Shown piece by piece: positions 1 through 64,000 of a stretch of 64,000 nucleotides of DNA. Position 1 is the first letter of the stretch. Every line of letters begins with the position of its first letter. The position numbers and the translations under genes were made by a program. The notes below the pieces were generated by a model that ran no database searches, had not been told where the DNA came from, and saw only the letters and a program-made list of their open reading frames with translations. The stretch comes from Paracoccaceae bacterium (GTDB taxonomy: Bacteria; Pseudomonadota; Alphaproteobacteria; Rhodobacterales; Rhodobacteraceae), in the NCBI GenBank assembly GCA_018222585.1, contig JAAFAB010000001.1:346198-410197 (forward strand). Reading direction: 5' to 3'.

Positions 1-54
1 GCGGCCACGGAGTCGCGCGCCCTTCACCTATCTGCCAGCCCCCGGGGAGGCCTC

Positions 55-969
55 ATGTCGTCCATGCTGGGAAAACGCGCCGTTTCGAGCTTCATCTCGC
101 TCATGGTGCTGATCGTTCTCGTCTTCTTCCTGTCGCGCCTCACCGGGGATCCGGCGGCGCTCTACCTGCCCGTCGATGCCTCCGAGGCGATGCGCGACAA
201 CTTCCGCGAGATCCACGGGCTGAACGACCCGGTGCTGGTGCAGTTCACCCATTACATCACCGACCTCGTCTGCTTCGACTTCGGCGACAGCCTGCGCAAG
301 GCACGCCCCGCCTTGGAAGTCGTGCTGGACTCCTTCACCTGGACGCTGCAACTGGCGCTGATCACCATGGCGCTGGTCAGCGCCGCGGCCATCGCGCTCG
401 GCTCGCTGGCGGCCTTCCACGTCGGCAGCTGGCTTGACCGGCTGGCCTCGGGTCTGTCGCTGATCGGCGCCTCGGCGCCCGACTTCTGGATTGCCATCGT
501 CGGCATCGTGCTGTTCTCGGTCACCCTGGGATGGCTGCCCACCTCGGGCACCGGCACGGTCTGGCACTGGGTGCTGCCGATCGCGGTGCTGTTCATCCGC
601 CCCTTCGGGTTGATCCTGCAGGTTGTGCGCGGCTCGATGATCACCGCGCTCGGCTCGGCCTATGTCAAGACGGCGCGGGCCAAGGGGGTGCGCAACCGCC
701 CGGTGATCTTTGTCCATACCCTGCGCAACGCCATGCTGCCGGTGATCACCGTCATCGGCGACCAGGCCGCCGCGCTGCTGAACGGCGCGGTGGTGGTCGA
801 AACCATCTTCGGCTTCCCCGGCGTCGGAAAGCTGATGATCGACAGCATCCTGCAAAGGGACTTCAACGTCATCCTCGCCGCCATCATGGTCACCGCCCTG
901 GCGATCTTCCTGATGAACCTGCTGATCGACATCGCCTATGCGCTGCTCGATCCCCGCATCCGCACCTGA
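55..969 (+). CDS. ABC transporter permease, dipeptide/oligopeptide type (DppB-like)
   Basis: Inner-membrane permease of a peptide/opine-type ABC importer, 304 aa, the usual DppB length. One N-terminal membrane segment (about residues 8-28) is followed by a periplasmic stretch and a five-helix BPD_transp_1 domain from about residue 95. The EAA loop that docks on the ATPase is visible near residue 200 (SAYVKTARAKGV). The start is chosen from GGGGAGG four bases upstream. It is first of three co-directional genes (DppB, DppC, fused DppDF). The periplasmic binding protein expected upstream is not in the window, so the substrate cannot be read from here. Confidence 0.93.
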   Translation: MSSMLGKRAVSSFISLMVLIVLVFFLSRLTGDPAALYLPVDASEAMRDNFREIHGLNDPVLVQFTHYITDLVCFDFGDSLRKARPALEVVLDSFTWTLQLALITMALVSAAAIALGSLAAFHVGSWLDRLASGLSLIGASAPDFWIAIVGIVLFSVTLGWLPTSGTGTVWHWVLPIAVLFIRPFGLILQVVRGSMITALGSAYVKTARAKGVRNRPVIFVHTLRNAMLPVITVIGDQAAALLNGAVVVETIFGFPGVGKLMIDSILQRDFNVILAAIMVTALAIFLMNLLIDIAYALLDPRIRT

Positions 970-981
970 CGGGGCGCCGCG

Positions 982-1929
982 ATGACCGACACGACAACCA
1001 GCGAGACAGCCATGGCCACGCCCACCACCGACGACACCAAGGCCCCCGGGGCGCTGCGCCGCTACGCGCGGATGCTCTGGGCCGACAAGCTGGCCTGTGC
1101 GGCGGCGCTCTTCCTGCTCATGATGCTGCTCTTCGCGGTGTTCGGACCGACGCTGCTGGACGGGGCCGCCTCGAAGCAGAACCTGCGCGCCCGCAATGCC
1201 GCCCCCTTCACGCTGGAGCGCGGCTTTCTCTACCTGCTGGGCGGCGACGCCCTGGGCCGGCCCCTGCTGGCGCGGATCATCGTCGCGGCCCAGAACACCC
1301 TGGTGATCGCGGCGGGTGCCGTGGCGGCCTCGATGGCCGTCGGCGCCACCCTGGGCCTGATCGCCGGCTATGCGGGCCGCACCACGGGCGAGGTGATCAT
1401 GCGGCTGGCCGACGTGATCATGTCCTTCCCCTCGCTGCTGCTGGCGGTGATCGTGCTCTACATGCTGGAGCCCTCGATCGGGAACCTGGTGCTGGTGCTG
1501 GCGATCACCCGTATCCCGATCTACCTGCGCACCACCCGCGCCGAGGTGCTGGAGGTGCGCGAACGCATGTTCGTGCAGGCCGCACAGGTCATGGGCGCCT
1601 CGACCCTGCGCATCATCTTCCGTCACATCCTGCCGGTGATCCTGCCCACCCTGCTGACCATCGCCACTCTGGATTTCGCCTTCGTCATGCTGGCTGAAAG
1701 CGCGCTGTCCTTCCTCGGCATCGGCATCCAGCCGCCAGAGATCACCTGGGGCCTGATGGTCAGCCAGGGGCGGCAATACCTGACGTCGGCCTGGTGGCTG
1801 GCCTTCTGGCCGGGCCTGGCGATCATCCTGACCACCATGTCCCTCAACCTGCTGTCGAGCTGGATGCGCATCGCTCTGAACCCGACGCAACGCTGGCGGC
1901 TGGAGCTTGGAGGCAAGCGCAATGACTGA
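982..1929 (+). CDS. ABC transporter permease, dipeptide/oligopeptide type (DppC-like)
   Basis: Second permease of the importer, 315 aa. A Thr-rich cytosolic tail (residues 1-30) precedes the first membrane helix (about 38-60), then a periplasmic segment and the BPD_transp_1 domain (about 105-305). The EAA loop is near residue 195 (MFVQAAQVMGAS). It starts 12 bases after the DppB-like gene, and its stop overlaps the ATP-binding gene (ATG at 1922, TGA at 1927), so the three genes form one translationally coupled operon. Family assignment is firm; substrate is unknown. Confidence 0.93.
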   Translation: MTDTTTSETAMATPTTDDTKAPGALRRYARMLWADKLACAAALFLLMMLLFAVFGPTLLDGAASKQNLRARNAAPFTLERGFLYLLGGDALGRPLLARIIVAAQNTLVIAAGAVAASMAVGATLGLIAGYAGRTTGEVIMRLADVIMSFPSLLLAVIVLYMLEPSIGNLVLVLAITRIPIYLRTTRAEVLEVRERMFVQAAQVMGASTLRIIFRHILPVILPTLLTIATLDFAFVMLAESALSFLGIGIQPPEITWGLMVSQGRQYLTSAWWLAFWPGLAIILTTMSLNLLSSWMRIALNPTQRWRLELGGKRND

Positions 1930-3541
1930 GCATCTTCTCGAAGTCCGCGACCTCTCGGTGCGCTTCCACACGGCGCGCGGCATGGTCAATGCGGTCAACG
2001 GCATCTCCTGGCACCTCGACCGGGGCGAGACGCTGGCCATCCTCGGCGAAAGCGGCTCGGGCAAGTCTGTCTCGGCCTCGGCGATCATGAACCTGATCGA
2101 CTGCCCGCCGGGCGAGATCACCTCGGGTCAGATCCTGTTCGAGGGCCGCGACCTGCTGACGCTGGACGCCGAGACCCGGCGCGACATCAACGGCCGGCGC
2201 ATCGCGATGATCTTCCAGGATCCGCTGAGCCACCTGAACCCGGTCTATCCCGTCGGCTGGCAGATCGCCGAGGCCGGCATGGCCCATGGCCTGCCCCGCG
2301 CCAAGGCCCGCGCCCGCACCCTGCAGCTGCTGACCCGTGTCGGCATTCCCGACCCCGAGGCGGCGATGGCGAAGTATCCGCACCAGTTCTCGGGCGGTCA
2401 GCGGCAGCGGCTGATGATCGCCATGGCGCTGGTGCTGAAACCCGATATCCTGATCGCGGACGAGCCGACGACGGCGCTGGACGTGACGGTGCAGGCCGAG
2501 GTGCTCTCGCTGCTGGAAGAGCTGCAGGAAGAGACCGGCATGGGCCTGCTGCTGATCACCCATGACCTCGGCGTCGTGGCCGAGGCCGCCGACCGCGCCG
2601 TGGTGATGGAGGGCGGCCGGGTGGTCGAGACGGGCACGCCGCGCGATCTCTACCATGGCGCCAGCCACCCCTATACGCGCAAGCTGCTGGCCGCTGCGCC
2701 CGGCAAGGGCGAGATGCGCCAGCCGGACGAGGCCCCTGCCCCGATCCTTCAGGTCCGCGGGCTGGAAAAATCCTACGGCCCCTTCCGCGCCCTGCGTGGC
2801 GTCGATTTCGACCTGCGCGCCGGGGAGACGCTGGCGGTGGTCGGGGAAAGCGGGTCAGGCAAGTCGACCGTGGCACGGTTGCTGTTGCGGCTCGAAGAGG
2901 CGACGGGCGGCAGCGCGCTGTGGAAGGGCGAGGACCTGTTGCAGAAGTCGCCGCGCCAGATGGCGCCGTTGCGCCGCCAGCTGCAGATGGTGTTCCAGGA
3001 CCCGACCCAGTCGCTGGCACCGCATATGTCGGTCTTCCAGATCATCTCGGAAGCCTGGGCGATCCATCCCGGCATCCTGCCCAAGGCGCGCTGGCGTGCC
3101 CGGGTGGCCGAGCTGCTGGAGCAGGTCGGCCTGCGCCCCGAACATGCCGAGCGCCATCCGCACCAGTTCTCGGGTGGGCAGCGCCAGCGCATCGCCATCG
3201 CCCGCGCCCTGGCGCTGGAACCCGAGCTGATCATCTGCGACGAGGCGGTCTCGGCGCTGGATGTCTCGATCCAAGCCCAGGTGATCGACCTGCTGGGCAA
3301 GCTGCGCGACGAGCTAGGGCTGGCCTTCATCTTCATCGCCCATGACCTGCCCGTGGTCCGCGACTTCGCCGACCGGGTGCTGGTGATGCAGAAGGGCGAG
3401 ATCGTCGAACAGGGCAGCGTCGCGCAGATCTTCGACGCTCCGCAGGCGCTTTACACGCAGCGCCTTCTGGCGGCGGGTCTGGATGCCGATCCCGACGTGC
3501 AGGCCGACCGCCGCGCGGCGCGTCTGGCCCTGGCCAAGTAA
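1922..3541 (+). CDS. Fused double ATP-binding protein of peptide ABC importer (DppD-DppF type)
   Basis: 539 aa carrying two complete ABC ATPase domains, replacing separate DppD and DppF. NBD1 has Walker A GESGSGKS (about 43), signature FSGGQRQR (about 156) and Walker [12 protein letters not shown] (about 176). NBD2 repeats them near 307, 416 and 436 ([11 protein letters not shown]). An oligopeptide-transporter C-terminal extension follows NBD1. ATG at 1922 is preferred over an upstream TTG because GGAGG lies just before it and it overlaps the previous stop. It energises the two upstream permeases. A strong terminator follows at 3562-3600. Confidence 0.94.
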
Positions 3542-3561
3542 GGGACCCTGTCGAAATGGAT

Positions 3562-3600
3562 GGGCCGCCGCCCCGCCTGGCGCGGGGCGGCGGCCCTTTT
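3562..3600 (+). terminator. Rho-independent terminator of the peptide ABC operon
   Basis: A perfect 15-bp GC stem (GGGCCGCCGCCCCGC at 3562-3576 with its complement at 3582-3596), 5-nt loop and TTTT. It lies between the convergent ends of the ABC operon (3541) and the TRAP permease (3605). The T run favours termination of rightward transcription. Confidence 0.85.
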
Positions 3601-3604
3601 CACG

Positions 3605-5848
3605 TCAGGCCGCGGCCGGGCTGGAGCCCGGGCCCGAGGGCCGCAACAGGATCGCCAGCACCACCAGCGCCCCGATGGTGATCGCGATGAAGTTGGTCGA
3701 GATCAGCAAGAGGCCCGCGAGGGTCAGCACGATCTTCTCCCACAGCGCCAGCGGGCGGCGGAACCAGCCGATATAGGCCGCCGAGAGCGCCAGCACACCG
3801 GTCAGCCCCGAGAGCAGCGCGGTGATGAACTCCAGCCAGGTGAACTCGACGAACAGCAGGCTGGGCGCGTAGATGAACATGAAGGGCACCAGCGCCTTGC
3901 CCATCGACAGGCGGAAGGCCGTCGTGCCGGTGGTCATGGGCTCCGACCGCGCCAGTCCCGCCGCCGCATAGGCGGCCAGCGCCACCGGTGGCGTCACATC
4001 CGCCAGCACCCCGAAGTAGAAGACGAAGAAGTGCGTGGCGATCAGCGGCACCCCGAACTCGGTCAGCGCGGGTGCGGCGATCGAGGCCAGGATGATGTAG
4101 GTCGGCGTCGTCGGGATGCCCGCGCCCATGATGATGCAGGCGATGGCGACGAAGATCAGGCCGAAGAACAGCGCCATGCCCTCTTCCGACAACAGGCCGG
4201 TGACGTCGATGGAGGTCACGAAGGTCGCCAGGCTGTGCGCCAGCTCGACCACGGCGGCCGAGAACTTGAAGCCCAGACCGGTCAGCGTCGTCATGCCCAG
4301 CAGGAAGCCGACGCAGGCACAGGCGGCGCCGATGGCCAGGGCGAACTTGGCCCCGTCCTCGAAGCCCCGCACCAGGCGCGGCGGCGTCAGCACGGTGGAG
4401 GTGTCCATCGTGGTATTGCCGAACTGGCGCATGATCAGCGGCACGTAGCTGCAGACGATGGTCAGGATGATGCCCCAGAAGGCGGCGAGGAAGGGCGTGT
4501 ACTGCATCAGCAGCATCGCCACCATGACACCCAGCGGAATGAACAGGTGCCAGGATTTCGCCAGCACCTTGCCGAACTGGGGGATGTTCTCCTTCGTCAT
4601 GCCGGTGAGGCCCAGCTTCTTGGCTTCCAGGTGCACCATCAGCAGGATGGCGATGTAGTGGAAGGCCGCCGGCACGATGGCGATCAGGATCAGCTCGTTG
4701 TAGGGCACGCCCAGCATCTCGGTCATCACGAAGGCCGAGGCGCCCATGATCGGCGGGGTGATCTGCCCCCCGCAGGAGGCCGAGGCCTCGACCGCGCCCG
4801 AGAAACGCCCGGAGAAGCCCGATTTCTTCATCAGCGGAATGGTGAAGGCGCCCGTGGTCACCGTGTTGGCAATGGGCGAGCCCGAGATCATCCCGAAGAA
4901 GCCCGAGGACACGACCGAGACCTTGGCCGAGCCGCCCGAGGCGCGCCCGGCGATGATCGTGGCAAGGTCGATGAACAGCTGCCCCAGGCCCGACATTTGC
5001 GCCAGGATCCCGAACAGGACGAAGTGGAACACGTAGGTCGCCACGACGCCGACGGCGACACCGTAGATGCCTTCCGTGCCGATGAAGAGGTGGTTGATGA
5101 TGCGCGAGATCGAGTAGCCGCGATGCGCGAAGATGCCCGGCAGGTAGGGCCCGAACAGCGCGTAGAGCAGGCAGCCGATGCCGATATAGGCCAGGGTCGG
5201 GCCCATGGTGCGGCGGGTGGCTTCCAGCGTCATCATGATGGCGATGAGGCCCATCATGTAGACCGGCTGCGGCGGGCTGCCGACATTCTCGATGAAGATG
5301 TAGTGGAAGAAGATCGACAGGTAGGCCGAGAAGCCCGCGCCACAGGCGGCGAAGATCCAGTCCCGCAGGGCGACCTTTTCCGGGTCGGCGTTGCGGCGGT
5401 TGATCGGCAGGGTCAGCCCGGTCAGCACCAGCACCACGGCGATGAAGACGTAGCGCACGCCGCCCTCGGGCAGCGAGGGCAGGATCGACCACAGCAGGTA
5501 GAGGTAGAAGGCCGCGAAGATCCCGGACTCGATCCACAGTTTGCGGGTCGGCCTGGCGCGCTTGCGCGGGAAGACCAGGAAGATCAGCCCCATGACGAAG
5601 GTCAGGTGGATCGTCCGGTGCATCACCTCGTTCAGCAGGCCGAAACCGGCCGTGTAGACATGGAACAGCGACAGCACCACCGAGGCGATGGTGACGAAGA
5701 TCGCGGTCGGGCCGACGAGGTTGCGGAAATTCGACTCCGAGTCGTATTCGCGCACCAGCGCCTCGACCTCGTCTGCGGTGAATTCATGGTCGCCGTCTGC
5801 GGCGGTATGGCCGCGATTGTCGGCCTTCGGCGGGCTGTCCTGGGTCAC
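3605..5848 (-). CDS. TRAP transporter fused permease (4TM-12TM), TAXI type
   Basis: 747-aa membrane protein in which the small (DctQ-like) and large (DctM-like) TRAP subunits are fused, the arrangement found with TAXI-family binding proteins. After an Asp/Glu-rich cytosolic N-terminus (residues 1-35) come many hydrophobic helices; Gly/Pro-rich re-entrant segments such as GAGIPTTPTY fit the DctM ion and substrate site. The start is a GTG overlapping the preceding stop as GTGA. It is last in the leftward operon after the binding protein and the DUF1850 protein. It should drive Na+- or H+-coupled uptake of an organic acid. Confidence 0.93.
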   Translation of the reverse strand: MTQDSPPKADNRGHTAADGDHEFTADEVEALVREYDSESNFRNLVGPTAIFVTIASVVLSLFHVYTAGFGLLNEVMHRTIHLTFVMGLIFLVFPRKRARPTRKLWIESGIFAAFYLYLLWSILPSLPEGGVRYVFIAVVLVLTGLTLPINRRNADPEKVALRDWIFAACGAGFSAYLSIFFHYIFIENVGSPPQPVYMMGLIAIMMTLEATRRTMGPTLAYIGIGCLLYALFGPYLPGIFAHRGYSISRIINHLFIGTEGIYGVAVGVVATYVFHFVLFGILAQMSGLGQLFIDLATIIAGRASGGSAKVSVVSSGFFGMISGSPIANTVTTGAFTIPLMKKSGFSGRFSGAVEASASCGGQITPPIMGASAFVMTEMLGVPYNELILIAIVPAAFHYIAILLMVHLEAKKLGLTGMTKENIPQFGKVLAKSWHLFIPLGVMVAMLLMQYTPFLAAFWGIILTIVCSYVPLIMRQFGNTTMDTSTVLTPPRLVRGFEDGAKFALAIGAACACVGFLLGMTTLTGLGFKFSAAVVELAHSLATFVTSIDVTGLLSEEGMALFFGLIFVAIACIIMGAGIPTTPTYIILASIAAPALTEFGVPLIATHFFVFYFGVLADVTPPVALAAYAAAGLARSEPMTTGTTAFRLSMGKALVPFMFIYAPSLLFVEFTWLEFITALLSGLTGVLALSAAYIGWFRRPLALWEKIVLTLAGLLLISTNFIAITIGALVVLAILLRPSGPGSSPAAA

Positions 5849-6351
5849 TGGGTGATCTCCTCGTCACAGGGGGCAAGGGTAAGCGCGGAATGTCCGAGGC
5901 TGGCCAGCGGCAGCTCGGTTCCGGCAACATGCAGCGTGTTCTTGAATTGCGCCTGGATGCGCAGCGGAATCGGGCCCGTATAGCGGTTCAGGTCGAGAAT
6001 GAAATGCCCATTCTCGTGCCGCCAGCCCGTCGCATCCATGTCGTTGGCGATCGAGGGCAACCCGGCGCCATGGGCCATGAAGACCTCGCTGGTCTGCAGG
6101 ATGCGACCGTCCTCGATGCGGTAGTGATCGGTCACCGGCGTGCGCGAGACGGAGTGGATGAAGCTTAGTGCGAAGGTGGCGTCAGGACCAAGCGGCACCC
6201 GCTTCACCAGCGCCTGCGTGCCCCGGGTCTCGCTGAGGCACAGCGAGGGCGCCCCTGAGGCTGCCTGCGCCGCTCCGAGGCCGATGGCAAGCAAAGGGGC
6301 GGCGGCACATGCCGCCGCCCCCGCCTGGCGCAGAAATCCGCGCAGGCTCAT
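5845..6351 (-). CDS. DUF1850 family protein of TAXI-TRAP cluster
   Basis: 168 aa with an N-terminal export signal (basic start, Ala/Leu-rich core, about 28 residues, ending near AQA). The remainder is a small beta-rich domain with the motif FIHSVSRTPVTDHYRIEDG, as in DUF1850 proteins, which are repeatedly found between TAXI binding proteins and fused TRAP permeases. Its ATG shares a base with the TAA of the binding protein (TAATG), and its TGA overlaps the permease GTG. I infer an accessory periplasmic role in the transporter; no biochemical function is known to me. Confidence 0.8.
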   Translation of the reverse strand: MSLRGFLRQAGAAACAAAPLLAIGLGAAQAASGAPSLCLSETRGTQALVKRVPLGPDATFALSFIHSVSRTPVTDHYRIEDGRILQTSEVFMAHGAGLPSIANDMDATGWRHENGHFILDLNRYTGPIPLRIQAQFKNTLHVAGTELPLASLGHSALTLAPCDEEITQ

Positions 6352-7334
6352 TACTTCGAAACACCCTTCTCGGTGTAGTAGGCCTCGGCGCCGGGGTGCA
6401 CCGGGATCGAGACGCTTTCCAGCGCGGTGTCCAGCGAGATGCGCTGACCCATCGGGTGCACCTTGCCCAGGGTCTCGGTGTTCTCGTAGAGCGCCTTGGT
6501 CACGGCAAAGACGATGTCCTCGGGGACATCGGCATGGGTCGCCCAGATGGCGCGCACGGCCAGGGTGTCGACGTCGGCGTCGATGCCCTTGTAGCTGCCG
6601 GCGGGCACGCTGGAGTTGGCGTAGTAGGGCTGGGTTTCCTGCAGCTTGGCGATCGCAGGGCCGTTCAGCGGCACGATGGCGATGTCATGGCCATTGGCCA
6701 GGTCGGTGACCGACGAGGTCGGCAGGCCAGCGGTGATCAGCGAGGCGTCGAGATTGCCGTCCTTGATCTTGTCGACCGACTGCGCGAACGAGGAATAGTC
6801 CTCGCTGATGTCTTCGCGGGTCATGCCATGGGCTTCCAGCAGGTCACCCAGCAGCTGCCACTGGCCCGAGCCCGGCGACCCCGAGGAAACCGACTTGCCC
6901 TTCAGGTCCTCGAAGGTGGCGATGCCGCTGTCGGCACGCACGACCAGCTGGACGGTCTCGGGGTAGAGGGCGCCGATGGCGCGCAGGTTCTCGACCGGCT
7001 CGCCTTCGAACTGGCCCTTGCCGTGGTAGGCGGCGTCCAGGATGTCGGCGGCGACGAAGGCGGATTCGATCTCGCCACGACCCAGCAGCTGCGCGTTGGC
7101 AACCGAGGCATTGCCGGTTTCGGCGGTGGCCGACAGCTTGGTGTCGGTCAGCTCGGCGGTGTTGGAGATCAGCTGCGCCAGCATCCCGCCCAGCGGGTAG
7201 TAGGTGCCGCCGGTGCCGCCGGTGGCGATGCCGAAGAACGTGCGGCCCTGGGCCAGGCCGGGGGTGCCAAGGACAGCCAGCGAGGCGGCTGCGGCGGAGG
7301 TGCCAAGGAAGTGGCGGCGGGAAAGGGTCATCAT
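6351..7334 (-). CDS. TAXI family TRAP transporter solute-binding protein
   Basis: Periplasmic receptor of about 327 aa. It begins with a twin-arginine type leader (LSRRHFLGTS) and an AQG cleavage region. The mature start FFGIATGGTGGTYYPLGG is the hallmark of TAXI receptors. Two adjacent ATGs (7334, 7331) follow AGGAGG; the upstream one is used here, and the second gives a more usual 7-nt spacing. Characterised TAXI receptors bind glutamate or related acids. With hutG and hutF divergent next door, a formyl- or formimino-glutamate-like ligand is my inference. First gene of its operon. Confidence 0.92.
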   Translation of the reverse strand: MMTLSRRHFLGTSAAAASLAVLGTPGLAQGRTFFGIATGGTGGTYYPLGGMLAQLISNTAELTDTKLSATAETGNASVANAQLLGRGEIESAFVAADILDAAYHGKGQFEGEPVENLRAIGALYPETVQLVVRADSGIATFEDLKGKSVSSGSPGSGQWQLLGDLLEAHGMTREDISEDYSSFAQSVDKIKDGNLDASLITAGLPTSSVTDLANGHDIAIVPLNGPAIAKLQETQPYYANSSVPAGSYKGIDADVDTLAVRAIWATHADVPEDIVFAVTKALYENTETLGKVHPMGQRISLDTALESVSIPVHPGAEAYYTEKGVSK

Positions 7335-7401
7335 TGATCCTCCTAGATCTGTTGGCTCCCCACAGCGCCGGATACGCCGGGGCGCGCGGAGAGAATGATC
7401 A

Positions 7402-7447
7402 AATCTTGACCCTGAATTTTTATATGTCAATATTTGTTTTCAAATAT
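7402..7447. promoter_or_regulatory. Overlapping divergent promoters and inverted-repeat operator (TAXI-TRAP / hutG)
   Basis: In the AT-rich gap between the divergent operons, TTGACC (7406-7411), 17 nt, AATATT (7429-7434) faces hutG. On the other strand TTGACA (7430-7425) is followed 17 nt on by AAGATT toward the TAXI receptor. The inverted repeat ATATTTGttttCAAATAT (7430-7447) covers the hutG -10 and abuts the other -35. This is a natural site for the IclR regulator encoded at 9739; binding is inferred. Confidence 0.5.
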
Positions 7448-7462
7448 GAAAGGCGGCGCGTG

Positions 7463-8290
7463 ATGACCTCCGAGGCAGGCAACTCCATGGAAACACCTCT
7501 GTTTTACAAGCTGGAAGGCAGCTCTCCGCTGCTGCTGAACGTGCCCCATGCGGGCACCGATCTTCCCGATTCCCTGCGTGCCGCGCTTACGGAACAGGCA
7601 CTGGACCTCTGCGATACCGACTGGCACATGGACCGCATCGCGCGCGACGTGCTGCCCGAGGGCGCCAGCCTGATGGCCGCGCGCCAGTCGCGCTACGTGG
7701 TCGACCTGAACCGCCCCGCCGATGACCTGCCGCTCTATTCCGGCAATACAACCGGGCTGATCTCGACCATCGATTTCGACGGAACCCCCCTCTATCGCGA
7801 CGGGCAGGAGCCCGACGCGGCCGAGCGCGCCGCGCGGATCGAGGACTACTGGACGCCCTACCACGCCGCGCTGGCTGCCGAAATCGAGCGGATCCGCGCC
7901 CTGCACGGTTTCTGCCTGATGCTGGATGTCCATTCGATCCGCAGCCGCGTACCGCGCCTTTTCGAGGGCCGCCTGCCCGATCTGAACCTCGGCACAAACT
8001 CGGGCGACAGCTGCGCCCCTGCCCTGTCGGATGCCGCTTTCGCGGCGCTCGAGGCCAGCCGGTTCAGCGCCGTGCGCAATGGCCGCTTCAAGGGCGGCTT
8101 CATCACCCGTCACTACGGCCAGCCCGCCCGCGGCGTCCATGTCCTGCAGATCGAGATCGCGCAGGACTGCTACATGCTGGAAGAGTCCCCCTGGACCTAC
8201 CTGCCCGAACGCGCCGACCAGCTGAAGGTCGCCCTTGCGGGCCTGATCGCCGCCATGACCTCCTTCACCCCCGATGCGGAGCTTTCCTGA
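7463..8290 (+). CDS. hutG: N-formylglutamate deformylase (HutG-type amidohydrolase)
   Basis: 275-aa member of the N-formylglutamate amidohydrolase family: N-formyl-L-glutamate + water gives L-glutamate + formate, the last step of the five-step histidine route. Conserved pieces are the N-terminal NVPHAGTDLP, DTDWHMD, VVDLNRP, the metal-site-like MLDVHSI (about residue 150) and GGFITRHYGQP (about 210). ATG at 7463 follows an AGGCGG-like site; earlier in-frame starts would lie inside the promoter. It is followed directly by hutF. No hutH, hutU or hutI is in the window. Confidence 0.9.
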   Translation: MTSEAGNSMETPLFYKLEGSSPLLLNVPHAGTDLPDSLRAALTEQALDLCDTDWHMDRIARDVLPEGASLMAARQSRYVVDLNRPADDLPLYSGNTTGLISTIDFDGTPLYRDGQEPDAAERAARIEDYWTPYHAALAAEIERIRALHGFCLMLDVHSIRSRVPRLFEGRLPDLNLGTNSGDSCAPALSDAAFAALEASRFSAVRNGRFKGGFITRHYGQPARGVHVLQIEIAQDCYMLEESPWTYLPERADQLKVALAGLIAAMTSFTPDAELS

Positions 8291-8291
8291 C

Positions 8292-9704
8292 ATGACCGCC
8301 CCCATGCTGACCGGCGCCCACTTCCGCCTTGCGCTGACCCCCGAGGGCTGGCGACGCAACCTCTCGGTGCATTTCGCCGCCGACGGCACGATCCGCGAGA
8401 CCATCGAGGATGGCAATCCGGCCGGCCTGCCGGTCTACGAGAACCCCGTCGTGCCCGGCGTCACCGACCTGCACAGCCATGCCTTCCAATATGCGATGGC
8501 CGGCCTTTCGGAGGTGCGCCGCAACCCGGTCGACAGCTTCTGGTCCTGGCGGGACATCATGTATTTCTTCGCCCTCACCCTCTCGCCCGAGGACATGCAG
8601 GCGATCGCCGCGCGTCTCTACCTGGCGCTGCTGAAGGGCGGCTACACCGGGATCGTGGAATTCCACTACGTCCACAATGACCTGGACGGCACGCCCTATG
8701 CCCGGCGCGAGGAACTGTCGCTGGCGATCTTCGAAGCGGCCCGGGCGACAGGGCTGGAACTGACCCACCTGCCTGTTTTCTACGCACATTCCAATTTCGG
8801 CGGAGAAACCCCGACCGGGGGCCAACGGCGTTTCATTCAGGATCTGGACGGCTATCACGCCATGCTCGACAGCCTGCGTGCACCCGCCGCCGAGGCTGGT
8901 CACGTCCTGGGCATCGCCCCCCATTCCCTGCGCGCCGCCACCCCCGAGGAGATCGCCCGCCTGATGCAGATGCGCGACGAGATGCTGCCCGGCTGCCCGG
9001 TGCATATCCATGTCGCGGAGCAGGTGAAGGAGATCGAGGATTCCCTGGCCTGGAACGGCCGCCGCCCGGTCGAACAGCTCTTCGACATCGCGCCGGTCGA
9101 TGACCGCTGGTGCCTGATCCACGCCACCCATCTGACAGATGCCGAGGTCGGCCAGATCGCCCGCTCGGGCGCCACCGTGGGCCTGTGTTCCATGACCGAG
9201 GCCAACCTGGGCGACGGCATCTTCCCGGCCACGGATTTCCTGGCGCAGGGTGGCGAATTCGGCATCGGTTCGGACAGCAATATCGCCACCTTCGCCGCGC
9301 AGGAACTGCAGCAGCTGGAATACAGCCAGCGCCTGCGCGACCGCCAACGCAACGTGCTGGCCTCCCCCGGCCAGCCCCATGTCGCCGCAAACCTCTGGAC
9401 CCGCGCGGCGCGGGGCGGTGCCCGCGCGGCGGGCCGCCCCGAGGGCGCCATCGCGCCGGGCGGCATGGCCAGCTTCGTCGAGCTGACCAGCCCCGAACCC
9501 GAGGCCCTGCTGCCGGTCGATCCCGAAGCCTGCCTGGACTTCCACGTCTTCTCCGGGCGCGGCTTCCACGTCGGCGACGTGGTTGTCCGGGGCCGCAAGG
9601 TCGTCCAGTCTGGCAGCCACCCGCAGGAAGAGGCGATCCTGGCGGAGTATGCCGCCGCCATGCGCCGCATCGCCGGCCGCCTCGACGACCGAAAGACGCG
9701 CTGA
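8292..9704 (+). CDS. hutF: Formimidoylglutamate deiminase (HutF)
   Basis: 470-aa amidohydrolase-superfamily enzyme that turns N-formimino-L-glutamate into N-formyl-L-glutamate and ammonia, the substrate of the preceding gene product. Metal and catalytic landmarks are DLHSHAFQ (about 58), HIHVAEQ (about 237), HATHL (about 276) and GSDSNI (about 326), as in the cytosine/guanine-deaminase-like HutF family. The start two bases after the hutG stop is preferred to an ATG inside hutG. The pair defines the deiminase-deformylase branch of histidine breakdown. Confidence 0.92.
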   Translation: MTAPMLTGAHFRLALTPEGWRRNLSVHFAADGTIRETIEDGNPAGLPVYENPVVPGVTDLHSHAFQYAMAGLSEVRRNPVDSFWSWRDIMYFFALTLSPEDMQAIAARLYLALLKGGYTGIVEFHYVHNDLDGTPYARREELSLAIFEAARATGLELTHLPVFYAHSNFGGETPTGGQRRFIQDLDGYHAMLDSLRAPAAEAGHVLGIAPHSLRAATPEEIARLMQMRDEMLPGCPVHIHVAEQVKEIEDSLAWNGRRPVEQLFDIAPVDDRWCLIHATHLTDAEVGQIARSGATVGLCSMTEANLGDGIFPATDFLAQGGEFGIGSDSNIATFAAQELQQLEYSQRLRDRQRNVLASPGQPHVAANLWTRAARGGARAAGRPEGAIAPGGMASFVELTSPEPEALLPVDPEACLDFHVFSGRGFHVGDVVVRGRKVVQSGSHPQEEAILAEYAAAMRRIAGRLDDRKTR

Positions 9705-9738
9705 CCGCGTGACGCCCCAGGAGGAGATACCCCAGCAG

Positions 9739-10488
9739 ATGGCGAAGGAACCCGACTACCGCTCCAACTCCCTGCTGCGGGGCCTCAGCATCCTGGAATG
9801 TTTCGATCACCGCCACGCCGAGATGAGCCTGTCGGAAATCGCCGAGGCGATCTCGGTCACCAGTTCCGCCGCCTATCGCTTCGTGGTGACGCTGGAGCGT
9901 GAAGGCTACCTGACCCGCAGCGACAACCGCTATCGGCTGGCGCCCCGGGTCATGGACCTCGGCTATCGCTACCTCGCCTCGCTGGATGTCTACGACGTGG
10001 CGCGCCTGCCCGCCGACGCGCTGCGCGACGCCACCGGCTTCACGGTGCATGTCGCGGTGCTGAAGGGCACGGAAATCGTCTATGTCTACCGCGCTCTGTC
10101 GGAGCGGGCGATGGTCTCCAACATCCCCGTCGGCACCCGCCTGCCCGCCTTCTCGACCACCATGGGACGGCTGTTGCTCAGCGACCTGCCGGACGACAGC
10201 CTGGAACAGCTCTTCGAGGGCTACCCCTTCGAGCGGATGAGCCAGGCCGCCCCGCGCTCGCTGGAGGCGCTGCGTCCCCTGCTGAAGGCCGACCGGGCGC
10301 GCGGCTACGTGGCGCAAAGCTCGCACCTGGCGACCGGCACCCTGTCGATCGCGGCCCCGCTGGTGTCGCGCCATGGGCGCTACGTCGCGGCGATGAACCT
10401 CTCGGGACACGAGATGCAGCTGACGCCCGACGAGGCGACCATCGACAGGGTGCTGGACACCGCACGCACCATCTCGCGGATGCTGTGA
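9739..10488 (+). CDS. IclR family transcriptional regulator
   Basis: 249-aa regulator. The N-terminal winged helix (about 10-75; SLLRGLSILECFDHRHAEMS, then SEIAEAISVTSSAAYRFVVTL) and C-terminal effector domain (about 90-249, containing GTRLPAFSTTMGRLLL) are typical of IclR. ATG at 9739 is used, downstream of AGGAGGAG; a GTG at 9709 is possible. Third gene after hutG-hutF, it probably controls these and the divergent TAXI-TRAP genes through the inverted repeat at 7430-7447. IclR rather than HutC as the local regulator is slightly unusual for hut genes. Confidence 0.88.
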   Translation: MAKEPDYRSNSLLRGLSILECFDHRHAEMSLSEIAEAISVTSSAAYRFVVTLEREGYLTRSDNRYRLAPRVMDLGYRYLASLDVYDVARLPADALRDATGFTVHVAVLKGTEIVYVYRALSERAMVSNIPVGTRLPAFSTTMGRLLLSDLPDDSLEQLFEGYPFERMSQAAPRSLEALRPLLKADRARGYVAQSSHLATGTLSIAAPLVSRHGRYVAAMNLSGHEMQLTPDEATIDRVLDTARTISRML

Positions 10489-10497
10489 CGCCCGGAC

Positions 10498-10540
10498 GGG
10501 CGCGCCCTCCCGCCGCCGGTTGCGCGGGGGGGCGCGTCCC
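10498..10540. terminator. GC-rich imperfect hairpin between convergent genes
   Basis: A near-perfect stem (GGGCGCGCCCTCCCGC at 10498-10513, partner about 10522-10540, one bulge and one mismatch) fills the 55-bp gap between the convergent ends of iclR (10488) and the GMC oxidoreductase (10544). There is no T run, so intrinsic termination is uncertain. Confidence 0.4.
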
Positions 10541-10543
10541 ATC

Positions 10544-12160
10544 CTATGCAGCGCGTGCAGCCAGGATCATCTCCGCCGCCTTCTCGGCGATCATGGTCAC
10601 CGGGGCATGGGTATTGCCCGAGACGATGCTGGGCATGACCGAGGCATCCGCGATGCGCAGCCCGGCAAGGCCATGCACCCGCAGCCCGGCGTCGACCACC
10701 GCCATCTCGTCCTGGCCCATTCGGGCGGTACCGACGGGATGGAAAATCGTGGTGCCGATCTCGCCCGCGGCCCGCACCAGGTCCGCCTCGCTCTCCAGCG
10801 CCTCGCCGGGCAGCACTTCCCTGGGATCATGGGGGCGCATGGCGACGGTCCGCATCAGGGCGCGGGCGGTGCGCAGGCTCTCGACGGCGACGATGCGGTC
10901 CTGCTCGGCACTGAGGTAGCGGGGCCGGATCTCGGGCGCATCGCCCGCCTCGGCGCTGCGCAGGTGCACACTGCCCCGGCTCTCGGGCCGCAGGTTGCAG
11001 ACCGAGACGGTCATGCCCGGGTAGCGGTGCAGCGGCGACCCGAAGCTGTCCAGCGACAGGGGCTGCACATGGAACTCGATATTGGCCGAAGCCTCGCGCT
11101 CGGACGAGCGGCAGAAGATGCCGAACTGGCTGGGCGCCATGGACATCGGACCCGACCGGCGCAGCAGATACTCGAGACCGATGCCGACCTTGCCCGGCAG
11201 GCTGGCCACGCGGTCATTGAGCGTACGGGCGCCGGTGATCTTCCACACGGTGCGCAGCTGCAGGTGATCCTGCAGGTTCTCACCCACCCCGGGCAGCGCA
11301 TGGGCGGTGGCAATGCCGTGCCCGGAAAGCCGCTCGGGATCGCCGATGCCGGACAGCTCCAGGATCTGCGGCGTGCCGATGGCGCCGGCCGAAAGCACGA
11401 CCTCGCGCCCCGCGCGGGCCTGGCGGCGCCGGCCCCGCACGGTATATTCGACACCGGTCACCTGGCGCCCGTCCAACACCAGCCGTTCGACCTGGGCGCC
11501 GGTCTCGATGCGCAGGTTGGGTCGTCGGCGCGCCGGTTCGAGGAACGCCTTGCGGGCGTTCCAGCGGATGCCGCGTCGCTGGTTCACCGGGAAGTAGCCC
11601 GAGCCCTCGTTGTCACCATCGTTGAAATCCTCGGTCGGCGGCACGCCGATCTCCTCGGCGGCCTCTGCGACCACGTCGAGGATCGGCCAGGTCAACCGCT
11701 GCTGCTCGACCCGCAATTCGCCCGATGTGCCGTGGATCTCATCCTCGGGGCCCCAGTGCCGTTCGGAGCGGCGGAAGTAGGGCAGCACGTCGTCCCAGCC
11801 CCAGCCCTCATTGCCCATCTGGCGCCACTGGTCATAGTCCCGCGCCTGGCCGCGCATGTAGATCATGCCGTTGATCGACGAGCAGCCGCCCAGCATCTTG
11901 CCGCGCGGGTAGTTCAGGGCGCGCCCGCCCAACCCCTCCTCGGCCTCGGTGCGGAAACACCAGTCCATGCGCGGGTTGCCCATGGCGTAGAGGTAGCCCA
12001 TGGGCACATGGACCCAGAAACGGTTGTCGCTGCCGCCGGCCTCCAGCAGCAGGACCCGGTTCGCCGGATCCGCGCTGAGCCGGTTGGCCAGCACGCAGCC
12101 GGCGGAACCGGCACCCACGACAATGAAGTCGTAGGTGCCGCTGTCGAGCGGCCTCGTCAC
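10544..12160 (-). CDS. GMC family FAD-dependent oxidoreductase (choline dehydrogenase-like)
   Basis: 538-aa flavoenzyme that oxidises an alcohol. It shows the N-terminal FAD Rossmann motif DFIVVGAGSAGCVLANRLS with acidic LLLEAGG, GMC signature 1 (GGCSSINGMIYMRG), signature 2 (SAGAIGTPQILELSGIG) and the C-terminal catalytic pair region FHPVGTARMG (about 472) and SGNTHAP (about 516). Its start overlaps the stop of the FAH-family gene. As last gene of a TRAP-linked operon it probably oxidises a hydroxylated intermediate of the imported acid; calling it choline dehydrogenase would over-claim. Confidence 0.9.
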   Translation of the reverse strand: MTRPLDSGTYDFIVVGAGSAGCVLANRLSADPANRVLLLEAGGSDNRFWVHVPMGYLYAMGNPRMDWCFRTEAEEGLGGRALNYPRGKMLGGCSSINGMIYMRGQARDYDQWRQMGNEGWGWDDVLPYFRRSERHWGPEDEIHGTSGELRVEQQRLTWPILDVVAEAAEEIGVPPTEDFNDGDNEGSGYFPVNQRRGIRWNARKAFLEPARRRPNLRIETGAQVERLVLDGRQVTGVEYTVRGRRRQARAGREVVLSAGAIGTPQILELSGIGDPERLSGHGIATAHALPGVGENLQDHLQLRTVWKITGARTLNDRVASLPGKVGIGLEYLLRRSGPMSMAPSQFGIFCRSSEREASANIEFHVQPLSLDSFGSPLHRYPGMTVSVCNLRPESRGSVHLRSAEAGDAPEIRPRYLSAEQDRIVAVESLRTARALMRTVAMRPHDPREVLPGEALESEADLVRAAGEIGTTIFHPVGTARMGQDEMAVVDAGLRVHGLAGLRIADASVMPSIVSGNTHAPVTMIAEKAAEMILAARAA

Positions 12161-13008
12161 GAGGCGGCCTTTCGCACGCAGGTCTGCTGCTGCACGCCGA
12201 GACCGTCGATTTCCAGCCGCATCACCTGGCCCTCTTCCAGGAAGACCTGCGGCTTCATGCCCAGCCCCACGCCGGGCGGGGTGCCGGTGGTCACCACGTC
12301 GCCCGGTTCCAGCGTCATGAAGGTGCTGAGGTAGCTCACCAGGTGATCGATGCCGAAGATCAGCGTGCGGGTCGATCCGTCCTGCCGCCGCACCCCGTCG
12401 ACATCCAGCCGCATACCCAGGTCATGCGGGTCACCGACCTCGTCCGAGGTGACCAGCCAGGGGCCCATGGGGGCGAAGGTGTCGTGGCTCTTGCCCTTGG
12501 TCCACTGGCCCTGGCGCTCGGCCTGCCAGGCGCGTTCGGAGACATCGTTGACGATCAGGTATCCGGCGACATGGGACAGGGCATCGGCCTTGGCGACGTT
12601 CTTGGCCCGGGTGCCGATGACGAAGGCCAGTTCGACCTCCCAGTCGACCTTCTCTGCGCCTGCAGGCAGTTCGACGTCGTCGTCGGGGCCGCAGATCGCG
12701 CTGGTCGCCTTCATGAAGACGATGGGTTCGCTCGGCACCGCCATGCCGGCCTCGGCGGCGTGGTCCGAGTAGTTCAGGCCGATGCCGATCAGCTTGCCGA
12801 CATTGCCCACGCAGGGGCCCATCCGGGGAGAGCCCTCCACCAGCGGCAGCGCCGCCGTATCCAGTGCCGCCAGCCGGGCCAGCGCCTCGGGCGACAGCAC
12901 GCTGCCGTCGATATCGCCCACATGGGCCGACAGGTCGCGCAGCGCGCCCTCGGCGTCGATCAGGCCGGGGCGCTCGGCGCCCGCCTCTCCGTAACGTACA
13001 AGTTTCAT
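12157..13008 (-). CDS. Fumarylacetoacetate hydrolase family protein
   Basis: 283-aa protein with an N-terminal cap domain (1-70) and the FAH beta-roll domain. Motifs are GIGLNYSDHAAEAG (about 93-106), the metal-ligand strand VDWEVELAFVIG (about 146-157) and VVTTGTPPGVGLGMKP near the C-terminus. Family members cleave C-C bonds or act as hydratase, isomerase or decarboxylase on 2-oxo acids; length and motifs match the HpcE/ureidoglycolate-lyase-like branch. It lies between the TRAP permease and the GMC oxidoreductase, so the imported acid is probably a sugar-acid or aromatic-derived oxo acid (inferred). Confidence 0.88.
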   Translation of the reverse strand: MKLVRYGEAGAERPGLIDAEGALRDLSAHVGDIDGSVLSPEALARLAALDTAALPLVEGSPRMGPCVGNVGKLIGIGLNYSDHAAEAGMAVPSEPIVFMKATSAICGPDDDVELPAGAEKVDWEVELAFVIGTRAKNVAKADALSHVAGYLIVNDVSERAWQAERQGQWTKGKSHDTFAPMGPWLVTSDEVGDPHDLGMRLDVDGVRRQDGSTRTLIFGIDHLVSYLSTFMTLEPGDVVTTGTPPGVGLGMKPQVFLEEGQVMRLEIDGLGVQQQTCVRKAAS

Positions 13009-13066
13009 CTTTCTCCCCCAATTCGCGGGTTTCGGTTGGTCGCGGCGGGCCCTCCCGGCCCGGCCA

Positions 13067-13078
13067 GTGACATGTCAC
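13067..13078. promoter_or_regulatory. 12-bp perfect palindrome upstream of FAH-family gene
   Basis: GTGACATGTCAC sits about 60 bp upstream of the FAH-family start, in the 164-bp gap after dctM. Its position fits an operator for an internal promoter. It differs from the ACTAGAATTCTAGT palindrome at the operon head, so a different regulator is likely if it is functional. Confidence 0.35.
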
Positions 13079-13141
13079 GCCCGATTTGTGCAGCTTTCGA
13101 CGGGTCGCGTACAGCCGCGACCTGCGCAAGGGCTTCGGGCC

Positions 13142-13164
13142 GGGTGCCCCGCTCGGGGGCACCC
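13142..13164 (-). terminator. Intercistronic hairpin after dctM
   Basis: Stem GGGTGCCCC (13142-13150) with GGGGCACCC (13156-13164) and a 5-nt loop, just downstream of the dctM stop on the minus strand. There is no T run. It more likely stabilises or attenuates the transcript than ends it. Confidence 0.4.
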
Positions 13165-13172
13165 CGGGATTG

Positions 13173-14498
13173 TCAGTACATGGCGATCCCCGGGAAGGCG
13201 ATCAGCAGACCCACCGCCAGCACCTGCAGGCAGATGAAGGGCACCAGCGAGCGGAAGATCTCTCCCAGCGTGATGTCCGGCGGGGTGACGCTCTTCAGGT
13301 AGAAGGCGGCAGGGCCGAAGGGCGGTGTCAGGAAGGACACTTGCATGTTCATCGCGAAGAGCACCCCGAACCAGATCGGATCAAGCCCCAGGTCACGGAT
13401 CACCGGCACGAAGATCGGCATGGTCAGCAGGGCAATGCCCACCCAGTCCAGGAACATGCCCAGCACGAAGAGGATCAGCATCATGGTCAGCACGATGATC
13501 GTGGTGTTCTCGGACACGCCGGTGATCAGCGACGAGATGAAGTCGATCCCGCCCATCAGGTTGTAGACCCCGACAAGGGCGCTGGCACCGATGCCGATCC
13601 AGACGATCATGCCCACGGTGGTCAGCGTGTGCAGCGCGGCGTCGAGCAACATCGAGAAGCTGAATTCCCGCCGCAGGATCGTCGACAGGATCACCCCGGC
13701 AACCCCGACGGCCGAGGCTTCGGTGACCGAGGCGATACCGCCGTAGATCGAGCCCAGCACGAAAACCACCACCAGAACCGGCAGGATCAGCCCGCGCAGC
13801 AGCTTCAGCTGGTCGCCGGCCGGCATTCGCTCGGTCTCGGGCGCGGGGGCCGCTGCCGGATCGGTGTAGGAGCGAAACAGCACGTAGGCCACGTAGAAGG
13901 CCGCCAGCATGAAGCCCGGCACGAAAGCGGCGGTGAACAGCTCCCCCACCGAGACATTGGCGGTCAGCCCGTAGATGATCAGCACGATCGAGGGCGGCAC
14001 CATGGTGCCCAGCGACCCGCCGGCGCAGACCACGCCGATGGCAAGCCGCCGGTCGTAGCCCTGGCGCAGCATCTGCGGCAGCGCCACGAGGCCCAGCAGG
14101 ACGATCTCGCCACCGATGATGCCGCTCATCGCGGCCAGGATGACGGCGACGAAGATGGTCTGGACGGCGACGCCGCCGCGCACCCGTCCGGCCACCAGCT
14201 TCATCGCGTCGAAGAGGTCGCGAGCGATGCCCGAGCGGTCCAGGATCGCCGCCATCAGCACGAACATCGGCACCGAGACGAAGACGAAGGACGAGACGAA
14301 GGAATAGACCCGGCTGGTGATCAGCGGCACCGCCATGGGGCCGAACCAGCCAAGGGCGAAGAGCAGCGCCACCAGCAGCGTCACCAGCGCCAGCGGCATC
14401 CCGGTGAGCAGCAGGAAGACGAGCAGGGCGAACATCACCAGCGTGCCCGCCTCGATGCCGAGGCCGGAGAGATCAAAGAGAGACGACAGGTATTCCAT
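13173..14498 (-). CDS. dctM: TRAP transporter large permease subunit (DctM)
   Basis: 441-aa, 12-13 helix membrane protein, the substrate-translocating subunit of a DctPQM transporter. Typical features are the N-terminal FALLVFLLLTGMPLA, the GGSLGTMVPPSIVLIIYG re-entrant region (about 170-190) and the C-terminal NMQVSFLTPPFGPAAFYLK. Its start overlaps the DctQ stop (TGATG), the usual coupling of these two subunits. Ligand is unknown; the neighbouring enzymes suggest a hydroxy- or oxo-carboxylate. Confidence 0.94.
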   Translation of the reverse strand: MEYLSSLFDLSGLGIEAGTLVMFALLVFLLLTGMPLALVTLLVALLFALGWFGPMAVPLITSRVYSFVSSFVFVSVPMFVLMAAILDRSGIARDLFDAMKLVAGRVRGGVAVQTIFVAVILAAMSGIIGGEIVLLGLVALPQMLRQGYDRRLAIGVVCAGGSLGTMVPPSIVLIIYGLTANVSVGELFTAAFVPGFMLAAFYVAYVLFRSYTDPAAAPAPETERMPAGDQLKLLRGLILPVLVVVFVLGSIYGGIASVTEASAVGVAGVILSTILRREFSFSMLLDAALHTLTTVGMIVWIGIGASALVGVYNLMGGIDFISSLITGVSENTTIIVLTMMLILFVLGMFLDWVGIALLTMPIFVPVIRDLGLDPIWFGVLFAMNMQVSFLTPPFGPAAFYLKSVTPPDITLGEIFRSLVPFICLQVLAVGLLIAFPGIAMY

Positions 14499-15109
14499 CA
14501 GCGAACCGCCCGGCCATGGGCCCTGGCGGCCCGCAAGTAATTGAAAGCGAGCACCATGAACTGACAGCTCATGACGATCAGTACCAGCAGCAGGAAGATC
14601 TTGATCACCGCCGGAGCCGGCGAGTTCCAGGCACTGCCGCTGGATTCGAGGTAGAAGTCGCCCGAGGGGCGGATCGTGGCCTTCTTCACCATTTTCCAGG
14701 CCGCCCAGGCGAAGAAGCCGGTGGAGCCCATGCAGGCCAGCGAGATCAGCGCATTCAGCAGCTGCATCGCCCGCCCCCGCACCAGGTCGTAGAGCAGGAC
14801 GACACGGATGTGGGAATTGCGCGCCACGCAGAGCAGGCCGCCGAAGACGAAGGTGATGGCGCTGAGCGTCGTCGAGGTCTCGTGCGCCCAGGTGGTCGGG
14901 GCGCCGAAGAAATAGCGCATGACCACCTCCATCACGAGGATCGCCATGGCCAGGATGATGCCCGCCGCGAAGACCACCGAGACCCGGTCGACCAGCCAGC
15001 CGAGGCGCCCGGCTTCGGGCAGGGTGCGGGGATGGGCGATCGCGGCATCGGGAAGACCCTCGGGCGCGGCGGTCCCCGAGGGCGTGGCAGAAGTGTCAGG
15101 CTGCGCCAT
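14498..15109 (-). CDS. dctQ: TRAP transporter small permease subunit (DctQ)
   Basis: 203 aa with four predicted membrane helices (starting about residues 37, 78, 120 and 170) and the family motif EVVMRYFFGAPTTWAHE (about 65-80). The N-terminal 30-residue Ser/Pro/Ala-rich tail is longer than usual and probably cytosolic. It partners DctM immediately downstream. A 68-bp gap holding a hairpin separates it from the binding-protein gene. Confidence 0.9.
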   Translation of the reverse strand: MAQPDTSATPSGTAAPEGLPDAAIAHPRTLPEAGRLGWLVDRVSVVFAAGIILAMAILVMEVVMRYFFGAPTTWAHETSTTLSAITFVFGGLLCVARNSHIRVVLLYDLVRGRAMQLLNALISLACMGSTGFFAWAAWKMVKKATIRPSGDFYLESSGSAWNSPAPAVIKIFLLLVLIVMSCQFMVLAFNYLRAARAHGRAVR

Positions 15110-15138
15110 GTGATTGCATCCGGTTCAGTCCAGGGGAA

Positions 15139-15170
15139 GCGGACGGGCGGCGCTGCCGCAGCCCGTCCGC
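15139..15170 (-). terminator. Intercistronic hairpin between dctP and dctQ
   Basis: Perfect 10-bp stem GCGGACGGGC (15139-15148) with GCCCGTCCGC (15161-15170) and a 12-nt loop, directly after the binding-protein stop. There is no T run. Such hairpins commonly raise binding-protein mRNA over permease mRNA in transporter operons; here that role is inferred. Confidence 0.5.
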
Positions 15171-15177
15171 AGCGGCC

Positions 15178-16200
15178 TCAGTCCAGCAGGCCCTGCTGTT
15201 CGAGATAGGCGGTCAGCGTGTCATAGACCTGCTGGGCGTTCTCGGACTGCGCGGCAACGGTCTCCCACTGGCCCATGGCGATGGTGCGGAAGCGCGCGCG
15301 CTCCTCGGCGGGCCAGTTGTGCACCGTGATGTCCGGGTTGGCCTTGGCCTCGGCCACCGCCTCGAGGTCCTTGATCGAGAGCTGCGCCACCATGTCGGCA
15401 GCCAGGTCGCGCACGGAGACCGTCATGATCTCCTGCAGGTCCTCGGGCAGGCTGTTCCAGGCATCGAGGTTCATCGAGACCTCGACCAGCGGCATCGAGT
15501 GGAAGCCGGGGTAGACCGGATGGTTGCCCGCCTTGTGCAGGCCCTGCGACTGGTTGGTCGAGAAGACGGTGGAATCCGCCGCGTCGATCACCCCCTTGTC
15601 GAGGGCGGTGAAGACCTCGGCATAGGGCAGGTTCACCGGCACTGCGCCGGCGGCGGAGAAGACCTGCTGGATCAGCCCTTCGGGCGCACGCACCTTCAGG
15701 CCCTTCAGGTCATCCACCCCGTCCAGCGGACGCTTGGACACGAAGCCTTCGAGGCCGGTGGTCGTGGCGCCGACGAACTTCAGGTTGTAGGGCTCTTCCA
15801 GCGCGTTCATCAGCTCGTTGCCGCCGCCGTAGCGCATGAAGCGGAACATCTCCTCCGGCGAGGACCAGGCCCCGATCGGGTTGGCGGCCAGGCCGAAGGC
15901 CGGATCCTTGCCCGAGAAGTAGCTGACATCGGTGATGTGGCCGTCGAGGATCCCCGCCCCGACCGCGTCCTGGGTCTCGTTGTACTCGACCACGGCGCCC
16001 ACGGGCAGCAGTTCGATCGAGATCCGCCCCCCGCTCATCACGCCGACGCGGTCGGTCCACTCGTCCTGGATCTGGAAATTCGGGTTCCCAGCCGGATCGA
16101 CCGACTGGAAGGTGAACGAGAATTCCTGCGCCTGGGCCGAAATCCCCGCCGTTGCCGACATCAGACCGGCAACAATCGTCATATTGAGCGTCTTCGCCAT
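15178..16200 (-). CDS. dctP: TRAP transporter substrate-binding protein (DctP family)
   Basis: 340-aa periplasmic receptor with a Sec signal peptide (about residues 1-25, ending AQAQE). The conserved DctP segment around GLKVRAPEGLIQQVFSAAGA (about 165-185) holds the arginine that normally salt-bridges the ligand carboxylate, followed by PVNLPYAEVFTALDKGVIDA. It belongs to the DctPQM transporter encoded with DctQ and DctM. Length is normal. Confidence 0.93.
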   Translation of the reverse strand: MAKTLNMTIVAGLMSATAGISAQAQEFSFTFQSVDPAGNPNFQIQDEWTDRVGVMSGGRISIELLPVGAVVEYNETQDAVGAGILDGHITDVSYFSGKDPAFGLAANPIGAWSSPEEMFRFMRYGGGNELMNALEEPYNLKFVGATTTGLEGFVSKRPLDGVDDLKGLKVRAPEGLIQQVFSAAGAVPVNLPYAEVFTALDKGVIDAADSTVFSTNQSQGLHKAGNHPVYPGFHSMPLVEVSMNLDAWNSLPEDLQEIMTVSVRDLAADMVAQLSIKDLEAVAEAKANPDITVHNWPAEERARFRTIAMGQWETVAAQSENAQQVYDTLTAYLEQQGLLD

Positions 16201-16307
16201 TCTATCTCCTCCCTGAGAACTTCTGGCTCGTTCGGCTGTCCCGCCTGGTGGCGAGGCACAACCCGTCCCCTCGGGCCTCTGCCCGGGGTACTCCTCCTGT
16301 CCCGGGC

Positions 16308-17345
16308 CTATTCGGCTGCCGGGACCATTCTTTCGCGCGGCTGGTTCACCAGGTTGCGGATCCGCCCCTCGCGCAGCCGCAGCATGGCCGTCTCGACCGC
16401 CAGCCGACGCGCATCGGCGACGCTTTCCGGGCTCGACCAGGCCGCATGAGGCGACAGCAGCAGCCGCTCGCCGGTCAGCGGATCGGCCTGGCCCGCGTAG
16501 GCCAGCGAGATCGGGTCGTCCGGTGCCGGCGGCTCGACCGGCAGCACGTCCAGACCGGCGCCCGCGATCACCTCGCCCCGCAGGGCCTCCAGCAGGTCCG
16601 GGATATCGACGATCGCCCCGCGCGCGGTGTTGATCACGATGGCCCCGGGCTTCATCTGCCGCAGCGTGGTGGCATTGATCATCCCGCGCGTCTCGTCCGT
16701 CAGCGGGCAGTGCAGGCTGACGATATCGCTCTGGGCCAGCAGCTCTTCCAGGCTTTCGACCCGGGCGATGCCGATGGCGATCTCGGTCCCGCGTGAGACA
16801 TGGGGATCATAGCCCACCACGTTCAGCCCGAAAGCCTTGGCACGCAGCGCCGTCGCGGTGCCGATCCGGCCCATGCCGACGATGCCCAGCGTGCGCCCGC
16901 GCAGCCGTCCCGTCAGCGGGGCCCGGGCATGATCGAACCCCTGTTGCGGCGACGTCATCAGCTCGCGGTGGTAGGTGGACAGGCCGCGCTTGAAGTTCAG
17001 CATCATGGCAATGGCATGGTCGGCGACCTCACTAGTGCCGTAGTCGGGCGTGTTGCAGACCGGGATACCCCGGGCGGCGGCGGCCTCCAGGTCGATGTGG
17101 TCGAAACCCACTCCGGCGCGGACGATCACCTTGCAGCGGTCCAACCGCTCGATGACATCGGCGCCAACCGGCATCTCGTGCCAGACCACCAGCGCATCGG
17201 CGCGGGCCCATTCCTCGGCAGGCACCGCATCCGGCTGCCGCTCGCGGTAGATGCTCCAGTGGACATCCGTGCCCGCCGTCTCGCGCTCGATCAGCGCGTC
17301 GTCGGGGTATTGGGCATCGGGCGTCAGGAGACGGTAGCTGCTCAT
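16308..17345 (-). CDS. D-2-hydroxyacid dehydrogenase / CtBP-like NAD-dependent oxidoreductase
   Basis: 345-aa D-isomer-specific 2-hydroxyacid dehydrogenase, of the C-terminal-binding-protein-like group. The NAD Rossmann motif GIVGMGRIGTA is near residue 153; the catalytic Arg (NTARG, about 238), Glu (LPVEPP, about 268) and His (SPHAAW, about 299) are all present, so it should be active on a 2-hydroxy/2-oxo acid couple. ATG at 17345 is preferred over a TTG at 17363 because GAAGGA precedes it. It heads the operon with the DctPQM transporter and is divergent from the GntR gene. Confidence 0.9.
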   Translation of the reverse strand: MSSYRLLTPDAQYPDDALIERETAGTDVHWSIYRERQPDAVPAEEWARADALVVWHEMPVGADVIERLDRCKVIVRAGVGFDHIDLEAAAARGIPVCNTPDYGTSEVADHAIAMMLNFKRGLSTYHRELMTSPQQGFDHARAPLTGRLRGRTLGIVGMGRIGTATALRAKAFGLNVVGYDPHVSRGTEIAIGIARVESLEELLAQSDIVSLHCPLTDETRGMINATTLRQMKPGAIVINTARGAIVDIPDLLEALRGEVIAGAGLDVLPVEPPAPDDPISLAYAGQADPLTGERLLLSPHAAWSSPESVADARRLAVETAMLRLREGRIRNLVNQPRERMVPAAE

Positions 17346-17377
17346 TTGCTGGGCGTCCTTCAATCAAACTTTGCACA

Positions 17378-17410
17378 ACTAGAATTCTAGTATTTCAATT
17401 TGTCTGTCAA
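17378..17410 (-). promoter_or_regulatory. Operon promoter with 14-bp palindromic operator
   Basis: On the minus strand, TTGACA (17410-17405) is followed 15 nt later by TAGAAT (17389-17384). The -10 lies inside the perfect palindrome ACTAGAATTCTAGT (17378-17391). It sits 33 bp upstream of the dehydrogenase start and faces the GntR/FCD gene. Geometry fits repression by that regulator with inducer release. Confidence 0.6.
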
Positions 17411-17514
17411 GTGGTCTAAATGGACTTGATCCGGGGGCGGCGCTAGAACCGCGCTCAGCCCCCGGCCGCCGGTGGCGCCTGTTGCCGTCCCGGACCAGAC
17501 CGGAGGAGACCGAA

Positions 17515-18210
17515 GTGTCGCTGAGCAAGACCGCTTTCACACGTATCCGGGACGCCATCGTCTCGGGCGACCTGGCGTTCGGAGAGCGCCTGTCGGAGGT
17601 GCAGATCGCCGAGGCCCTGGGGATGAGCAAGGCACCGGTGAGGACCGCCTTCCTGGAACTGCGCGACCGGCGACTGGTGACCATCGTGCCGCAGGCGGGA
17701 ACCTATGTATTCTCGCCGAGTCGCGAGGACGTGCACGAGATGAGCAGCTTCCGCGCCATCCTCGAAACCTCCGGGATGCGGCTGTCGATGCAGGCCGCCG
17801 GGGCCGCCGTCCTGCAGACCCTGGCCTCGACCATTGCGCGCATGGAAAGCGCCCTCGGAGACGGGGACTGGCGCCGGTACGAGGCCGCCGACATGGAATT
17901 TCACCAGGCGTTCATCATCAACTCGGGCAACAGCTACCTGCCCCAGGCCTATGACCTGACCGCCTCGGCCATAGAGGCGTTGCGGGTGCGGCTGCAGGGG
18001 GGCACCGGGGATTACCGCAAGCAGTCGTTCGGCGAGCACAAGCAGATCCTGACCCACCTGCAGGCAGGCGAGATCGAGGCCGCCGCCACGGTCCTCCAGG
18101 CGCATATCATGGTGATCAACAACTCCGAACTGGAGCTGCCCGGCAAGGGCACCCCCCGCGCCAAGGCGCTGAGCCGCTCAGGGGACGAGTACAAGCGCAT
18201 TTTCGGCTGA
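17515..18210 (+). CDS. GntR family transcriptional regulator, FCD subfamily
   Basis: 231 aa. An N-terminal winged helix (about 1-75; FGERLSEVQIAEALGMSKAPVRTAFLEL) is followed by an all-helical FCD ligand domain (about 85-215) with metal-site-like residues in DMEFHQAFI and HKQILTHLQAGE. The GTG at 17515 has GGAGGA seven bases upstream. It is divergent from the dehydrogenase/TRAP operon and probably its local repressor, responding to the imported acid or a breakdown product. Confidence 0.9.
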   Translation: MSLSKTAFTRIRDAIVSGDLAFGERLSEVQIAEALGMSKAPVRTAFLELRDRRLVTIVPQAGTYVFSPSREDVHEMSSFRAILETSGMRLSMQAAGAAVLQTLASTIARMESALGDGDWRRYEAADMEFHQAFIINSGNSYLPQAYDLTASAIEALRVRLQGGTGDYRKQSFGEHKQILTHLQAGEIEAAATVLQAHIMVINNSELELPGKGTPRAKALSRSGDEYKRIFG

Positions 18211-18538
18211 GCCCTGGGGCACGGGACCGGCGCCGTGTGAGGTGCCGGCGCTCCTTCTGCGCTACGGTCCGGGGCCACAGCCTTGGGGCCGTGCCACCGG
18301 TCTTGCCGGATGCGGCCCGCCGCTCCCGTTCCATGACCGCCTGCCATGACCTTCGCCGCACTTGGTATCGGAGGCAGGAATGGGGCAAATCACGGCCAGT
18401 CGGCGCGCCATCTTGTGACAACTGGACAGCCCAATCGACCGGGCATTCGGCTCTTAACGCGATCTTCAGGCAAGTGTCGTGAGATCAAGCCGGGCTGGCC
18501 GGGCAATCGCTCGGCCGGCAGGCAGGTTGGAGCGTTCA
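18211..18538. other. Intergenic region, GntR gene to kinase operon
   Basis: 328 bp without a supportable gene. A short hairpin CCGGCGCC/GGTGCCGG (18227-18234 with 18241-18248, one G-U pair) just after the GntR stop may end that transcript. The rest presumably holds the promoter of the kinase operon, but I see no convincing -35/-10 pair. Confidence 0.4.
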
Positions 18539-20804
18539 ATGCCGATGTCCTTCGCGGCACGAATTGTCATTTCCGTGGCTGGAGTTTCTTCGCTGACCGC
18601 GCTGCTATTGGGTGCGGCTCATCTGATGGCCTTCAGGCAGGAACTGATCGTTTCCGCAGAACAGAGGCTGACCAGCGTGGCAAGGATCTCGGCTGTTCAG
18701 GTGACGGATCAGCTTCGTGATATGGCAGAAGTTGCCACGGTGAGTGCACAGGCCACACAGACGCGCCGAATGCTCGATACCTTGCAGGGACGGGATGGCG
18801 TACCCCCCCCCTGATGAAGAAACCCTGAATACCCGTCGCTATTGGCTTGAGGAGGTTCTCAAAGGTGTATTGAGCGCACGGCCACTCTACGCGCAAGCGC
18901 GCCTGATCGGCCTCGCAGATGGTGGCCGTGAACTGGCGCGGGTCGACTCGGGGCCAGGCGGGGTATCGTCAGTTCCCCCCCAGGCACTTCAGCGCAAGGG
19001 AACAGAACCATACATGGCGCCCCTGATGGCAGGGCTGCCGACGGACCGCGGCTACTTCTCGCAGATAACTCTCAACCGTGAGAATGGAGAGATCGATCCG
19101 GCCCATACCGCGATGCTGCGATATGTCCTGCCAGTAAAGGGCCCCGATGGCGGCGTCGAAGCCGCAGTGGTTCTCAATGGCCTCGCAGAAGAGATGCTGA
19201 CCGGAATAGTCACCGAACTGACGGGCGAAATGACACTGGCAGCCGTTGATAGCAGTGGCGCCTACATGTTGTTCAATGCTGAATCAGAGCAGCCTGAATT
19301 TCTTTGGCCGGAGGCGCAGGGCTGGACAGACATTGCGCGGCCCGATGAAGACGCGGGGTTCGTGCTCAACAGCGAGCTGGCGCAGGCGTTCGTTTCCTTG
19401 CCGCTTGAGCGGAGCACGGGCCCTGAGCGCCTGGAATTCGTGGCGATGCAACCGCACGCTTCCCTCTTTGCACCGCTGCGAAGCCGGTTTTGGGAAGCGG
19501 CCTTGATATCGGTCCTGATCGTTGCCCTTTCCGCCGGGCTGGGCACCTTCATCAGCGCTCGGTTGCTGCGTCCCGTTCGCAGGCTTTCGCAACAGATCCG
19601 TCAGCACGATGGTGCCTTGACGCGGATCAGCCTAGACTATGTGAAGAACGATGAAATCGGCAGCATCGCGCGGGATTTCGAACGTTTGGCCGGGCAGCTG
19701 ATCGACCGGGCGGAACACGCACAGGCCGTCTGGGAGAATTGCTCGGAAGGACTGCTGACAGTGAATGCCAAGGGCGCCATTACCAATGCGAACCCGGCCC
19801 TGCAAACGATGTTCGGCTATGCTCCGGGGGGATTGCAGGGCCAGCCTCTGGACATCCTGATCCCCGAGAGAGACCGGGGACGGCACAGGGGCTTCCTGGC
19901 CAGTATGTCGCCCGAGGAGGCCCGAAGAATGGGCGCCAGCCGAGTGATCCAGGGCCTTCATTCGGATGGTCGCGAACTGCCTGTGGAAATCATGATCAGC
20001 CAGTTCGAGGTTTCCGGCCAGGCCCGCTATCTGGGCGTGGTACACGATGTGAGAGATGAAAGGGCACGGGCCGAGAAACTGAGGCGGGCCGTCGCGGCGC
20101 TGAAACGCTCGAACGCGGAACTGGACCAGTTCGCCTACATCGCCTCGCACGACCTGAAGGCGCCGCTTCGGGCGATCACCAATGCCGCACGCTGGATCGA
20201 GGAAGATGTTGGTGAGCGGTTGGAAGGCGACACGCAGAGATCCCTTGCCCTGATGAAGAGCCGCACCGCACGCATGGACAAGTTGCTGAGCGATCTGCTG
20301 GAGCATTCCCGGATCGGACGCCAGTCGGTGGATCAGGAACCTGTCACCGTGCAGGAGATCGTGAACGAAATCCGGGATCTGGTGGATCTGCGTGAAGGTT
20401 TCGAGATCGTCGAGGGGCCGGGACTGGACACAATCCACGTGCCAAGGATGCCCAGTACCAAGATCCTGCTCAACCTCATCGGCAATGGCATCAAGCACCA
20501 TGACAGCGACACCGGCATGGTGCGGATCGAGGCCGAACATGCGGATGATGGCGTCACATTCCGGGTCAGCGATGACGGCCCGGGTATTCCCGCAGACCTT
20601 CAGGAACGCGCCTTCGGCCTGTTCCAGACCCTGCGCCCACGCGATCAGGTCGAGGGCAGCGGCATGGGCCTCGCCATAGTCGAAAAGTCGGTGATCTGCG
20701 CCGGCGGCACCATTCACCTGTTCTCCGAAGGGCGTGGATGCCTCTTCACAGTTCACCTGCCGCTTGAAACGGGCGCGGCACCGCAAAGGAAACGTACGGC
20801 ATGA
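18539..20804 (+). CDS. Membrane sensor histidine kinase with PAS domain; frameshift at C9 tract
   Basis: Read as one gene, this is a kinase of about 754 aa: membrane helix 1 (about 7-30), periplasmic sensor region, helix 2 (about 318-343) with HAMP, PAS (about 397-510; NANPALQTMFGYAPGG), HisKA with phospho-His in YIASHDLKAPLRA (about 535) and HATPase with DDGPGIP and GSGMGLAIVEK. The reading frame breaks at nine Cs (18803-18811): the first frame stops at 18812 and the rest continues in the +1 frame. Eight Cs would restore it. ATG at 18539 has GGAG six bases upstream. Whether this is sequencing error, mutation or phase variation cannot be told here. Downstream genes overlap it (ATGA). Confidence 0.8.
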
Positions 20805-21244
20805 CTGAAACCCCGATGAGAACCAGACCACTCAACGTCCTGCTGATCGACGATGACGACGGCGATGCCCTCGCCGTGGAACGCGCCTTCAAGACGGCCC
20901 GCATCGCCAACCCGATCATCCGGGCACATGATGGCGGTGATGGGCTGGCGCTGTTGCGAGAAGAGGGGCGGCGCGGCCTGACATCCCCCTTCGTCATCCT
21001 GCTTGACCTGAACATGCCCCGGATGAACGGCCAGGAGTTCCTGAAGGAACTGAGGGCCGATCCAGAGTTGCGCCGCCTGACCGTGTTCATGTTGAGCACA
21101 TCGCGCGACCAGGCCGATATCGATGGCGCCTACGACAAGAATGTCGCCGGCTACATCATCAAGGATACGGCGGGCGATGACTTCCTGAAGCTGGTCTCTC
21201 CTCTAGAAGCCTATTGGAGAATGGTGGAGGTTTCCGATGTATAG
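20801..21244 (+). CDS. Single-domain response regulator (Rcp1-like receiver)
   Basis: 147-aa stand-alone receiver domain. The acidic pocket is LLIDDDDGDA (about residues 12-21), the phospho-acceptor Asp lies in ILLDLNMPRMNG (about 66), Ser/Thr in FMLSTS (about 96), and the switch Lys in GYIIKD (about 118). There is no output domain. The spacing resembles the Rcp1 type that works with phytochrome-like kinases. It starts within the kinase stop (ATGA), so it is probably a phosphate shuttle between the kinase and the next gene product. Confidence 0.9.
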   Translation: MTETPMRTRPLNVLLIDDDDGDALAVERAFKTARIANPIIRAHDGGDGLALLREEGRRGLTSPFVILLDLNMPRMNGQEFLKELRADPELRRLTVFMLSTSRDQADIDGAYDKNVAGYIIKDTAGDDFLKLVSPLEAYWRMVEVSDV

Positions 21245-22415
21245 CAGCCGGCCCGAAGGAGAGGCGCTGTCCATTCTCCTCATAGACGATGACGAGGGCG
21301 ACCGCTTCACAATCGACCGTGCGCTGCGCCGGTCCGGGCTGAGCTATCAGTTGCTGGAGGCCGACGACCGCGCTCCGGCCGTTGAAGCACATGGCGAGTT
21401 GCCGGTCGATCTGGTCCTGCTGGACTACAATCTGCCCGGAGGTGAGAGCCTCTCCTCCATGGAGGAGATCAGACGCGCCTGGCCCAGGGCCGCTATCGTG
21501 CTGACGACGGGCGAGGGAACGGACGACGTCGTGGCCGCGGCCTTTCGCAACGGGGTGGCCGATTACATCGGCAAGGCCGACATTTCTGCCAGGTCCATTC
21601 GGAGGGTGACCGAAAATGCCGTGGCCGCACAGCGGATGCAGCTTCAGCTCGACAACCAGAGAGCAGAGTTGAAGTCCTTTGCCCACATCCTGGCGCATGA
21701 TGTGAAGGGGCCGGTGCGCAGCATCAAGATGCTGAGCGAATGGATCTCCGAGTCGATTGACACGGGCCAGCCAGAGAACGCGCGCGCGGATCTCGCCCAG
21801 ATGGTAAAGACCGTTTCCCGGCTGGATGCCCTGGTGACCACGCTGGAGGAGCACCTGCGTCTGGGCAAGGAACCGGCGCGCGAGGTGATGCGGATCGCCG
21901 AGCTGGCACAGGATGCCGTGGACAACCTACAAGCCGATATACGAGCCCGAAATGCACGTGTCGAGATCGGCATGCTGCCACAGGCCTTTTGTGACGGCCC
22001 TCAAATAACCCAGCTATTCCAGAACCTCATCGCCAATGGTCTGAAGTTCTCCGAGGCTGATATGCCGACTGTGCGCATAGCCACTCATACAGGCGAGGAA
22101 GGGCTGCACGTGATCTCGGTCTCAGACAATGGAATCGGCATTTCTCCAGAGTATTCAGAGAAGATCTTCGAGCCTTTCAAGCGCATGCACACAGGCTACG
22201 AGGGGACCGGCCTGGGGCTGGCGACATGCCGCAAGATCGTCACCCGACACGGGGGCCGGATCTGGTGCGAGCCGGGGCGTGACGAAGGCACCAGCTTCTT
22301 TTTCTCATTGCCGGATGCCGCCCTGGACAACGGACCATCGCGGCAACATTTCGTGGATAACAATGGCGCCGTTGGCGGGGGTGAGCTCTTCCGGGGGCCG
22401 CCACAGGCAATCTAG
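21237..22415 (+). CDS. Receiver-histidine kinase fusion (REC-HisKA-HATPase)
   Basis: 392 aa: an N-terminal receiver (about 9-125; ILLIDDDEGD, LVLLDYNLPGG, DYIGKAD), then HisKA (phospho-His in HILAHDVKGPVRS, about 150) and HATPase (about 255-375; SDNGIGISPEYSEKIFEPF, TGLGLATC). No membrane helix, so cytosolic. It overlaps the single-domain regulator by eight bases, with GGAGG six bases before its ATG. Kinase, receiver and receiver-kinase together make a phosphorelay with no DNA-binding output in the cluster. Confidence 0.9.
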   Translation: MYSSRPEGEALSILLIDDDEGDRFTIDRALRRSGLSYQLLEADDRAPAVEAHGELPVDLVLLDYNLPGGESLSSMEEIRRAWPRAAIVLTTGEGTDDVVAAAFRNGVADYIGKADISARSIRRVTENAVAAQRMQLQLDNQRAELKSFAHILAHDVKGPVRSIKMLSEWISESIDTGQPENARADLAQMVKTVSRLDALVTTLEEHLRLGKEPAREVMRIAELAQDAVDNLQADIRARNARVEIGMLPQAFCDGPQITQLFQNLIANGLKFSEADMPTVRIATHTGEEGLHVISVSDNGIGISPEYSEKIFEPFKRMHTGYEGTGLGLATCRKIVTRHGGRIWCEPGRDEGTSFFFSLPDAALDNGPSRQHFVDNNGAVGGGELFRGPPQAI

Positions 22416-22486
22416 CGCAATGTGACTCGAAGCTTCTCTGCGTGATATGCCAAAAGCTGAAGCGAAACCTATGTGTTACCTTGAGC

Positions 22487-22535
22487 TATGGTGCCCCCAC
22501 ACGGACTCGAACCGCGGACCCACTGATTACAAATC
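22487..22535. repeat. attL, 49-bp partial copy of tRNA-Thr
   Basis: Identical over 49 bp to 62035-62083. It contains the tRNA 3' end through the anticodon loop but lacks the 5' half, so it is not a functional tRNA. It marks the left prophage junction. Confidence 0.93.
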
Positions 22536-22552
22536 GCTGCCCACCTTAATAA

Positions 22553-22565
22553 AATCAATGGGTTA
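22553..22565 (+). promoter_or_regulatory. Candidate IHF site beside attL
   Basis: AATCAATGGGTTA matches the IHF consensus WATCAANNNNTTR at every defined position. It is 18 bp inside attL, where IHF bends DNA in integrase intasomes. One-site matches can occur by chance. Confidence 0.5.
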
Positions 22566-22622
22566 GCAAGACGCATCCGGAAAATAGAACGCAATGATTT
22601 CAAATGGTTACAGAACGCGCTC

Positions 22623-23201
22623 TCAGGCTTGCTTCCGCCAGTCTTCTACCGCTGCGTTCTGATCCGGACCGGCCGCGACGGCGCGCAACTCCAGCTCTGC
22701 GTCACCTGCCGTAGCCGCAACGCCGGGGCTGTCGTGGCGCAGGGCACGCAGCGCCTTCACGTTCTCGATCACCTGGGGAACGGCCGACCGCATTGCTTCG
22801 ACCTGGGCCTTCAGCTCCCCGTGCTTCACCTGCATCCGACCGCCGAAGAAGAACAGCATGATCACCCCCAGGGCCTGCCATAGGGCGTCGGGGGTCAGGG
22901 CCAGGCCCTGCATGCGCTCGGCATACCAGATCGGATCCACCATGGCGGCGACCAGGAGCCCGATCACCCCCAGCGCCAGCAGCGGCCGGGGAAGCCGGTT
23001 CAGCGCATCGACGAAGCTCCCGAACCAACCACCGGCCCCGCGAACCTGTTCTGCCGCGTAGGCTGAGCGGGCCGAGGTGGTATTGTCCGCCGCACGCTGC
23101 GCCGTGCTCTCGGCGTTCGGCACGAAGACCTCGGCCGTCTCGCGCAGCACGTTCCGGTTGCCCCCGAAGAGCATGGTGAAGAAGCTGGTCATCAGTCCCA
23201 T
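22623..23201 (-). CDS. Holin, GTA_holin_3TM-like family
   Basis: 192 aa. A short amphipathic start (SFFTMLFGG) is followed by a polar Ala/Arg-rich region and two strong membrane helices (about 70-90 and 105-120), with DPIWYAERMQGLALTPDALW between them, resembling the 3TM holin family of rhodobacterial gene transfer agents and phages. The C-terminal 70 residues are cytosolic. It overlaps the endolysin gene by ten bases and is the last gene of the late operon, a standard lysis position. Confidence 0.8.
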   Translation of the reverse strand: MGLMTSFFTMLFGGNRNVLRETAEVFVPNAESTAQRAADNTTSARSAYAAEQVRGAGGWFGSFVDALNRLPRPLLALGVIGLLVAAMVDPIWYAERMQGLALTPDALWQALGVIMLFFFGGRMQVKHGELKAQVEAMRSAVPQVIENVKALRALRHDSPGVAATAGDAELELRAVAAGPDQNAAVEDWRKQA

Positions 23202-23812
23202 TTGGAAACCCTTTCCGCGAACTGGGCCGCGCTCATGTGGTAGCGCGGCGAGATGAACTCTTCGGCCCGATGGATCCAGCCGCCCTTTCCGCCGGCGCGG
23301 GTGCGGCAGTACTTCCGGGAGGCCGGGCGGCCGTCGGCGAGGCTGAAGTAGTAATTCCGCCGGGCAATGCCGTAGGCGTCCCGCAGGTAGCCACCGGCCG
23401 ACTGTGCGACCCGATGCGCTGCACCGATGCTCTGGGGGCCGAGAGCGCCGTCCACGCTCACCTGCTCCCGGAACTCGCGCAGGACGCGCTGCAGGATCTT
23501 CACCGAGTTGGCGCCGGCGTTGACGTTCATGTCGAACACCGTGTCGATCAGCATCTCCGGGAGCTGGTCGATCTTTGGCCGGTGCAGATAGTGGTCAAGG
23601 AAGATCTCGATCGCATGGTCCTGCGTCAGCATCCGCACATCGGCGACGTCCACATCGCCGTCGCGATCGAGGTCGAGCCCGAGCTGGCGCATGGTGTGGA
23701 TGGTCACGCCGAAATTGGTCGCGCCGCCCGGATCATCGGGATCATTCACGAAGCCCCCCTCCCGGGCGACGATGCTCCGGGCGATCGCTTGCGGTGTCAG
23801 ATCAAGTGCCAT
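23192..23812 (-). CDS. Endolysin, glycoside hydrolase family 108 (N-acetylmuramidase)
   Basis: 206 aa. The N-terminal GH108 lysozyme domain has the catalytic Glu in VAREGGFVNDPDDPGGATNFG (about 18-37), and a C-terminal peptidoglycan-binding-3-like domain follows (about 110-190; VDGALGPQSIGA). It lacks a signal peptide, so release depends on the holin. ATG at 23812 is preferred over a GTG two codons earlier because GGGAGG lies five bases before it. An insert DLDRDGDVDVADV (about 47-59) looks like a small Ca-binding loop. Confidence 0.9.
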   Translation of the reverse strand: MALDLTPQAIARSIVAREGGFVNDPDDPGGATNFGVTIHTMRQLGLDLDRDGDVDVADVRMLTQDHAIEIFLDHYLHRPKIDQLPEMLIDTVFDMNVNAGANSVKILQRVLREFREQVSVDGALGPQSIGAAHRVAQSAGGYLRDAYGIARRNYYFSLADGRPASRKYCRTRAGGKGGWIHRAEEFISPRYHMSAAQFAERVSKWD

Positions 23813-23814
23813 TT

Positions 23815-24126
23815 TCACCTCCCGTTCGGAGTGCTTTCGATGCGTTCAAGCCGGGCGTCGATACGGGCAAGCAGCCCGAGGATTGAAGAGAACCTTTCAT
23901 CCGCCCTGGCCTGTTCATTCTCCAAGGCGCGTACACGCGCCTCGAGCCGGTTCTGTTCGGCACGCGCCTCCTTCAGTTCCACGGCGCTTCGGGCGATCTC
24001 CGACGCATTGGTCTCCGTCTGGGCCCGCATGGCGTAGAACGCGCCGGCCCCACCAAGGAGTATCAGGACGATCTGCACCAGGTTCCCGAAGGAGATGGTC
24101 GGTGTGAATTCTGGCTTGCCGGCCAT
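23815..24126 (-). CDS. Small membrane coiled-coil phage protein, lysis cassette
   Basis: 103 aa: polar N-terminus, one membrane helix (about 15-33; LVQIVLILLGGAGAFYAM), then an unbroken Glu/Arg/Ala coiled coil to the end. ATG at 24126 follows AAGAAGAGGG. It sits just upstream of the endolysin, so it may be a second holin-like or inner-membrane spanin-like protein. No family is recognised with confidence. Confidence 0.65.
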   Translation of the reverse strand: MAGKPEFTPTISFGNLVQIVLILLGGAGAFYAMRAQTETNASEIARSAVELKEARAEQNRLEARVRALENEQARADERFSSILGLLARIDARLERIESTPNGR

Positions 24127-24200
24127 AGGGCCCTCTTCTTCTTGATCGGTGCCGCATCGATAGGGCCCGTTTGACAACACGGCCCGTGGGTGCTTCGCGA

Positions 24201-24965
24201 TTAGCGCAAGATAAATCCTCTGAGCCGTGCGTCCTCGACGCGCCTGGCGTAGAGGTCATCCATGGCGGCACTGTCGAGCGCCGTGCTGAAGGTGATCGCC
24301 TCGTCGTAGGTGTTGCCCCGCTTCAGATCGGTCGACGCCAGGGGATTGATGTAGGGCCACCCCAGGGCGACCTTTCGACTTGCCGCCACACGCGCGTCCA
24401 GCGCCGCGGTCTGAACCGCGCTTTCGCCGAGCTTGATGCGGACATTGGTGCCGTCCTCGGCCAAGATGAGACAGATCCAGTCCCCGGCCGTCACGCCCTC
24501 GGGCAGCGGCACGGTCAGCAACGCCGCAGAGGTCGAGGTGGAGTCGTAGAATTCGACGTCGTTGTCGGCGCCGTTGAAGCCAGCCCTCATGCCGACCGTT
24601 TCATTGTTCGAGCCCCGGGTCGTGAAGACCGGGCGCATCTTGTCGTCCGCCGGCACCTGGACATTGGCGCAGAGCGTCTGAACCAGGCTGTCATCAGCGC
24701 TCAGCAGGACGCCATAGTTGTCGCCATCCGGCACGGTAATCGAGCGGCCCCCCCAGACATAGTCGCCCGCGGTCAACTCCAGGGTCGCGCTTCCCCCGGT
24801 GAGGCCGACAAGGCTGCTGTCGTCAACGCCGAACTGCCAATGGCCGCTGGCGTTTTCCTCGGGATCGCTTGTGTAGGGGAACACCGGGCTGACATCGGCC
24901 GGATCAAGGACCAGTGCGCCGGGGATGTCGGTGACGATATCATTGCGGAAGAAGTAGCTGGGCAT
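24201..24965 (-). CDS. Tail-associated lectin-like (concanavalin/LamG-like) phage protein
   Basis: 254 aa, beta-strand rich and without signal or membrane segments. The C-terminal stretch ITFSTALDSAAMDDLYARR matches the way LamG/concanavalin-like domains end, suggesting a jelly-roll that binds carbohydrate. ATG at 24965 has GGAG eight bases upstream and touches the tail-fibre stop. It probably decorates or assists the tail fibre. Family assignment is tentative. Confidence 0.6.
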   Translation of the reverse strand: MPSYFFRNDIVTDIPGALVLDPADVSPVFPYTSDPEENASGHWQFGVDDSSLVGLTGGSATLELTAGDYVWGGRSITVPDGDNYGVLLSADDSLVQTLCANVQVPADDKMRPVFTTRGSNNETVGMRAGFNGADNDVEFYDSTSTSAALLTVPLPEGVTAGDWICLILAEDGTNVRIKLGESAVQTAALDARVAASRKVALGWPYINPLASTDLKRGNTYDEAITFSTALDSAAMDDLYARRVEDARLRGFILR

Positions 24966-27900
24966 CAGGAGCGCTCCAATCTGGTGGGGGTCAGGACGCG
25001 CGCCATGCTCCAATGATACATGGGCATGGCGGCGCCGTAGGCAGGGATCCAAGTGACGTCGGGGGTGCTGTCGCGGATCGAGGTCGCGGTGAGCGGGGTC
25101 ACGAGGGCCGATCCTCCGTGGTCGTAGCCGATGCGAACGGAGATCTCTCCGGTCAGCGCTCCCCCCGAGATCGGGACCACGACGGTATCGTCGCCTAGGA
25201 TCGAGACGGCGCCCAGGCTGGCCGCAACGCCGTCATCGGTCACCCTGATCCCCTCGTCGACGATCGTTCCAAGAGAGACCTGGTCCAGCACCAGCGGAGG
25301 CTTCGGCACGACATACCTGATGCGCACCTCGTTGGCGGCAGGGTCATAGACGGCACCGACCGGCTTGCAGACGGGCGGCGCCCGACGCGTGCGCTTCCAG
25401 GTCTCGATCGCCCGGGCGGTGTAGGCCCCCATCCATTGGTAGCCGTATGCGGTCGGATGGGTGTTGGCGTTCGAGGTTCGCGGGAAGGGATAGTTCGGGC
25501 TGACATTGAAGACCAAGGGGGTCTCTTCCGCCAGTTCCAGCTGGCCCGTCGTGATCAGGGTGGCGTCGCCCGCGGCATCGGTCTGCCAGACGAAATGCGC
25601 CGGCGGGAACACCTGGCCGGACGCTGCCATGGCCGCGGCGTCCCATTCGCGGAAATAGCGGAGAGTCTCCGCCTTCCACTCGGCACGAGGCGTGCCCAGG
25701 ACAATGTCCTGCTCTCCCTGGGAATGGGCGTTGGCCAGGATGACCGGCGCCTTGCCGGCGGCAGCGGCCCGGGTACAGAAGTCCTGCAGCTGCTCATGCG
25801 CCCAGGCCTTCTTGACAGACGAATGCAGCATCTCGATCGAGTTGCCGCCGATGGCCGCATTCGCCCAGAACAGGATCCGCTCCGTGGGTGCGATCCCGGC
25901 CTCCGCGTAGATCTCGGAGAGACGATCGCAGAGCATCGGCCCCTGGCTTTCGCCGAAATGATCCAGCTCCGTGCCATATGCCGTGTCGCTGGCAATCAGC
26001 GGAATGGTGGTCGCGGTGCCCGGGCTTCCATTGGCGTCCCCTTCGAACGCGCCGCCCGGCCGCGCGGAGCGTTCACCCGAGCCGAAGGTCAGGTTCGCAT
26101 AGCGCGGCGCCTGCGTGACGACCTCGCCCAGTTCGTCAAAGCCGTAGGCGCCGGCCATGAAGCTCTGGCCGGTGCCGAACAGCCCGGTCCATTCACCGAA
26201 CACGGGCCCGGCCGTCCAGAGCTGGTCATGGACGCCAGCGACATAGGGCTTGTTCTGGGCCTTGTCCCAGCCCTCGACGATGGTGCCGGCGGCGTCAACG
26301 TGGAACGGAGACACAGGGCCTTGGTCGCCATGCTTTTCGAGGGCCGAGATGGTCTTGCCGATGGCAAGCGCGACGGGGGCTTGTGCGATGGCATTGACCA
26401 CAAGGCGCTTCGATTTCAGGTCATAGTAGACCGGGGAGATGTCTGCTCCCTCGGAGTTCCTGAGAACCAGGAGCGGGATCTGATTTTCGCCGGCGTATTT
26501 CTGCGCCTCGACCTGGCCCAGGTCCGCCAGAAGGCGCAGGAAATCCGATGTCCGTGCCCGGTCCCGCAGGGCCAGAGCAGACGCTTCGGCCGTGGCGCCC
26601 TGGCTCGCGGAGGCGAAGGCCAAGGCAAGGACGCGGACCCATGCACCGGATTGAACTTGGTAGATCCCATCGACGGCGGAGCTGCCGCTGCCCGACACGA
26701 GGCCACTGTCGCCCTCGGCGAGGGTCCCGGGGGCAGTGAGACCGGCCACACTGGTGGCGCGCGCCACGACACCCGCCGCGAGCTCGGCGCCATCTCGCGC
26801 GGCTTCCGCCCAGGCCTGCGCGGCCTGCGCATCTTCTTTCGACAGCTGGGTCTCTGCCAGCGCAGCCTGGACATCGAGCTTGAGCTGCGTGGTCTCCGCC
26901 ACCGTTGCAGGGTCGATGAGCTTTCCGGTCAGGTCGGCATGGGCATGGAAGGCCTTGATCGCGTAGATCATGGCGATGTTGCGCGGCCGGGTCTCGGTCC
27001 CGCCGGTGTCCTCGACAAGTTGGTGACCCGAGGAGCCGTCCTCGTAGAAGGCGCCCGTCCCGAGGTTGTTGCCCCCACCGACGCCAGGCGCCGAAGCTCC
27101 GAAACCGTAAACGGTCCCAGAGCTCACATCGGCAGACCACAGCCGGTGGTGGTGTGCCTTCAGTGCTTCGTCCTGATCGGAACCGATGGTCCGGCCGACA
27201 TCGACGCCCCGTCCGTCGTCCCAGCCGCGGATGAATTCCCCACGTGTATCGGGAAGGAAGGGGTTACCTGTGCCGTCGGAGCCCCAGGGCGCGCCGGCGT
27301 CGACCAGGACCTGGCGCAGGTCGGGGGTTTCCGATGTGACGGCCCGGCCGTCCATGGGCAGGAAGGTGCTGGGGACATTGTTGATCGGGAAGATCGCCAC
27401 CGCGCCCACCGGGAAGACCGCGCCGCCGATGTAGTCCTTGACGATCTTGGTCTCATCCAGGGCAGCCCGGGCACCGCCCGCGTCAGCTGCAGCCTTCGCG
27501 GCGTGGTGCAGCGCCGAGTACTTGCCCGCCTCGACCTCGGTATTCTCCGGCGCCTCGGCCCAGCTCTCGGACCGGTCCCGCGCATCCTCTGCTTCCGAGA
27601 TCGCGGTGTCCATGTCACCGAACTGCTCGGCCGTCTCCTTCGCCTCTTCGGCGTAGCTCTGGGCGGCAGCAACTTCGGTCGCCGAGGGGCCATTGTCGAA
27701 CCCGCCCTTTTCCTCGTTCCAGATGGGAACGCGACCATCTGCCGGGCTCAGCGGCGAGATCTTCCCGCGGGCGATCCGAAGCGAGCGGCCGGCGGCGTCC
27801 AGGGCGTCCTGACCGCCCTGGGCAAGAAGGTCGAGCTGGCGCTCCAACCCCTTCTCGCGCGCCCCGCTCTGCCCCACCCAGCCCTGCTGCAGGCTGGTCT

Positions 27901-28144
27901 CGCGATAGAGATAGATCTGGGCGCCGTCATAGGTCGCGGCAGCGCTGGCGCTGAGCGTGAGATTGCCCTCGTCGCCGCTGTCCGGATCGATCGTGTAATC
28001 CGCCTCGTCCAGGGCAACCGGATCCGCGTCGACGGCCTCGATGACCGGCTTGACGGCCCCACTCGTGTACTCATGCGGGATCGCATAGGGCCCCGTGCCC
28101 GCGACGGTGTAATTCGGGACTTCGGAGAAAGGTTCGGTCGTCAT
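24965..28144 (-). CDS. Tail fibre/spike with collar domain and SGNH esterase domain
   Basis: 1059 aa in modules. Residues 1-130 form a podovirus fibre attachment domain (NYTVAGTGPYAIPHEYTSG). Then come an Ala/Glu-rich coiled coil, a tail-collar-like domain (about 247-395; FPINNVPSTFLPMDGRAV, LPDTRGEFIRGWD, RNIAMIYAIKA), a second coiled coil, and an SGNH hydrolase/sialate O-acetylesterase-like domain (about 650-910) with GTGQSFMAG (about 657), ANAHSQGEQD (about 806) and a His in THPTAYG (about 896). A beta domain ends the protein. It should bind and de-acetylate host surface polysaccharide. Confidence 0.82.
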   Translation of the reverse strand: MTTEPFSEVPNYTVAGTGPYAIPHEYTSGAVKPVIEAVDADPVALDEADYTIDPDSGDEGNLTLSASAAATYDGAQIYLYRETSLQQGWVGQSGAREKGLERQLDLLAQGGQDALDAAGRSLRIARGKISPLSPADGRVPIWNEEKGGFDNGPSATEVAAAQSYAEEAKETAEQFGDMDTAISEAEDARDRSESWAEAPENTEVEAGKYSALHHAAKAAADAGGARAALDETKIVKDYIGGAVFPVGAVAIFPINNVPSTFLPMDGRAVTSETPDLRQVLVDAGAPWGSDGTGNPFLPDTRGEFIRGWDDGRGVDVGRTIGSDQDEALKAHHHRLWSADVSSGTVYGFGASAPGVGGGNNLGTGAFYEDGSSGHQLVEDTGGTETRPRNIAMIYAIKAFHAHADLTGKLIDPATVAETTQLKLDVQAALAETQLSKEDAQAAQAWAEAARDGAELAAGVVARATSVAGLTAPGTLAEGDSGLVSGSGSSAVDGIYQVQSGAWVRVLALAFASASQGATAEASALALRDRARTSDFLRLLADLGQVEAQKYAGENQIPLLVLRNSEGADISPVYYDLKSKRLVVNAIAQAPVALAIGKTISALEKHGDQGPVSPFHVDAAGTIVEGWDKAQNKPYVAGVHDQLWTAGPVFGEWTGLFGTGQSFMAGAYGFDELGEVVTQAPRYANLTFGSGERSARPGGAFEGDANGSPGTATTIPLIASDTAYGTELDHFGESQGPMLCDRLSEIYAEAGIAPTERILFWANAAIGGNSIEMLHSSVKKAWAHEQLQDFCTRAAAAGKAPVILANAHSQGEQDIVLGTPRAEWKAETLRYFREWDAAAMAASGQVFPPAHFVWQTDAAGDATLITTGQLELAEETPLVFNVSPNYPFPRTSNANTHPTAYGYQWMGAYTARAIETWKRTRRAPPVCKPVGAVYDPAANEVRIRYVVPKPPLVLDQVSLGTIVDEGIRVTDDGVAASLGAVSILGDDTVVVPISGGALTGEISVRIGYDHGGSALVTPLTATSIRDSTPDVTWIPAYGAAMPMYHWSMARVLTPTRLERS

Positions 28145-30633
28145 CGCTCGCCTCCGACGATGTTGCTGAAATCAGGCCCTCGCTCGGGCCGCAGCTGGCC
28201 GCGATGCCACCAACTGCCCGTGCCGAAATCCCGCTGCTGGCGACGCTCCTGCTGACGCATGAGGCGCTCGGCTTCGGGATCGAGGAAGATGCGCAGCTGG
28301 TCGGCGACGGCACGGCCGTAGGCGAGGCGCGCGTACCAGAGGCTGGAAAACACCGGGGTGTTGTAGCCGACGAAATTCGCGACATCGCGCCCCAGCAGGA
28401 AGCTGTCCCCGTTGATAGCGCGGTGGATCGGGTTGCCGACAAGGCCGGCAACGTCGCCGCCGAAGGACACCACGGGGCCGGCCAGCGTTTCCGCGATGCC
28501 ACCACCGACACGACTTTCCGTCGCGGCGAAGAAGTCACCGAAGATGCCAAGCCCACCACCCTGCATGATGGCGCCGCCCCAGAACTTGGCTTCGTCCATC
28601 GGACGCGGGTCATTCCCCTTGGCCAGCTCTTTCAGCTGGATCGCCATGCCGCCCATCAGTGTCACGCCGAGGCCCATCTTTGCGGCGTAGGTCAAGCGGT
28701 TCCACGGGGTCGGCTGCACGAGGAACCGGCGGTACTGACCGAGCATGAAGGAAAGCGGGAAGCTCTTGTACATGAGGCTGGATCTCAGCAGTTCGCCACC
28801 GAAGGTCCCCGGCGTACTGTTTCCCAGCCAGAACGCCCTTCCCTCCAGGCTCGCCGATGGGATGGCGATCTCCATATGCTCCTCGATGAGCATGTTCAGC
28901 CGAAGGGACAAGCCCTCAGCTATCGAAGGGGAGAGGCGCTTCTGATTGTGACGCCAGTACTGGGGGGACAGGAATTTTGCACCATTCCTGGCGGTGTAGA
29001 GACCTGCCGGCGCGCGCAGGAGGTCCCAATCCGACATGGTGATCCCGCGTGCCTCGAAGGCCTTGCGCAAGGGCTCGTCGATCTGATCATAGGCTCGATC
29101 AGCATTCTGCGCGAGGTACGCAGAGAACTCCATCCTGAAGGCATTCCGGTTCATGTCGGTCCAGAAGGCCAGGCCCGAAGCCCGCATAGTGAAGCCAGAA
29201 ACCCGTTCGGCGAACTCGCCCGCGATGACATCCCCCGTGAAACGGACTGCGGAGCTGCCGGCTTCGGCCAGCGTGTCAGCGACATAGCCGAGTTGCGCTG
29301 CGACTTCGCGCTGCCTCGACGAAGTGAGCATTTTCAACGAAGTCATCATGACGTTGTTGGGGTTCAGCCCGCTAGCCCGTGCTCCCATTCGGATGGTCAC
29401 GATGTCCGTTACCGCAGACAGTGTTGCCGCCCCAAGCTGGATCGAGGTGAGCACCTTGCGCGTGTTGCTGAGGAAGCGTGCTGCTACCTCGTGATCGGTA
29501 TTGTTCACCGAGCCGCTGAAGTGCGCCAACATTGTCTGCGCCTTGCCGCCCGCCTTGTTCATCTTCTGCTCGAGCGTCGCATCCTTCGCCAGGGCCGCGC
29601 GGCGCTTGGCAACCTGGATCGCATACTCGAGCCCCATTTTCGGGTTCGGGCCCAGGACCCGCATCTGGGCAATGTCACGGGCCATGCCATGCAGGCCGCC
29701 GATCATCGCCGTGAACGGGTCCGAGGTGCCGAACCGGGCGTTGTAGTCCATCCAGGCGCTGCCATCACGGAAGTGCAGTTCGCGGTGCTCGGCCCTGGTG
29801 TTGTAGAGCGCCTTGCCCCCCACGGTCATCGAAGGATCCTTGTCGTTCCAGCCGCGGGTCACGATCCCCTCGTAGATCTGGGACAGGAAGGCATTGGCAT
29901 CCGCGCGGCGGGGCGTGCCGCCGGCAGCGGCGAAGGGCTTGCCGGTGCCATGGTTGCGGATCCGCGACCAGTCGAGCAGCGGCATGATGTACTCGGCCCA
30001 TTCATCGAAGCCGACACGCCGAAGCGCGGCGACGTCATGGCTGTGGCTGACGCCGAAGTCGGCCAGCTCTCTGATGTCTCCGCCATGGGCATTGAACATC
30101 CGGCGCAGGCGGTTCTGCACTTTCCGCACCGCCTCGGCCATGGCCTTGGCACCAGGATCGCCGCTGTCCTCGAGGTGCAGCTCCTGGATGATTTTCCGCA
30201 GCCGCACAGGATCCCGGCTATTGCCGATCATGTTGCGCCCCGTGGCGCGCAACACCTCGTTCAGCTCGGCATTCACGTCGCGCACCAGGGCATTGGCCCA
30301 GGACTGAACGCTTTCCCCCTGGAAGCCGCTCCCCTCGCTCCACTCCAGCAGGTTGATCAGGGCACGCGCCGGGTCCTTCGACGTGGTGATCAGGTCGTGC
30401 AGGCGCCGTTGCGCCTGCAGCTGGTTGACCACCTTGTGATGGCGCGACCGCCGCGCCTGCCTGGTTGCCTCTTTCAGATCGGCAGCGGCGGCCGCTTCAG
30501 CTGCATGGCGAGGCATGGTGGTCTCATACCGGGCCAGCAGCTGTTCGAATTGGGTTCCGGCGTCTTCGGCCCGGGTCTTGTCGAGATCTCCTGCATCAAC
30601 GGCGCGCTGCAGGCAGTCATGGATATTGGCCAT
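28141..30633 (-). CDS. Large internal virion protein (podoviral ejection protein)
   Basis: 830 aa, mostly helical. An N-terminal coiled-coil half (1-230) is followed by a long Ala/Gly/Ser-rich region with amphipathic and weakly hydrophobic helices (about 380-470 and 640-760). No enzyme motif is visible. Size, position between tail fibre and lysozyme-bearing protein, and composition match T7 gp16/gp15-like proteins that form the DNA ejection channel. Its start overlaps the preceding stop (ATGA-type), giving stoichiometric translation. Confidence 0.65.
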   Translation of the reverse strand: MANIHDCLQRAVDAGDLDKTRAEDAGTQFEQLLARYETTMPRHAAEAAAAADLKEATRQARRSRHHKVVNQLQAQRRLHDLITTSKDPARALINLLEWSEGSGFQGESVQSWANALVRDVNAELNEVLRATGRNMIGNSRDPVRLRKIIQELHLEDSGDPGAKAMAEAVRKVQNRLRRMFNAHGGDIRELADFGVSHSHDVAALRRVGFDEWAEYIMPLLDWSRIRNHGTGKPFAAAGGTPRRADANAFLSQIYEGIVTRGWNDKDPSMTVGGKALYNTRAEHRELHFRDGSAWMDYNARFGTSDPFTAMIGGLHGMARDIAQMRVLGPNPKMGLEYAIQVAKRRAALAKDATLEQKMNKAGGKAQTMLAHFSGSVNNTDHEVAARFLSNTRKVLTSIQLGAATLSAVTDIVTIRMGARASGLNPNNVMMTSLKMLTSSRQREVAAQLGYVADTLAEAGSSAVRFTGDVIAGEFAERVSGFTMRASGLAFWTDMNRNAFRMEFSAYLAQNADRAYDQIDEPLRKAFEARGITMSDWDLLRAPAGLYTARNGAKFLSPQYWRHNQKRLSPSIAEGLSLRLNMLIEEHMEIAIPSASLEGRAFWLGNSTPGTFGGELLRSSLMYKSFPLSFMLGQYRRFLVQPTPWNRLTYAAKMGLGVTLMGGMAIQLKELAKGNDPRPMDEAKFWGGAIMQGGGLGIFGDFFAATESRVGGGIAETLAGPVVSFGGDVAGLVGNPIHRAINGDSFLLGRDVANFVGYNTPVFSSLWYARLAYGRAVADQLRIFLDPEAERLMRQQERRQQRDFGTGSWWHRGQLRPERGPDFSNIVGGER

Positions 30634-33626
30634 CAGAGCCCCCTTCCGGTCGGGCAGGCGTCCAGGGTGAGTTCGAGGGCCTCGTCGGCGTCGAGATCAT
30701 CCAGGACCTGTTGCAGGGAAATCCGGGTGCCGTTGGCATCCTCGTAGGAGAGATCGAGGCCTGACTGGCGGAAGCTCTCGATCTCGGCGCGGAGATCTGC
30801 ATCCGCAACGTCCTGCTCCGAGAGCGCGGCTCCACCTGTGGCATCGTCTCGCGCGGCCGCCGCGACGACATCGCGCAGATCTCGCTCCGCCTGCAAGTCC
30901 GAGGCCGCGGCCTCACGGCTGGCGGCACCTTGGTCGTATGCCCCATCTGGCATCGTCCGCAGATCTGGCGCGTCTCCGACCGGCGCGGCCCGCGGGGCAG
31001 GTTCGCCCAGTTCGTCCAGATCCCCGAAGGTGTCAGGATCGATCCGGCGCAGCGCATCGGCTGGCGTGGCCCGGTCGACCAGGTCGCCCCCGGTACGGCC
31101 GATCACCATCGCCTCACGCGCATAGCGCGTCAGGAAGTCGGCGATGGCGCCCTTCGAGGCCTGCCGCCCTCCCGGCATGAACTTGCGCACCAGCGCCCGG
31201 GTCAGCGGCGCGACACGATCCCCCAGGAAGAGATCCACATCGGCCAGCAGGTCCTCGAGGACGCCGGCCACGCCGGCACCTGTCTCGGCCGCGGTCTCCC
31301 GCGCCAGCATGATCAGCCGGGCCGCATCGATGACGAAAGGGGTGATGTCGAACTCTGCGGCCACCACATCCGCGTCGATCGCCGCGCGAAGCCGCGCCAG
31401 ATCCGGCGCGGCCTCGGCCATTGCGTCCATCAGGCTGCGCAGCTCTCCGCGCTCCGCCTCGACATAGCGGGCGAGGATGTCCGGATCCGGAAACGCCCTA
31501 GCAAAGAGCGCATCGCGCAGCTGACGGATGCCGTCGCTGCTGATCCGTCCCTCGGCCGAGAGGAAGGCATTCCGCTCGGAACGAGGGAAATTCCCGATGA
31601 AGGCCCGGGCGAAGTCGCGATTGCGGGCGGACCCCAGCTCGGCCTTCGGGTCGTAGGCTTCCAGCGCGTCGTGGGTCAGGGCCCGCTGACCGATACCCGC
31701 CCGCTCGGTCGCGTTCATCCGGGCGACACCGCTGTCCTGGGCCTCGACCACCAGCCGGCGCCGTGCGTCCGGATCCAGCTCACTGGTGCGGCGGGCGATC
31801 AGCACCGGCCGCTCGATGCCCTCCGGGATCGGCTGACCGGTGCGGGCCTCGATCTGCCGGCGGTAGGCCTGGGCACGATCGTACCCAAGCTCATAGGCCC
31901 GCTCGATGGCGCGGGCTCGGCCGTTGCCGCTCTCGATGACATTGTCCGGGCCGACCAGCGGGGCGCCCCGATCGGCTTCGGGTCCATCCATCAGGCGGGC
32001 CGGATCAAGGTTCGCCGCGGTCTCGGCCACCCAGGCGTCGCTGGTTGCCCGGCTTCGATCCCTCGGCTGCAGGTCACCGCTGGCCTGACGCAGGGTCGAC
32101 AGATCGACCACCTGGTACTCGACCTCGACCCGCATCCCGTCGCCCACGCTGACCTCGCCCGATCGGGTGTAGGGCCGCGAGGTCTGGTAAGTCGTGGGGG
32201 CGCTGCCGGCGGCCGCGCCCTGCCCGCCCACGGGGGTGGAGGCGCCGCGCCACCGCGGGACCTCGCCGCCCTGATACTGGTTCATGACCTCGACCGCATG
32301 CCCGCGCCGCCTAGGCAATGCCGGAATGCCGGGGCGTTCGAACTTGGTGGAGACCAGCTCCGCAGCCTCGGCAGCGGTCCTCGCGCCCTGGATCTGAGCC
32401 CAGGCACCGGCTTCGCTGGTTTCCAGTTCGTGGAACAGGAAGTCGATCTGTGTGTCGAGATCCGAGGCGGGTTTGCCCCGGGCCTGAGCAAAGGCCTCGA
32501 GCGCCCGCTTGCGGGGGCCATTCCATTGGGCGATGCCGAACGCGTTGCCATTGTCCCCTAAGGCAAAGGGATCGAGACCGGGACCGCTTTCCGCCATGAA
32601 GTTGCCGATCCAGCCCGCAGCGATATGGGGCTGCATGCCCCGCTCGAGAAGCCGGCCGAACACGTATCCGATGCGGTTGTCGCGCGGCGAGGCATTGCCA
32701 GCTGGTGAGAAATCGAAGTCGGACATGGCGAGCGGCTGACCGGGATTGGCCACCCCCTGCCCTTCCTGCCGCGCCGCCTCGGCTGCCATACGCCGGTCAG
32801 CCAGCTCCGCCGCAGCCTGTTCCACTCCGACCATATGATCCAGGGCACGGTCATCCTGGCGAAGCTGTTCAGCACGCGCCTCGCCCCGGGTGCGCAGGTA
32901 GTCCGCGCCACGGGTCAAGCCATGGGCGATACCGGCGCCGGCAACGCCCAGCCCGGCCGAGAGCGCGGCCGCCGTCGCGACCTGCTTCGCTGCCTCCGGT
33001 GCGGGCAGCCCCAAGTCCAGGGCCGCCTCGCGCTGATCAGGCAAGCTGACGTATTCGCCGAGGGCGCCGGCCGCCCCCTCGGACAGGGCCGTGCGCGCGG
33101 CCAGGGCGCCGAAGCCCAGCTTGGCGCCTGCCCCGGAGAAGCCGCCCAGGGGCAGGGTCAGCAGCGTATACTCGTCCCGGGCGCCTGCGCCGAGGCTGCC
33201 CACGAGTTCGGGGAACCAGGCGCCCTCCGGGGCATTGCCCTGCAGCTCCATAAACTCTTCGAACTCGGCACGCCGTCGGCGTTCGACCTCGGCATCGAAC
33301 TCTTCCGCACTGGCAGGCAGACGGTCGAAGGTTGCAGGCTCGAAGCCGCGCAGTTCGGCGACCCTCGCTGCCGCCTGATCTCGCTCGAGGCGGAACCGCT
33401 TGTCGCTACTACGGGTCCTGGTGCGGATCGGCGTGTCGGGCCCGATCGCCTCCTGCATCTCCGTCAGCAAGTCGTGTTCGAACTCGGCCTTCTGCTTGCC
33501 GAAACTGTCTGTGGTCCGGCGATCTATCCGGTACTGCAGTTCGACCCGCTCGGTCCAGCTGGGCAAGCCTCCAACCAGCGGATCGTTCGGCGCGACCTCT
33601 GCGCCTTGCCGCCCGAACCAAGTCAT
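30633..33626 (-). CDS. Internal virion protein with phage tail lysozyme and ParB-like domains
   Basis: 997 aa. A hydrophobic Ala/Gly region lies at about 140-240. A Phage_tail_lysozyme domain (about 315-455) has FMAESGPGLDPFALG and AFGIAQWNG. A ddrB/ParB-like nuclease domain (about 515-620) has RSRATSDAWVAE and VGPDNVIESGNGRARAIE, and a long helical tail ends the protein. It would locally open peptidoglycan during DNA ejection, as T7 gp16 does. The ParB-like module inside a virion protein is discussed under findings. Confidence 0.8.
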   Translation of the reverse strand: MTWFGRQGAEVAPNDPLVGGLPSWTERVELQYRIDRRTTDSFGKQKAEFEHDLLTEMQEAIGPDTPIRTRTRSSDKRFRLERDQAAARVAELRGFEPATFDRLPASAEEFDAEVERRRRAEFEEFMELQGNAPEGAWFPELVGSLGAGARDEYTLLTLPLGGFSGAGAKLGFGALAARTALSEGAAGALGEYVSLPDQREAALDLGLPAPEAAKQVATAAALSAGLGVAGAGIAHGLTRGADYLRTRGEARAEQLRQDDRALDHMVGVEQAAAELADRRMAAEAARQEGQGVANPGQPLAMSDFDFSPAGNASPRDNRIGYVFGRLLERGMQPHIAAGWIGNFMAESGPGLDPFALGDNGNAFGIAQWNGPRKRALEAFAQARGKPASDLDTQIDFLFHELETSEAGAWAQIQGARTAAEAAELVSTKFERPGIPALPRRRGHAVEVMNQYQGGEVPRWRGASTPVGGQGAAAGSAPTTYQTSRPYTRSGEVSVGDGMRVEVEYQVVDLSTLRQASGDLQPRDRSRATSDAWVAETAANLDPARLMDGPEADRGAPLVGPDNVIESGNGRARAIERAYELGYDRAQAYRRQIEARTGQPIPEGIERPVLIARRTSELDPDARRRLVVEAQDSGVARMNATERAGIGQRALTHDALEAYDPKAELGSARNRDFARAFIGNFPRSERNAFLSAEGRISSDGIRQLRDALFARAFPDPDILARYVEAERGELRSLMDAMAEAAPDLARLRAAIDADVVAAEFDITPFVIDAARLIMLARETAAETGAGVAGVLEDLLADVDLFLGDRVAPLTRALVRKFMPGGRQASKGAIADFLTRYAREAMVIGRTGGDLVDRATPADALRRIDPDTFGDLDELGEPAPRAAPVGDAPDLRTMPDGAYDQGAASREAAASDLQAERDLRDVVAAAARDDATGGAALSEQDVADADLRAEIESFRQSGLDLSYEDANGTRISLQQVLDDLDADEALELTLDACPTGRGL

Positions 33627-35698
33627 GGTGCGAACACCCTGCTGAGGCGGCGCAGGCTCAGCTGGTAATCTCCACCGGTGTCGGCCTGGATGGTCTTCAG
33701 CCCGGTAGAGGTCTCGACCTGCAGGATGTAGACATCATCGCCGATGGCCTTGAAGGACACACGCCCGTCCAGCAGATCGTCGCGGGAAATCGGCTTACCG
33801 TCGACCACCGGCACCGCGCCGCCGGAAATGTCACGAAGATGCGCTTCGAACCGTTCGGGCGTGAAGGACCTCGAGGCGCCCAGATAGCTGCTGCCATCTC
33901 CGTCCGTCCCCAGCATGCGCAGGGTGTTGTCGAGCTGATCCGCATTCAGGCCCATGGGGATGATTGTCTCGGCGCCACGGAAGTCCTGGATCCCGCCCCG
34001 CGCGTCTCGGCCGTCGTACTTCCCGGTGCCGCCCATGACTTCATGCGCAGCCTGGCGATAGACCTTCGAGTTCATCTCGCCCGACGGGTCCGTCGGCTTC
34101 ATGCGCAGTGCGAAGAGCGCCTCGATCGACTGGTTGATCTCCTGCTGGGTGACCTCTTCCCCGGGCAGGCCGACCAGGACATCGCCGACAACCGCCTGCG
34201 CCTCTTCCAGCCGCTCGCTGGCGGGAGGTGTCAGCGCGTTGCCCAGGTCTATCGCCGCCTGCCCCTGCAGAATTTCCTGCCCGAGGCTTTCGCGGCCGCC
34301 AGCTGCAAGCAGCCCACCGACATGCGACAGGACCGGATCGTCGAGCAGGTCCAGGACCGGCGTCGAGCCATCTTCGGCCACGGCCGACGCCGCGATCCGG
34401 GCGAGCGCGGCGCGGGTGGCGGGCTCCTGGTCCGTGTCGGCCAGAAGCTTCAACTGGTCTTCTTCCTTGTCCGAGAATGGGCGAAGCGCCCCGCTCACGT
34501 AGCCCTCCGCCTTCATCTGCTCGGCAAAGGCCAGGCGCGCCCTCACGCCCTGGGCAAAGGCTGTCGGGTCGGCCGGATCCAGCTCGACCGCGAACTCCGG
34601 CACCGGCAGCTTCACAAGCGCGGCCTGGGCGATCGGGTCCTTTTCGTAGCCATCGAGGTTGCTGTCACGGATCTCGAGCATCGCCTCGAGCCGGCGCGCA
34701 CTGCGCTCGTTGCCCGGGGCCGTGCTGCGCTCCTTGGCGATTTCCGCATCCAGCTGCGTGACCGACATCATTGCCAGCTCAGGCCGTTCCTGCATCGTGA
34801 GGACGATCGCCTCGGTCTTGGCAAAGTCGTCATGCCCCGTGATGCGGGGATCCGACAGCAGATCCTGCCAGTGGACATCCTTGCCGCTCTTGGCCTCGGC
34901 ACGGATCACCTGCAGGAAATCACCCGTCTCCTTCTTCTCTTGCGTGGCGCCGAACTTGACCCCTTGCTCGATGGCGGACATGGCCTGCCCGCGCATGGTT
35001 GCGATCCGCTGTGCAGAGAGGCCGGGATAGGCACCCTGTTCTTCGGTCTTGCGCAGAAACGCCGCCGGATCCGTGTTCAGATCCTCGGTCGCGATCGCAC
35101 CGTAGATGTCTTCACCCAACTGGATGATCTGCAGCTCGGCCTGGTCGGGATCGATGATGCCTTCCGCTTCGCGATTGCGGATGTCGGCGATGCCGCGCTC
35201 ATACCACTCGGCAGCACTTTCTCCGCCACCCATGGTTGCCGCGCGGGTGTACTCCTGCATCGCCTGGATCGAGGTCGCCTCGCGCTGCGCGATCCGGTCA
35301 GCCAGGAAACGCTTGCCGAGGTTGAAGCCATGAGCGTTCACGCTCTGATCGAAGGCCAGCCCGAAACGTTCATGGTTGCGCTGGTTCAAGCCCGCCGAGG
35401 TGCCGTCCCCCTGCAGGTAGCGTTCCCGGATCGCGGCGCTGCGCTGGTCCCAGGTCTGCCCCGCGACACGCGGGTCGGCGATCTCTTCGACCTCCAGGCG
35501 CAGGTTGTTCAGATCGCGGGTCGCATCGACCTGGGCGCGCTCGAATTCGCTGTCGAGCTCGAAGCGTTCGACCTGCTGAAAGATGCCCTGCACCTTCTCG
35601 CCAAAGGCACCGAGGGCCTGCCCATCCTGTCGTGCATCAACGCGCAAGCGCGCAGCGCGCCCGGCTTCGGATCCTGCCATGGGGACTGTCAGGGTCAT
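33623..35698 (-). CDS. Internal virion protein, helical (T7 gp15-like position)
   Basis: 691 aa, almost entirely alpha-helical and charged, with heptad-like stretches through residues 25-560 and a small beta-rich C-terminal domain (about 600-691; GLKTIQADTGGDYQLSLRRL). ATG at 35698 has GGAG eight bases upstream and overlaps the preceding stop. It lies between the small and large ejection proteins. Function is by position and composition only. Confidence 0.65.
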   Translation of the reverse strand: MTLTVPMAGSEAGRAARLRVDARQDGQALGAFGEKVQGIFQQVERFELDSEFERAQVDATRDLNNLRLEVEEIADPRVAGQTWDQRSAAIRERYLQGDGTSAGLNQRNHERFGLAFDQSVNAHGFNLGKRFLADRIAQREATSIQAMQEYTRAATMGGGESAAEWYERGIADIRNREAEGIIDPDQAELQIIQLGEDIYGAIATEDLNTDPAAFLRKTEEQGAYPGLSAQRIATMRGQAMSAIEQGVKFGATQEKKETGDFLQVIRAEAKSGKDVHWQDLLSDPRITGHDDFAKTEAIVLTMQERPELAMMSVTQLDAEIAKERSTAPGNERSARRLEAMLEIRDSNLDGYEKDPIAQAALVKLPVPEFAVELDPADPTAFAQGVRARLAFAEQMKAEGYVSGALRPFSDKEEDQLKLLADTDQEPATRAALARIAASAVAEDGSTPVLDLLDDPVLSHVGGLLAAGGRESLGQEILQGQAAIDLGNALTPPASERLEEAQAVVGDVLVGLPGEEVTQQEINQSIEALFALRMKPTDPSGEMNSKVYRQAAHEVMGGTGKYDGRDARGGIQDFRGAETIIPMGLNADQLDNTLRMLGTDGDGSSYLGASRSFTPERFEAHLRDISGGAVPVVDGKPISRDDLLDGRVSFKAIGDDVYILQVETSTGLKTIQADTGGDYQLSLRRLSRVFAP

Positions 35699-36234
35699 GA
35701 CATCAACTCCGCCCATTCGTCGGCCGGGCGGTCCAGCCAGGCGCCGGCGGCACTGAGGCCGCCCCGCAGCAGTGCCTGGCTCGCCTTGGCGCGATAGTTC
35801 ACCTGCTCGGCCGACAACTCGGCCTGCGTTGCCTGGGCGCCGGAACGGATCGCCTGGTCATTGAAGGACATCTCGGCGGCTGCGGACTGGCCGAGAAGCA
35901 CGGCCGTCGCACTGTCCAGTTGCACCCCCCGCGACGCCAGCTCGGCCCGCTGCTGAGCCAGCTGGGACTGGAAGCGCCGGCGCTCGCGCTCGGCCTTGGT
36001 CGCATCGAGTGCCGCCTGGTGCCGTTTCTGGTTCTCGACCAGCTTGACATTGGCCTTGGCCGCCGATGCCACCTGCATCCCCTGGACGACAGGACCGGCT
36101 ATGGCCAGCACCGAGCCGATGGTCTGCATCGTGCTGGCGAAGGATGTCGCCGCGGCCGCCGTGCTGCCGGCGGCCGTTGCGGCGCCGCCGGCACCCAGGG
36201 CTGTCACGAGGGGGGTGATCAGGAAATCGCACAT
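35695..36234 (-). CDS. Small internal virion protein (T7 gp14-like)
   Basis: 179 aa. The N-terminal 60 residues are Ala/Gly/Thr/Ser-rich and hydrophobic (ALGAGGAATAAGSTAAAATS, then IGSVLAIAGPVVQGM), long enough to enter a membrane, followed by a Gln/Arg/Ala coiled coil. This is the signature of gp14-type ejection proteins that form the outer-membrane part of the channel. It directly follows the tail nozzle gene. Confidence 0.7.
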   Translation of the reverse strand: MCDFLITPLVTALGAGGAATAAGSTAAAATSFASTMQTIGSVLAIAGPVVQGMQVASAAKANVKLVENQKRHQAALDATKAERERRRFQSQLAQQRAELASRGVQLDSATAVLLGQSAAAEMSFNDQAIRSGAQATQAELSAEQVNYRAKASQALLRGGLSAAGAWLDRPADEWAELMS

Positions 36235-38453
36235 CAGGCACCGACCTCCTCTGCATCAGCCACCCAGCCCAGGATGGTCATCGGGGCGCCGCCGTAGGGG
36301 CTGAACCGCAGGAAGACCTCATCGCAATGACCGGAGGCGGCATCCAGGCTGGCCACCCCGGACACTGCCTGGGTCAGATCCGCAGCAACGCTGCGCGGCA
36401 CGAGGTCAGCTGCGGGACCAACACGCTCGGGCTGGCCGAAGTCCTTCTCGATCACCTGGAAGCGCCCGGCGGCAGTCCGATGCAGCATCACGCCGTTCTG
36501 GGAATGCAGCCGCCGCTTTCGCCCGCGCGCATCGCCGTCGGGTGCCGGGATCGTCACGTTCAGCGTGATGACCTCGTGTGTCTCATCAAGCAGGCCGACG
36601 ACGGCATGGCTGACCGGGGCATCGATCGAGATCTCGCCGCCGGCCGGCACGGTGATCGGGCCGTACTCGCCGGCATCCGTCCAGACGTAAACGTCCTCAC
36701 CGACCAGGTGAGGGACCGAGAAACTGTCGGTGGGCTCCTCTGGTGCGAAGATCGCCGAGGCGAAGAAATGCACGGCCTCGTGCATCGGACTGTCGCCGGC
36801 GATCACGCCCCAGGTGACGGCCTGTTCCTCGACCATCCGCACGGTCTGACCATCGATTTCGCGTTTCACCACCATGGTGAGGATGTCGTTGCCGGTCGTG
36901 GCGTCGGTGGTGACTGCCATGGTCTCGACCTCGCCGCCGGCGACAGGACAGGGCGCCCAGCCCAGCACGTCCTGATCCGGATCGTAGATCATGGCCGCCA
37001 GTTCGCCGTTGCCGCGCCTGAGCCACGCCAGGCGTTGCGGTGCCGATTGCCAGACCATGTCGAGGAAGCCCTCAAAGCCCAGGTGCTGGGAAGGCAGAGA
37101 CAGCTCCAGCGGGCGACCGCCATCGTCCTCGAGGGAATAGCGGATCTCCATCACCCGGCTGGCTTCCTTGGTCACGAAGATCGGATAGGTATAGGGCGCA
37201 ATCGGCTTCACCGGGGCGGTGCCGTCCGTCGCCTCGATCTGTGTGTCGAAGGTCGTCGGGCCAATCCGCTGACCCGTCGTGTTCGAGAACCCCCGGATGA
37301 CCTCCCCCAGGGCGCCGATGTAGAGACCGCGCCTGGCTTTCATCAGCCATTGCCCGGCATTCAGGGACCGCGATCCGGAAATGGTGTAGGCGAAGCTGCC
37401 GTCGGCCTCGATCGAGGGTTCGAAGTCGGCAAAGTCGCCCAGCGTGGAAAACCAGACGGTGCGCGGTTCTTCGGGGGTGAACCCGGCAACCAGACTTTGG
37501 TCGTAGATCTCGAGCTGCGCCGGGTAGCCCCGCCGCGGCGACCAGGCACCCTCCGACCAGCGATAGGTCGGCGCCGTCACCACCGGCGGCGGCAGAACCT
37601 TGAGAACCTCGGCCGTCACCGAATTGGCGTCGGTGTAGCCGGTGACGCGCACGATCCCCGTGCCATCGCTGACATAGGTCCACTTGATGCCCTCGTTCTT
37701 GTCGACGAGTTCCGTGCCATCCTCGTGGACCGGCGACACCGCGCCGGTGTCGGTGCCGGCAGCAACCTCGTAGATGTTGCCGGCGTTGCGCATCAGATCC
37801 CCGACAGCCACCTCGGTGTTGCTCGTCCAGAGAGGGATGTCATCGTAGCCGTCGGGCAGAAGGCGGATCAGGGACCCGACCCAGTCGGCCGTGAAGATAT
37901 CGCCAGTGCCGGTCAAGGTGATCGTACCGCTTGCGGCGCTGGCCTGGATCGTCAGGGCCTCGTCCAGGTTCTGCACCCGGAAGGGGCCGGTCGTGAAACT
38001 GGCCGGCTCGATCGTCCAGTTGTCGAGGGCAAAGCGCGACAGCTTCTGCACCGGCAGGACACCGTCGGCCAGGTAGATCACATCGGCGGATTGCACCCAG
38101 CTCAGCCGGGCAATCGCCGCTTGGTCATAGGGCACCTCGAGCTCGAAGGGCGTCCCTTCCGATTGCACCAGGGCACCGTAGCGCCAGACGCGCATATACC
38201 CATCGGTGAACTCGAGGGTCAGCGCATCGTTCACTGCAAACTCGAAGGGGATGAAGCGGGCCAGGGCGTTGTTCCGGGAATAGCCCCGGAAGATCGTTCC
38301 AGGCGCCCGGGTCACGCCGCCCTGGCGCAACGGCAGATAGCCCACGCAGCTGCGCAGGCCGGTCTGGAACCGCTGGTAATCGTTGCGGGCATGCAGCAGC
38401 GGGGAGATTTCGCCGGAGGAGAAGGCAACCTGGGGCGGGCGTGAACGGCTCAT
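36234..38453 (-). CDS. Tail tubular protein B / tail nozzle (T7 gp12-like)
   Basis: 739 aa, beta-rich. The N-terminus is diagnostic: VAFSSGEISPLLHARNDYQ, then GLRSCVGYLPLRQGGVTRAP and GTIFRG, found in nozzle proteins of many podoviruses. Blade-like repeats with Tyr/Trp follow, including VWFSTLGDFADFEPS (about 330). It forms the tip of the short tail below tail tube protein A and binds the fibres. Gene order A then B matches T7. Confidence 0.85.
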   Translation of the reverse strand: MSRSRPPQVAFSSGEISPLLHARNDYQRFQTGLRSCVGYLPLRQGGVTRAPGTIFRGYSRNNALARFIPFEFAVNDALTLEFTDGYMRVWRYGALVQSEGTPFELEVPYDQAAIARLSWVQSADVIYLADGVLPVQKLSRFALDNWTIEPASFTTGPFRVQNLDEALTIQASAASGTITLTGTGDIFTADWVGSLIRLLPDGYDDIPLWTSNTEVAVGDLMRNAGNIYEVAAGTDTGAVSPVHEDGTELVDKNEGIKWTYVSDGTGIVRVTGYTDANSVTAEVLKVLPPPVVTAPTYRWSEGAWSPRRGYPAQLEIYDQSLVAGFTPEEPRTVWFSTLGDFADFEPSIEADGSFAYTISGSRSLNAGQWLMKARRGLYIGALGEVIRGFSNTTGQRIGPTTFDTQIEATDGTAPVKPIAPYTYPIFVTKEASRVMEIRYSLEDDGGRPLELSLPSQHLGFEGFLDMVWQSAPQRLAWLRRGNGELAAMIYDPDQDVLGWAPCPVAGGEVETMAVTTDATTGNDILTMVVKREIDGQTVRMVEEQAVTWGVIAGDSPMHEAVHFFASAIFAPEEPTDSFSVPHLVGEDVYVWTDAGEYGPITVPAGGEISIDAPVSHAVVGLLDETHEVITLNVTIPAPDGDARGRKRRLHSQNGVMLHRTAAGRFQVIEKDFGQPERVGPAADLVPRSVAADLTQAVSGVASLDAASGHCDEVFLRFSPYGGAPMTILGWVADAEEVGA

Positions 38454-39046
38454 CGCGTCGCCCCCGTGGCCCAGTCGCCGCTGGCAGGCTGACCATCCCA
38501 GCGGCGGGCGCTTGCGCTGCGGTTGTCATGGGTGACAGCGCGCTCGAGGGCGGCCAGCCCCTCGGCCGCGAGATCGGCGCGCTTGGTCCGCGAGCCGACA
38601 TAGAGAGGGGCCAGCAGGATCGCCAGCTGGTAGGAAACCGCGGTACGGAAGAGGGCCGGCAGGGCCTTCTCGTTGTCGATCAGGCGCGTGTAGCGGATCA
38701 GCAACTGGCCCGTGGTGTCCGTCCGAAGTAGATCTTCATCCCGACGCCAGCTCACCTCGTCGGCGACCCAGTTCAGCCGGACCAGGTCGCCCGGCAGCCG
38801 ATAGACCACGGGCAGCGTCGGGTCCGCCGCAAGGCCTGCCGGCAGGGCCCCGATCGGCGGCAGCGAGACCAGGCGGCGCGCGAAACTCCAGTCTTCTTCC
38901 TCGAGGCAGATGCGCAGCGCCTCGGGATACTGCTCGGATGCCGCCTGCGCCTGCGGGCTGTCATCCGCAAAGGAACTCAGCGGCGACAGCTCCATGAAGC
39001 GGAAAGCCTGCTGGGCAATGGTCGAGGTGGCGATCGGCGTGGTCAC
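38450..39046 (-). CDS. Tail tubular protein A / head-tail adaptor (T7 gp11-like)
   Basis: 198 aa. The pattern IAQQAFRFMELSPLSSFADDSPQA, with PEALRICLEEEDWSFA shortly after, and a C-terminal four-helix region (TAVSYQLAILLAPLYVGSR) is typical of podoviral gp11-like adaptors that dock beneath the portal. It overlaps the nozzle gene by four bases and lies just upstream of it in the late operon. Confidence 0.8.
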   Translation of the reverse strand: MTTPIATSTIAQQAFRFMELSPLSSFADDSPQAQAASEQYPEALRICLEEEDWSFARRLVSLPPIGALPAGLAADPTLPVVYRLPGDLVRLNWVADEVSWRRDEDLLRTDTTGQLLIRYTRLIDNEKALPALFRTAVSYQLAILLAPLYVGSRTKRADLAAEGLAALERAVTHDNRSASARRWDGQPASGDWATGATR

Positions 39047-39107
39047 GTGAAGACCTCCGGAAGACGTGCTGCACGGCGATCAGCCCAAGGCCGACCGCCG
39101 TGGCAGA

Positions 39108-39569
39108 TCAGGACATCAGGTAGTGGATCGCGAAGGGCATGTTGCCCGCGCCGGTGGCGGCGGCCTCGGCATGCTTCCAGAGGCTGATCATCCCGCTTTC
39201 CGGCACTTCGGCGAGCCCCAGCACTTCCCAGAGCTGCTTGCCATGGAAGGCATCGCCCTGGGTGATCGGGGTCACGATGTTCCCGGTCGCCTTGGTCTGG
39301 TCCACCAGCGCGTCGGTATCGGTCTCGGTGCCGATGACGATCTGCGCGAAGCCGTCGTTCTCGACATCGAAGAAGGTCGCCGGCAGCAGGATCGCCTGCG
39401 CCGGAAGGTCGACCAGGTGATACTTCGACGTGTTGCTGTCGGTCGCGAGATTGGCAACCGCGCCCATGGCCACGATGACGCGACCGCGGGCACGCTGCGG
39501 ATCTGCCGGCACGCTGCCGGCGACGAGGGGGTCGTGGATGAGGTCGGATTTTCCGATGACTACGGCCAT
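39108..39569 (-). CDS. Hypothetical phage structural protein between capsid and tail
   Basis: 153 aa, compact, mixed alpha/beta, no cysteines and no membrane segments. The N-terminus AVVIGKSDLIHDPLVAGSVP and central ATFFDVENDGFAQIVIGTET suggest a folded virion or accessory domain. Its place between major capsid and tail adaptor suggests a head decoration or completion protein. I do not recognise a family. Confidence 0.7.
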   Translation of the reverse strand: MAVVIGKSDLIHDPLVAGSVPADPQRARGRVIVAMGAVANLATDSNTSKYHLVDLPAQAILLPATFFDVENDGFAQIVIGTETDTDALVDQTKATGNIVTPITQGDAFHGKQLWEVLGLAEVPESGMISLWKHAEAAATGAGNMPFAIHYLMS

Positions 39570-39639
39570 GTCTGGGCCTCCATATCGTCATGTTCGAAAG
39601 GAAAGGCGGGCCGAGGATCGGCCCACCAGACGCGGCCGA

Positions 39640-40584
39640 TCAGGCCTCGAGGCAGCGGATGACGCGCACGCCCTGGTCTTCGACCCGGCCGGCGGTCGGA
39701 TAGGCGTCGACCAGGCACTGCGGCAGGTTGCGCTTCGAGCTGTCGTTGAACAGATCGCCCTCGACGTCCTGCCACATGCCGCAGACGATGTTCGCCTTGG
39801 TCCAGAGCGGGATCAGGCGATAGCCGTTGCTGTCCTTGGGAAGCCGGTTGGTGAAGAGCCAGTTGATCCCCAGCAGGGAACCGGGCTTGCCGTTCCGGAT
39901 CTGGTCGACATCGAAGGGGTTCAGGTTCTTGCCGGTCTCGAAGGCCAGCTTCAGCAGGTCGGTCTTCTGGCGCGGCGTGATCAGGCCCCAGACTTCGTCA
40001 TCGGCCTCGAGGCCGAAATCGTCCAGTTCCATGCCCTCGGTGGCGAAGCGCATCTTGTTCAGGGTCAGGCCCGCGGCGGCATCTTCGCCCTGATCGACAG
40101 CCACATAGTTGCCGACCGGCAGGGTCTTGGCGCTGCTCGGGGTCTTGCCCTCATGCACCGAACCGAGGATCCCGCCCCCGGCGACCTCGTAGGTGCCGTC
40201 GGACTTCTTGCGCACGCCGAGGATCCGGTCGGCGACACCGCGTTCGACCGCCTTCGTGTGCGTCGACACCAGCACCGAGGTCGGATCCTGGGACTGGTCG
40301 AACTTCTCTTCCTTGGTGATCAGCTGGCCGCTCTGGATGACGGTCGGCCGGACCAGCCAGCGGCGGATGCGCTTGGGCGCGTTCTCGGGATTGCGCTGCG
40401 AGTAGTCCTCGCCTTCCTGGTACTCGACCTTGTCGACCAGGTCGGCCATGTCCTGGGCCTCACCCGAGGCCGGGACGATGGTGACGGCGTTGCGCAGCGG
40501 GTTCTGCATCTGCTGCGCGACCATGCGGACGTTGTTCTGATAGGTGAAGCGATGGTGCGACTCGACGGTCTGACGGTAGGACAT
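39640..40584 (-). CDS. Major capsid protein (Phage_capsid_2-like)
   Basis: 314 aa. It begins SYRQTVESHHRFTYQNNVRM and has RRWLVRPTVIQSGQLITKEE (about 75), and its pattern resembles non-cleaved capsid proteins of T7-type and Bordetella-type podoviruses (Phage_capsid_2). It is separate from the scaffold gene. ATG at 40584 has AGAGGGG five bases upstream. The 641-bp region before it probably carries its own promoter. Confidence 0.85.
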   Translation of the reverse strand: MSYRQTVESHHRFTYQNNVRMVAQQMQNPLRNAVTIVPASGEAQDMADLVDKVEYQEGEDYSQRNPENAPKRIRRWLVRPTVIQSGQLITKEEKFDQSQDPTSVLVSTHTKAVERGVADRILGVRKKSDGTYEVAGGGILGSVHEGKTPSSAKTLPVGNYVAVDQGEDAAAGLTLNKMRFATEGMELDDFGLEADDEVWGLITPRQKTDLLKLAFETGKNLNPFDVDQIRNGKPGSLLGINWLFTNRLPKDSNGYRLIPLWTKANIVCGMWQDVEGDLFNDSSKRNLPQCLVDAYPTAGRVEDQGVRVIRCLEA

Positions 40585-41225
40585 GCGTGCCCCTCTCGAA
40601 AAATCAGCTTTGATGGTGAGATTTCGGAGGGGTCGCCCGGCGAACCGGACCCGTCCTGGCGATAACACTCGCCTGTGGCGCCCGGCATTGTCCGGGGTCA
40701 GACGGACCCGCAAAGGGGTCACCCGTCAAGTCATTCCTATGCACACCACGAACAGGCAGTCAACAACAAGTTGACCAAATGGACACACAAAACGCCGCAC
40801 CAAAGCAGCGCCATACCCGACGTGGGTGCTATCTCAACACACCCCATAACATGTTATTTTTCGGTCTTAGACAGCAAAATCTAGAGAGAAGCCACTGCCA
40901 AGCCGACGCACTCAGGAACCATCATCCACGCAAGCACGCCATTGCAGAATAGCAAGACAGTGAATCCCACAACTTGATTAGCCTACTCTATCAGTGGCTT
41001 TTCGAATCGCTTTTCGTGGGTTATTACGGGTGGGCTGATGAGCAAGAAATGACCGCAGGGCGCTGGAACGCCCCACGGTCCAATGTTTGCCAAAGTCGGC
41101 AAACTTCAAACCTACTGCCGTCTCCTGGCGCTAGATCTGACTCCTAATATGTTGTGTTTTGCACGACACCCCTGATCGGGTCAAGCGTTCGGGAGGCGGC
41201 ACCCCAACCACGAAAGGTTGATTTT
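40585..41225. promoter_or_regulatory. AT-rich divergent regulatory region between capsid gene and orphan HTH gene
   Basis: 641 bp without a supportable gene and markedly less GC than its surroundings. It contains a perfect 12-bp palindrome ATAACATGTTAT (40846-40857) followed by a T run. A minus-strand TTGACT (40763-40758), 18 nt, TAGGAA pair faces capsid, and a TAATAT (41145-41150) lies on the plus side. It separates the leftward capsid gene from the rightward HTH gene, so a two-way promoter region with an operator is likely. Confidence 0.45.
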
Positions 41226-41408
41226 ATGGGTACCCCCCAACAAAGCGTCACCTATGAGGACGCCCTCCAGATACTCTCACTCAAGTCTCAAGGCTTCTAT
41301 CGGTGCGAGATCGCCGCGGCCTTCGGGATCGGCCAGGGAGTGGTTAACGACGTCCTTGAAGGGCGTCTTTACCCCGGCGCGAGGCTCGCCGCTCGTTCCA
41401 TCATCTAA
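41226..41408 (+). CDS. Orphan small HTH-like protein inside late gene block
   Basis: 60 aa, on the strand opposite to all structural genes. Residues 9-45 (DALQILSLKSQGF, CEIAAAFGIGQGVVNDVLEG) read as a helix-turn-helix of the type seen in small phage proteins that scan for repeated sites. GAAAGG lies eight bases before the ATG. A perfect hairpin follows at 41419-41445 and an AT-rich regulatory region precedes it, so it is a self-contained moron-like unit. Confidence 0.65.
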   Translation: MGTPQQSVTYEDALQILSLKSQGFYRCEIAAAFGIGQGVVNDVLEGRLYPGARLAARSII

Positions 41409-41418
41409 CTGGAACCTG

Positions 41419-41445
41419 ACCCTGGGCATGGTGAATGCCCAGGGT
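41419..41445. terminator. Convergent terminator hairpin
   Basis: Perfect 11-bp stem ACCCTGGGCAT (41419-41429) with ATGCCCAGGGT (41435-41445) and loop GGTGA. It lies between the ends of the plus-strand HTH gene (41408) and the minus-strand scaffold gene (41463). The T content downstream is weak (CCTCTT). It would split the late region into two transcripts. Confidence 0.65.
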
Positions 41446-41462
41446 CCTCTTGCAATCGATTG

Positions 41463-42449
41463 CTAGCCAGTGGCCAACTTGGTCAGCCGTTCGACCTCCG
41501 GCCGCAGCCGCTTGATCGCCGCCTGATCTTTCTTCGCGACAGCCTCGTAGTAGTCCCCACCCGGCGACTGCAGCTGCTCCAGCTTCTGCCGGGCTTCCGC
41601 CGGCGTCGTGCTGAGCTCGAGCGCACCGCGGCCGGCGCCCAAGCCGTCCATGCTGTCCTCGCCCATCATGTCGCCGATCGCTGCGAAGAGCTTGATGATG
41701 CCGGCATCACCGGTCTTCGGCTTCAGGGCCTGGGCGATGCCCCCCATGGCGTCCGAGGACAGCCCCGCCTTCTCGGCCAGCACCGCAGCGGCCTGTTTCG
41801 CCAGGGTCAGCTTGGCCGGAAGGTTGCCACCCCAGTCCCTTTCCAGGTCCGCCATCATCTGCTGGTTCGCCTGGGCGAGCTGCTCACCCGCCGACTGGTC
41901 CAGCCGGCTTACCTCGCCTGCGTAGAGCTCGATCATCCGGCTGAGCGCCTTGCCGCTTAGCCCTTCTTCATGGGCGATCTTGCGGGCCTGGGTTTCCAGA
42001 TCAGCGTTCCAGGCGGCCCCTTCCGGCCAGCTTTCCGGGCGCTTGACCTCGTAGCCCTCGGGCGCCTCAGGGATCCCGAAGACGCCACCGTTCTGGCGCA
42101 TCCAGTCCGCGACATCCTGCCCTTCCTTGGGCTTCTGCAGCAGCTGGTCAGCAGACACGCCAAGGCGCTTCTTGGCCGAGATCTCCATACCGTTCAGTCG
42201 CCGCACCGCCTCGAGCGGATCCTCGGTGGTAAGCCCGAGGGCCGTCAGGTTGCGCCGTTCATCATCGTTGAACCGCTTGTCCTCCCACCATTTGGCCTCG
42301 CCCCCTTCTCCGGCAGGGGCGGGTTCCCCGCCACCGGGCGGCGGCGATGCGTCGCCTCCCGCCGGGGGCTCGCCGCCGGCTGCATCGTCATCAGGCGCCA
42401 GCGCGAGGCGGGCGCGGAAGTCAATCACGTTCATCAGCCAGATATTCAT
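41463..42449 (-). CDS. Scaffolding protein
   Basis: 328 aa, acidic, with a low-complexity Pro/Gly/Ala/Asp N-terminus (about 18-55) and then long charged helices to the end (ELYAGEVSRLDQSAGEQLAQ and neighbours). Composition and place between portal and capsid are typical of podoviral scaffolds that guide procapsid assembly. An alternative start is Met6 (42434). It overlaps the preceding small gene by 29 bases. Confidence 0.75.
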   Translation of the reverse strand: MNIWLMNVIDFRARLALAPDDDAAGGEPPAGGDASPPPGGGEPAPAGEGGEAKWWEDKRFNDDERRNLTALGLTTEDPLEAVRRLNGMEISAKKRLGVSADQLLQKPKEGQDVADWMRQNGGVFGIPEAPEGYEVKRPESWPEGAAWNADLETQARKIAHEEGLSGKALSRMIELYAGEVSRLDQSAGEQLAQANQQMMADLERDWGGNLPAKLTLAKQAAAVLAEKAGLSSDAMGGIAQALKPKTGDAGIIKLFAAIGDMMGEDSMDGLGAGRGALELSTTPAEARQKLEQLQSPGGDYYEAVAKKDQAAIKRLRPEVERLTKLATG

Positions 42450-42756
42450 CTTGAGGCTCCATCATCAGGTTGTTGAGGTCTTCGGTCGACACGCCCATCA
42501 GGGCGAGCAGTTTCACGGCCATGGCGCGCTCGCCGCGCTCCTGGGCCATGCGGATCGGGTCGATCGGGTCGGGCTGCACCACGCCGTTCGCCAGGCGCTC
42601 GGGCGGCAGGGCCAGCAGCCCCGACAGCTCGACCAGGTCGTGGGCCAGGCGCCGATCGGCATGGAAGGCACGCGCCCATCGCCGGCCGCGCTCCGCCGCC
42701 GCACGCCGGTTGTTCCGGAAAAGGAACATCAGGATCTGCATTCGGGAGAAGGTCAT
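42421..42756 (-). CDS. Small Bbp19-like phage protein
   Basis: 111 aa: a basic Arg/Ala N-terminus (LFRNNRRAAAERGRRWARAF), then helices with DLVELSGLLAL and IRMAQERGERAMAVKLLALM. The pattern of an aspartate-led helix followed by a Gly-Glu-Arg helix recalls the Bordetella phage Bbp19 group found beside scaffolds. Function unknown; assignment tentative. Confidence 0.6.
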   Translation of the reverse strand: MTFSRMQILMFLFRNNRRAAAERGRRWARAFHADRRLAHDLVELSGLLALPPERLANGVVQPDPIDPIRMAQERGERAMAVKLLALMGVSTEDLNNLMMEPQDEYLADERD

Positions 42757-42992
42757 TCAGGGATATCCTTTGCGGAGCGGGCAATTTCGCCGGCCAAGTC
42801 GGATGCCCGGCCGCAGTAGTCGCGCGACGCTTCCAGGACGGCCCGCATGGGCCCATCGAGATCTTCCCGGCGCTCGGCCTGCGCGCTGTCCATCATGTGC
42901 AGAAGGGCGCCATGCAGATTGCGCGCGACCCAAAGGGCCTCGGCGATGCTCTCGGAACGATCGAATATGTCCTGTGAAATGTCGGTCATCAT
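42753..42992 (-). CDS. Hypothetical phage protein
   Basis: 79 aa, acidic and helical (EALWVARNLHGALLHMMDSA), no motif recognised. The stop overlaps the next gene's start (TGA/ATG at 42753-42756). The 98-bp gap to the portal stop suggests a separate ribosome site or processing point. Confidence 0.6.
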   Translation of the reverse strand: MMTDISQDIFDRSESIAEALWVARNLHGALLHMMDSAQAERREDLDGPMRAVLEASRDYCGRASDLAGEIARSAKDIPE

Positions 42993-43090
42993 ATGTCTCC
43001 TCTCAGGCCCCCGCCCAACCGGGCAGGGAACTGACGCGACACGGCATCACCTTGACAGAAAACAGGTTTTTCCCGGAAGGGCCGAGCTGA

Positions 43091-44725
43091 TCAGGCACCG
43101 CCCTGCCCTCCCATGGCGGATGCCAGGTCGCGCACGACGCCCCCGCCGGTCTGGGCCGCCTGCATGGCCTGCTGCAGCTGCTGCTGCTGCGCGCGTCCCT
43201 GGGCGATCTGATCCGCCTCCTCGCGGGAACGCAGGATCCGCGCCGGCAACGTCGGACTGGCATCATGCAGCGCCTCGGTCAGCCCGTCCGGATCGACCCG
43301 ATCGACATAGCGGCTGTCGAGCTGCGCGAGCGGTGCGAGGTCATTGAGGAACTGCCGAATGGCCTGTCCCTCACGCGCCCGCAGCGCCATGGTCGCCTGG
43401 CTCTGGTATCGGACCTGGAGCGGCATGCCCTGGGCCTCTGACGGCGGCGGTGGGATTTGACCTGCGCGCCAGAGCATCCGGAAGCGCCGCTCGATCTTGC
43501 GCGCCCCGTATTCCTCCATGATCCGGTCGGCGTGCGGCGCCCAGTTGCGCAGGCGCGCCTCCTCCATGATCATGCTCTCCTCGCTGGTGATCCCGGTCCG
43601 GCCCGACAGAGACATGATCGCGTAGTGGTAGGCTTCCTTGATGGCCTCCACCTTGGCGCGTTTCTCCTCCATCGTCAGGCCGATGTTGGGATTGCTGGTC
43701 ATGTTGCGCACCAGCTCCTGGCCACGCATGTTGACGCCGCCGTAGAGCACCTCGCCGGGCCGGATCACCCCATCGAGCGGGATCGCGTCCCGATCGGGGG
43801 CAAGCTTCACCGGATCTGCGGCGAACTGCGCCGCCCGGATCGTCGCGGCCTCCATCTGGTGGACCATCCGGGCGCTTGCCAGGCTGATGAAGCCCGGCCC
43901 CGTGCCGTAGGTATGACCGCTGTCGACATCCCAGCGCGGGAAGTAGACCGGCATTTCACCATAGCCGCCGACCTTGACCAGCGCCCTGCCCTCCTCGCAG
44001 GCGGTGATCGACAGGAAGGGCTTGCCCCGATGGCCCAGCTTTCCCGGAACGAAGTCGTCATTAGGCAGGATATGCCGGTAGAAGGTGATCCGGCCGCTGT
44101 CGCGGTTGGCAGCCGCCTCCACCACCCGCTCAGGCAAGGCATCGCGGCCGAACTCGCGCACGGCCCCGCGCGGGGTGAGGGTGAACTTCCTCACCAGCTC
44201 GTTGACCCTGCCATGGGCATCGATATCGACCACCACCTCGGCCAGCGACATGGTCACGTCGACGAACTTGCGCTTGCCCAGGTCAATCTCGTCATAGCCC
44301 GCCGCGTTCCCGAAGGCCGCGATGTCGGAATAGGCCTGGAAGGTCGCGCTGTAGAAGGGCGATACCGTCGGCGCCAGGCTCTGCAGGACGCGGCGGGTTG
44401 CCAGGTCATTCCATTCGGCCATCGGCTTCCAGGCATTGAACTCGGGATCCGGCGTTTCCAGCCCGGCCCAGCGATTGGCCGGGTTGGTGATCGAGGCGTA
44501 GATCCCCGATGCAAAGCTGGACTGCGCCATGATTGGCTCCGAGGAGAGCGGTTTCTCCATCTCGCGGTTCTCCGGCCGGCTCATCGAGAAGCCGCCACGC
44601 TGCGGACGGATCAGCCGCGCGATGTCTTCCCAGTCCGGCTCGTGGAAGGCCCTGGTCGATTTCAGCTCACCCCAGCGCTGGATCGCCTCTTCGGCGGCCG
44701 GGTGGTTCAAGACAGCCTTGTTCAT
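43091..44725 (-). CDS. Portal (head-tail connector) protein
   Basis: 544 aa, T7-type podoviral portal. It begins with helical AAEEAIQRWGELKSTRAFHE and DIARLIRPQRGGF, continues with SSFASGIYASITNPANRW, a beta-rich stem and wing, and ends in a Gln/Ala-rich barrel (QQQQLQQAMQAAQTGGG, about 515-531). It makes the dodecameric ring through which DNA enters and to which the tail adaptor binds. Met at 44725 is chosen because it overlaps the stop of the preceding small gene. Confidence 0.88.
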   Translation of the reverse strand: MNKAVLNHPAAEEAIQRWGELKSTRAFHEPDWEDIARLIRPQRGGFSMSRPENREMEKPLSSEPIMAQSSFASGIYASITNPANRWAGLETPDPEFNAWKPMAEWNDLATRRVLQSLAPTVSPFYSATFQAYSDIAAFGNAAGYDEIDLGKRKFVDVTMSLAEVVVDIDAHGRVNELVRKFTLTPRGAVREFGRDALPERVVEAAANRDSGRITFYRHILPNDDFVPGKLGHRGKPFLSITACEEGRALVKVGGYGEMPVYFPRWDVDSGHTYGTGPGFISLASARMVHQMEAATIRAAQFAADPVKLAPDRDAIPLDGVIRPGEVLYGGVNMRGQELVRNMTSNPNIGLTMEEKRAKVEAIKEAYHYAIMSLSGRTGITSEESMIMEEARLRNWAPHADRIMEEYGARKIERRFRMLWRAGQIPPPPSEAQGMPLQVRYQSQATMALRAREGQAIRQFLNDLAPLAQLDSRYVDRVDPDGLTEALHDASPTLPARILRSREEADQIAQGRAQQQQLQQAMQAAQTGGGVVRDLASAMGGQGGA

Positions 44726-44907
44726 GCCGGCTGCCCCAACTGCCCGGTGGAGGGGATCCCCACCGCGCTGGTCAGAACGTTCGCTGCGGCACCGGAACGC
44801 CGGCGACGCAGCCGGGCCTCGATGTCGGCGCTCTGGTTGGCCTCGCGGTTGTCCGCCGAAGCCACGATGGGTTTTGCAGCCGAAACTTTCGGCGCGGAAA
44901 TGCACAT
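44722..44907 (-). CDS. Small phage protein preceding portal
   Basis: 61 aa starting CISAPKVSAAKP, basic C-terminal half (EARLRRRRSGAAANVLTSAVG). Short proteins of this kind, beginning Met-Cys and rich in Pro/Ala then Arg, often precede podoviral portal genes. AGGAG lies seven bases before the ATG, and its stop overlaps the portal start (ATGA). Function unknown. Confidence 0.65.
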   Translation of the reverse strand: MCISAPKVSAAKPIVASADNREANQSADIEARLRRRRSGAAANVLTSAVGIPSTGQLGQPA

Positions 44908-44908
44908 G

Positions 44909-45427
44909 TCAGGTCTCCTGATCAGGGGGTGAGGCGATCCAGGCAAATTGTTCGAAGGCGACGTGCCCATACCCGCCGAAGCCGGGCATCAGGCATTCGC
45001 GGTGGAAACCGCAGAGGGTCAGGAAGCGCGCGGCCGAGGGATGTCCCTCCCAGCAGCGCGCCTCGATGCGCCGAATGCCGGCCTCGGCGCAAAAGGCGGG
45101 CATACGCCGGCGGATCAGCACTGCGGCCTGCCCCAGACTGTGGCGGAAGCGCTGGTGGTCGCGCGCAACCAGTGCAGCCTGCGCAATCCCTGCCTGACCG
45201 GTGTGTCCCAGCCCCAGCACTGCGAAGGGAACTCCCGCCGGGCCCGGCCGAGTGCAGAGCACGAGTGAAACGACCTGCGCCCCCTGGACAGCGCACCAGT
45301 CCGCGAAGAGGCGCAGATGGCTGGCCGAGGCTCCACGCACCAGTTCGGCCTCGATGTGGTCCATCGGCTCCAGGTGGCGGAAGACCTGCATGGCATCGTC
45401 TTCCCGGAAGGGGCGCAGGTCGATCAT
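44909..45427 (-). CDS. GNAT-fold phage protein (DUF2833-like)
   Basis: 172 aa with the N-acetyltransferase outline: MIDLRPFREDDAMQVFRHL at the start, a central strand VPFAVLGLGHTG and C-terminal RFLTLCGFHRECLMPGFGG. The acetyl-CoA loop is poorly conserved, as in T7 gp13-type proteins that act in virion assembly rather than catalysis. It lies in the head gene block between terminase and portal. Confidence 0.65.
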   Translation of the reverse strand: MIDLRPFREDDAMQVFRHLEPMDHIEAELVRGASASHLRLFADWCAVQGAQVVSLVLCTRPGPAGVPFAVLGLGHTGQAGIAQAALVARDHQRFRHSLGQAAVLIRRRMPAFCAEAGIRRIEARCWEGHPSAARFLTLCGFHRECLMPGFGGYGHVAFEQFAWIASPPDQET

Positions 45428-45429
45428 GC

Positions 45430-45717
45430 TCAGGCCGCTCCGGCCTGCAGGGCCGCGCGCCGTGCCGCATTGGCCCAGTTCTTCAGTGCCTGGTCCTTGC
45501 TGCTGCCGGTCGCTTCGACGCCGAGCATCTTCGCCTTCACCCGGCCACGCTCCCGGCCGAACATCAGGCCGCTTTCGTTCTGCAGCTGCGCCTGCAGGTC
45601 CGTGAGGCCGACCTGCGCGGACTGCGCCTCGATCCGCGCCGCCGTCTCGGCCAGGGCCGAGGTATCCAGGGCGGGCGTGGCCGCGGTTGCGGCCTTCGAT
45701 TTGGTGTTTTGTGCCAT
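45430..45717 (-). CDS. Hypothetical phage protein downstream of terminase
   Basis: 95 aa, Ala-rich and helical, with ETAARIEAQSAQVGLTDLQA and a basic C-terminus (NWANAARRAALQAG). ATG at 45717 has GGAAGG seven bases upstream; longer in-frame versions run into the terminase gene. Probably a small head-assembly factor by position. No family recognised. Confidence 0.6.
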   Translation of the reverse strand: MAQNTKSKAATAATPALDTSALAETAARIEAQSAQVGLTDLQAQLQNESGLMFGRERGRVKAKMLGVEATGSSKDQALKNWANAARRAALQAGAA

Positions 45718-45718
45718 T

Positions 45719-47479
45719 TCAGTGCCTTCCATAGGGGTTGAGGACGTTCCATCCTGTCTGCAGGCCGCCGCGCTTCTCCGACATGCGGGGCCCGCCGTTG
45801 TGGCCCATGCGGCCGTGCTGACGGGCGTCGGGCACCCGTTTCGTGTAGGGGGCGGATCCATCGGCGAGGTGCTCGGACAGCAGCAGGTACTGCAGCGCAT
45901 CCATCACGTTCGCCTCGGTCAGGCGCTTGTCTGGCACCTTCCGCTTGTCGCCGTTCCGATCGACCTCGTCCGTCCAGACGTACCGGGCCTGGAAGCCGCG
46001 CCGCAGGAACTTGCATGAGGGGTCGATGAGCAAACCGGGCTCGCCGGCGTCTACCGGGGCCTCAAGCGCCGCGCGCACGGCCTCGAGACGGGGCTGGATC
46101 CGGTTGGTTCCCAGCCGTTGCGGCCGGATCGGGAAGCCTGCGGCCTGGCTGACCATCAGGTTCCAGGTCGCATTCTCGTCCGCCGCCTGGCTGGACCCAT
46201 GTTCGCCGGCCATGTCGCCCCAGCCCGCCTCGACGAGGGCACCGGGCCAGCGCTCCTCGATCAGCTCCTGCAGGCGCTGCCCGAATGTCCGGGCCATCAG
46301 GCGCTCGGACGGGAAATGCAGCTCGCCCAGGATCCGCCAACGGAAGAACCCGGTCAGCTGGGCGATGACGGCCGCCCCCTTGAAGCCCTGGTCCAGGCCA
46401 ACCCGCAGCGGCAAGCCCGGGATCAGCGCCAGCGGCACGTCCGAAACATGGACCCGGGGGCTGAACTCGCGCTTGAAGACCGGCTCCCCGACCCGCAGGT
46501 AGACGATCTTGTTGCGGACCAGGCGATCGACCATGTCGCCCCGCCCTGCCAGCTGCATCGAGGCGATCTGGCGCGGGTAGTAGCTCGGCGAGAGGTTCTG
46601 CAGGTTCTCGCAGCCGGGCTCGCCGTAGCCTGGCTGATTGCAGAACTCGATCGTGATCCGCTTGGCGCCGGCAGGCAGCTCGGCCGAGAGCAGATCGGCC
46701 ATGCGCTTGCGCTCTTCGCCGTCGTGGAAGACCGTGAAGCCCCAGTTGTCCTCGTCCGGCGCGTTCATGTCGCCCACGATCTGCCCGTAGCTGCGCAGCT
46801 CGGGCGGCAGACCCTCGAAATGCTGGCGCCCCGGGTAGCGGTCGATCCGGCCGATCCCGACGGTCAGGATCTCGACCGGCATCGTGTCGAGCTCGTTCAG
46901 GACGATGTCGGTGGTCTGCACGCCCCGCATGCTGGCGATGATGTCATCGCCGAAGGCCATGAACTCGGCGGTGAACTCGATCGGGCCATACTCATCCTCG
47001 AAGCGGATGACGTGGGTGACCGGGTCGCCACGGCCGCCAGACCAGGTGCCGAGGTCCTTCGGGAAGGTCTCCAGGTAGGACGGGATCGTGGTGGACCACA
47101 GCTGACGGTAGGTTTCGCGGATGAACAGCACCTTGTAGCGGCGCACCCCGTCGATCGTGGACTGGGGCATCTCGACCGCGCGCCTGGCGCGGGACTTCAT
47201 CAGCGTCGTCGTCTTGCCCGAGCCCACCGGGCCCTGGATGGCGATCACGTCATCGTTCGACCAGAAGAAGCGCTCGGCGATCGGGCCCGGGAACTGGACC
47301 GCGCCGATATCGGGCATCTTGCCAGAGGCGAAATCCCCCTCTAGGCTCTCGATTGCCTCTTTCGCATCGCTTCCCTGCAATGCCTCCAGACGATCGTCCG
47401 AGATCCCCCGGCCCCCCGTGGGTGTCGAGCCAGAGGCCTCCCCCCGACCCCGATCCACCGTCCCAAGTGTCGCGCTCAT
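45719..47479 (-). CDS. Terminase large subunit
   Basis: 586 aa DNA-packaging motor. The N-terminal ATPase has Walker A GPVGSGKTT (about 83), Walker B-like TDIVLNELD (about 190) and an expected coupling motif after it. The C-terminal RNase H-like nuclease starts with GLDQGFKGAAVIAQ (about 365), whose Asp is a metal ligand. It works with the upstream small subunit on the portal ring. The packaging mode (cos or headful) cannot be read here. Confidence 0.9.
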   Translation of the reverse strand: MSATLGTVDRGRGEASGSTPTGGRGISDDRLEALQGSDAKEAIESLEGDFASGKMPDIGAVQFPGPIAERFFWSNDDVIAIQGPVGSGKTTTLMKSRARRAVEMPQSTIDGVRRYKVLFIRETYRQLWSTTIPSYLETFPKDLGTWSGGRGDPVTHVIRFEDEYGPIEFTAEFMAFGDDIIASMRGVQTTDIVLNELDTMPVEILTVGIGRIDRYPGRQHFEGLPPELRSYGQIVGDMNAPDEDNWGFTVFHDGEERKRMADLLSAELPAGAKRITIEFCNQPGYGEPGCENLQNLSPSYYPRQIASMQLAGRGDMVDRLVRNKIVYLRVGEPVFKREFSPRVHVSDVPLALIPGLPLRVGLDQGFKGAAVIAQLTGFFRWRILGELHFPSERLMARTFGQRLQELIEERWPGALVEAGWGDMAGEHGSSQAADENATWNLMVSQAAGFPIRPQRLGTNRIQPRLEAVRAALEAPVDAGEPGLLIDPSCKFLRRGFQARYVWTDEVDRNGDKRKVPDKRLTEANVMDALQYLLLSEHLADGSAPYTKRVPDARQHGRMGHNGGPRMSEKRGGLQTGWNVLNPYGRH

Positions 47480-47647
47480 TGGCGAACCTCCCCATGGGCC
47501 GAAATCAGGTATGGGGTCACACAGAGGGGCCTGAGGGAACGCGCGAGAAGGCCCCCCCGGGGGGTCGCGGCGGCGCGGGCACCAGGCGCGGGCACCGCGG
47601 CACCAGGGCGGCGCGCCTGCTGATTTTCAATCAGTTGCGGACGGGCG
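47480..47647. other. GC-rich spacer between terminase genes
   Basis: 168 bp with a C7G6 tract (about 47551-47563) and many GGCGCGGGC-like words. No start with a ribosome site is seen. Terminase recognition sites often lie near these genes, but I see no specific signal. Confidence 0.3.
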
Positions 47648-48337
47648 TTAAGCATCTGATTTTCCTTCACTTTCCGCATCCGTCCGAGTTTCAGCGTCCG
47701 AATTCTCGGAACCAGAAACGCTAACCCCTTGTTTCTGCTGCATTTCATGCGCGACGTTGGCGGGCATCATCCGACCCGAGATCCGGGGCGCCTGAGGCGT
47801 CACATCCCGTGCCTGGGCACCAGGATCCGCCGGGGCCGAGGGCGCTGCCGGCATGATGAAGGTGGTGTTCTGCTGGACGCTGACGTCCGGCGTCACCTTC
47901 GGCGCGGTGAAGGGCATCATCGCCTCGGCCGCGCGCAGGATCATCGTGTACTGCTGGCGGAAGACCTCGAGACGCATCGAGGCCGTCGGGCTCGGCGCTG
48001 ACTTCTTGCCGATGTGCGCGCCGTCGAAGGCCCAGGACAGCACCCGCTCGGTCTGGGCCATGGCCAGCGTGATCGCATCGTCGCGGGTGTTGAGGCCGGC
48101 GATCTGCACCAGGACATCCTCGGGCATCCGCATGCCACGCGCGGCCAGCCAGTCGCGCATCTGGCTGCTGACCTTGTTCCTGGATCCCTTCGGGCGCCCG
48201 GCCTGCCGCGCTTCCTGGTCCTGCTCCGGCTCCTCGTCCGGCAGCAGGGCCAGCTGCAGGCCCTGGTCGCGCTGGCGCTCGATCCGCTCGGCCATTTCCC
48301 GGGCCTCGAGCTGCCATTGGTTATCAGGCTTGGCCAT
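47648..48337 (-). CDS. Probable terminase small subunit
   Basis: 229 aa. An acidic, Gln-rich start is followed by the AT-hook-like AGRPKGSRNKVSSQMRDWL (about 45-64), typical of DNA-binding small terminases, then a helical core and a low-complexity C-terminus (Pro/Ala then Ser/Asp/Glu). It sits directly upstream of the large subunit, separated by 168 bp of very GC-rich DNA. Family is by motif and position. Confidence 0.7.
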   Translation of the reverse strand: MAKPDNQWQLEAREMAERIERQRDQGLQLALLPDEEPEQDQEARQAGRPKGSRNKVSSQMRDWLAARGMRMPEDVLVQIAGLNTRDDAITLAMAQTERVLSWAFDGAHIGKKSAPSPTASMRLEVFRQQYTMILRAAEAMMPFTAPKVTPDVSVQQNTTFIMPAAPSAPADPGAQARDVTPQAPRISGRMMPANVAHEMQQKQGVSVSGSENSDAETRTDAESEGKSDA

Positions 48338-48764
48338 AGAAACCCCCTTTTTTATTGAAAATCAGTGGGTTAATCGAGATCAGGCCGAGGCTACGACGTT
48401 CCATCTTTCGGCGTCGTAGGGCTGTCGTAGCAGTTATCTCTTTCTTTTCAGATAGATAGATATCATCTACGACAGTACGACGGTACGACACACATTTCCT
48501 CGTGTGCGCGCGCGTGCGTGTGCATGCATACGTGAGGAAGCGCTTTTCGCGTCGTAGCGTCGTAGCCGTCTGGTAAGTGCTTGCGGCGCAAGGATAAAAC
48601 CCTACGACATACCCTACGACGCCCAATTTTTCAGCGTCGTAGCGTCGTAGCCCCTGACCCGTCCGCAGAGCGCCCCGCCGCGCGTGAATTATGGCCCCGA
48701 AACGGGTCCGGGTACAGCGGAAAAGATCGCGCGATTTCATGGTGTTGGTCACGTTGCGCATGGC
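48338..48764. other. Candidate prophage replication origin (iteron array, Z-DNA-like tract)
   Basis: 427-bp noncoding region next to the helicase gene. CTACGAC occurs at 48391, 48467, 48602 and 48614, and its complement GTCGTAG at 48413, 48424, 48551, 48559, 48636 and 48644; GTACGAC occurs at 48475 and 48483. Several copies face each other as inverted repeats. Between the groups lie an AT-rich GATA run (48451-48466) and 34 nt of strictly alternating pyrimidine-purine (48501-48534). An IHF-like site with one mismatch is at 48360-48372. Iterons, easy-melting DNA and an adjacent helicase make an origin likely. Confidence 0.6.
48391..48650. repeat. Ten dispersed 7-bp iterons CTACGAC/GTCGTAG
   Basis: Ten exact copies in both orientations within 260 bp. 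Two are tandem pairs eight bases apart (48551/48559 and 48636/48644), and two further GTACGAC variants are present. They probably bind a phage-encoded initiator. Confidence 0.8.
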
Positions 48765-50735
48765 TCAGACGAAATCTCTCATGTCAGGGGGTTCGGGGCG
48801 CTCAGGGGCCTGCGACGTGCCGCCGGTCTCATCCATGGCGTTCAGCAGGCCCGGGATCGAGGTGAAGGGGATGACGTAGCCGCGCGAGGGAACCCGGGCG
48901 AAGGTCATGTTCGCGCTCTTGGCGTCCTTCACCCGCCGCGCCGCCTGGGCCCAGACGCCGGCCGCCCAGGGCGTGCCCTCGAAGAGCCCGCAGAGCCCCG
49001 ACAGCGGCTTGTTCGCGATGCAAAGCTCGGCCGAGGTATCCCGGCCCTTCACCCGCAGCCCGAACTGCGCCAGGAAGTTGTTGGCGTTGTCGCTGGTGGC
49101 GTCGCCGATCTGCTCCGGGGCACGGGGGAGACGGCCGGCCATGGCCAGCCAGCTGGCCACGTTCAGCTTCTGGCCGCGTCGCCACACATCGAGCGGCTGA
49201 GACAGCAGATGCACCAGCATGTCCTCGGCGTTGCTGCCCACATCGACGCTCTCGTCGCGCAGGTGTGCGTCCAGCTTGGCGCACCAGCTCGCCATGACCT
49301 CCTCGGCCGGCAGCGCCTCGTGCAGGGCCATGTCGGCCAGCGCCAGGACGGTGCCGTAGTTGTCCGCCTGGCGCCCGCCGTGGCCATGGGCCGCAAGGCT
49401 GGCGCGCCAGAGGTCGAGGCGCTTCGTCCAGGTATCCCAGCGGCCCACCAGGCTGGCGCGCAGGGAGGCGCCGAGGGCCTTAAGGCGTCGGGGATCATCC
49501 TTCGGCTTCGGCGCGTCCGGGCGCAGCCGGTTCAGATCCAGCAGGATGAGGCGAGAGCGGTCCTGTGGGGGCAGCGGGGGCACCAGGATCGAGGAGAACA
49601 GGAAGCAGCTGTAGGCGTTGCCCTGGTAGCCCTTCTGATCGGTCGAGCCGCGCAGGATCTGGTCGCCGCTGGCCGCGATCCGCGCCAGGCGGATGATCGC
49701 CGCGGCCTTGCCCTTCTTCGGGTCATCGTCGGGCTCGAGCTCGTCCAGGGCGACGGGCATCGAGGAATAGCCGATGACCGATCGGATGCCGGCCTCGGTC
49801 GCGTCTGATGCCTGCAGCAGCCCGCTGGCGCCACCGTGCAGGTAGCGCAGCAGCCGCTGCAGGGTGGACTTGCCGGTGGCCTGGTCACCGGTCACCCAGG
49901 TCACGGGCCGCCAGTCCAGGGCCCCGCCGATCTGCTGCGCGCAGATCACGCCGAGGGTCAGCATCGGATCGATGTCGGGCCGGGACCAGTTCCAGGTCTG
50001 CAGCGCATCGAGGATCTCGCTCGCCGCCTCGGCCGTGCCTGACGTCGCAGGACGGGGCACGGGGTCCGAGGCCGGGTAGACATGACCACCGTAGACGCCA
50101 GGCGGCTCCCATTTGCCGGCGATCAGCACCTCGTCGCCGGCGTGGAAGATCAGGTGACCGTCCTCGTCCAGCCAGGCGCCGGCGCCGCGCACCTTGCCGA
50201 CAGGTGACCAGACGCCCCGCTCGGTACAGGCCGCAACCATGTCGGTGGCGATCCTGCCCTGGTCGAAGGCGCCGGCGACCGGCGTGGTGCTGTTCTTGTG
50301 GTAGCGCGGGTAGCGAGTGGCCAGCAGGCCGATCCGGCCGCCGAAGATGTGCCGGATCTTGTCCTGGGAATGGTTGTCGACAGCCCTCAGCTGGCCCTTG
50401 GTGTCCAGGTAGTAGGAAAGATCGCCGTGGATCCCCAGAGGAACGACCGGACACCCGTCCCAGATGTAGCCACGCGGTCGGCCCTTGCCACCCGATCCAT
50501 CGCGATCGCCAGCTTCTGCCTTGCCGCCCACGCGCTTCCGGCCACGGCCTCGATCATCGTCTTTCGGCTGTCCCCGACCATCTCCATCGTCATCCTTCGG
50601 TCCTTTCTCTGCGCCAGGCGCGGGCGGAGCCTCCTCAAGCCCACGCCGCAGGGCTGCAGCGGAACGTTCGTCGTCCCGCCGATAGGTCGCCGGCTGGGGG
50701 TCGCTCAACCAGCTCATGTCCGCTTCATCGGTCAC
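48765..50735 (-). CDS. Phage replication P-loop ATPase/helicase-like protein
   Basis: 656 aa. A charged low-complexity N-terminus (Asp/Arg/Gly-rich, about 35-85) is followed by a domain around GYIWDGCPVVPLGIHG, and a RecA/SF3-like ATPase with Walker A WVTGDQATGKSTLQ (about 277) and acidic VALDELEPDDD (about 327). The C-terminal 100 residues (NNFLAQFGLRV to SNMTFARVPSRG-like region) recur as a separate protein at 57148. It is the last gene of the early operon and borders the iteron region, so it is probably the replicative helicase or initiator. Confidence 0.8.
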   Translation of the reverse strand: MTDEADMSWLSDPQPATYRRDDERSAAALRRGLEEAPPAPGAEKGPKDDDGDGRGQPKDDDRGRGRKRVGGKAEAGDRDGSGGKGRPRGYIWDGCPVVPLGIHGDLSYYLDTKGQLRAVDNHSQDKIRHIFGGRIGLLATRYPRYHKNSTTPVAGAFDQGRIATDMVAACTERGVWSPVGKVRGAGAWLDEDGHLIFHAGDEVLIAGKWEPPGVYGGHVYPASDPVPRPATSGTAEAASEILDALQTWNWSRPDIDPMLTLGVICAQQIGGALDWRPVTWVTGDQATGKSTLQRLLRYLHGGASGLLQASDATEAGIRSVIGYSSMPVALDELEPDDDPKKGKAAAIIRLARIAASGDQILRGSTDQKGYQGNAYSCFLFSSILVPPLPPQDRSRLILLDLNRLRPDAPKPKDDPRRLKALGASLRASLVGRWDTWTKRLDLWRASLAAHGHGGRQADNYGTVLALADMALHEALPAEEVMASWCAKLDAHLRDESVDVGSNAEDMLVHLLSQPLDVWRRGQKLNVASWLAMAGRLPRAPEQIGDATSDNANNFLAQFGLRVKGRDTSAELCIANKPLSGLCGLFEGTPWAAGVWAQAARRVKDAKSANMTFARVPSRGYVIPFTSIPGLLNAMDETGGTSQAPERPEPPDMRDFV

Positions 50736-50790
50736 TGCCTCACCTCTGTCTTTCAGGGGCCTCGACGTCTTCCGCGCCGGCGGCCGGGGA

Positions 50791-50970
50791 TCACGCGCCC
50801 GTGCTGCGGGCGTATTTCTCGCAGGAGATCAGCCGGGGCCGGATCTCTGCGGGCACGAAGTCGGTGCAGGGTGCCGCGCTCCAGCTCTCGGACAGAACGC
50901 CGAACTCGACGACGCGGTCGCATTGACCGCCGGTGGCCAGGATCGCGCAGAAGGTGATGACCAGGATCAT
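50791..50970 (-). CDS. Small exported or membrane-anchored cysteine-containing protein
   Basis: 59 aa. The N-terminal MILVITFCAILATGGQCD looks like a lipoprotein or signal sequence, with four cysteines over the whole length (FC, QC, PC, SC). Its ATG overlaps the preceding stop (ATGA at 50967-50970), supporting translation. An exported small phage protein expressed with replication genes could act in exclusion; that is a guess. Confidence 0.5.
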   Translation of the reverse strand: MILVITFCAILATGGQCDRVVEFGVLSESWSAAPCTDFVPAEIRPRLISCEKYARSTGA

Positions 50971-51260
50971 CGCCACCACCGGGCCGCCAGGGCCGCAAGG
51001 CCGGTCCTGCGCCGCACCGGCTCAGCCATCGCGCGCATGCGCGCATCGGAGGCCTCGCGTGCGGCAACCGCCTCGGCCTCGGCCGCGGTCATTCGATCCA
51101 GCCGGCTGGCAGCCTGCCGCGCCTGCGCCGGCGACATCATAGTGTTGAGGCAGACCATTCCGTCCTCGCCGGCCGCCGCGGCGACCCGTAGACGGCCAGC
51201 CAGGGCGCCGACCCATTCGTCGCCGGTCTGGAAGCTTCGATCCTTCAGCTGATAGTTCAT
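50967..51260 (-). CDS. Hypothetical phage protein
   Basis: 97 aa. N-terminal NYQLKDRSFQTGDEWVGALA is followed by an Ala/Arg/Met-rich helix pair (QARQAASRLDRMTAAEAEAV). GGAGGAG eight bases before the ATG, and overlap with both neighbours (ATGA), argue that it is real. No family recognised. Confidence 0.6.
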   Translation of the reverse strand: MNYQLKDRSFQTGDEWVGALAGRLRVAAAAGEDGMVCLNTMMSPAQARQAASRLDRMTAAEAEAVAAREASDARMRAMAEPVRRRTGLAALAARWWR

Positions 51261-52423
51261 GCGCTTCGCTCCTCCTTGTCCGCACCGGTGGTGACCTGGC
51301 GCAGCGCGTCGTTGAGATCCTTCCCGCCCCAGGTGTTCCGCCACAGGCGGACCTCCCGGCCGGCGGCGCGATGCAGCTCGATCGCGCGATCGAGCGCGGA
51401 ACGGGCAGCGGTGTTCTCGTCCTGGTCGGCAATGAGGGTGACCCTCGAGACCGTCGGGGGCAGCTGGATCCGGCCGAGGTTCGACAGCGAAATCGCCGCG
51501 AGCACCCGCGCTTCGCCCTCGAGCAGCAGCACGGCCGAAAGCGCGTCCTCGATCCCTTCGGCGATGTAGACATGCTGCCCGGGCTCCGCCTGGTGCAGGG
51601 CCGCCGGCTTGCCACCGCGTGGCCCCCTGCCCTTCCAGATCGGGATGTAGGCGCCCGCATAGTCGCCAAGCACCTTCTTCGGCGCCGGCACCGCGGCCTT
51701 GCCCCAGCCGTTCGGGCCGATGGCCAGCCAGGTGCGGTGACAGGCCACCGTCTTCCCCTGGCGGTCCGTCACGGCCGCGACCATGGCGGGATAGTCACCT
51801 TCGAAGATCTCCCCGGTGTCGGGATCCTCGTGGTAGTAGCGGCAATGCGAGACGTAGCGCAGGACGCCGGGCTGGCGGCCCAGGCGTGACAGGTCGATCC
51901 CCCGGCCGCGCAGGTAGCGATCCACCGGGGTGTCGCGCAGCTGAGCGCGCCCGCTGTGCCAGATGGCCCGGGCGGCCCGGGCGCGGCCCTCGCGCTTCTC
52001 CTGGTCACGTGCGACCGCCTCGGCCTGCAGGCGCTTGGCCCGCTCTGCGGCCTGCCGGTGCCGCGCCACATCCTCGGCGCTGGCCGTCTGCAGGCCAAGG
52101 AAGGCCCGGGCCTCGCGCAGAGCTTCCGTGTTGCTGCAGCCGAGAGAAAGGGCGATCAGGTCGATCACGTCGCCGAAGCCCTGCCCCGGCACATCGCCCA
52201 CGGCATAGTCGTTCCAGCGCCCCGCGCTCGGCCCGGACATGGTGATGCAGAAGCTGCCCACCCGGCGATCGGCCCGCCCGGGGTTGAGGGTGAAATACTT
52301 GCCATGGGCGCGATGGCTCCCCTCCGCCGGCGGCGCATAGCGCGCGACGACGCCCTCCAGCTGCGCGATCAGCATGTGCTTGATCTCGTCGAGGCTGTAG
52401 GTCTGGCGGAGAGGAGCGGGCAT
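51257..52423 (-). CDS. TOPRIM-domain phage primase (DUF7146-type)
   Basis: 388 aa. The N-terminal part carries a primase-like fold (YFTLNPGRADRRVGSFCI, GRWNDYAVGD), without an obvious complete zinc finger. The middle has RAIWHSGRAQLRDTPVDRYL (DUF7146-like). The C-terminal TOPRIM has catalytic Glu in YIAEGIEDALS (about 284) and Asp pair in LIADQDEN (about 327). It would make RNA primers for phage replication together with the helicase-like protein. Stop and start overlap neighbours. Confidence 0.85.
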   Translation of the reverse strand: MPAPLRQTYSLDEIKHMLIAQLEGVVARYAPPAEGSHRAHGKYFTLNPGRADRRVGSFCITMSGPSAGRWNDYAVGDVPGQGFGDVIDLIALSLGCSNTEALREARAFLGLQTASAEDVARHRQAAERAKRLQAEAVARDQEKREGRARAARAIWHSGRAQLRDTPVDRYLRGRGIDLSRLGRQPGVLRYVSHCRYYHEDPDTGEIFEGDYPAMVAAVTDRQGKTVACHRTWLAIGPNGWGKAAVPAPKKVLGDYAGAYIPIWKGRGPRGGKPAALHQAEPGQHVYIAEGIEDALSAVLLLEGEARVLAAISLSNLGRIQLPPTVSRVTLIADQDENTAARSALDRAIELHRAAGREVRLWRNTWGGKDLNDALRQVTTGADKEERSA

Positions 52424-52701
52424 TACTCGACCACCACCCAGTCTTCGGCCAGCATGTCGGTCTGGCTGGCCAGCCAGCCCGTCAGGATCTTGCGATCCGC
52501 GGTCATCATGCGGATCGAGCCGAGGGCCTCGATCTCGCCACCGTTCGCTTCGGCGACTGCTTTCAGGTGCTCTTCACGGCACCATTCCGCCTTGATGGTG
52601 GCTGCGGGCAGCAGCCAAAGATACATCCCCTTGCCGTTCCAGCCTTGCCGGGCGACCTTGGCGCCTGCCTTCAGCGCGCGCAGCGCGTCTCCGAAATCCA
52701 T
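52423..52701 (-). CDS. DUF2829 protein, candidate Tad2-type anti-Thoeris factor
   Basis: 92 aa. DFGDALRALKAGAKVARQGW, with NGKGMYLWLL directly after, and C-terminal LTGWLASQTDMLAEDWVVVE fit DUF2829. Known members of this family include Tad2, which sequesters the signalling nucleotide of Thoeris defence. Whether this copy binds such a ligand is inference. It sits between primase and a DNA-binding-like gene in the early operon, where anti-defence genes are expressed soon after infection. Confidence 0.8.
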   Translation of the reverse strand: MDFGDALRALKAGAKVARQGWNGKGMYLWLLPAATIKAEWCREEHLKAVAEANGGEIEALGSIRMMTADRKILTGWLASQTDMLAEDWVVVE

Positions 52702-52704
52702 GTC

Positions 52705-53565
52705 CTACTCCTTCACGGGTTGTGTCTGGCCGGCCCTGTGCTGCAGGACCTTCAGCAGACGGGATTGCGCCTCGAAGCCCGGTTCGGGGCAGAGCAAGGC
52801 GAAACGTTGCCGGCAGTCCTCGAGCGACAGGCCCAGGTCGCCTGCCACTGCGGGCAGCTTGCGGCCACCGGTGAGGCCGGCGATCAGCTGGTAGTCGAGC
52901 TCGGGGGTCCAGGGCGCCTGGTAGCCGGCGGCGTTCAGATGGGCTTGCACCAGCTTCATCGCGACCGGCGCATCCTTCGGCAGGGCAGCGGGCGTGAAAT
53001 CAGCCACCGCTTCAGCAGGGGCTTCGGTGCCTTCCGGTGCGTGGCCGCACGCCTCCTGGCGATCGCCCTGCCCCGCATCCGGCGCCGTGTCGTCGTCCTC
53101 GATCTCCTCTTCGACCTTGCGACGAAGGTGGCGCATCTTGAGGTTCAGCGAGGCGGCGGGCCGGTTCAGCGCGGCCGCGATTTCCTTGAGCGAGGCCCCA
53201 CGCGCATCAAGCTCGAGCGCCTCGGCCTCCTCGTCTTCGGTCCAGGGGCCGGTGTGCAGCTCCGGTGCGGGATCGGCTACAGGCACCGCGTCGTCCTGCA
53301 GGACCTCGGCCTGTGGGGTTTCGGCCTGCATCAGGCTCAGAGCGTCGCCCATGGTCGGACCCGAGGCGAGCTCGTATGTAACCACCATGGGGTCGAACAC
53401 GGTCACCCGCAGCACCAGCGCGCCGCCGATGACCTGCAGCTCGACCGGCAGAGCCAGGACCCGCACCGCCTCGGCGGCTGTCTCGACCAGGTCGACCGCC
53501 CGCTGGCGGGCCTGGGCCTCGATCATCTCACGGTTCAGCTCGGCCTTCAGCGCGTCCAGGCTCAT
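52705..53565 (-). CDS. Phage protein with two Myb/SANT-like helix-turn-helix motifs
   Basis: 286 aa. Two related tri-helical segments are visible: TGPWTEDEEAEALELDARG with SLKEIAAALNRP (about 103-148) and APWTPELDYQLIAGLTGG with KLPAVAGDLGLS (about 216-262). Each starts with the Trp-Thr-acidic pattern of Myb-like DNA-binding repeats. A flexible acidic linker joins them. It could bind the iterons or early promoters. The role is inferred from fold-like pattern only. Confidence 0.65.
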   Translation of the reverse strand: MSLDALKAELNREMIEAQARQRAVDLVETAAEAVRVLALPVELQVIGGALVLRVTVFDPMVVTYELASGPTMGDALSLMQAETPQAEVLQDDAVPVADPAPELHTGPWTEDEEAEALELDARGASLKEIAAALNRPAASLNLKMRHLRRKVEEEIEDDDTAPDAGQGDRQEACGHAPEGTEAPAEAVADFTPAALPKDAPVAMKLVQAHLNAAGYQAPWTPELDYQLIAGLTGGRKLPAVAGDLGLSLEDCRQRFALLCPEPGFEAQSRLLKVLQHRAGQTQPVKE

Positions 53566-53900
53566 GCCGCTTCCTCCCGGGTGTGGGTGGAGCTGCGCAT
53601 GACCTCCTGGGCCTCACCCAGGCGCCATTCGACGATCCGGACCAGCGCGTCCTTCATGCGCCACATGGCCGAACTCCAGTCGCCCCGCCGGCGCCCGACG
53701 CCGCTGTCCGCCTCGACCAGCTCCTTGGCGGCCGCGAGGAAGGGATCGAACAGCGGCCGCCCCTCGCGCATCCGCGCCGCCTCGAGGCGGAGGATATCGA
53801 GGTGCATGCGCTCGCGGCCCGCATCGGGAACCACGGTCAGCACCAGGGCCAGCGCGGCATTCACCGCGATCTGGTCGGACATCGTCATACGCTCAGTCAC
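53562..53900 (-). CDS. Hypothetical early phage protein
   Basis: 112 aa, helical, soluble, with RERMHLDILRLEAARM and WSSAMWRMKDALVRIVEWRL. The GTG at 53900 has AGGAGG seven bases upstream. It overlaps both neighbours by a few bases, so it belongs to the early operon. No family recognised. Confidence 0.6.
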   Translation of the reverse strand: MTERMTMSDQIAVNAALALVLTVVPDAGRERMHLDILRLEAARMREGRPLFDPFLAAAKELVEADSGVGRRRGDWSSAMWRMKDALVRIVEWRLGEAQEVMRSSTHTREEAA

Positions 53901-54186
53901 CGGAGATCCTCCTTGCGTTCTCGCCGACCTCGGCCAGCGTCAGATGATGAATGCCGTCGGTCAGGGCCTTCCCTGCCGCCGCGCGTTGCGCCGCATCTCG
54001 TCCCGCCACCTGCAGCGCCTGGCGGAAATCCAGGATCAGCGCCCGCAGGGTGCTGGTCTCGTCCAGCGCCTCGGCACTGCAGCGCAGATCCTCCAGCAGC
54101 CGCTGGTCCACCTCGGGCGAGTGGCGGGCCTGCATCCCGGCCACCCAGGCGCGGGTCTTCAGGAAGGTTTCGTCACGGCCGACCAT
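53893..54186 (-). CDS. Hypothetical early phage protein
   Basis: 97 aa, helical (RLLEDLRCSAEALDETSTLR, ALILDFRQALQVAG). Met at 54186 is chosen; the longer reading frame upstream is Arg/Pro-rich and crosses the terminator. It is the first gene of the early operon after the terminator at 54375-54415. Function unknown. Confidence 0.55.
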   Translation of the reverse strand: MVGRDETFLKTRAWVAGMQARHSPEVDQRLLEDLRCSAEALDETSTLRALILDFRQALQVAGRDAAQRAAAGKALTDGIHHLTLAEVGENARRISGD

Positions 54187-54474
54187 GATCGGCCCCCGGA
54201 CGGGCGCAGCCGGGAGCCGCCCTGGTCCCGGCCGCGCCCTGGCCGCCGCCCCGCCCCGAAGGAAAGGCGGTCTGCTCGGCGGCGGTGTTTCGGCGCGGGC
54301 GCGGGCCTTGCCCGCATCTGACCCGTCCCGCGCCCGGCCGAGGGGCAATCGCCCCTGCAGCCGATGGGAATTGGAAAAGGTCCCGGCGCGCAGAAGAGAG
54401 CATGCGCGCCGGGACAGTGATCCCGTCCGCCGAGGCAGAAGTCTGATGAGGACAACAGGCGGACAGGGGGAGGT
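54187..54474. other. Leader between Cro-like gene and early operon
   Basis: 288 bp without a supportable gene. It contains the minus-strand terminator at 54375-54415, then very GC-rich DNA up to the first early gene. A place for read-through control or antitermination. Confidence 0.45.
54375..54415 (-). terminator. Rho-independent terminator after Cro-like gene (tR1-like position)
   Basis: 12-bp perfect stem (54380-54391 with 54404-54415; GTCCCGGCGCGC and complement) and 12-nt loop. On the minus strand it is followed by C then TTTT (54378-54375). It would stop leftward early transcripts about 60 nt after the Cro-like stop. Confidence 0.75.
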
Positions 54475-54789
54475 TCATTGCGCGGCCACCTCCGAAGGCA
54501 GCAGCGGCACGGAGGTCGCGCCCTGGTGGGCGGCGATCGCAGCCTCGACCAGGGCCGCATCGGCGCCCCAGATCAGCCACTCGGGCCGAAGCGGCAGGTC
54601 ATGCGCGCTGGCATGGGCCAGGATGCTGCGCACCACGCCCATGCTGGGGAAGTCGCCCTCGCGCCGGCGGCTGGTCGAGTGGCGCCACCCGTAGCCGGTC
54701 TTGTCGGAATAGCCGCATATCAGGGCGATCTTCTCGATCGGCCCGATGATGCGTTCGGCTACAGCCACTGGTGTCAGGTGGTTACTCAT
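54475..54789 (-). CDS. Cro-like / YdaS-type HTH regulator
   Basis: 104 aa. Residues 5-45 (LTPVAVAERIIGPIEKIALI, GYSDKTGYGWRHSTSRR) read as an N-terminal HTH of the YdaS/Cro type. A Trp/Leu-rich tail follows (LPLRPEWLIWGADAAL). It is divergent from the repressor with about 97 bp between starts, and is first of the leftward early transcript, the lambda Cro position. The ribosome site is weak. Confidence 0.7.
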   Translation of the reverse strand: MSNHLTPVAVAERIIGPIEKIALICGYSDKTGYGWRHSTSRRREGDFPSMGVVRSILAHASAHDLPLRPEWLIWGADAALVEAAIAAHQGATSVPLLPSEVAAQ

Positions 54790-54886
54790 GACACCAGACT
54801 TAGCGCACGCACAATTTGCATTGCAATACACATTTTGAGCTTTTCACTCATGCATGTGCAGCAAGGCGCACTTACTTGATGTCACG
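54790..54886. promoter_or_regulatory. Immunity operator region between Cro-like gene and repressor
   Basis: AT-rich 97-bp gap. A dyad TTGCA-T-TGCAA (54816-54826) lies in the middle and could be an operator. On the minus strand TTGCAA, 17 nt, GCTAAG is a possible early promoter. A second ATG (54854) upstream of the chosen repressor start is also in frame. Confidence 0.45.
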
Positions 54887-55582
54887 ATGGATGACAAATG
54901 GTTCAAAACACAGCAGAAGAAGGCGGGAGTAACCGCCGAGGAGATCGCCGCCAAAATGGGGCGCGATCGCTCGGTCGTCTCTAGGATCTACACCGGCCGG
55001 CAGAAGATGTCGCTCGAATGGGCTCAGGCGTTCGCAGAGGTCCTGAATGTTCCGATAGACGAAGTTCTGCGCCATGCCGGCATCGTCTACGACCCACTCA
55101 CTCGCAGCGACCTGGTCGCAAGCGAAGACGGCATCCAACAGGTGCCCGTGCGGAAGGAAGCATTTCTAGCCCCGCAACACGCAAGGCGCATCAGGGACAG
55201 CCAAGCGGACGCCGACGCCCTCCCACTGAGCGGCAGCAACCACCACATTCTTCAAGCCAAAGCCACAGCCCAGACTCTTGCGCGCATGGGGGAAGGCATG
55301 GAGATCTGGACCGTAACAACGGGCGCAATGCTGCTCTCAGGATACATCCCTGGCGACTTCATCATTGTAGATCGCGATAGCTCCGAAACCTGCAAGTCCG
55401 GCGACACAGTCCTTGCCGAGATCCGCCACCGCAACAGCTCGGGCTTCAAGACCGCCCTTCGACGATACCAGGCACCTGTTCTGGTAGCCGACAGCACCGA
55501 TCCGGAGCATAGGGAAATCAACGTAGTAGATACGGTTAACACGGTTATACGGGGAAAGGTCATTGCATCTTGGAGGAGATGA
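54887..55582 (+). CDS. CI-like prophage repressor (HTH plus S24-like C-terminal domain)
   Basis: 231 aa. The N-terminal HTH (about 1-65) has VTAEEIAAKMGRDRSVVSRI. The C-terminal domain (about 115-231) has LSGYIPGDFIIVDRDSSE and KSGDTVLAEI, the outline of the S24/LexA fold. I do not see the Ser-Met catalytic dyad expected at LSGYIPGD, so RecA-stimulated self-cleavage is doubtful. Start at 54887 is uncertain (54854 also possible); no clear ribosome site, so it may be leaderless. It should maintain lysogeny by blocking the divergent Cro promoter. Confidence 0.85.
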   Translation: MDDKWFKTQQKKAGVTAEEIAAKMGRDRSVVSRIYTGRQKMSLEWAQAFAEVLNVPIDEVLRHAGIVYDPLTRSDLVASEDGIQQVPVRKEAFLAPQHARRIRDSQADADALPLSGSNHHILQAKATAQTLARMGEGMEIWTVTTGAMLLSGYIPGDFIIVDRDSSETCKSGDTVLAEIRHRNSSGFKTALRRYQAPVLVADSTDPEHREINVVDTVNTVIRGKVIASWRR

Positions 55583-56211
55583 CCCAGCAAGAGAGGGCCG
55601 AACTAAAAGCCTTTGAAGAAAGGGTGCATCCTTGGGTGCATGTCGGCAGCTTCATTGGCCTACCTATTCTAGTCTGCGCCCCACTATGGGAACCTGCATC
55701 CCGCACGCTCACACCTGAGATCGCCGGAGGACTTGCCGTAATCCTTCAATTCGTTTCACTGCTTACGATAAGCCCCAAAGCGCAAGCCATCGCAACGGGA
55801 CTAAAGACTAGCCAGATCATATCCCGGCGGAAACACTCCAACCACCCCCCTGCTGCCCAAGCCATCGCCCCCTCCGAGCCGCAGGAAGCGACAACAGGCC
55901 AAGCCCGCGACAAGCTGCACCCGATGCGCTCATGTGGCGAGCGGTTCGAGTACATTTGCACCGCCGAACACTCCTTGATCGCCGACCTTTCAGCCAACCA
56001 GAGCGCGATACCGGATGTGAAGCGGGAACTCATGTTCCAAGAAGTACTGCACTACATCCCAATTCGAAACGAACTCGCTCTGCAACTCGCGGTGGAAGTA
56101 TTTGCGAAGGCCGAAATCCATCAACAGAAGGATTTGGAGTACTTTATTTTGATGACGAACCCTCCGCGCGATGCGGCGAACCACTTCATCTCCAAATCAC
56201 AAAATTTGTAG
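55579..56211 (+). CDS. Unknown membrane protein coupled to repressor; lysogenic-conversion candidate
   Basis: 210 aa. Two membrane helices (about 22-40 and 48-68; VGSFIGLPILVCAPLW, IAGGLAVILQFVSLLTI) face a 135-residue cytosolic domain rich in charged helices. Its ATG overlaps the repressor stop (ATGA), so it is expressed in the lysogen. GC is clearly lower than in the rest of the phage. This position typically holds superinfection-exclusion or defence genes. No family recognised. Confidence 0.7.
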   Translation: MTQQERAELKAFEERVHPWVHVGSFIGLPILVCAPLWEPASRTLTPEIAGGLAVILQFVSLLTISPKAQAIATGLKTSQIISRRKHSNHPPAAQAIAPSEPQEATTGQARDKLHPMRSCGERFEYICTAEHSLIADLSANQSAIPDVKRELMFQEVLHYIPIRNELALQLAVEVFAKAEIHQQKDLEYFILMTNPPRDAANHFISKSQNL

Positions 56212-56287
56212 TTTTCACATTTTATGTATTGACGGTCACGGGTCACAACTCCTAACTTCCTGAGCAGAGACAGCTCAGGAGGCCATT

Positions 56288-56542
56288 GTGGCTCATCACG
56301 ACAGCATCCCGCTTGCGCGGCCGGGGCCGGTGGACAACCGGCAGCTGCGCACCCTGCGCGATTGCGCCTATGCCGCCGCCCGCGGCACCATCCCCACGGC
56401 CGTCGAGGCCGAAGCCCTGCTCGCCGCGATTGGCCCGCTCCTGGACGAGCTGATCCTGCGCCGCGAGGCCTGCCGGTCCATCACCGGCGACAGCAACATC
56501 ATCCTTCTCGACCAGCATCGCGCGTCCCTCGCGGACGCCTGA
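56288..56542 (+). CDS. Hypothetical phage protein
   Basis: 84 aa. GTG start with AGGAGG five bases upstream. A helical bundle pattern (RTLRDCAYAAARGTIPTAVE, AEALLAAIGPLLDELILRR) is visible. First of a rightward run of small genes leading to the excisionase and integrase. Unknown function. Confidence 0.6.
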   Translation: MAHHDSIPLARPGPVDNRQLRTLRDCAYAAARGTIPTAVEAEALLAAIGPLLDELILRREACRSITGDSNIILLDQHRASLADA

Positions 56543-56644
56543 GGTCCCGGCGGGGCGCCCCCGGTCAGTCCCCACATTACCGGCCCGGTCCCACCCACTC
56601 CCCGCGCAGGGCGCACGCGGGGACAACATCCCGAAGAGGTCAGC

Positions 56645-56896
56645 ATGGCCTACCAGATCGAACTCGAAGACCGGGGCCAGGACCTGATCCGCCTGACGGT
56701 CAACTTCGAAACCGGCGTGATCGAGGATGCCGGGCTTTGCTCCTGGCTCTACGCCACCGGCGAACACGTCGTCGACGTCGAGCGCCTGCACGAGGATCGC
56801 ATCGTCCACTTCCGCAAGAACGGCGGGCCGGACCAGTGGTTCAAGTATCCGATGATCCGCCTCTCGCTCGATGGCGAGCTGCTGGCAGCAGCGTAG
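56645..56896 (+). CDS. Hypothetical phage protein
   Basis: 83 aa, beta-rich (YQIELEDRGQDLIRLTVNFE, WFKYPMIRLSLDGELL). GAAGAGG lies upstream of the ATG. No family recognised; probably a small cytosolic accessory protein. Confidence 0.6.
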   Translation: MAYQIELEDRGQDLIRLTVNFETGVIEDAGLCSWLYATGEHVVDVERLHEDRIVHFRKNGGPDQWFKYPMIRLSLDGELLAAA

Positions 56897-56906
56897 GTGA
56901 CGAGCA

Positions 56907-57143
56907 ATGGCATCTGACTTCTACTTTAACGTTGGCGTCCTGCGGCACGAGTTGGCATCGGCCCTCTCCGACAACATTGAGGAAGCCGCCTACGTCCTCG
57001 GGGAATTCGCCCAGAGAACCCAACCCGGCACCGCCGATTTTGATGACCTCTGCGACCAGATCGACGCGCTCGACCAAGAAGGCCGGGCCGCGCTTCTGAA
57101 CTTCTGCAGGCGCATCTCCGACAGGCTCCACCCACAGGAGTGA
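56907..57143 (+). CDS. Hypothetical phage protein
   Basis: 78 aa, acidic, helical (GVLRHELASALSDNIEEAAY, LCDQIDALDQEGRAALLNFC). It starts ten bases after the previous gene and ends four before the next, consistent with one operon. Function unknown. Confidence 0.55.
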   Translation: MASDFYFNVGVLRHELASALSDNIEEAAYVLGEFAQRTQPGTADFDDLCDQIDALDQEGRAALLNFCRRISDRLHPQE

Positions 57144-57147
57144 CCCC

Positions 57148-57720
57148 ATGACAACCCTGACCAAGATGGACGGTCTGCGCCACTACCGCGCGACCGTGAC
57201 GGAAGAGCTATGCCGTCACTACACCATTCCCGCCGGCAGCGCCGCCGAGGCCGAGCGCATGGCCAGGCGCAGCCTGAAGCCGGGCCAGAAGCTGGTCGGG
57301 ATCAATGTCACCGACGGCTACCGCTCTGTTGAGACCGGGGCCGACTGCCTCGCGCATCTGCTGGGGCACCCCTACTTCCCGGCCGGCGACGTGCCCCGTT
57401 GCCTGGCCGACTGGATCCGCGCCGCCTTGGGATGGGACGGCGCGGAGGCACAGGCCGCCAACCGCCAGCTCGCCTATGGCGGCCTGCGGATCCGGCCGGA
57501 GACGCCGGCGCTCTGCGTCGCCTCTGGCCGGTCCGTCGCCTTCCTGGTGCGCGTCTTCGAAGACACGCCCTGGGCGGACCGCTGGGCCGATGCCCTCGCC
57601 GCTCTGCCCGGCGCCAGCCGCACCAACATGACCTTTGCCCGCGTCGCCTCCCGCGCCGTCCAGCTGCCGCTGGCCGGCCGGGTTTCGGAAATCCTGGACA
57701 GCCTGGAGGCTCCGCCATGA
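57148..57720 (+). CDS. Stand-alone homologue of the helicase C-terminal domain
   Basis: 190 aa. The N-terminal 65 residues (RHYTIPAGSAAEAERMARRS) are a separate small domain. The C-terminal 100 residues match the end of the helicase-like protein at 48765: both have an Asn-led helix, GLR(I/V), LC(V/I)A, FE(D/G)TPWA, a conserved Trp, then NMTFARV-SR and a closing Pro. It overlaps the excisionase by four bases. A DNA-binding or partner-binding role shared with replication is inferred. Confidence 0.65.
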   Translation: MTTLTKMDGLRHYRATVTEELCRHYTIPAGSAAEAERMARRSLKPGQKLVGINVTDGYRSVETGADCLAHLLGHPYFPAGDVPRCLADWIRAALGWDGAEAQAANRQLAYGGLRIRPETPALCVASGRSVAFLVRVFEDTPWADRWADALAALPGASRTNMTFARVASRAVQLPLAGRVSEILDSLEAPP

Positions 57721-57992
57721 CAGACGCCACCCCGATCTTCATCCCGACCGCCGAGGTCGCGCAGCTGCTGCAGATGTCCCTGCCCAGCTTCAATGCCAAG
57801 CGCGACTGGCTGGAACGAGACCACGATTTCCCCCCGCCGATGCCGCACTCCAAGCGGCCGCTGCTCTGGCGCCGCACCGCGATCTTCGCCTGGATCGAAC
57901 GCCAGGGCCTCGCCCCCACGGATCAGCAGCACCAGGCACCCATCCCGAAGACCAGGGCCGACAGGCTCATGCAGAAGGCAGCAAGCGCATGA
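57717..57992 (+). CDS. Excisionase-like HTH protein (AlpA/MerR-type)
   Basis: 91 aa. Residues 5-60 (FIPTAEVAQLLQMSLPSFNA, PPPMPHSKRPLLWRRTAIFA) are a winged HTH of the AlpA/excisionase type: the first helix scans for a start, and the Lys-Arg-Pro-Leu-Trp turn is typical. GGAGG lies seven bases before the ATG and ATGA links it to the gene before. Two genes upstream of integrase, it probably controls excision direction. Confidence 0.75.
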   Translation: MTDATPIFIPTAEVAQLLQMSLPSFNAKRDWLERDHDFPPPMPHSKRPLLWRRTAIFAWIERQGLAPTDQQHQAPIPKTRADRLMQKAASA

Positions 57993-58312
57993 AGGACTTT
58001 GCCGACCGATCCCACCGCCAGCTGGTGCTGAGCGCCGCGGACGAACTCGAGGCCATGGTCGCGGGGCTCACGCCCTTCGATCTCGACGACTACGAGGCCA
58101 GCCGCCGCCGGCAGCGCGACGAGCTGCGGGAGCTCAAGCACGCCCTGGAAACCCGTCGCGATGCGCCGGCGAAGATCAGCGAAGGCATCACCGGTGTCTT
58201 CTTCTCCATGCTGGGCTTCCGCGCCTCCAGCACCAGCGGCCTGCCCGGCGCGATCGACAACTGGATCGCTCAGGTGCGCCAGAAGGCCGGCGCCCGGGAG
58301 ACCATCCAGTGA
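57989..58312 (+). CDS. Hypothetical phage protein between excisionase and integrase
   Basis: 107 aa, charged helical (LVLSAADELEAMVAGLTPFD, RRRQRDELRELKHALETRRD) with a less polar C-terminus (GITGVFFSMLGFRASS). It overlaps both neighbours by four bases. Function unknown; may help integrase or excisionase. Confidence 0.6.
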   Translation: MKDFADRSHRQLVLSAADELEAMVAGLTPFDLDDYEASRRRQRDELRELKHALETRRDAPAKISEGITGVFFSMLGFRASSTSGLPGAIDNWIAQVRQKAGARETIQ

Positions 58313-59499
58313 GCCGGACCCGCAAGCCACCGATCACCGACAAGGTCACGGGCCTGCGCCAGCGCCAGCGTGCGGATGGCAGCTGGCGGGTCTGGTGGGA
58401 ACCGACCGCGCCGCAGCGGGATCTCGGCTTCTGTTCGATCGAACTCGACGTCGACCGCCCGAGCTGGACCGTCACCCAGGCCAGGCGCGAGGCCGAGAAG
58501 GCCCGGCGGGCGCAGCGCGACGGCGTCGGCCCGGACGAGGCGCGCCGCGGCCACCGCACCGTCGGGGCGCTGATTGCCGGCTACCGCCAGGACGAGCTCG
58601 ACCAGGTCAAGCCCGCGACGCAGCGCAGCTACCGCGGCTGGCTGAAGGTCATCGAGGAGAAATGGGGCGACGAGCTGGTCGGGGATCTGACCCACGGCGT
58701 GATGTATCGCTGGGGCAAGAGCCTGCAGCGCGAGCGCGGCCAGACGCAGGCGAAGCGCCTGATCGCCATGATGTCGATCCTCATGTCCTACGCCGAGCGG
58801 ATCGAGTGGCGCGCCCACAACTCCAACCCCTGCCTGCGCCTCGGGCTCGAGGTGCCGGCGCCGCGCAGCAGGATCCTGACCACCGACGAGCTCGCCGCCC
58901 TCGAGGCCGCGGCCGTGGATCTCGACACCCCGCGCGCCCGGGCCGTGGCCGATGCCATGCGCCTCTCGCTCTTCCAGGGCCAGCGCCAGGCCGATGTCCT
59001 GGCTGCCCGGGTCGGTGCGTTTCGCCAGGTCACCTGGTCCGCCCTCGAGGGCGACCGCGTCATCGAGCGCAAAGGCTGGGCCTGGATCTTCACCCGCGCC
59101 AAGCGCGGCACCGAGGGCGGCCTGCCCGTCCATCCCGAGAACCTGGCGCTGATCGAGCGCCGGCACCGCGAGACCAATGATCCCGACGCCCTGCTGCTGC
59201 CCGGCCGCAATGGCCTCTGGCGGATCGACGAGTTCCAGAAGGACTGGGCCGCGCTGCGCAAGCGCGCCGCCGAGACGCTGGCCAGCTGCGCCACCATCCA
59301 GTTCCGCGACCTGCGCCGCACCGGCGCCGTCTGGGCCCGCCAGGGCGGCGCCTCGAAAAGCGACGTGGGCGACGTCCTGGGCAACACGGCCGCGCAGAAC
59401 GCGCAGCTGACGACCACCTACATGCCGGCAAGCTTCGAGACCTCGAGCCGCGCGATCGGCGCGATCCGCCGGCCCGGCCGAGAAGAGGACGAGACATGA
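58309..59499 (+). CDS. int: Tyrosine recombinase integrase
   Basis: 396 aa. An N-terminal arm-binding region (1-75) and core-binding SAM-like domain (about 85-165; KPATQRSYRGWLKVIEEKWG) precede the catalytic domain. Visible catalytic residues are Arg in SLFQGQR (about 225), Arg in FRDLRRTGAV (about 333) and Tyr in TTTYMP (about 369). The usual His before DLR is Arg, and the usual Gly-His is Gly-Asn (DVLGNTAAQ). GTG start at 58309 overlaps the preceding stop. It is the only recombinase here and lies 2.5 kb from attR. Confidence 0.9.
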   Translation: MSRTRKPPITDKVTGLRQRQRADGSWRVWWEPTAPQRDLGFCSIELDVDRPSWTVTQARREAEKARRAQRDGVGPDEARRGHRTVGALIAGYRQDELDQVKPATQRSYRGWLKVIEEKWGDELVGDLTHGVMYRWGKSLQRERGQTQAKRLIAMMSILMSYAERIEWRAHNSNPCLRLGLEVPAPRSRILTTDELAALEAAAVDLDTPRARAVADAMRLSLFQGQRQADVLAARVGAFRQVTWSALEGDRVIERKGWAWIFTRAKRGTEGGLPVHPENLALIERRHRETNDPDALLLPGRNGLWRIDEFQKDWAALRKRAAETLASCATIQFRDLRRTGAVWARQGGASKSDVGDVLGNTAAQNAQLTTTYMPASFETSSRAIGAIRRPGREEDET

Positions 59500-59675
59500 A
59501 CCGTTCAGCCAAAGAGATCCGCCGCCTCAACGCGATCCGCGCCAAGGCCCAGCGTCACGCCGACAGCAGCGACAGCCTGCATATGCGGCGGGTCTGCCGG
59601 GCGATCATGGTCGAGCTGAACGTGATGTTGCATCCGAAGTGGCGGGTAGCCAGGCACCAGGAGGAAGCTGCGTGA
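59496..59675 (+). CDS. Small basic phage protein
   Basis: 59 aa, strongly basic (NRSAKEIRRLNAIRAKAQRH at the start). Its ATG overlaps the integrase stop (ATGA). A small nucleic-acid-binding or accessory protein is plausible; not recognised. Confidence 0.5.
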   Translation: MNRSAKEIRRLNAIRAKAQRHADSSDSLHMRRVCRAIMVELNVMLHPKWRVARHQEEAA

Positions 59676-59917
59676 GCAACGAGCTGCACCTGGACGTGAG
59701 GGGATCCGGCAGAAGCTGGGCGGTGTTCAACGGCGCCGAGCGCGTCAGCCCTCATTTTTCCTGCGAGTACACCGCCGTCGGCGCCGCAACGCGCCTCGAG
59801 AAGCAATCTCGGCAGCGGCAACGTGTCTGCCTGTGTTGCCGGGATCGCTTCATCAGCTCCGGGCCTGGCAACCGTCTTTGCTCGCCCTGCCGACGCGATC
59901 CGGCCCGGGCCTTGTAG
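59672..59917 (+). CDS. Small zinc-finger phage protein (C4)
   Basis: 81 aa. The C-terminal CLCCRDRFISSGPGNRLCSPC is a Cys2-Cys2 zinc site of a kind common in small alphaproteobacterial and phage proteins. GTG start with AGGAGG seven bases upstream and overlapping the preceding stop. Probably structural or nucleic-acid-binding. Confidence 0.65.
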   Translation: MSNELHLDVRGSGRSWAVFNGAERVSPHFSCEYTAVGAATRLEKQSRQRQRVCLCCRDRFISSGPGNRLCSPCRRDPARAL

Positions 59918-59932
59918 AACTGGAGGAGAGAG

Positions 59933-60052
59933 ATGCGAGATCACGCGCCCAGAGAGAACAGGGAGGCGCCGCACGGCACAGGTTTCGTGCTGGCGATCAT
60001 CGGATGGTGCATCTTTGGCGCCGGAATTCTGGTCGGGGCGCTGGTGTTCTAG
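59933..60052 (+). CDS. 39-aa single-helix membrane protein
   Basis: 39 aa: polar N-terminus, then one membrane helix (TGFVLAIIGWCIFGAGILVG and the last residues). GGAGGAG lies just before the ATG, and the next gene starts directly after its stop. Probably a phage accessory membrane peptide; function unknown. Confidence 0.5.
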   Translation: MRDHAPRENREAPHGTGFVLAIIGWCIFGAGILVGALVF

Positions 60053-60277
60053 ATGGGCCGCCGCCAGCCATATCTCTTTCCAGACCAGGACATACCCCGC
60101 CGGCGCATCATCCGCATGCATGTCGAAGATGCGGGGCATCTTCCAGGCGGCGCGAAGGGCATCCGCTTCACCTGCAGTCGATGCGGCCACGATACCGGAT
60201 GGATCCCCGACACCTGGACCATTTCTGCAAACAAACGCGGGCAGCCCTGTCCGACCTGCAATTCCGACCAACCCTAG
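60053..60277 (+). CDS. Small zinc-ribbon phage protein
   Basis: 74 aa. FTCSRCGHDTGW (about 40-50) and CPTCN (about 66-70) form a zinc ribbon; the first half is basic. It starts at the base after the preceding stop. Probably a nucleic-acid or protein-binding accessory factor. Confidence 0.6.
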   Translation: MGRRQPYLFPDQDIPRRRIIRMHVEDAGHLPGGAKGIRFTCSRCGHDTGWIPDTWTISANKRGQPCPTCNSDQP

Positions 60278-60290
60278 CCTAGGAGCGAGT

Positions 60291-60605
60291 ATGCCCAGCA
60301 TTGACCAAATGACCCGCGACCGGATCCGCAAAATGGCGCGGCGAGGGAGGCTGATAGACGAGTGTTTCAAGGTTTTCACTGCCTCGGTCTACCCAAGCGC
60401 CAGCCCTGACCAGCTACGTGAGATGCGCATCTGCTTCTTTGCCGGTGCGGCCGAACTGTTTGCCGTGATGACCGCCGGTCTCGACGACGGGATAAGCGAG
60501 ACCGATGGCGACCTCATCTTCATGCAGCAGTGGGTGGACGAGCTCGAAGCGTTCCACCGGAAAACCGTGGCCGCGATGACGGCCGCCCCTTCAAAGCCCA
60601 GCTAG
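60291..60605 (+). CDS. Hypothetical phage protein
   Basis: 104 aa, helical, with SIDQMTRDRIRKMARRGRLI and FFAGAAELFAVMTAGLDDG; AGGAG five bases before the ATG. It resembles small helical phage proteins of unknown role. The acidic C-terminal half suggests a soluble protein. Confidence 0.6.
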   Translation: MPSIDQMTRDRIRKMARRGRLIDECFKVFTASVYPSASPDQLREMRICFFAGAAELFAVMTAGLDDGISETDGDLIFMQQWVDELEAFHRKTVAAMTAAPSKPS

Positions 60606-60625
60606 TCACCTGCCAGGAGACCCAC

Positions 60626-61654
60626 ATGACCACGACTATCTGCATCTACCACGCCAACTGCGCGGACGGCTTTACCGCCGCCTGGTGTGTTCGGATGGCG
60701 CTCGGTAACAGCGTCACTTTCGTTCCGGCCGGCTACGGAAGCGAGCCGCCAAGTGTCCTCGGCGCTGACGTCATCATCGTGGATTTCAGCTACAAGTGGG
60801 CGGTGCTTGAGCGCATGGCCCTGAAAGCCCGATCGATATTGGTCCTCGATCACCACAAGACCGCCCAAGCTGATCTGGCAGCGATGCCTAAACCGGCAGA
60901 GACCTGGGAGGTGCAGCGCGCCAATGCCGGCAATCCTGTGGCACTGTTCGACATGGATCGCAGTGGTGCGCAAATGGCCTGGGATTACTTCTGCGGCGGA
61001 CCGCGACCGTTCCTGGTCGAGGTCGTTGCCGATCGGGACCTCTGGCGCTGGAATATCGACCAATCCCGCGAGATCAATGCGGTGATCGCCTCCCACGAAA
61101 TGACCTGGTCCACTTGGGACGATCTGGACGCCCGCCTGCAGGCTGATACCGATATCGGCCGGGTGGCGGCCGAAGGTGAGGCAATCCTGCGCGCCCACGA
61201 CAAGATGGTGCGCCAGGTGATGGATGTCTCGCAGCGCCGCATAATCATCGGTGGATACGATGTGCCGGTCGCTGCAGCTCCATACGCGCTAGCGTCCGAT
61301 ACCGCCGGCGCCATGGCGGTCGGCGAACCCTTTGCCGCTACCTATGTCGACGGACCGAAAGGGCGGGCCTTCTCGCTGCGGTCGCGCGCCGGCGGCCTCG
61401 ATGTTTCGGAGATCGCGGCATCTTACGGTGGGGGAGGCCATCGCTCGGCCGCTGGATTTCTTATGCCTCCAGGCTGGGAGGGCGAAAGCTCCGGCCGCGC
61501 TGCCGCGTCCCGCGGTGACCTAAGGAAAGCCTCGGAATGGCTACGTAAGCAAGCTGTCCGCGAACGTGGAAACGGACATAAACGCTTGGCTGACACGCTA
61601 TCAGAGGCAGCCGAATACACCGTCGCCTTCGGATACGAAGGCGAGAGCGAGTAA
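60626..61654 (+). CDS. DHH/DHHA1 family phosphoesterase
   Basis: 342 aa. Metal motifs: YHANCADGFTAAW (about 9-21), an Asp in VIIVDFSYK (about 52), DHH in LVLDHHKT (about 72-78), and an Asp in VEVVADRDLW. The DHHA1 module ends with GGGGHRSAAGF (about 268), as in nanoRNases and cyclic-dinucleotide phosphodiesterases. The first Asp of motif I is replaced by Asn or Cys. It may degrade short RNAs or a cyclic oligonucleotide signal; substrate not readable. Confidence 0.82.
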   Translation: MTTTICIYHANCADGFTAAWCVRMALGNSVTFVPAGYGSEPPSVLGADVIIVDFSYKWAVLERMALKARSILVLDHHKTAQADLAAMPKPAETWEVQRANAGNPVALFDMDRSGAQMAWDYFCGGPRPFLVEVVADRDLWRWNIDQSREINAVIASHEMTWSTWDDLDARLQADTDIGRVAAEGEAILRAHDKMVRQVMDVSQRRIIIGGYDVPVAAAPYALASDTAGAMAVGEPFAATYVDGPKGRAFSLRSRAGGLDVSEIAASYGGGGHRSAAGFLMPPGWEGESSGRAAASRGDLRKASEWLRKQAVRERGNGHKRLADTLSEAAEYTVAFGYEGESE

Positions 61655-61665
61655 GGAACGAAGCA

Positions 61666-61926
61666 ATGGCTTGCAAGCATACTAATTTCAGCGCCAGCGT
61701 GAAGGTAGTGAGACTTGAGGACACCGGCCGGTTCATGGCCGAGGTTCGGATCAAGTGCGAGGTCTGCGGCGAACCGTTCCAGTTCCTTGGGCTCGAGGCA
61801 GGACTCGACATGCAGGGGGCTCGGGTCAGCATCGATGGTCTCGAGGCACTCATGTCGATCGCACCGAATTCGCAGGTGATGTCACCGCTGCAGCGGCTGG
61901 GCGCCGCAGCGCGCGGCGCCCAGTGA
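61666..61926 (+). CDS. Small phage protein with zinc-binding pair
   Basis: 86 aa: HTNFSASVKVVRLEDTGRFM, then IKCEVCGEPFQFLGLEAGLD and SIDGLEALMSIAPNS. Of four ligands expected for a zinc site I see Cys3/His5 and Cys-Val-Cys. Similar small proteins are common in Rhodobacterales phages. Last gene before attR. Confidence 0.65.
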   Translation: MACKHTNFSASVKVVRLEDTGRFMAEVRIKCEVCGEPFQFLGLEAGLDMQGARVSIDGLEALMSIAPNSQVMSPLQRLGAAARGAQ

Positions 61927-61959
61927 AGGCGACTACACATCGCATCCGAATGCGGACAC

Positions 61960-61992
61960 CGTCCGACTCGGACGAATTCGGACGTTCGGACG
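61960..61992. repeat. TCGGACG repeats near attR (possible arm-type sites)
   Basis: TCGGACG at 61968, 61978 and 61986, with its complement CGTCCGA at 61960 forming a 7-bp dyad around one base. They lie 43 bp from the attR repeat, inside the phage, where integrase or excisionase arm sites are expected. Role inferred. Confidence 0.5.
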
Positions 61993-62034
61993 CATACACA
62001 AGCATACGGAAAATTTGTTTTGTTTTCAGTGAGT

Positions 62035-62083
62035 TATGGTGCCCCCACACGGACTCGAACCGCGGACCCACTGATTACAAATC
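62035..62083. repeat. attR, 49-bp repeat within tRNA-Thr
   Basis: Right copy of the attachment core, identical to 22487-22535. The phage supplies the 3' part of the tRNA from here to the anticodon loop, so the gene stays intact. Confidence 0.93.
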
Positions 62084-62112
62084 AGTTGCTCTACCAGCTG
62101 AGCTATAGGGGC
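62037..62112 (-). tRNA. tRNA-Thr (anticodon UGU)
   Basis: A complete cloverleaf on the minus strand: acceptor GCCCCTA pairing with TGGGGGC, D arm with CAGCTGGTAGAGC, anticodon stem ACTGA/TCAGT around loop TTTGTAA (anticodon TGT), T arm with TTCGAGT, and encoded CCA. It reads ACA codons. Its 3' half is the prophage attachment site. Confidence 0.95.
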
Positions 62113-62158
62113 ATTCAGTGCCGTTTACGCGGAATGCCGCGGCGGATCAAGAGGGGGC

Positions 62159-63850
62159 TCAGCGGTTGGCGCGGGCCAGAAGGGCGACGGCGACGAGGCC
62201 GACGGCAACCACCATCAAGGCGGCCGGAGAGGCTTCTCCCAGCTGCTCCAGGCTGGCCTTCTCGTGCACCCGGGTGGCAAGGGTTTCGTAGTTGAAGGGA
62301 CGCAGCAGAAGGGTCGCGGGCAACTCCTTCACCGCGTCGACGAAGACCAGCAGCAGGGCCGAGGCGAGGGAGCCGCGGATCAGCGGGAAATGCACCTCGC
62401 GCAACACCCCGCGCCGGTTACGGCCCAGCGATCGGGCCGCCATGGGCAGCGAGGGCGGGATGCGCCCCATGGCGCTGTCCGCCGCGCCCTGGGCGATGGC
62501 GAAGAAGCGCACCGAGTAGGCCAGGACCAGGGCGAAGCCGGTGCCGGTCAGCAACAGGCCCGGGTCGCGACCGGTCAGCGCTTCCAGACCATCGGCGAGG
62601 CGGTGGTCGAGACCCGCCAGGGGCACCAGAATGCCGACCGCCAGCACCGCGCCGGGGGCCGCATAGCCGATGGTGGTGACCGGCATCAGCAGGCGCGGCA
62701 GGCGGGCACCGGACAGTCGCACGCCGTAGACCAGGAAAACCGCCGCCAGCACGGTGATCACCGCGGCCAGGCCGCAGACCGTCAGCGTATGCAGCAGGGC
62801 GCGCAGCAGGCCGGGGTCGACCCAGGCCTCCGGCACCCGCAGGGCGTGCGACAGGATCACCGCCCCCGGCAGCAGGAAGCCCAGGGCGAAGGGCAGCGCG
62901 CAGGCGGCGAAGGCCGCCCAGGCGCGAGGCCCGCGCAGGCGCAGACGCTCGACAGGGCGGTGACGACTGGAAAGATTGTAGTAGCGCAGCCGGCGGCGCG
63001 AACCGCGCTCCAGCAGCACCAGCGCCACGACAAGCGCCAGGATCACGCAGGCGATCTGCGCCGCGCCCCCGGCGTTGTAGCTTTGCAGCCAGACCGAGAA
63101 GATCCCCGTGGTCAGCGTCTGCACGGCGAAGTAGTCCACCGTGCCGAAATCGTTCACCGTCTCCATCATCACGATGGCCACGGCGGCGGCGATGGCGGGG
63201 CGGGCCAGCGGCAGGCCGACGCTGTAGAACCGCCGCCAGGGGCCGCGACCCAGCGACCGGGCGACCTCTTCTGCGCCGCCGGACTGCTCGCGGAAGGCGG
63301 CGCGGGACAGCAGGTAGACATAGGGATAGAGGGAGGCCGAGAGCACCAGCACCGCCGCCCCCATCGAGCGCACCTCGGGGAACCAGTAGTCACGCGCGCT
63401 GGACCAGCCGAAGAGCTGGCGCAGGCCCCCCTGCACCGGTCCCGAGTATTCCAGGAAATCGACCAGCGCATAGGCGCCGACATAGGCCGGGATCGCCAAG
63501 GGCAGCAGCAGCAGGTACTCCAGCCAGCGGCTTGCCGGGAAGCGGTAGCGGGTCACCAGCCAGGCCGCGCCGCTGCCCACCACGCCGGTCACCGCGCCCA
63601 CCGAGGCCATCAGGATCAGCGAGTTGCCGAGGTAGCGCGGCAGGGTGGTGGCGACGAGATGCGGCCAGATGTTGTTTTCCGGCCAGGCGGCGGTCCAGAT
63701 CACCGACAGGATCGGCATCAGCACCACGGCGGCGATCAGCAGCGCCCCCAGGGACCAGGGCGACAGGACCCGGATCGACGAGGATCGGAGCGACGGGCGT
63801 TGTCGGTGGCGGGCGGCCCTTGGGCCGGGGGATGTCTGTTGACGGCTCAT
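62159..63850 (-). CDS. Fe(3+)-type ABC transporter permease (FbpB-like, fused)
   Basis: 563 aa with two BPD_transp_1 domains in one chain (about 80-280 and 340-545), each with an EAA-like loop (EEVARSLGRGPWRRF about 200; MAARSLGRNRRGV about 470). Twelve membrane helices. This fusion is typical of FbpB/ThiP-like permeases for ferric iron or thiamine; the sequence fits FbpB better. Binding protein and ATPase genes are outside the window. The N-terminus is basic and Ser/Arg-rich. Confidence 0.88.
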   Translation of the reverse strand: MSRQQTSPGPRAARHRQRPSLRSSSIRVLSPWSLGALLIAAVVLMPILSVIWTAAWPENNIWPHLVATTLPRYLGNSLILMASVGAVTGVVGSGAAWLVTRYRFPASRWLEYLLLLPLAIPAYVGAYALVDFLEYSGPVQGGLRQLFGWSSARDYWFPEVRSMGAAVLVLSASLYPYVYLLSRAAFREQSGGAEEVARSLGRGPWRRFYSVGLPLARPAIAAAVAIVMMETVNDFGTVDYFAVQTLTTGIFSVWLQSYNAGGAAQIACVILALVVALVLLERGSRRRLRYYNLSSRHRPVERLRLRGPRAWAAFAACALPFALGFLLPGAVILSHALRVPEAWVDPGLLRALLHTLTVCGLAAVITVLAAVFLVYGVRLSGARLPRLLMPVTTIGYAAPGAVLAVGILVPLAGLDHRLADGLEALTGRDPGLLLTGTGFALVLAYSVRFFAIAQGAADSAMGRIPPSLPMAARSLGRNRRGVLREVHFPLIRGSLASALLLVFVDAVKELPATLLLRPFNYETLATRVHEKASLEQLGEASPAALMVVAVGLVAVALLARANR

Positions 63851-63934
63851 TGCCGCTCTGGTTGCCCGAAACCGCTTTGCCTGTCCAGAGACCAGCCTGT
63901 ATAGAGTTCCCGTTGGGACGCGAGGCAGGCCGCG

Positions 63935-64000
63935 ATGGAAGTGGTTCTACATGCAGGGGTGCACGGGACGGAGGCGGAGCGCCTGGTGCGGGGCCTGCTG
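63935..64000 (+). CDS. Partial gene at right edge
   Basis: Twenty-two codons from an ATG (EVVLHAGVHGTEAERLVRGL), open to the window end. It is divergent from the FbpB-like gene. There is too little to name it. Confidence 0.45.
   Translation, partial: MEVVLHAGVHGTEAERLVRGLL

Follow-up and report, generated by a model that had tools for sequence, protein, structure and literature searches.

A Tad2-like gene with an apparently exchanged middle in a prophage of a Paracoccaceae bacterium that carries Thoeris and CBASS

The tad2 locus and its prophage

The window, that is, the whole 64,000-nucleotide stretch analysed here, contains a prophage of about 39.6 kb (22482–62083), bounded by a 54-bp direct repeat with one mismatch and integrated at a tRNA gene. 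Its minus strand carries a short gene, tad2, between a primase gene and a gene whose product weakly matches DNA-binding proteins; a repressor-like gene diverges from these genes on the plus strand. A collinear prophage in Oceanicola sp. S124 (L091), with 87–97% identity over matched blocks, serves as the main reference below. The features of the locus are as follows.

52423..52701, minus strand: tad2, encoding a 92-aa Tad2-like protein (PF11195); intact open reading frame (ORF) of 92 codons
52708..52713, minus strand: Shine-Dalgarno-like AAGGAG of tad2, read in the sequence; overlaps the end of the upstream ORF
52705..53565, minus strand: upstream ORF, possible DNA-binding protein (PHROG 323 "D5-like regulator", E 5.7e-6; PHROG 31591 "HTH DNA binding", E 3.8e-5)
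51257..52423, minus strand: primase (DUF7146 and Toprim_3; PHROG 510 DNA primase)
53562..53900 and 53893..54348, minus strand: two small ORFs, no Pfam match, 99% identical in S124
54475..54831, minus strand: ORF that probably opens the early operon; no match in Pfam or PHROG
48765..50735, minus strand: helicase/primase-type protein (PHROG 21086 unknown; PHROG 35358 DNA primase)
45719..47479, minus strand: large terminase (PHROG 2, E 2.3e-8)
43091..44905, minus strand: connector (PHROG 332 "head-tail adaptor", E 3.9e-122)
54854..55582, plus strand: repressor-like protein, divergent from the early operon (HTH_31; PHROG 4 transcriptional repressor, E 5.6e-12)
57793..59499, plus strand: integrase (PHROG 1, E 2.8e-27)
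62037..62112, minus strand: tRNA-Thr(tgt), integration site
62030..62083, plus strand: attachment-site repeat, overlapping tRNA-Thr
22482..22535, plus strand: attachment-site repeat at the far end, 54 bp, one mismatch to 62030–62083

A sequence-only reading of this DNA had proposed a DUF2829 gene at 52423–52701 within an early operon. The ORF is intact at exactly these coordinates, on the minus strand, and the family assignment holds, with PF11195.14 (Tad2-like) scoring 84.2 bits against a cut-off of 25. The gene is tightly packed: the stop codon of the upstream ORF (52705–52707) lies 3 bases ahead of tad2, and the tad2 stop and the primase start share one base (TAATG). A profile search with the upstream ORF gave no Pfam match. 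Judged from gene order, tad2 looks like a member of an early replication operon in a prophage that also carries packaging, connector, repressor and integrase genes, and its position next to the primase and divergent from the repressor-like gene fits the early-operon placement.

Two related loci contain additional pieces of the helicase/primase gene. On the minus strand of L197 (5539–5868), a piece about 37% identical to residues 505–624 of the window ORF 48765–50735 lies between integrase and repressor; L196 (1–300, minus strand) has the same helicase/primase piece beyond the repressor, together with a full helicase/primase ORF.

Family, fold and pocket loops

PF11195.14 covers residues 1–91 of the product (profile positions 1–73 of 73; E 9.3e-24). 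With E values up to 1 admitted, seven distinct sequences in the PDB match; each is a Tad2/AcrIIA7 protein with E 3.4e-13 or lower, and they include HgmTad2/AcrIIA7, SptTad2, ModTad2 and SPO1 Tad2. An AlphaFold monomer model (pLDDT 96.6, pTM 0.82), built on an alignment of the window sequence with those of 105 of the 123 non-redundant loci (106 sequences), was compared with solved structures by VIA-align on Foldseek's picks in a single search. Among 412 aligned chains, the top ten solved entries are all Tad2/AcrIIA7 (Z 11.4–13.3) and the next best reaches Z 5.6. The Tad2-like identity, for which the sequence-only reading had recommended a structure comparison, is thereby upheld, only Tad2 structures matching strongly; a chance ORF is ruled out by the Pfam, PDB sequence and fold matches. 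For description, we divide the gene into three parts, with secondary structure taken from the model.

52624..52701, minus strand: constant N shell, codons 1–26; helix 3–11, strand 15–18, loop with WNGKGM; 97% nucleotide and 100% amino-acid identity to S124
52480..52623, minus strand: putative exchangeable cassette, codons 27–74; strands 27–31 and 34–37, helix 44–52, strands 56–59, 62–66 and 72–74
52426..52479, minus strand: constant C shell, codons 75–92, GWLASQTDMLAEDWVVVE; protein identical in S124, with the 51 bases from W76 100% identical in DNA

Seven columns are invariant in the 106 aligned sequences (F3, R18, W21, W76, D82, D87 and W88) and 20 further columns are conserved at ≥90%; only M65 and A68 of these 27 columns belong to the cassette, the other 25 to the shell. 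The loops predicted to frame the ligand pocket are kept, with invariant W21, W76 and D82 and near-invariant N22, G23, K24, M26, S79, Q80 and T81. Absent pocket residues had been named as grounds for refuting the assignment; at the level of loops, both W21-N-G-K-G-M26 and G75-W-L-A-S-Q-T-D-M-L84 are present and identical to the HgmTad2 sequence. Family, fold and conserved pocket loops together support the gene product as a Tad2.

According to PMC12043709, the pocket for cyclic ADP-ribose isomers (gcADPR) is formed by the β1–β2 and β3–β4 loops, strand β4, the β4–α3 loop and helix α3, and the cyclic-dinucleotide site is an insertion between β2 and β5 that is independent of it. In our mapping onto the model, the predicted gcADPR site would consist mostly of residues 19–26 and 75–84, with a contribution from the cassette end at about residues 67–74. 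The model also has a long insert, residues 32–61, between strands 27–31 and 62–66. The middle of the window gene spans 49 aa, the range in 283 distinct homologues being 29–73.

Comparison with individual Tad2 structures places the window protein closest to SptTad2 bound to cGG (8wjd; Z 13.3, rmsd 2.1, 92/92 residues aligned, 44% identity), which shares the shell motifs and the presence of the insert. SptTad2 differs in that its aligned stretch is 5 residues longer, its insert has another sequence and its ligand is seen in the structure. HgmTad2/AcrIIA7 (8kbi, 8kbj and 8kbk, Z 11.8–12.6; 9kzr by sequence) has the identical pocket motifs and a middle about 11 residues longer. The name AcrIIA7 goes back to its first description, as an inhibitor of type II CRISPR-Cas. 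The type member, SPO1 Tad2 gp34.65 (8sme, 8smf, 8smg and 8wje; Z 11.4–11.9), matches in family and is shorter, without the long insert. As the title of entry 8kbj indicates, HgmTad2 was crystallised with 1′,2′-cADPR.

Family membership alone does not fix the ligand, because ModTad2 (9eib and 8v3e; Z 11.9–12.1), which shares family and fold, has His-ADPR as its ligand according to the title of 9eib and PMC13299392. The window protein might by analogy bind His-ADPR and block type II Thoeris, and its family and fold agree with those of ModTad2 (9eib: Z 12.1, 85 aligned). Its C shell, however, reads GWLASQTDML, as in HgmTad2 and one residue from SptTad2 (GWLASQTDMQ), clearly unlike the WTPSVSDIL of ModTad2, and the Thoeris of the host is of the SIR2-STALD type. 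We consider a ModTad2-like function improbable.

Host Thoeris and CBASS operons

The window assembly contains one Tad2, one TIR/ThsB gene and two SMODS cyclases. The defence loci, each on a contig of its own, are as follows.

Contig C2 (L166), 313–2294: thsA and thsB, type I Thoeris; the contig's other end is a plasmid backbone common to Actibacterium and Pseudosulfitobacter
Contig C30 (L167), 7662–10497: CBASS with CD-NTase (AGS_C, DncV-like) and HNH-SAVED endonuclease (PDLC00739, E 5.9e-158)
Contig C46 (L168), 3634–6795: CBASS with CD-NTase, HORMA, TRIP13 and NucC

The conjecture that the host might carry Thoeris proved correct. On contig C2, a 479-aa ThsA (PADLOC model PDLC00407, E 2e-189; solved ThsA 6lhx, E 5.5e-148) lies adjacent to ThsB (PDLC00419, E 2.3e-60), and the domains of type I Thoeris, PF13289 and PF18185 in ThsA (SIR2-STALD) and PF13676 and PF08937 in ThsB, all score over their cut-offs. 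ThsA has N109 in TTNYD and H149 in YKMHGD, and ThsB has E108 in WCPWE, which we take to be the catalytic residues. The first 12 kb of contig C2 are lower in G+C than the window (57.2% vs 66.4%); 17 kb are 98.8% identical to plasmids of Actibacterium, Pseudosulfitobacter and kin, with 103 of the 138 matching records typed as conjugative, and 8 kb match a congener at 99%. Contamination as the source of the Thoeris genes is disfavoured by the plasmid and congener matches, and the contig is most simply read as a plasmid or island of this lineage. Since the lysogen presumably keeps the early operon silent, the presence of Thoeris in the same genome is no proof that the putative sponge acts on that copy.

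CBASS systems in which a CD-NTase is paired with an HNH-SAVED effector use 3′2′-cGAMP, and NucC uses cA3. The main target of the window Tad2 might be a CBASS cyclic dinucleotide, with gcADPR binding secondary or lost. This would agree with the nearest fold being that of SptTad2 with cGG, with one host CD-NTase being nearest a cGAMP synthase and CdnG among solved structures, and with the genus-wide counts: of 22 genomes, 10 have CBASS-type SMODS cyclases and one, the window genome, has STALD (the ThsA domain). The gcADPR-pocket loops are nevertheless intact, and the NucC-type CBASS should escape Tad2, because Tad2 lacks trinucleotide binding according to PMC12043709. We regard a primarily anti-CBASS role as rather unlikely. 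With Tad2 present in just two of the 22 genus genomes, the window genome included, a link of cassette type to host defence was dropped; a search of the S124 draft genome (91% complete) gave no STALD match.

Next to the CBASS genes of contig C30, a Tle1-like phospholipase gene (4470–5633) and a 622-aa ORF lie upstream. On contig C46, a WYL-like ORF (2642–3577) and a resolvase-like ORF (2040–2597), both labelled by eye, lie beside the CBASS operon.

Replacement of the middle of tad2

The S124 Tad2 agrees with that of the window in prophage type, gene position and shell DNA (97–100%), but in place of codons 27–74 it has another cassette, of 51 residues. Identity between the two drops abruptly at codon 27 and recovers at codon 75, falling in between (codons 27–72) to 46% in nucleotides and 30% in amino acids, while the best flank matches reach 89.1% (304 bases, upstream) and 97.4% (500 bases, downstream). 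The window cassette is instead 93% identical in amino acids to that of L002, an uncultured phage; the N shells of these two share just 73%.

Phylogenies of 40 hand-picked alleles were compared for cassette and shell. The cassette tree groups the window with L002 at a support of 78 (not starred). Window+L091 and L002+L284 are both rejected by it (AU p 1e-64 and 6e-40, respectively); L053+L119 remains acceptable (p 0.68). In the shell tree, with its 129 columns, neither window+L091 (p 0.59) nor window+L002 (AU p 0.317) is rejected. These comparisons point to an apparent exchange of the middle half of tad2 with other phages.

The cassette differences could in principle reflect ordinary fast divergence, since the middle is the least conserved part of the family: mean amino-acid identity is 0.26, vs 0.66 and 0.75 for the shells (4000 random pairs among 283 distinct homologues). 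Gradual change fits poorly with the sharp edges at codons 27 and 75 between near-identical shells and flanks, or with a window cassette shared with L002 despite the differing N shell. Cassette identity is moreover bimodal among flank-matched pairs, and the same two cassette types interchange at two gene positions (window/S124 and L002/L284), as detailed below. We judge divergence without recombination very improbable, and retain exchange of the cassette as the reading.

The generality of the replacement was assessed in 389 sequences (388 loci and the window), 382 of which have the anchors (286 distinct genes), the other 7 being without clear anchors or at an edge. Some loci represent the same contig fetched twice (e.g., L053/L214), and events rather than rows were counted. 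With both flanks required to be ≥80% identical over ≥150 bp, and loci with <200 bp of flank left out, 179 pairs were obtained, 50 of them non-identical. Gapped cassette identity in these 50 is ≥0.84 for 46 and ≤0.59 for 4, with none between. The 4 low-identity pairs represent three events: window/L091, L002/L284 and L053 (= L214)/L119. The pairs fall into 71 flank groups; of the 15 that hold two or more tad2 genes, 3 have a replaced cassette and 12 do not. The two cassette types that distinguish window and L091 also replace each other in L002/L284, in that case at the terminase–connector position; the exchanged stretch is longer there, because the N shell differs too (0.78). L053/L119 swap a 50-residue for a 35-residue middle, that is, one with for one without the long insert.

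Six named phages were also compared, out of seven considered (Ruegeria phage 45A6 was left out): three from Gamaleyavirus, two from Drulisvirus and one from Guernseyvirinae. The set was chosen partly for differing match lengths, and no rate is derivable from it. The E. coli phages PhAPEC7 and PGN829.1 have the replacement pattern, with identities of 0.92 in the N shell, 0.59 in the cassette and 0.90 in the C shell, and flanks at 0.87 and 0.89. IME11 has the cassette type of PGN829.1 (0.87); the pair IME11/PhAPEC7, with a cassette identity of 0.59, was not counted, as the downstream flanks are unmatched (0.56). The Drulisvirus pair PWKp9B/myPSH1235, with tad2 flanks at 0.91 and 0.93, was rejected as a cassette-only exchange, the whole gene being different (N 0.68, middle 0.71, C 0.78). 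L120/L153 (cassette 0.56) was likewise not counted, with 89.2% identity over 406 bp upstream and no downstream match.

In the literature covered, which comprises titles, openings of abstracts and passages of PMC12043709, PMC13299392, PMC11722364 and PMC12657218, we found no mention of Tad2 cassette exchange; the main Tad2 structure papers lie outside this scope, and the exchange may already be in print.

Distribution and placement of tad2

A family-wide search of 295 genomes gave tad2 matches in 5, the window's own included; 2 are weak, one of these with in-frame stops. Genome G309, taken as Oceanicola sp. S124, belongs to the same genus as the window assembly, and S124 is listed as Roseobacteraceae. 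In a congener (G296), the matches to the regulator and primase genes end 13 bases apart and enclose no tad2, at 52% identity to the window over the regulator's last 130 residues and 79% for the primase. Prophages of Mameliella, Salipiger and Palleronia with related primase and terminase genes have tad2 between terminase and connector. Being absent in G296 and placed elsewhere in these prophages, tad2 is, by gene content, an accessory gene with at least two positions in this phage group.

Among named genome contigs, the best whole-gene matches (best 80 of 84) are to a Prevotella and a Lachnospiraceae MAG at 71% each and to Bacteroidales at 63–68%. A recent cross-phylum transfer of the whole gene was considered and rejected: the shell is nearest the S124 prophage, and the cassette is nearest L002 (93%) vs 57–70% for these gut genomes. 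The terminase and connector of L002 resemble those of the window. The homologue searches returned the best 80 of, in turn, at least 588, 84, at least 595, at least 593 and 458 relatives, and the locus set is no census.

A proposed two-ligand sponge

These findings make it likely that tad2 encodes an early-made anti-Thoeris gcADPR sponge, with an exchangeable cassette that would set a second, cyclic-dinucleotide specificity. The protein would be made early after infection or induction, from within the replication operon. Other Tad2s are tetramers. We infer that the window protein too would form a tetramer and hold the cyclic ADP-ribose isomers made by the TIR protein ThsB; ThsA would then stay off, and NAD+ would not be burnt before phage release, protecting the phage from Thoeris. 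The gcADPR pocket would come mainly from the conserved shell, through the W-N-G-K-G-M loop and the G-W-L-A-S-Q-T-D-M-L segment, and the insert, which forms a cyclic-dinucleotide (anti-CBASS) site of its own in other long-insert Tad2s, would lie in the cassette. By recombining at the conserved ends, phages would replace the cassette and thereby change or toggle the second specificity, with anti-Thoeris activity presumably kept.

Panoptes is a guard that senses cyclic-dinucleotide sponges. In a more tentative extension, which we hold to be possible though doubtful, Tad2 would be a two-part sponge whose fixed shell keeps most of the gcADPR pocket, while homologous recombination at the two conserved motifs swaps the cassette. 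Each swap would re-aim the protein at another CBASS cyclic dinucleotide, or allow escape from guards such as Panoptes, with the Thoeris counter-defence kept.

Taken alone, the gene adds an ordinary new member to the Tad2 family; the paired host systems and the cassette exchange add interest. To the sequence-only reading, the analysis adds the minus-strand orientation, a possible cyclic-dinucleotide ligand class, the two CBASS operons and the cassette exchange. With prophage, Tad2, Thoeris and two CBASS operons in one assembly, both the defences and the counter-defence are open to testing with native components. Window/S124 and PhAPEC7/PGN829.1 are natural cassette swaps with nearly the same shell and different middles, and such pairs would show directly whether a nucleotide sponge chooses its ligand through a swappable module.

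Other Tad2-like loci

According to PMC13299392, P015 of Sinorhizobium phage AP-20-A, an alphaproteobacterial lytic podovirus, is Tad2-like and closest to MoTad2 (50.5%). In the Drulisvirus phages PWKp9B and myPSH1235 (L436 and L437, about 1486–1752), tad2 lies between capsid and tail genes and is unannotated in myPSH1235. The L120 and L153 contigs come from a single Clostridia MAG, and their tad2 genes may represent two prophages, or paralogues, within one cell. At L052/L053 and L058/L095, the Tad2 ORFs have long C-terminal extensions, giving fusions of 178 and 221 aa in total.
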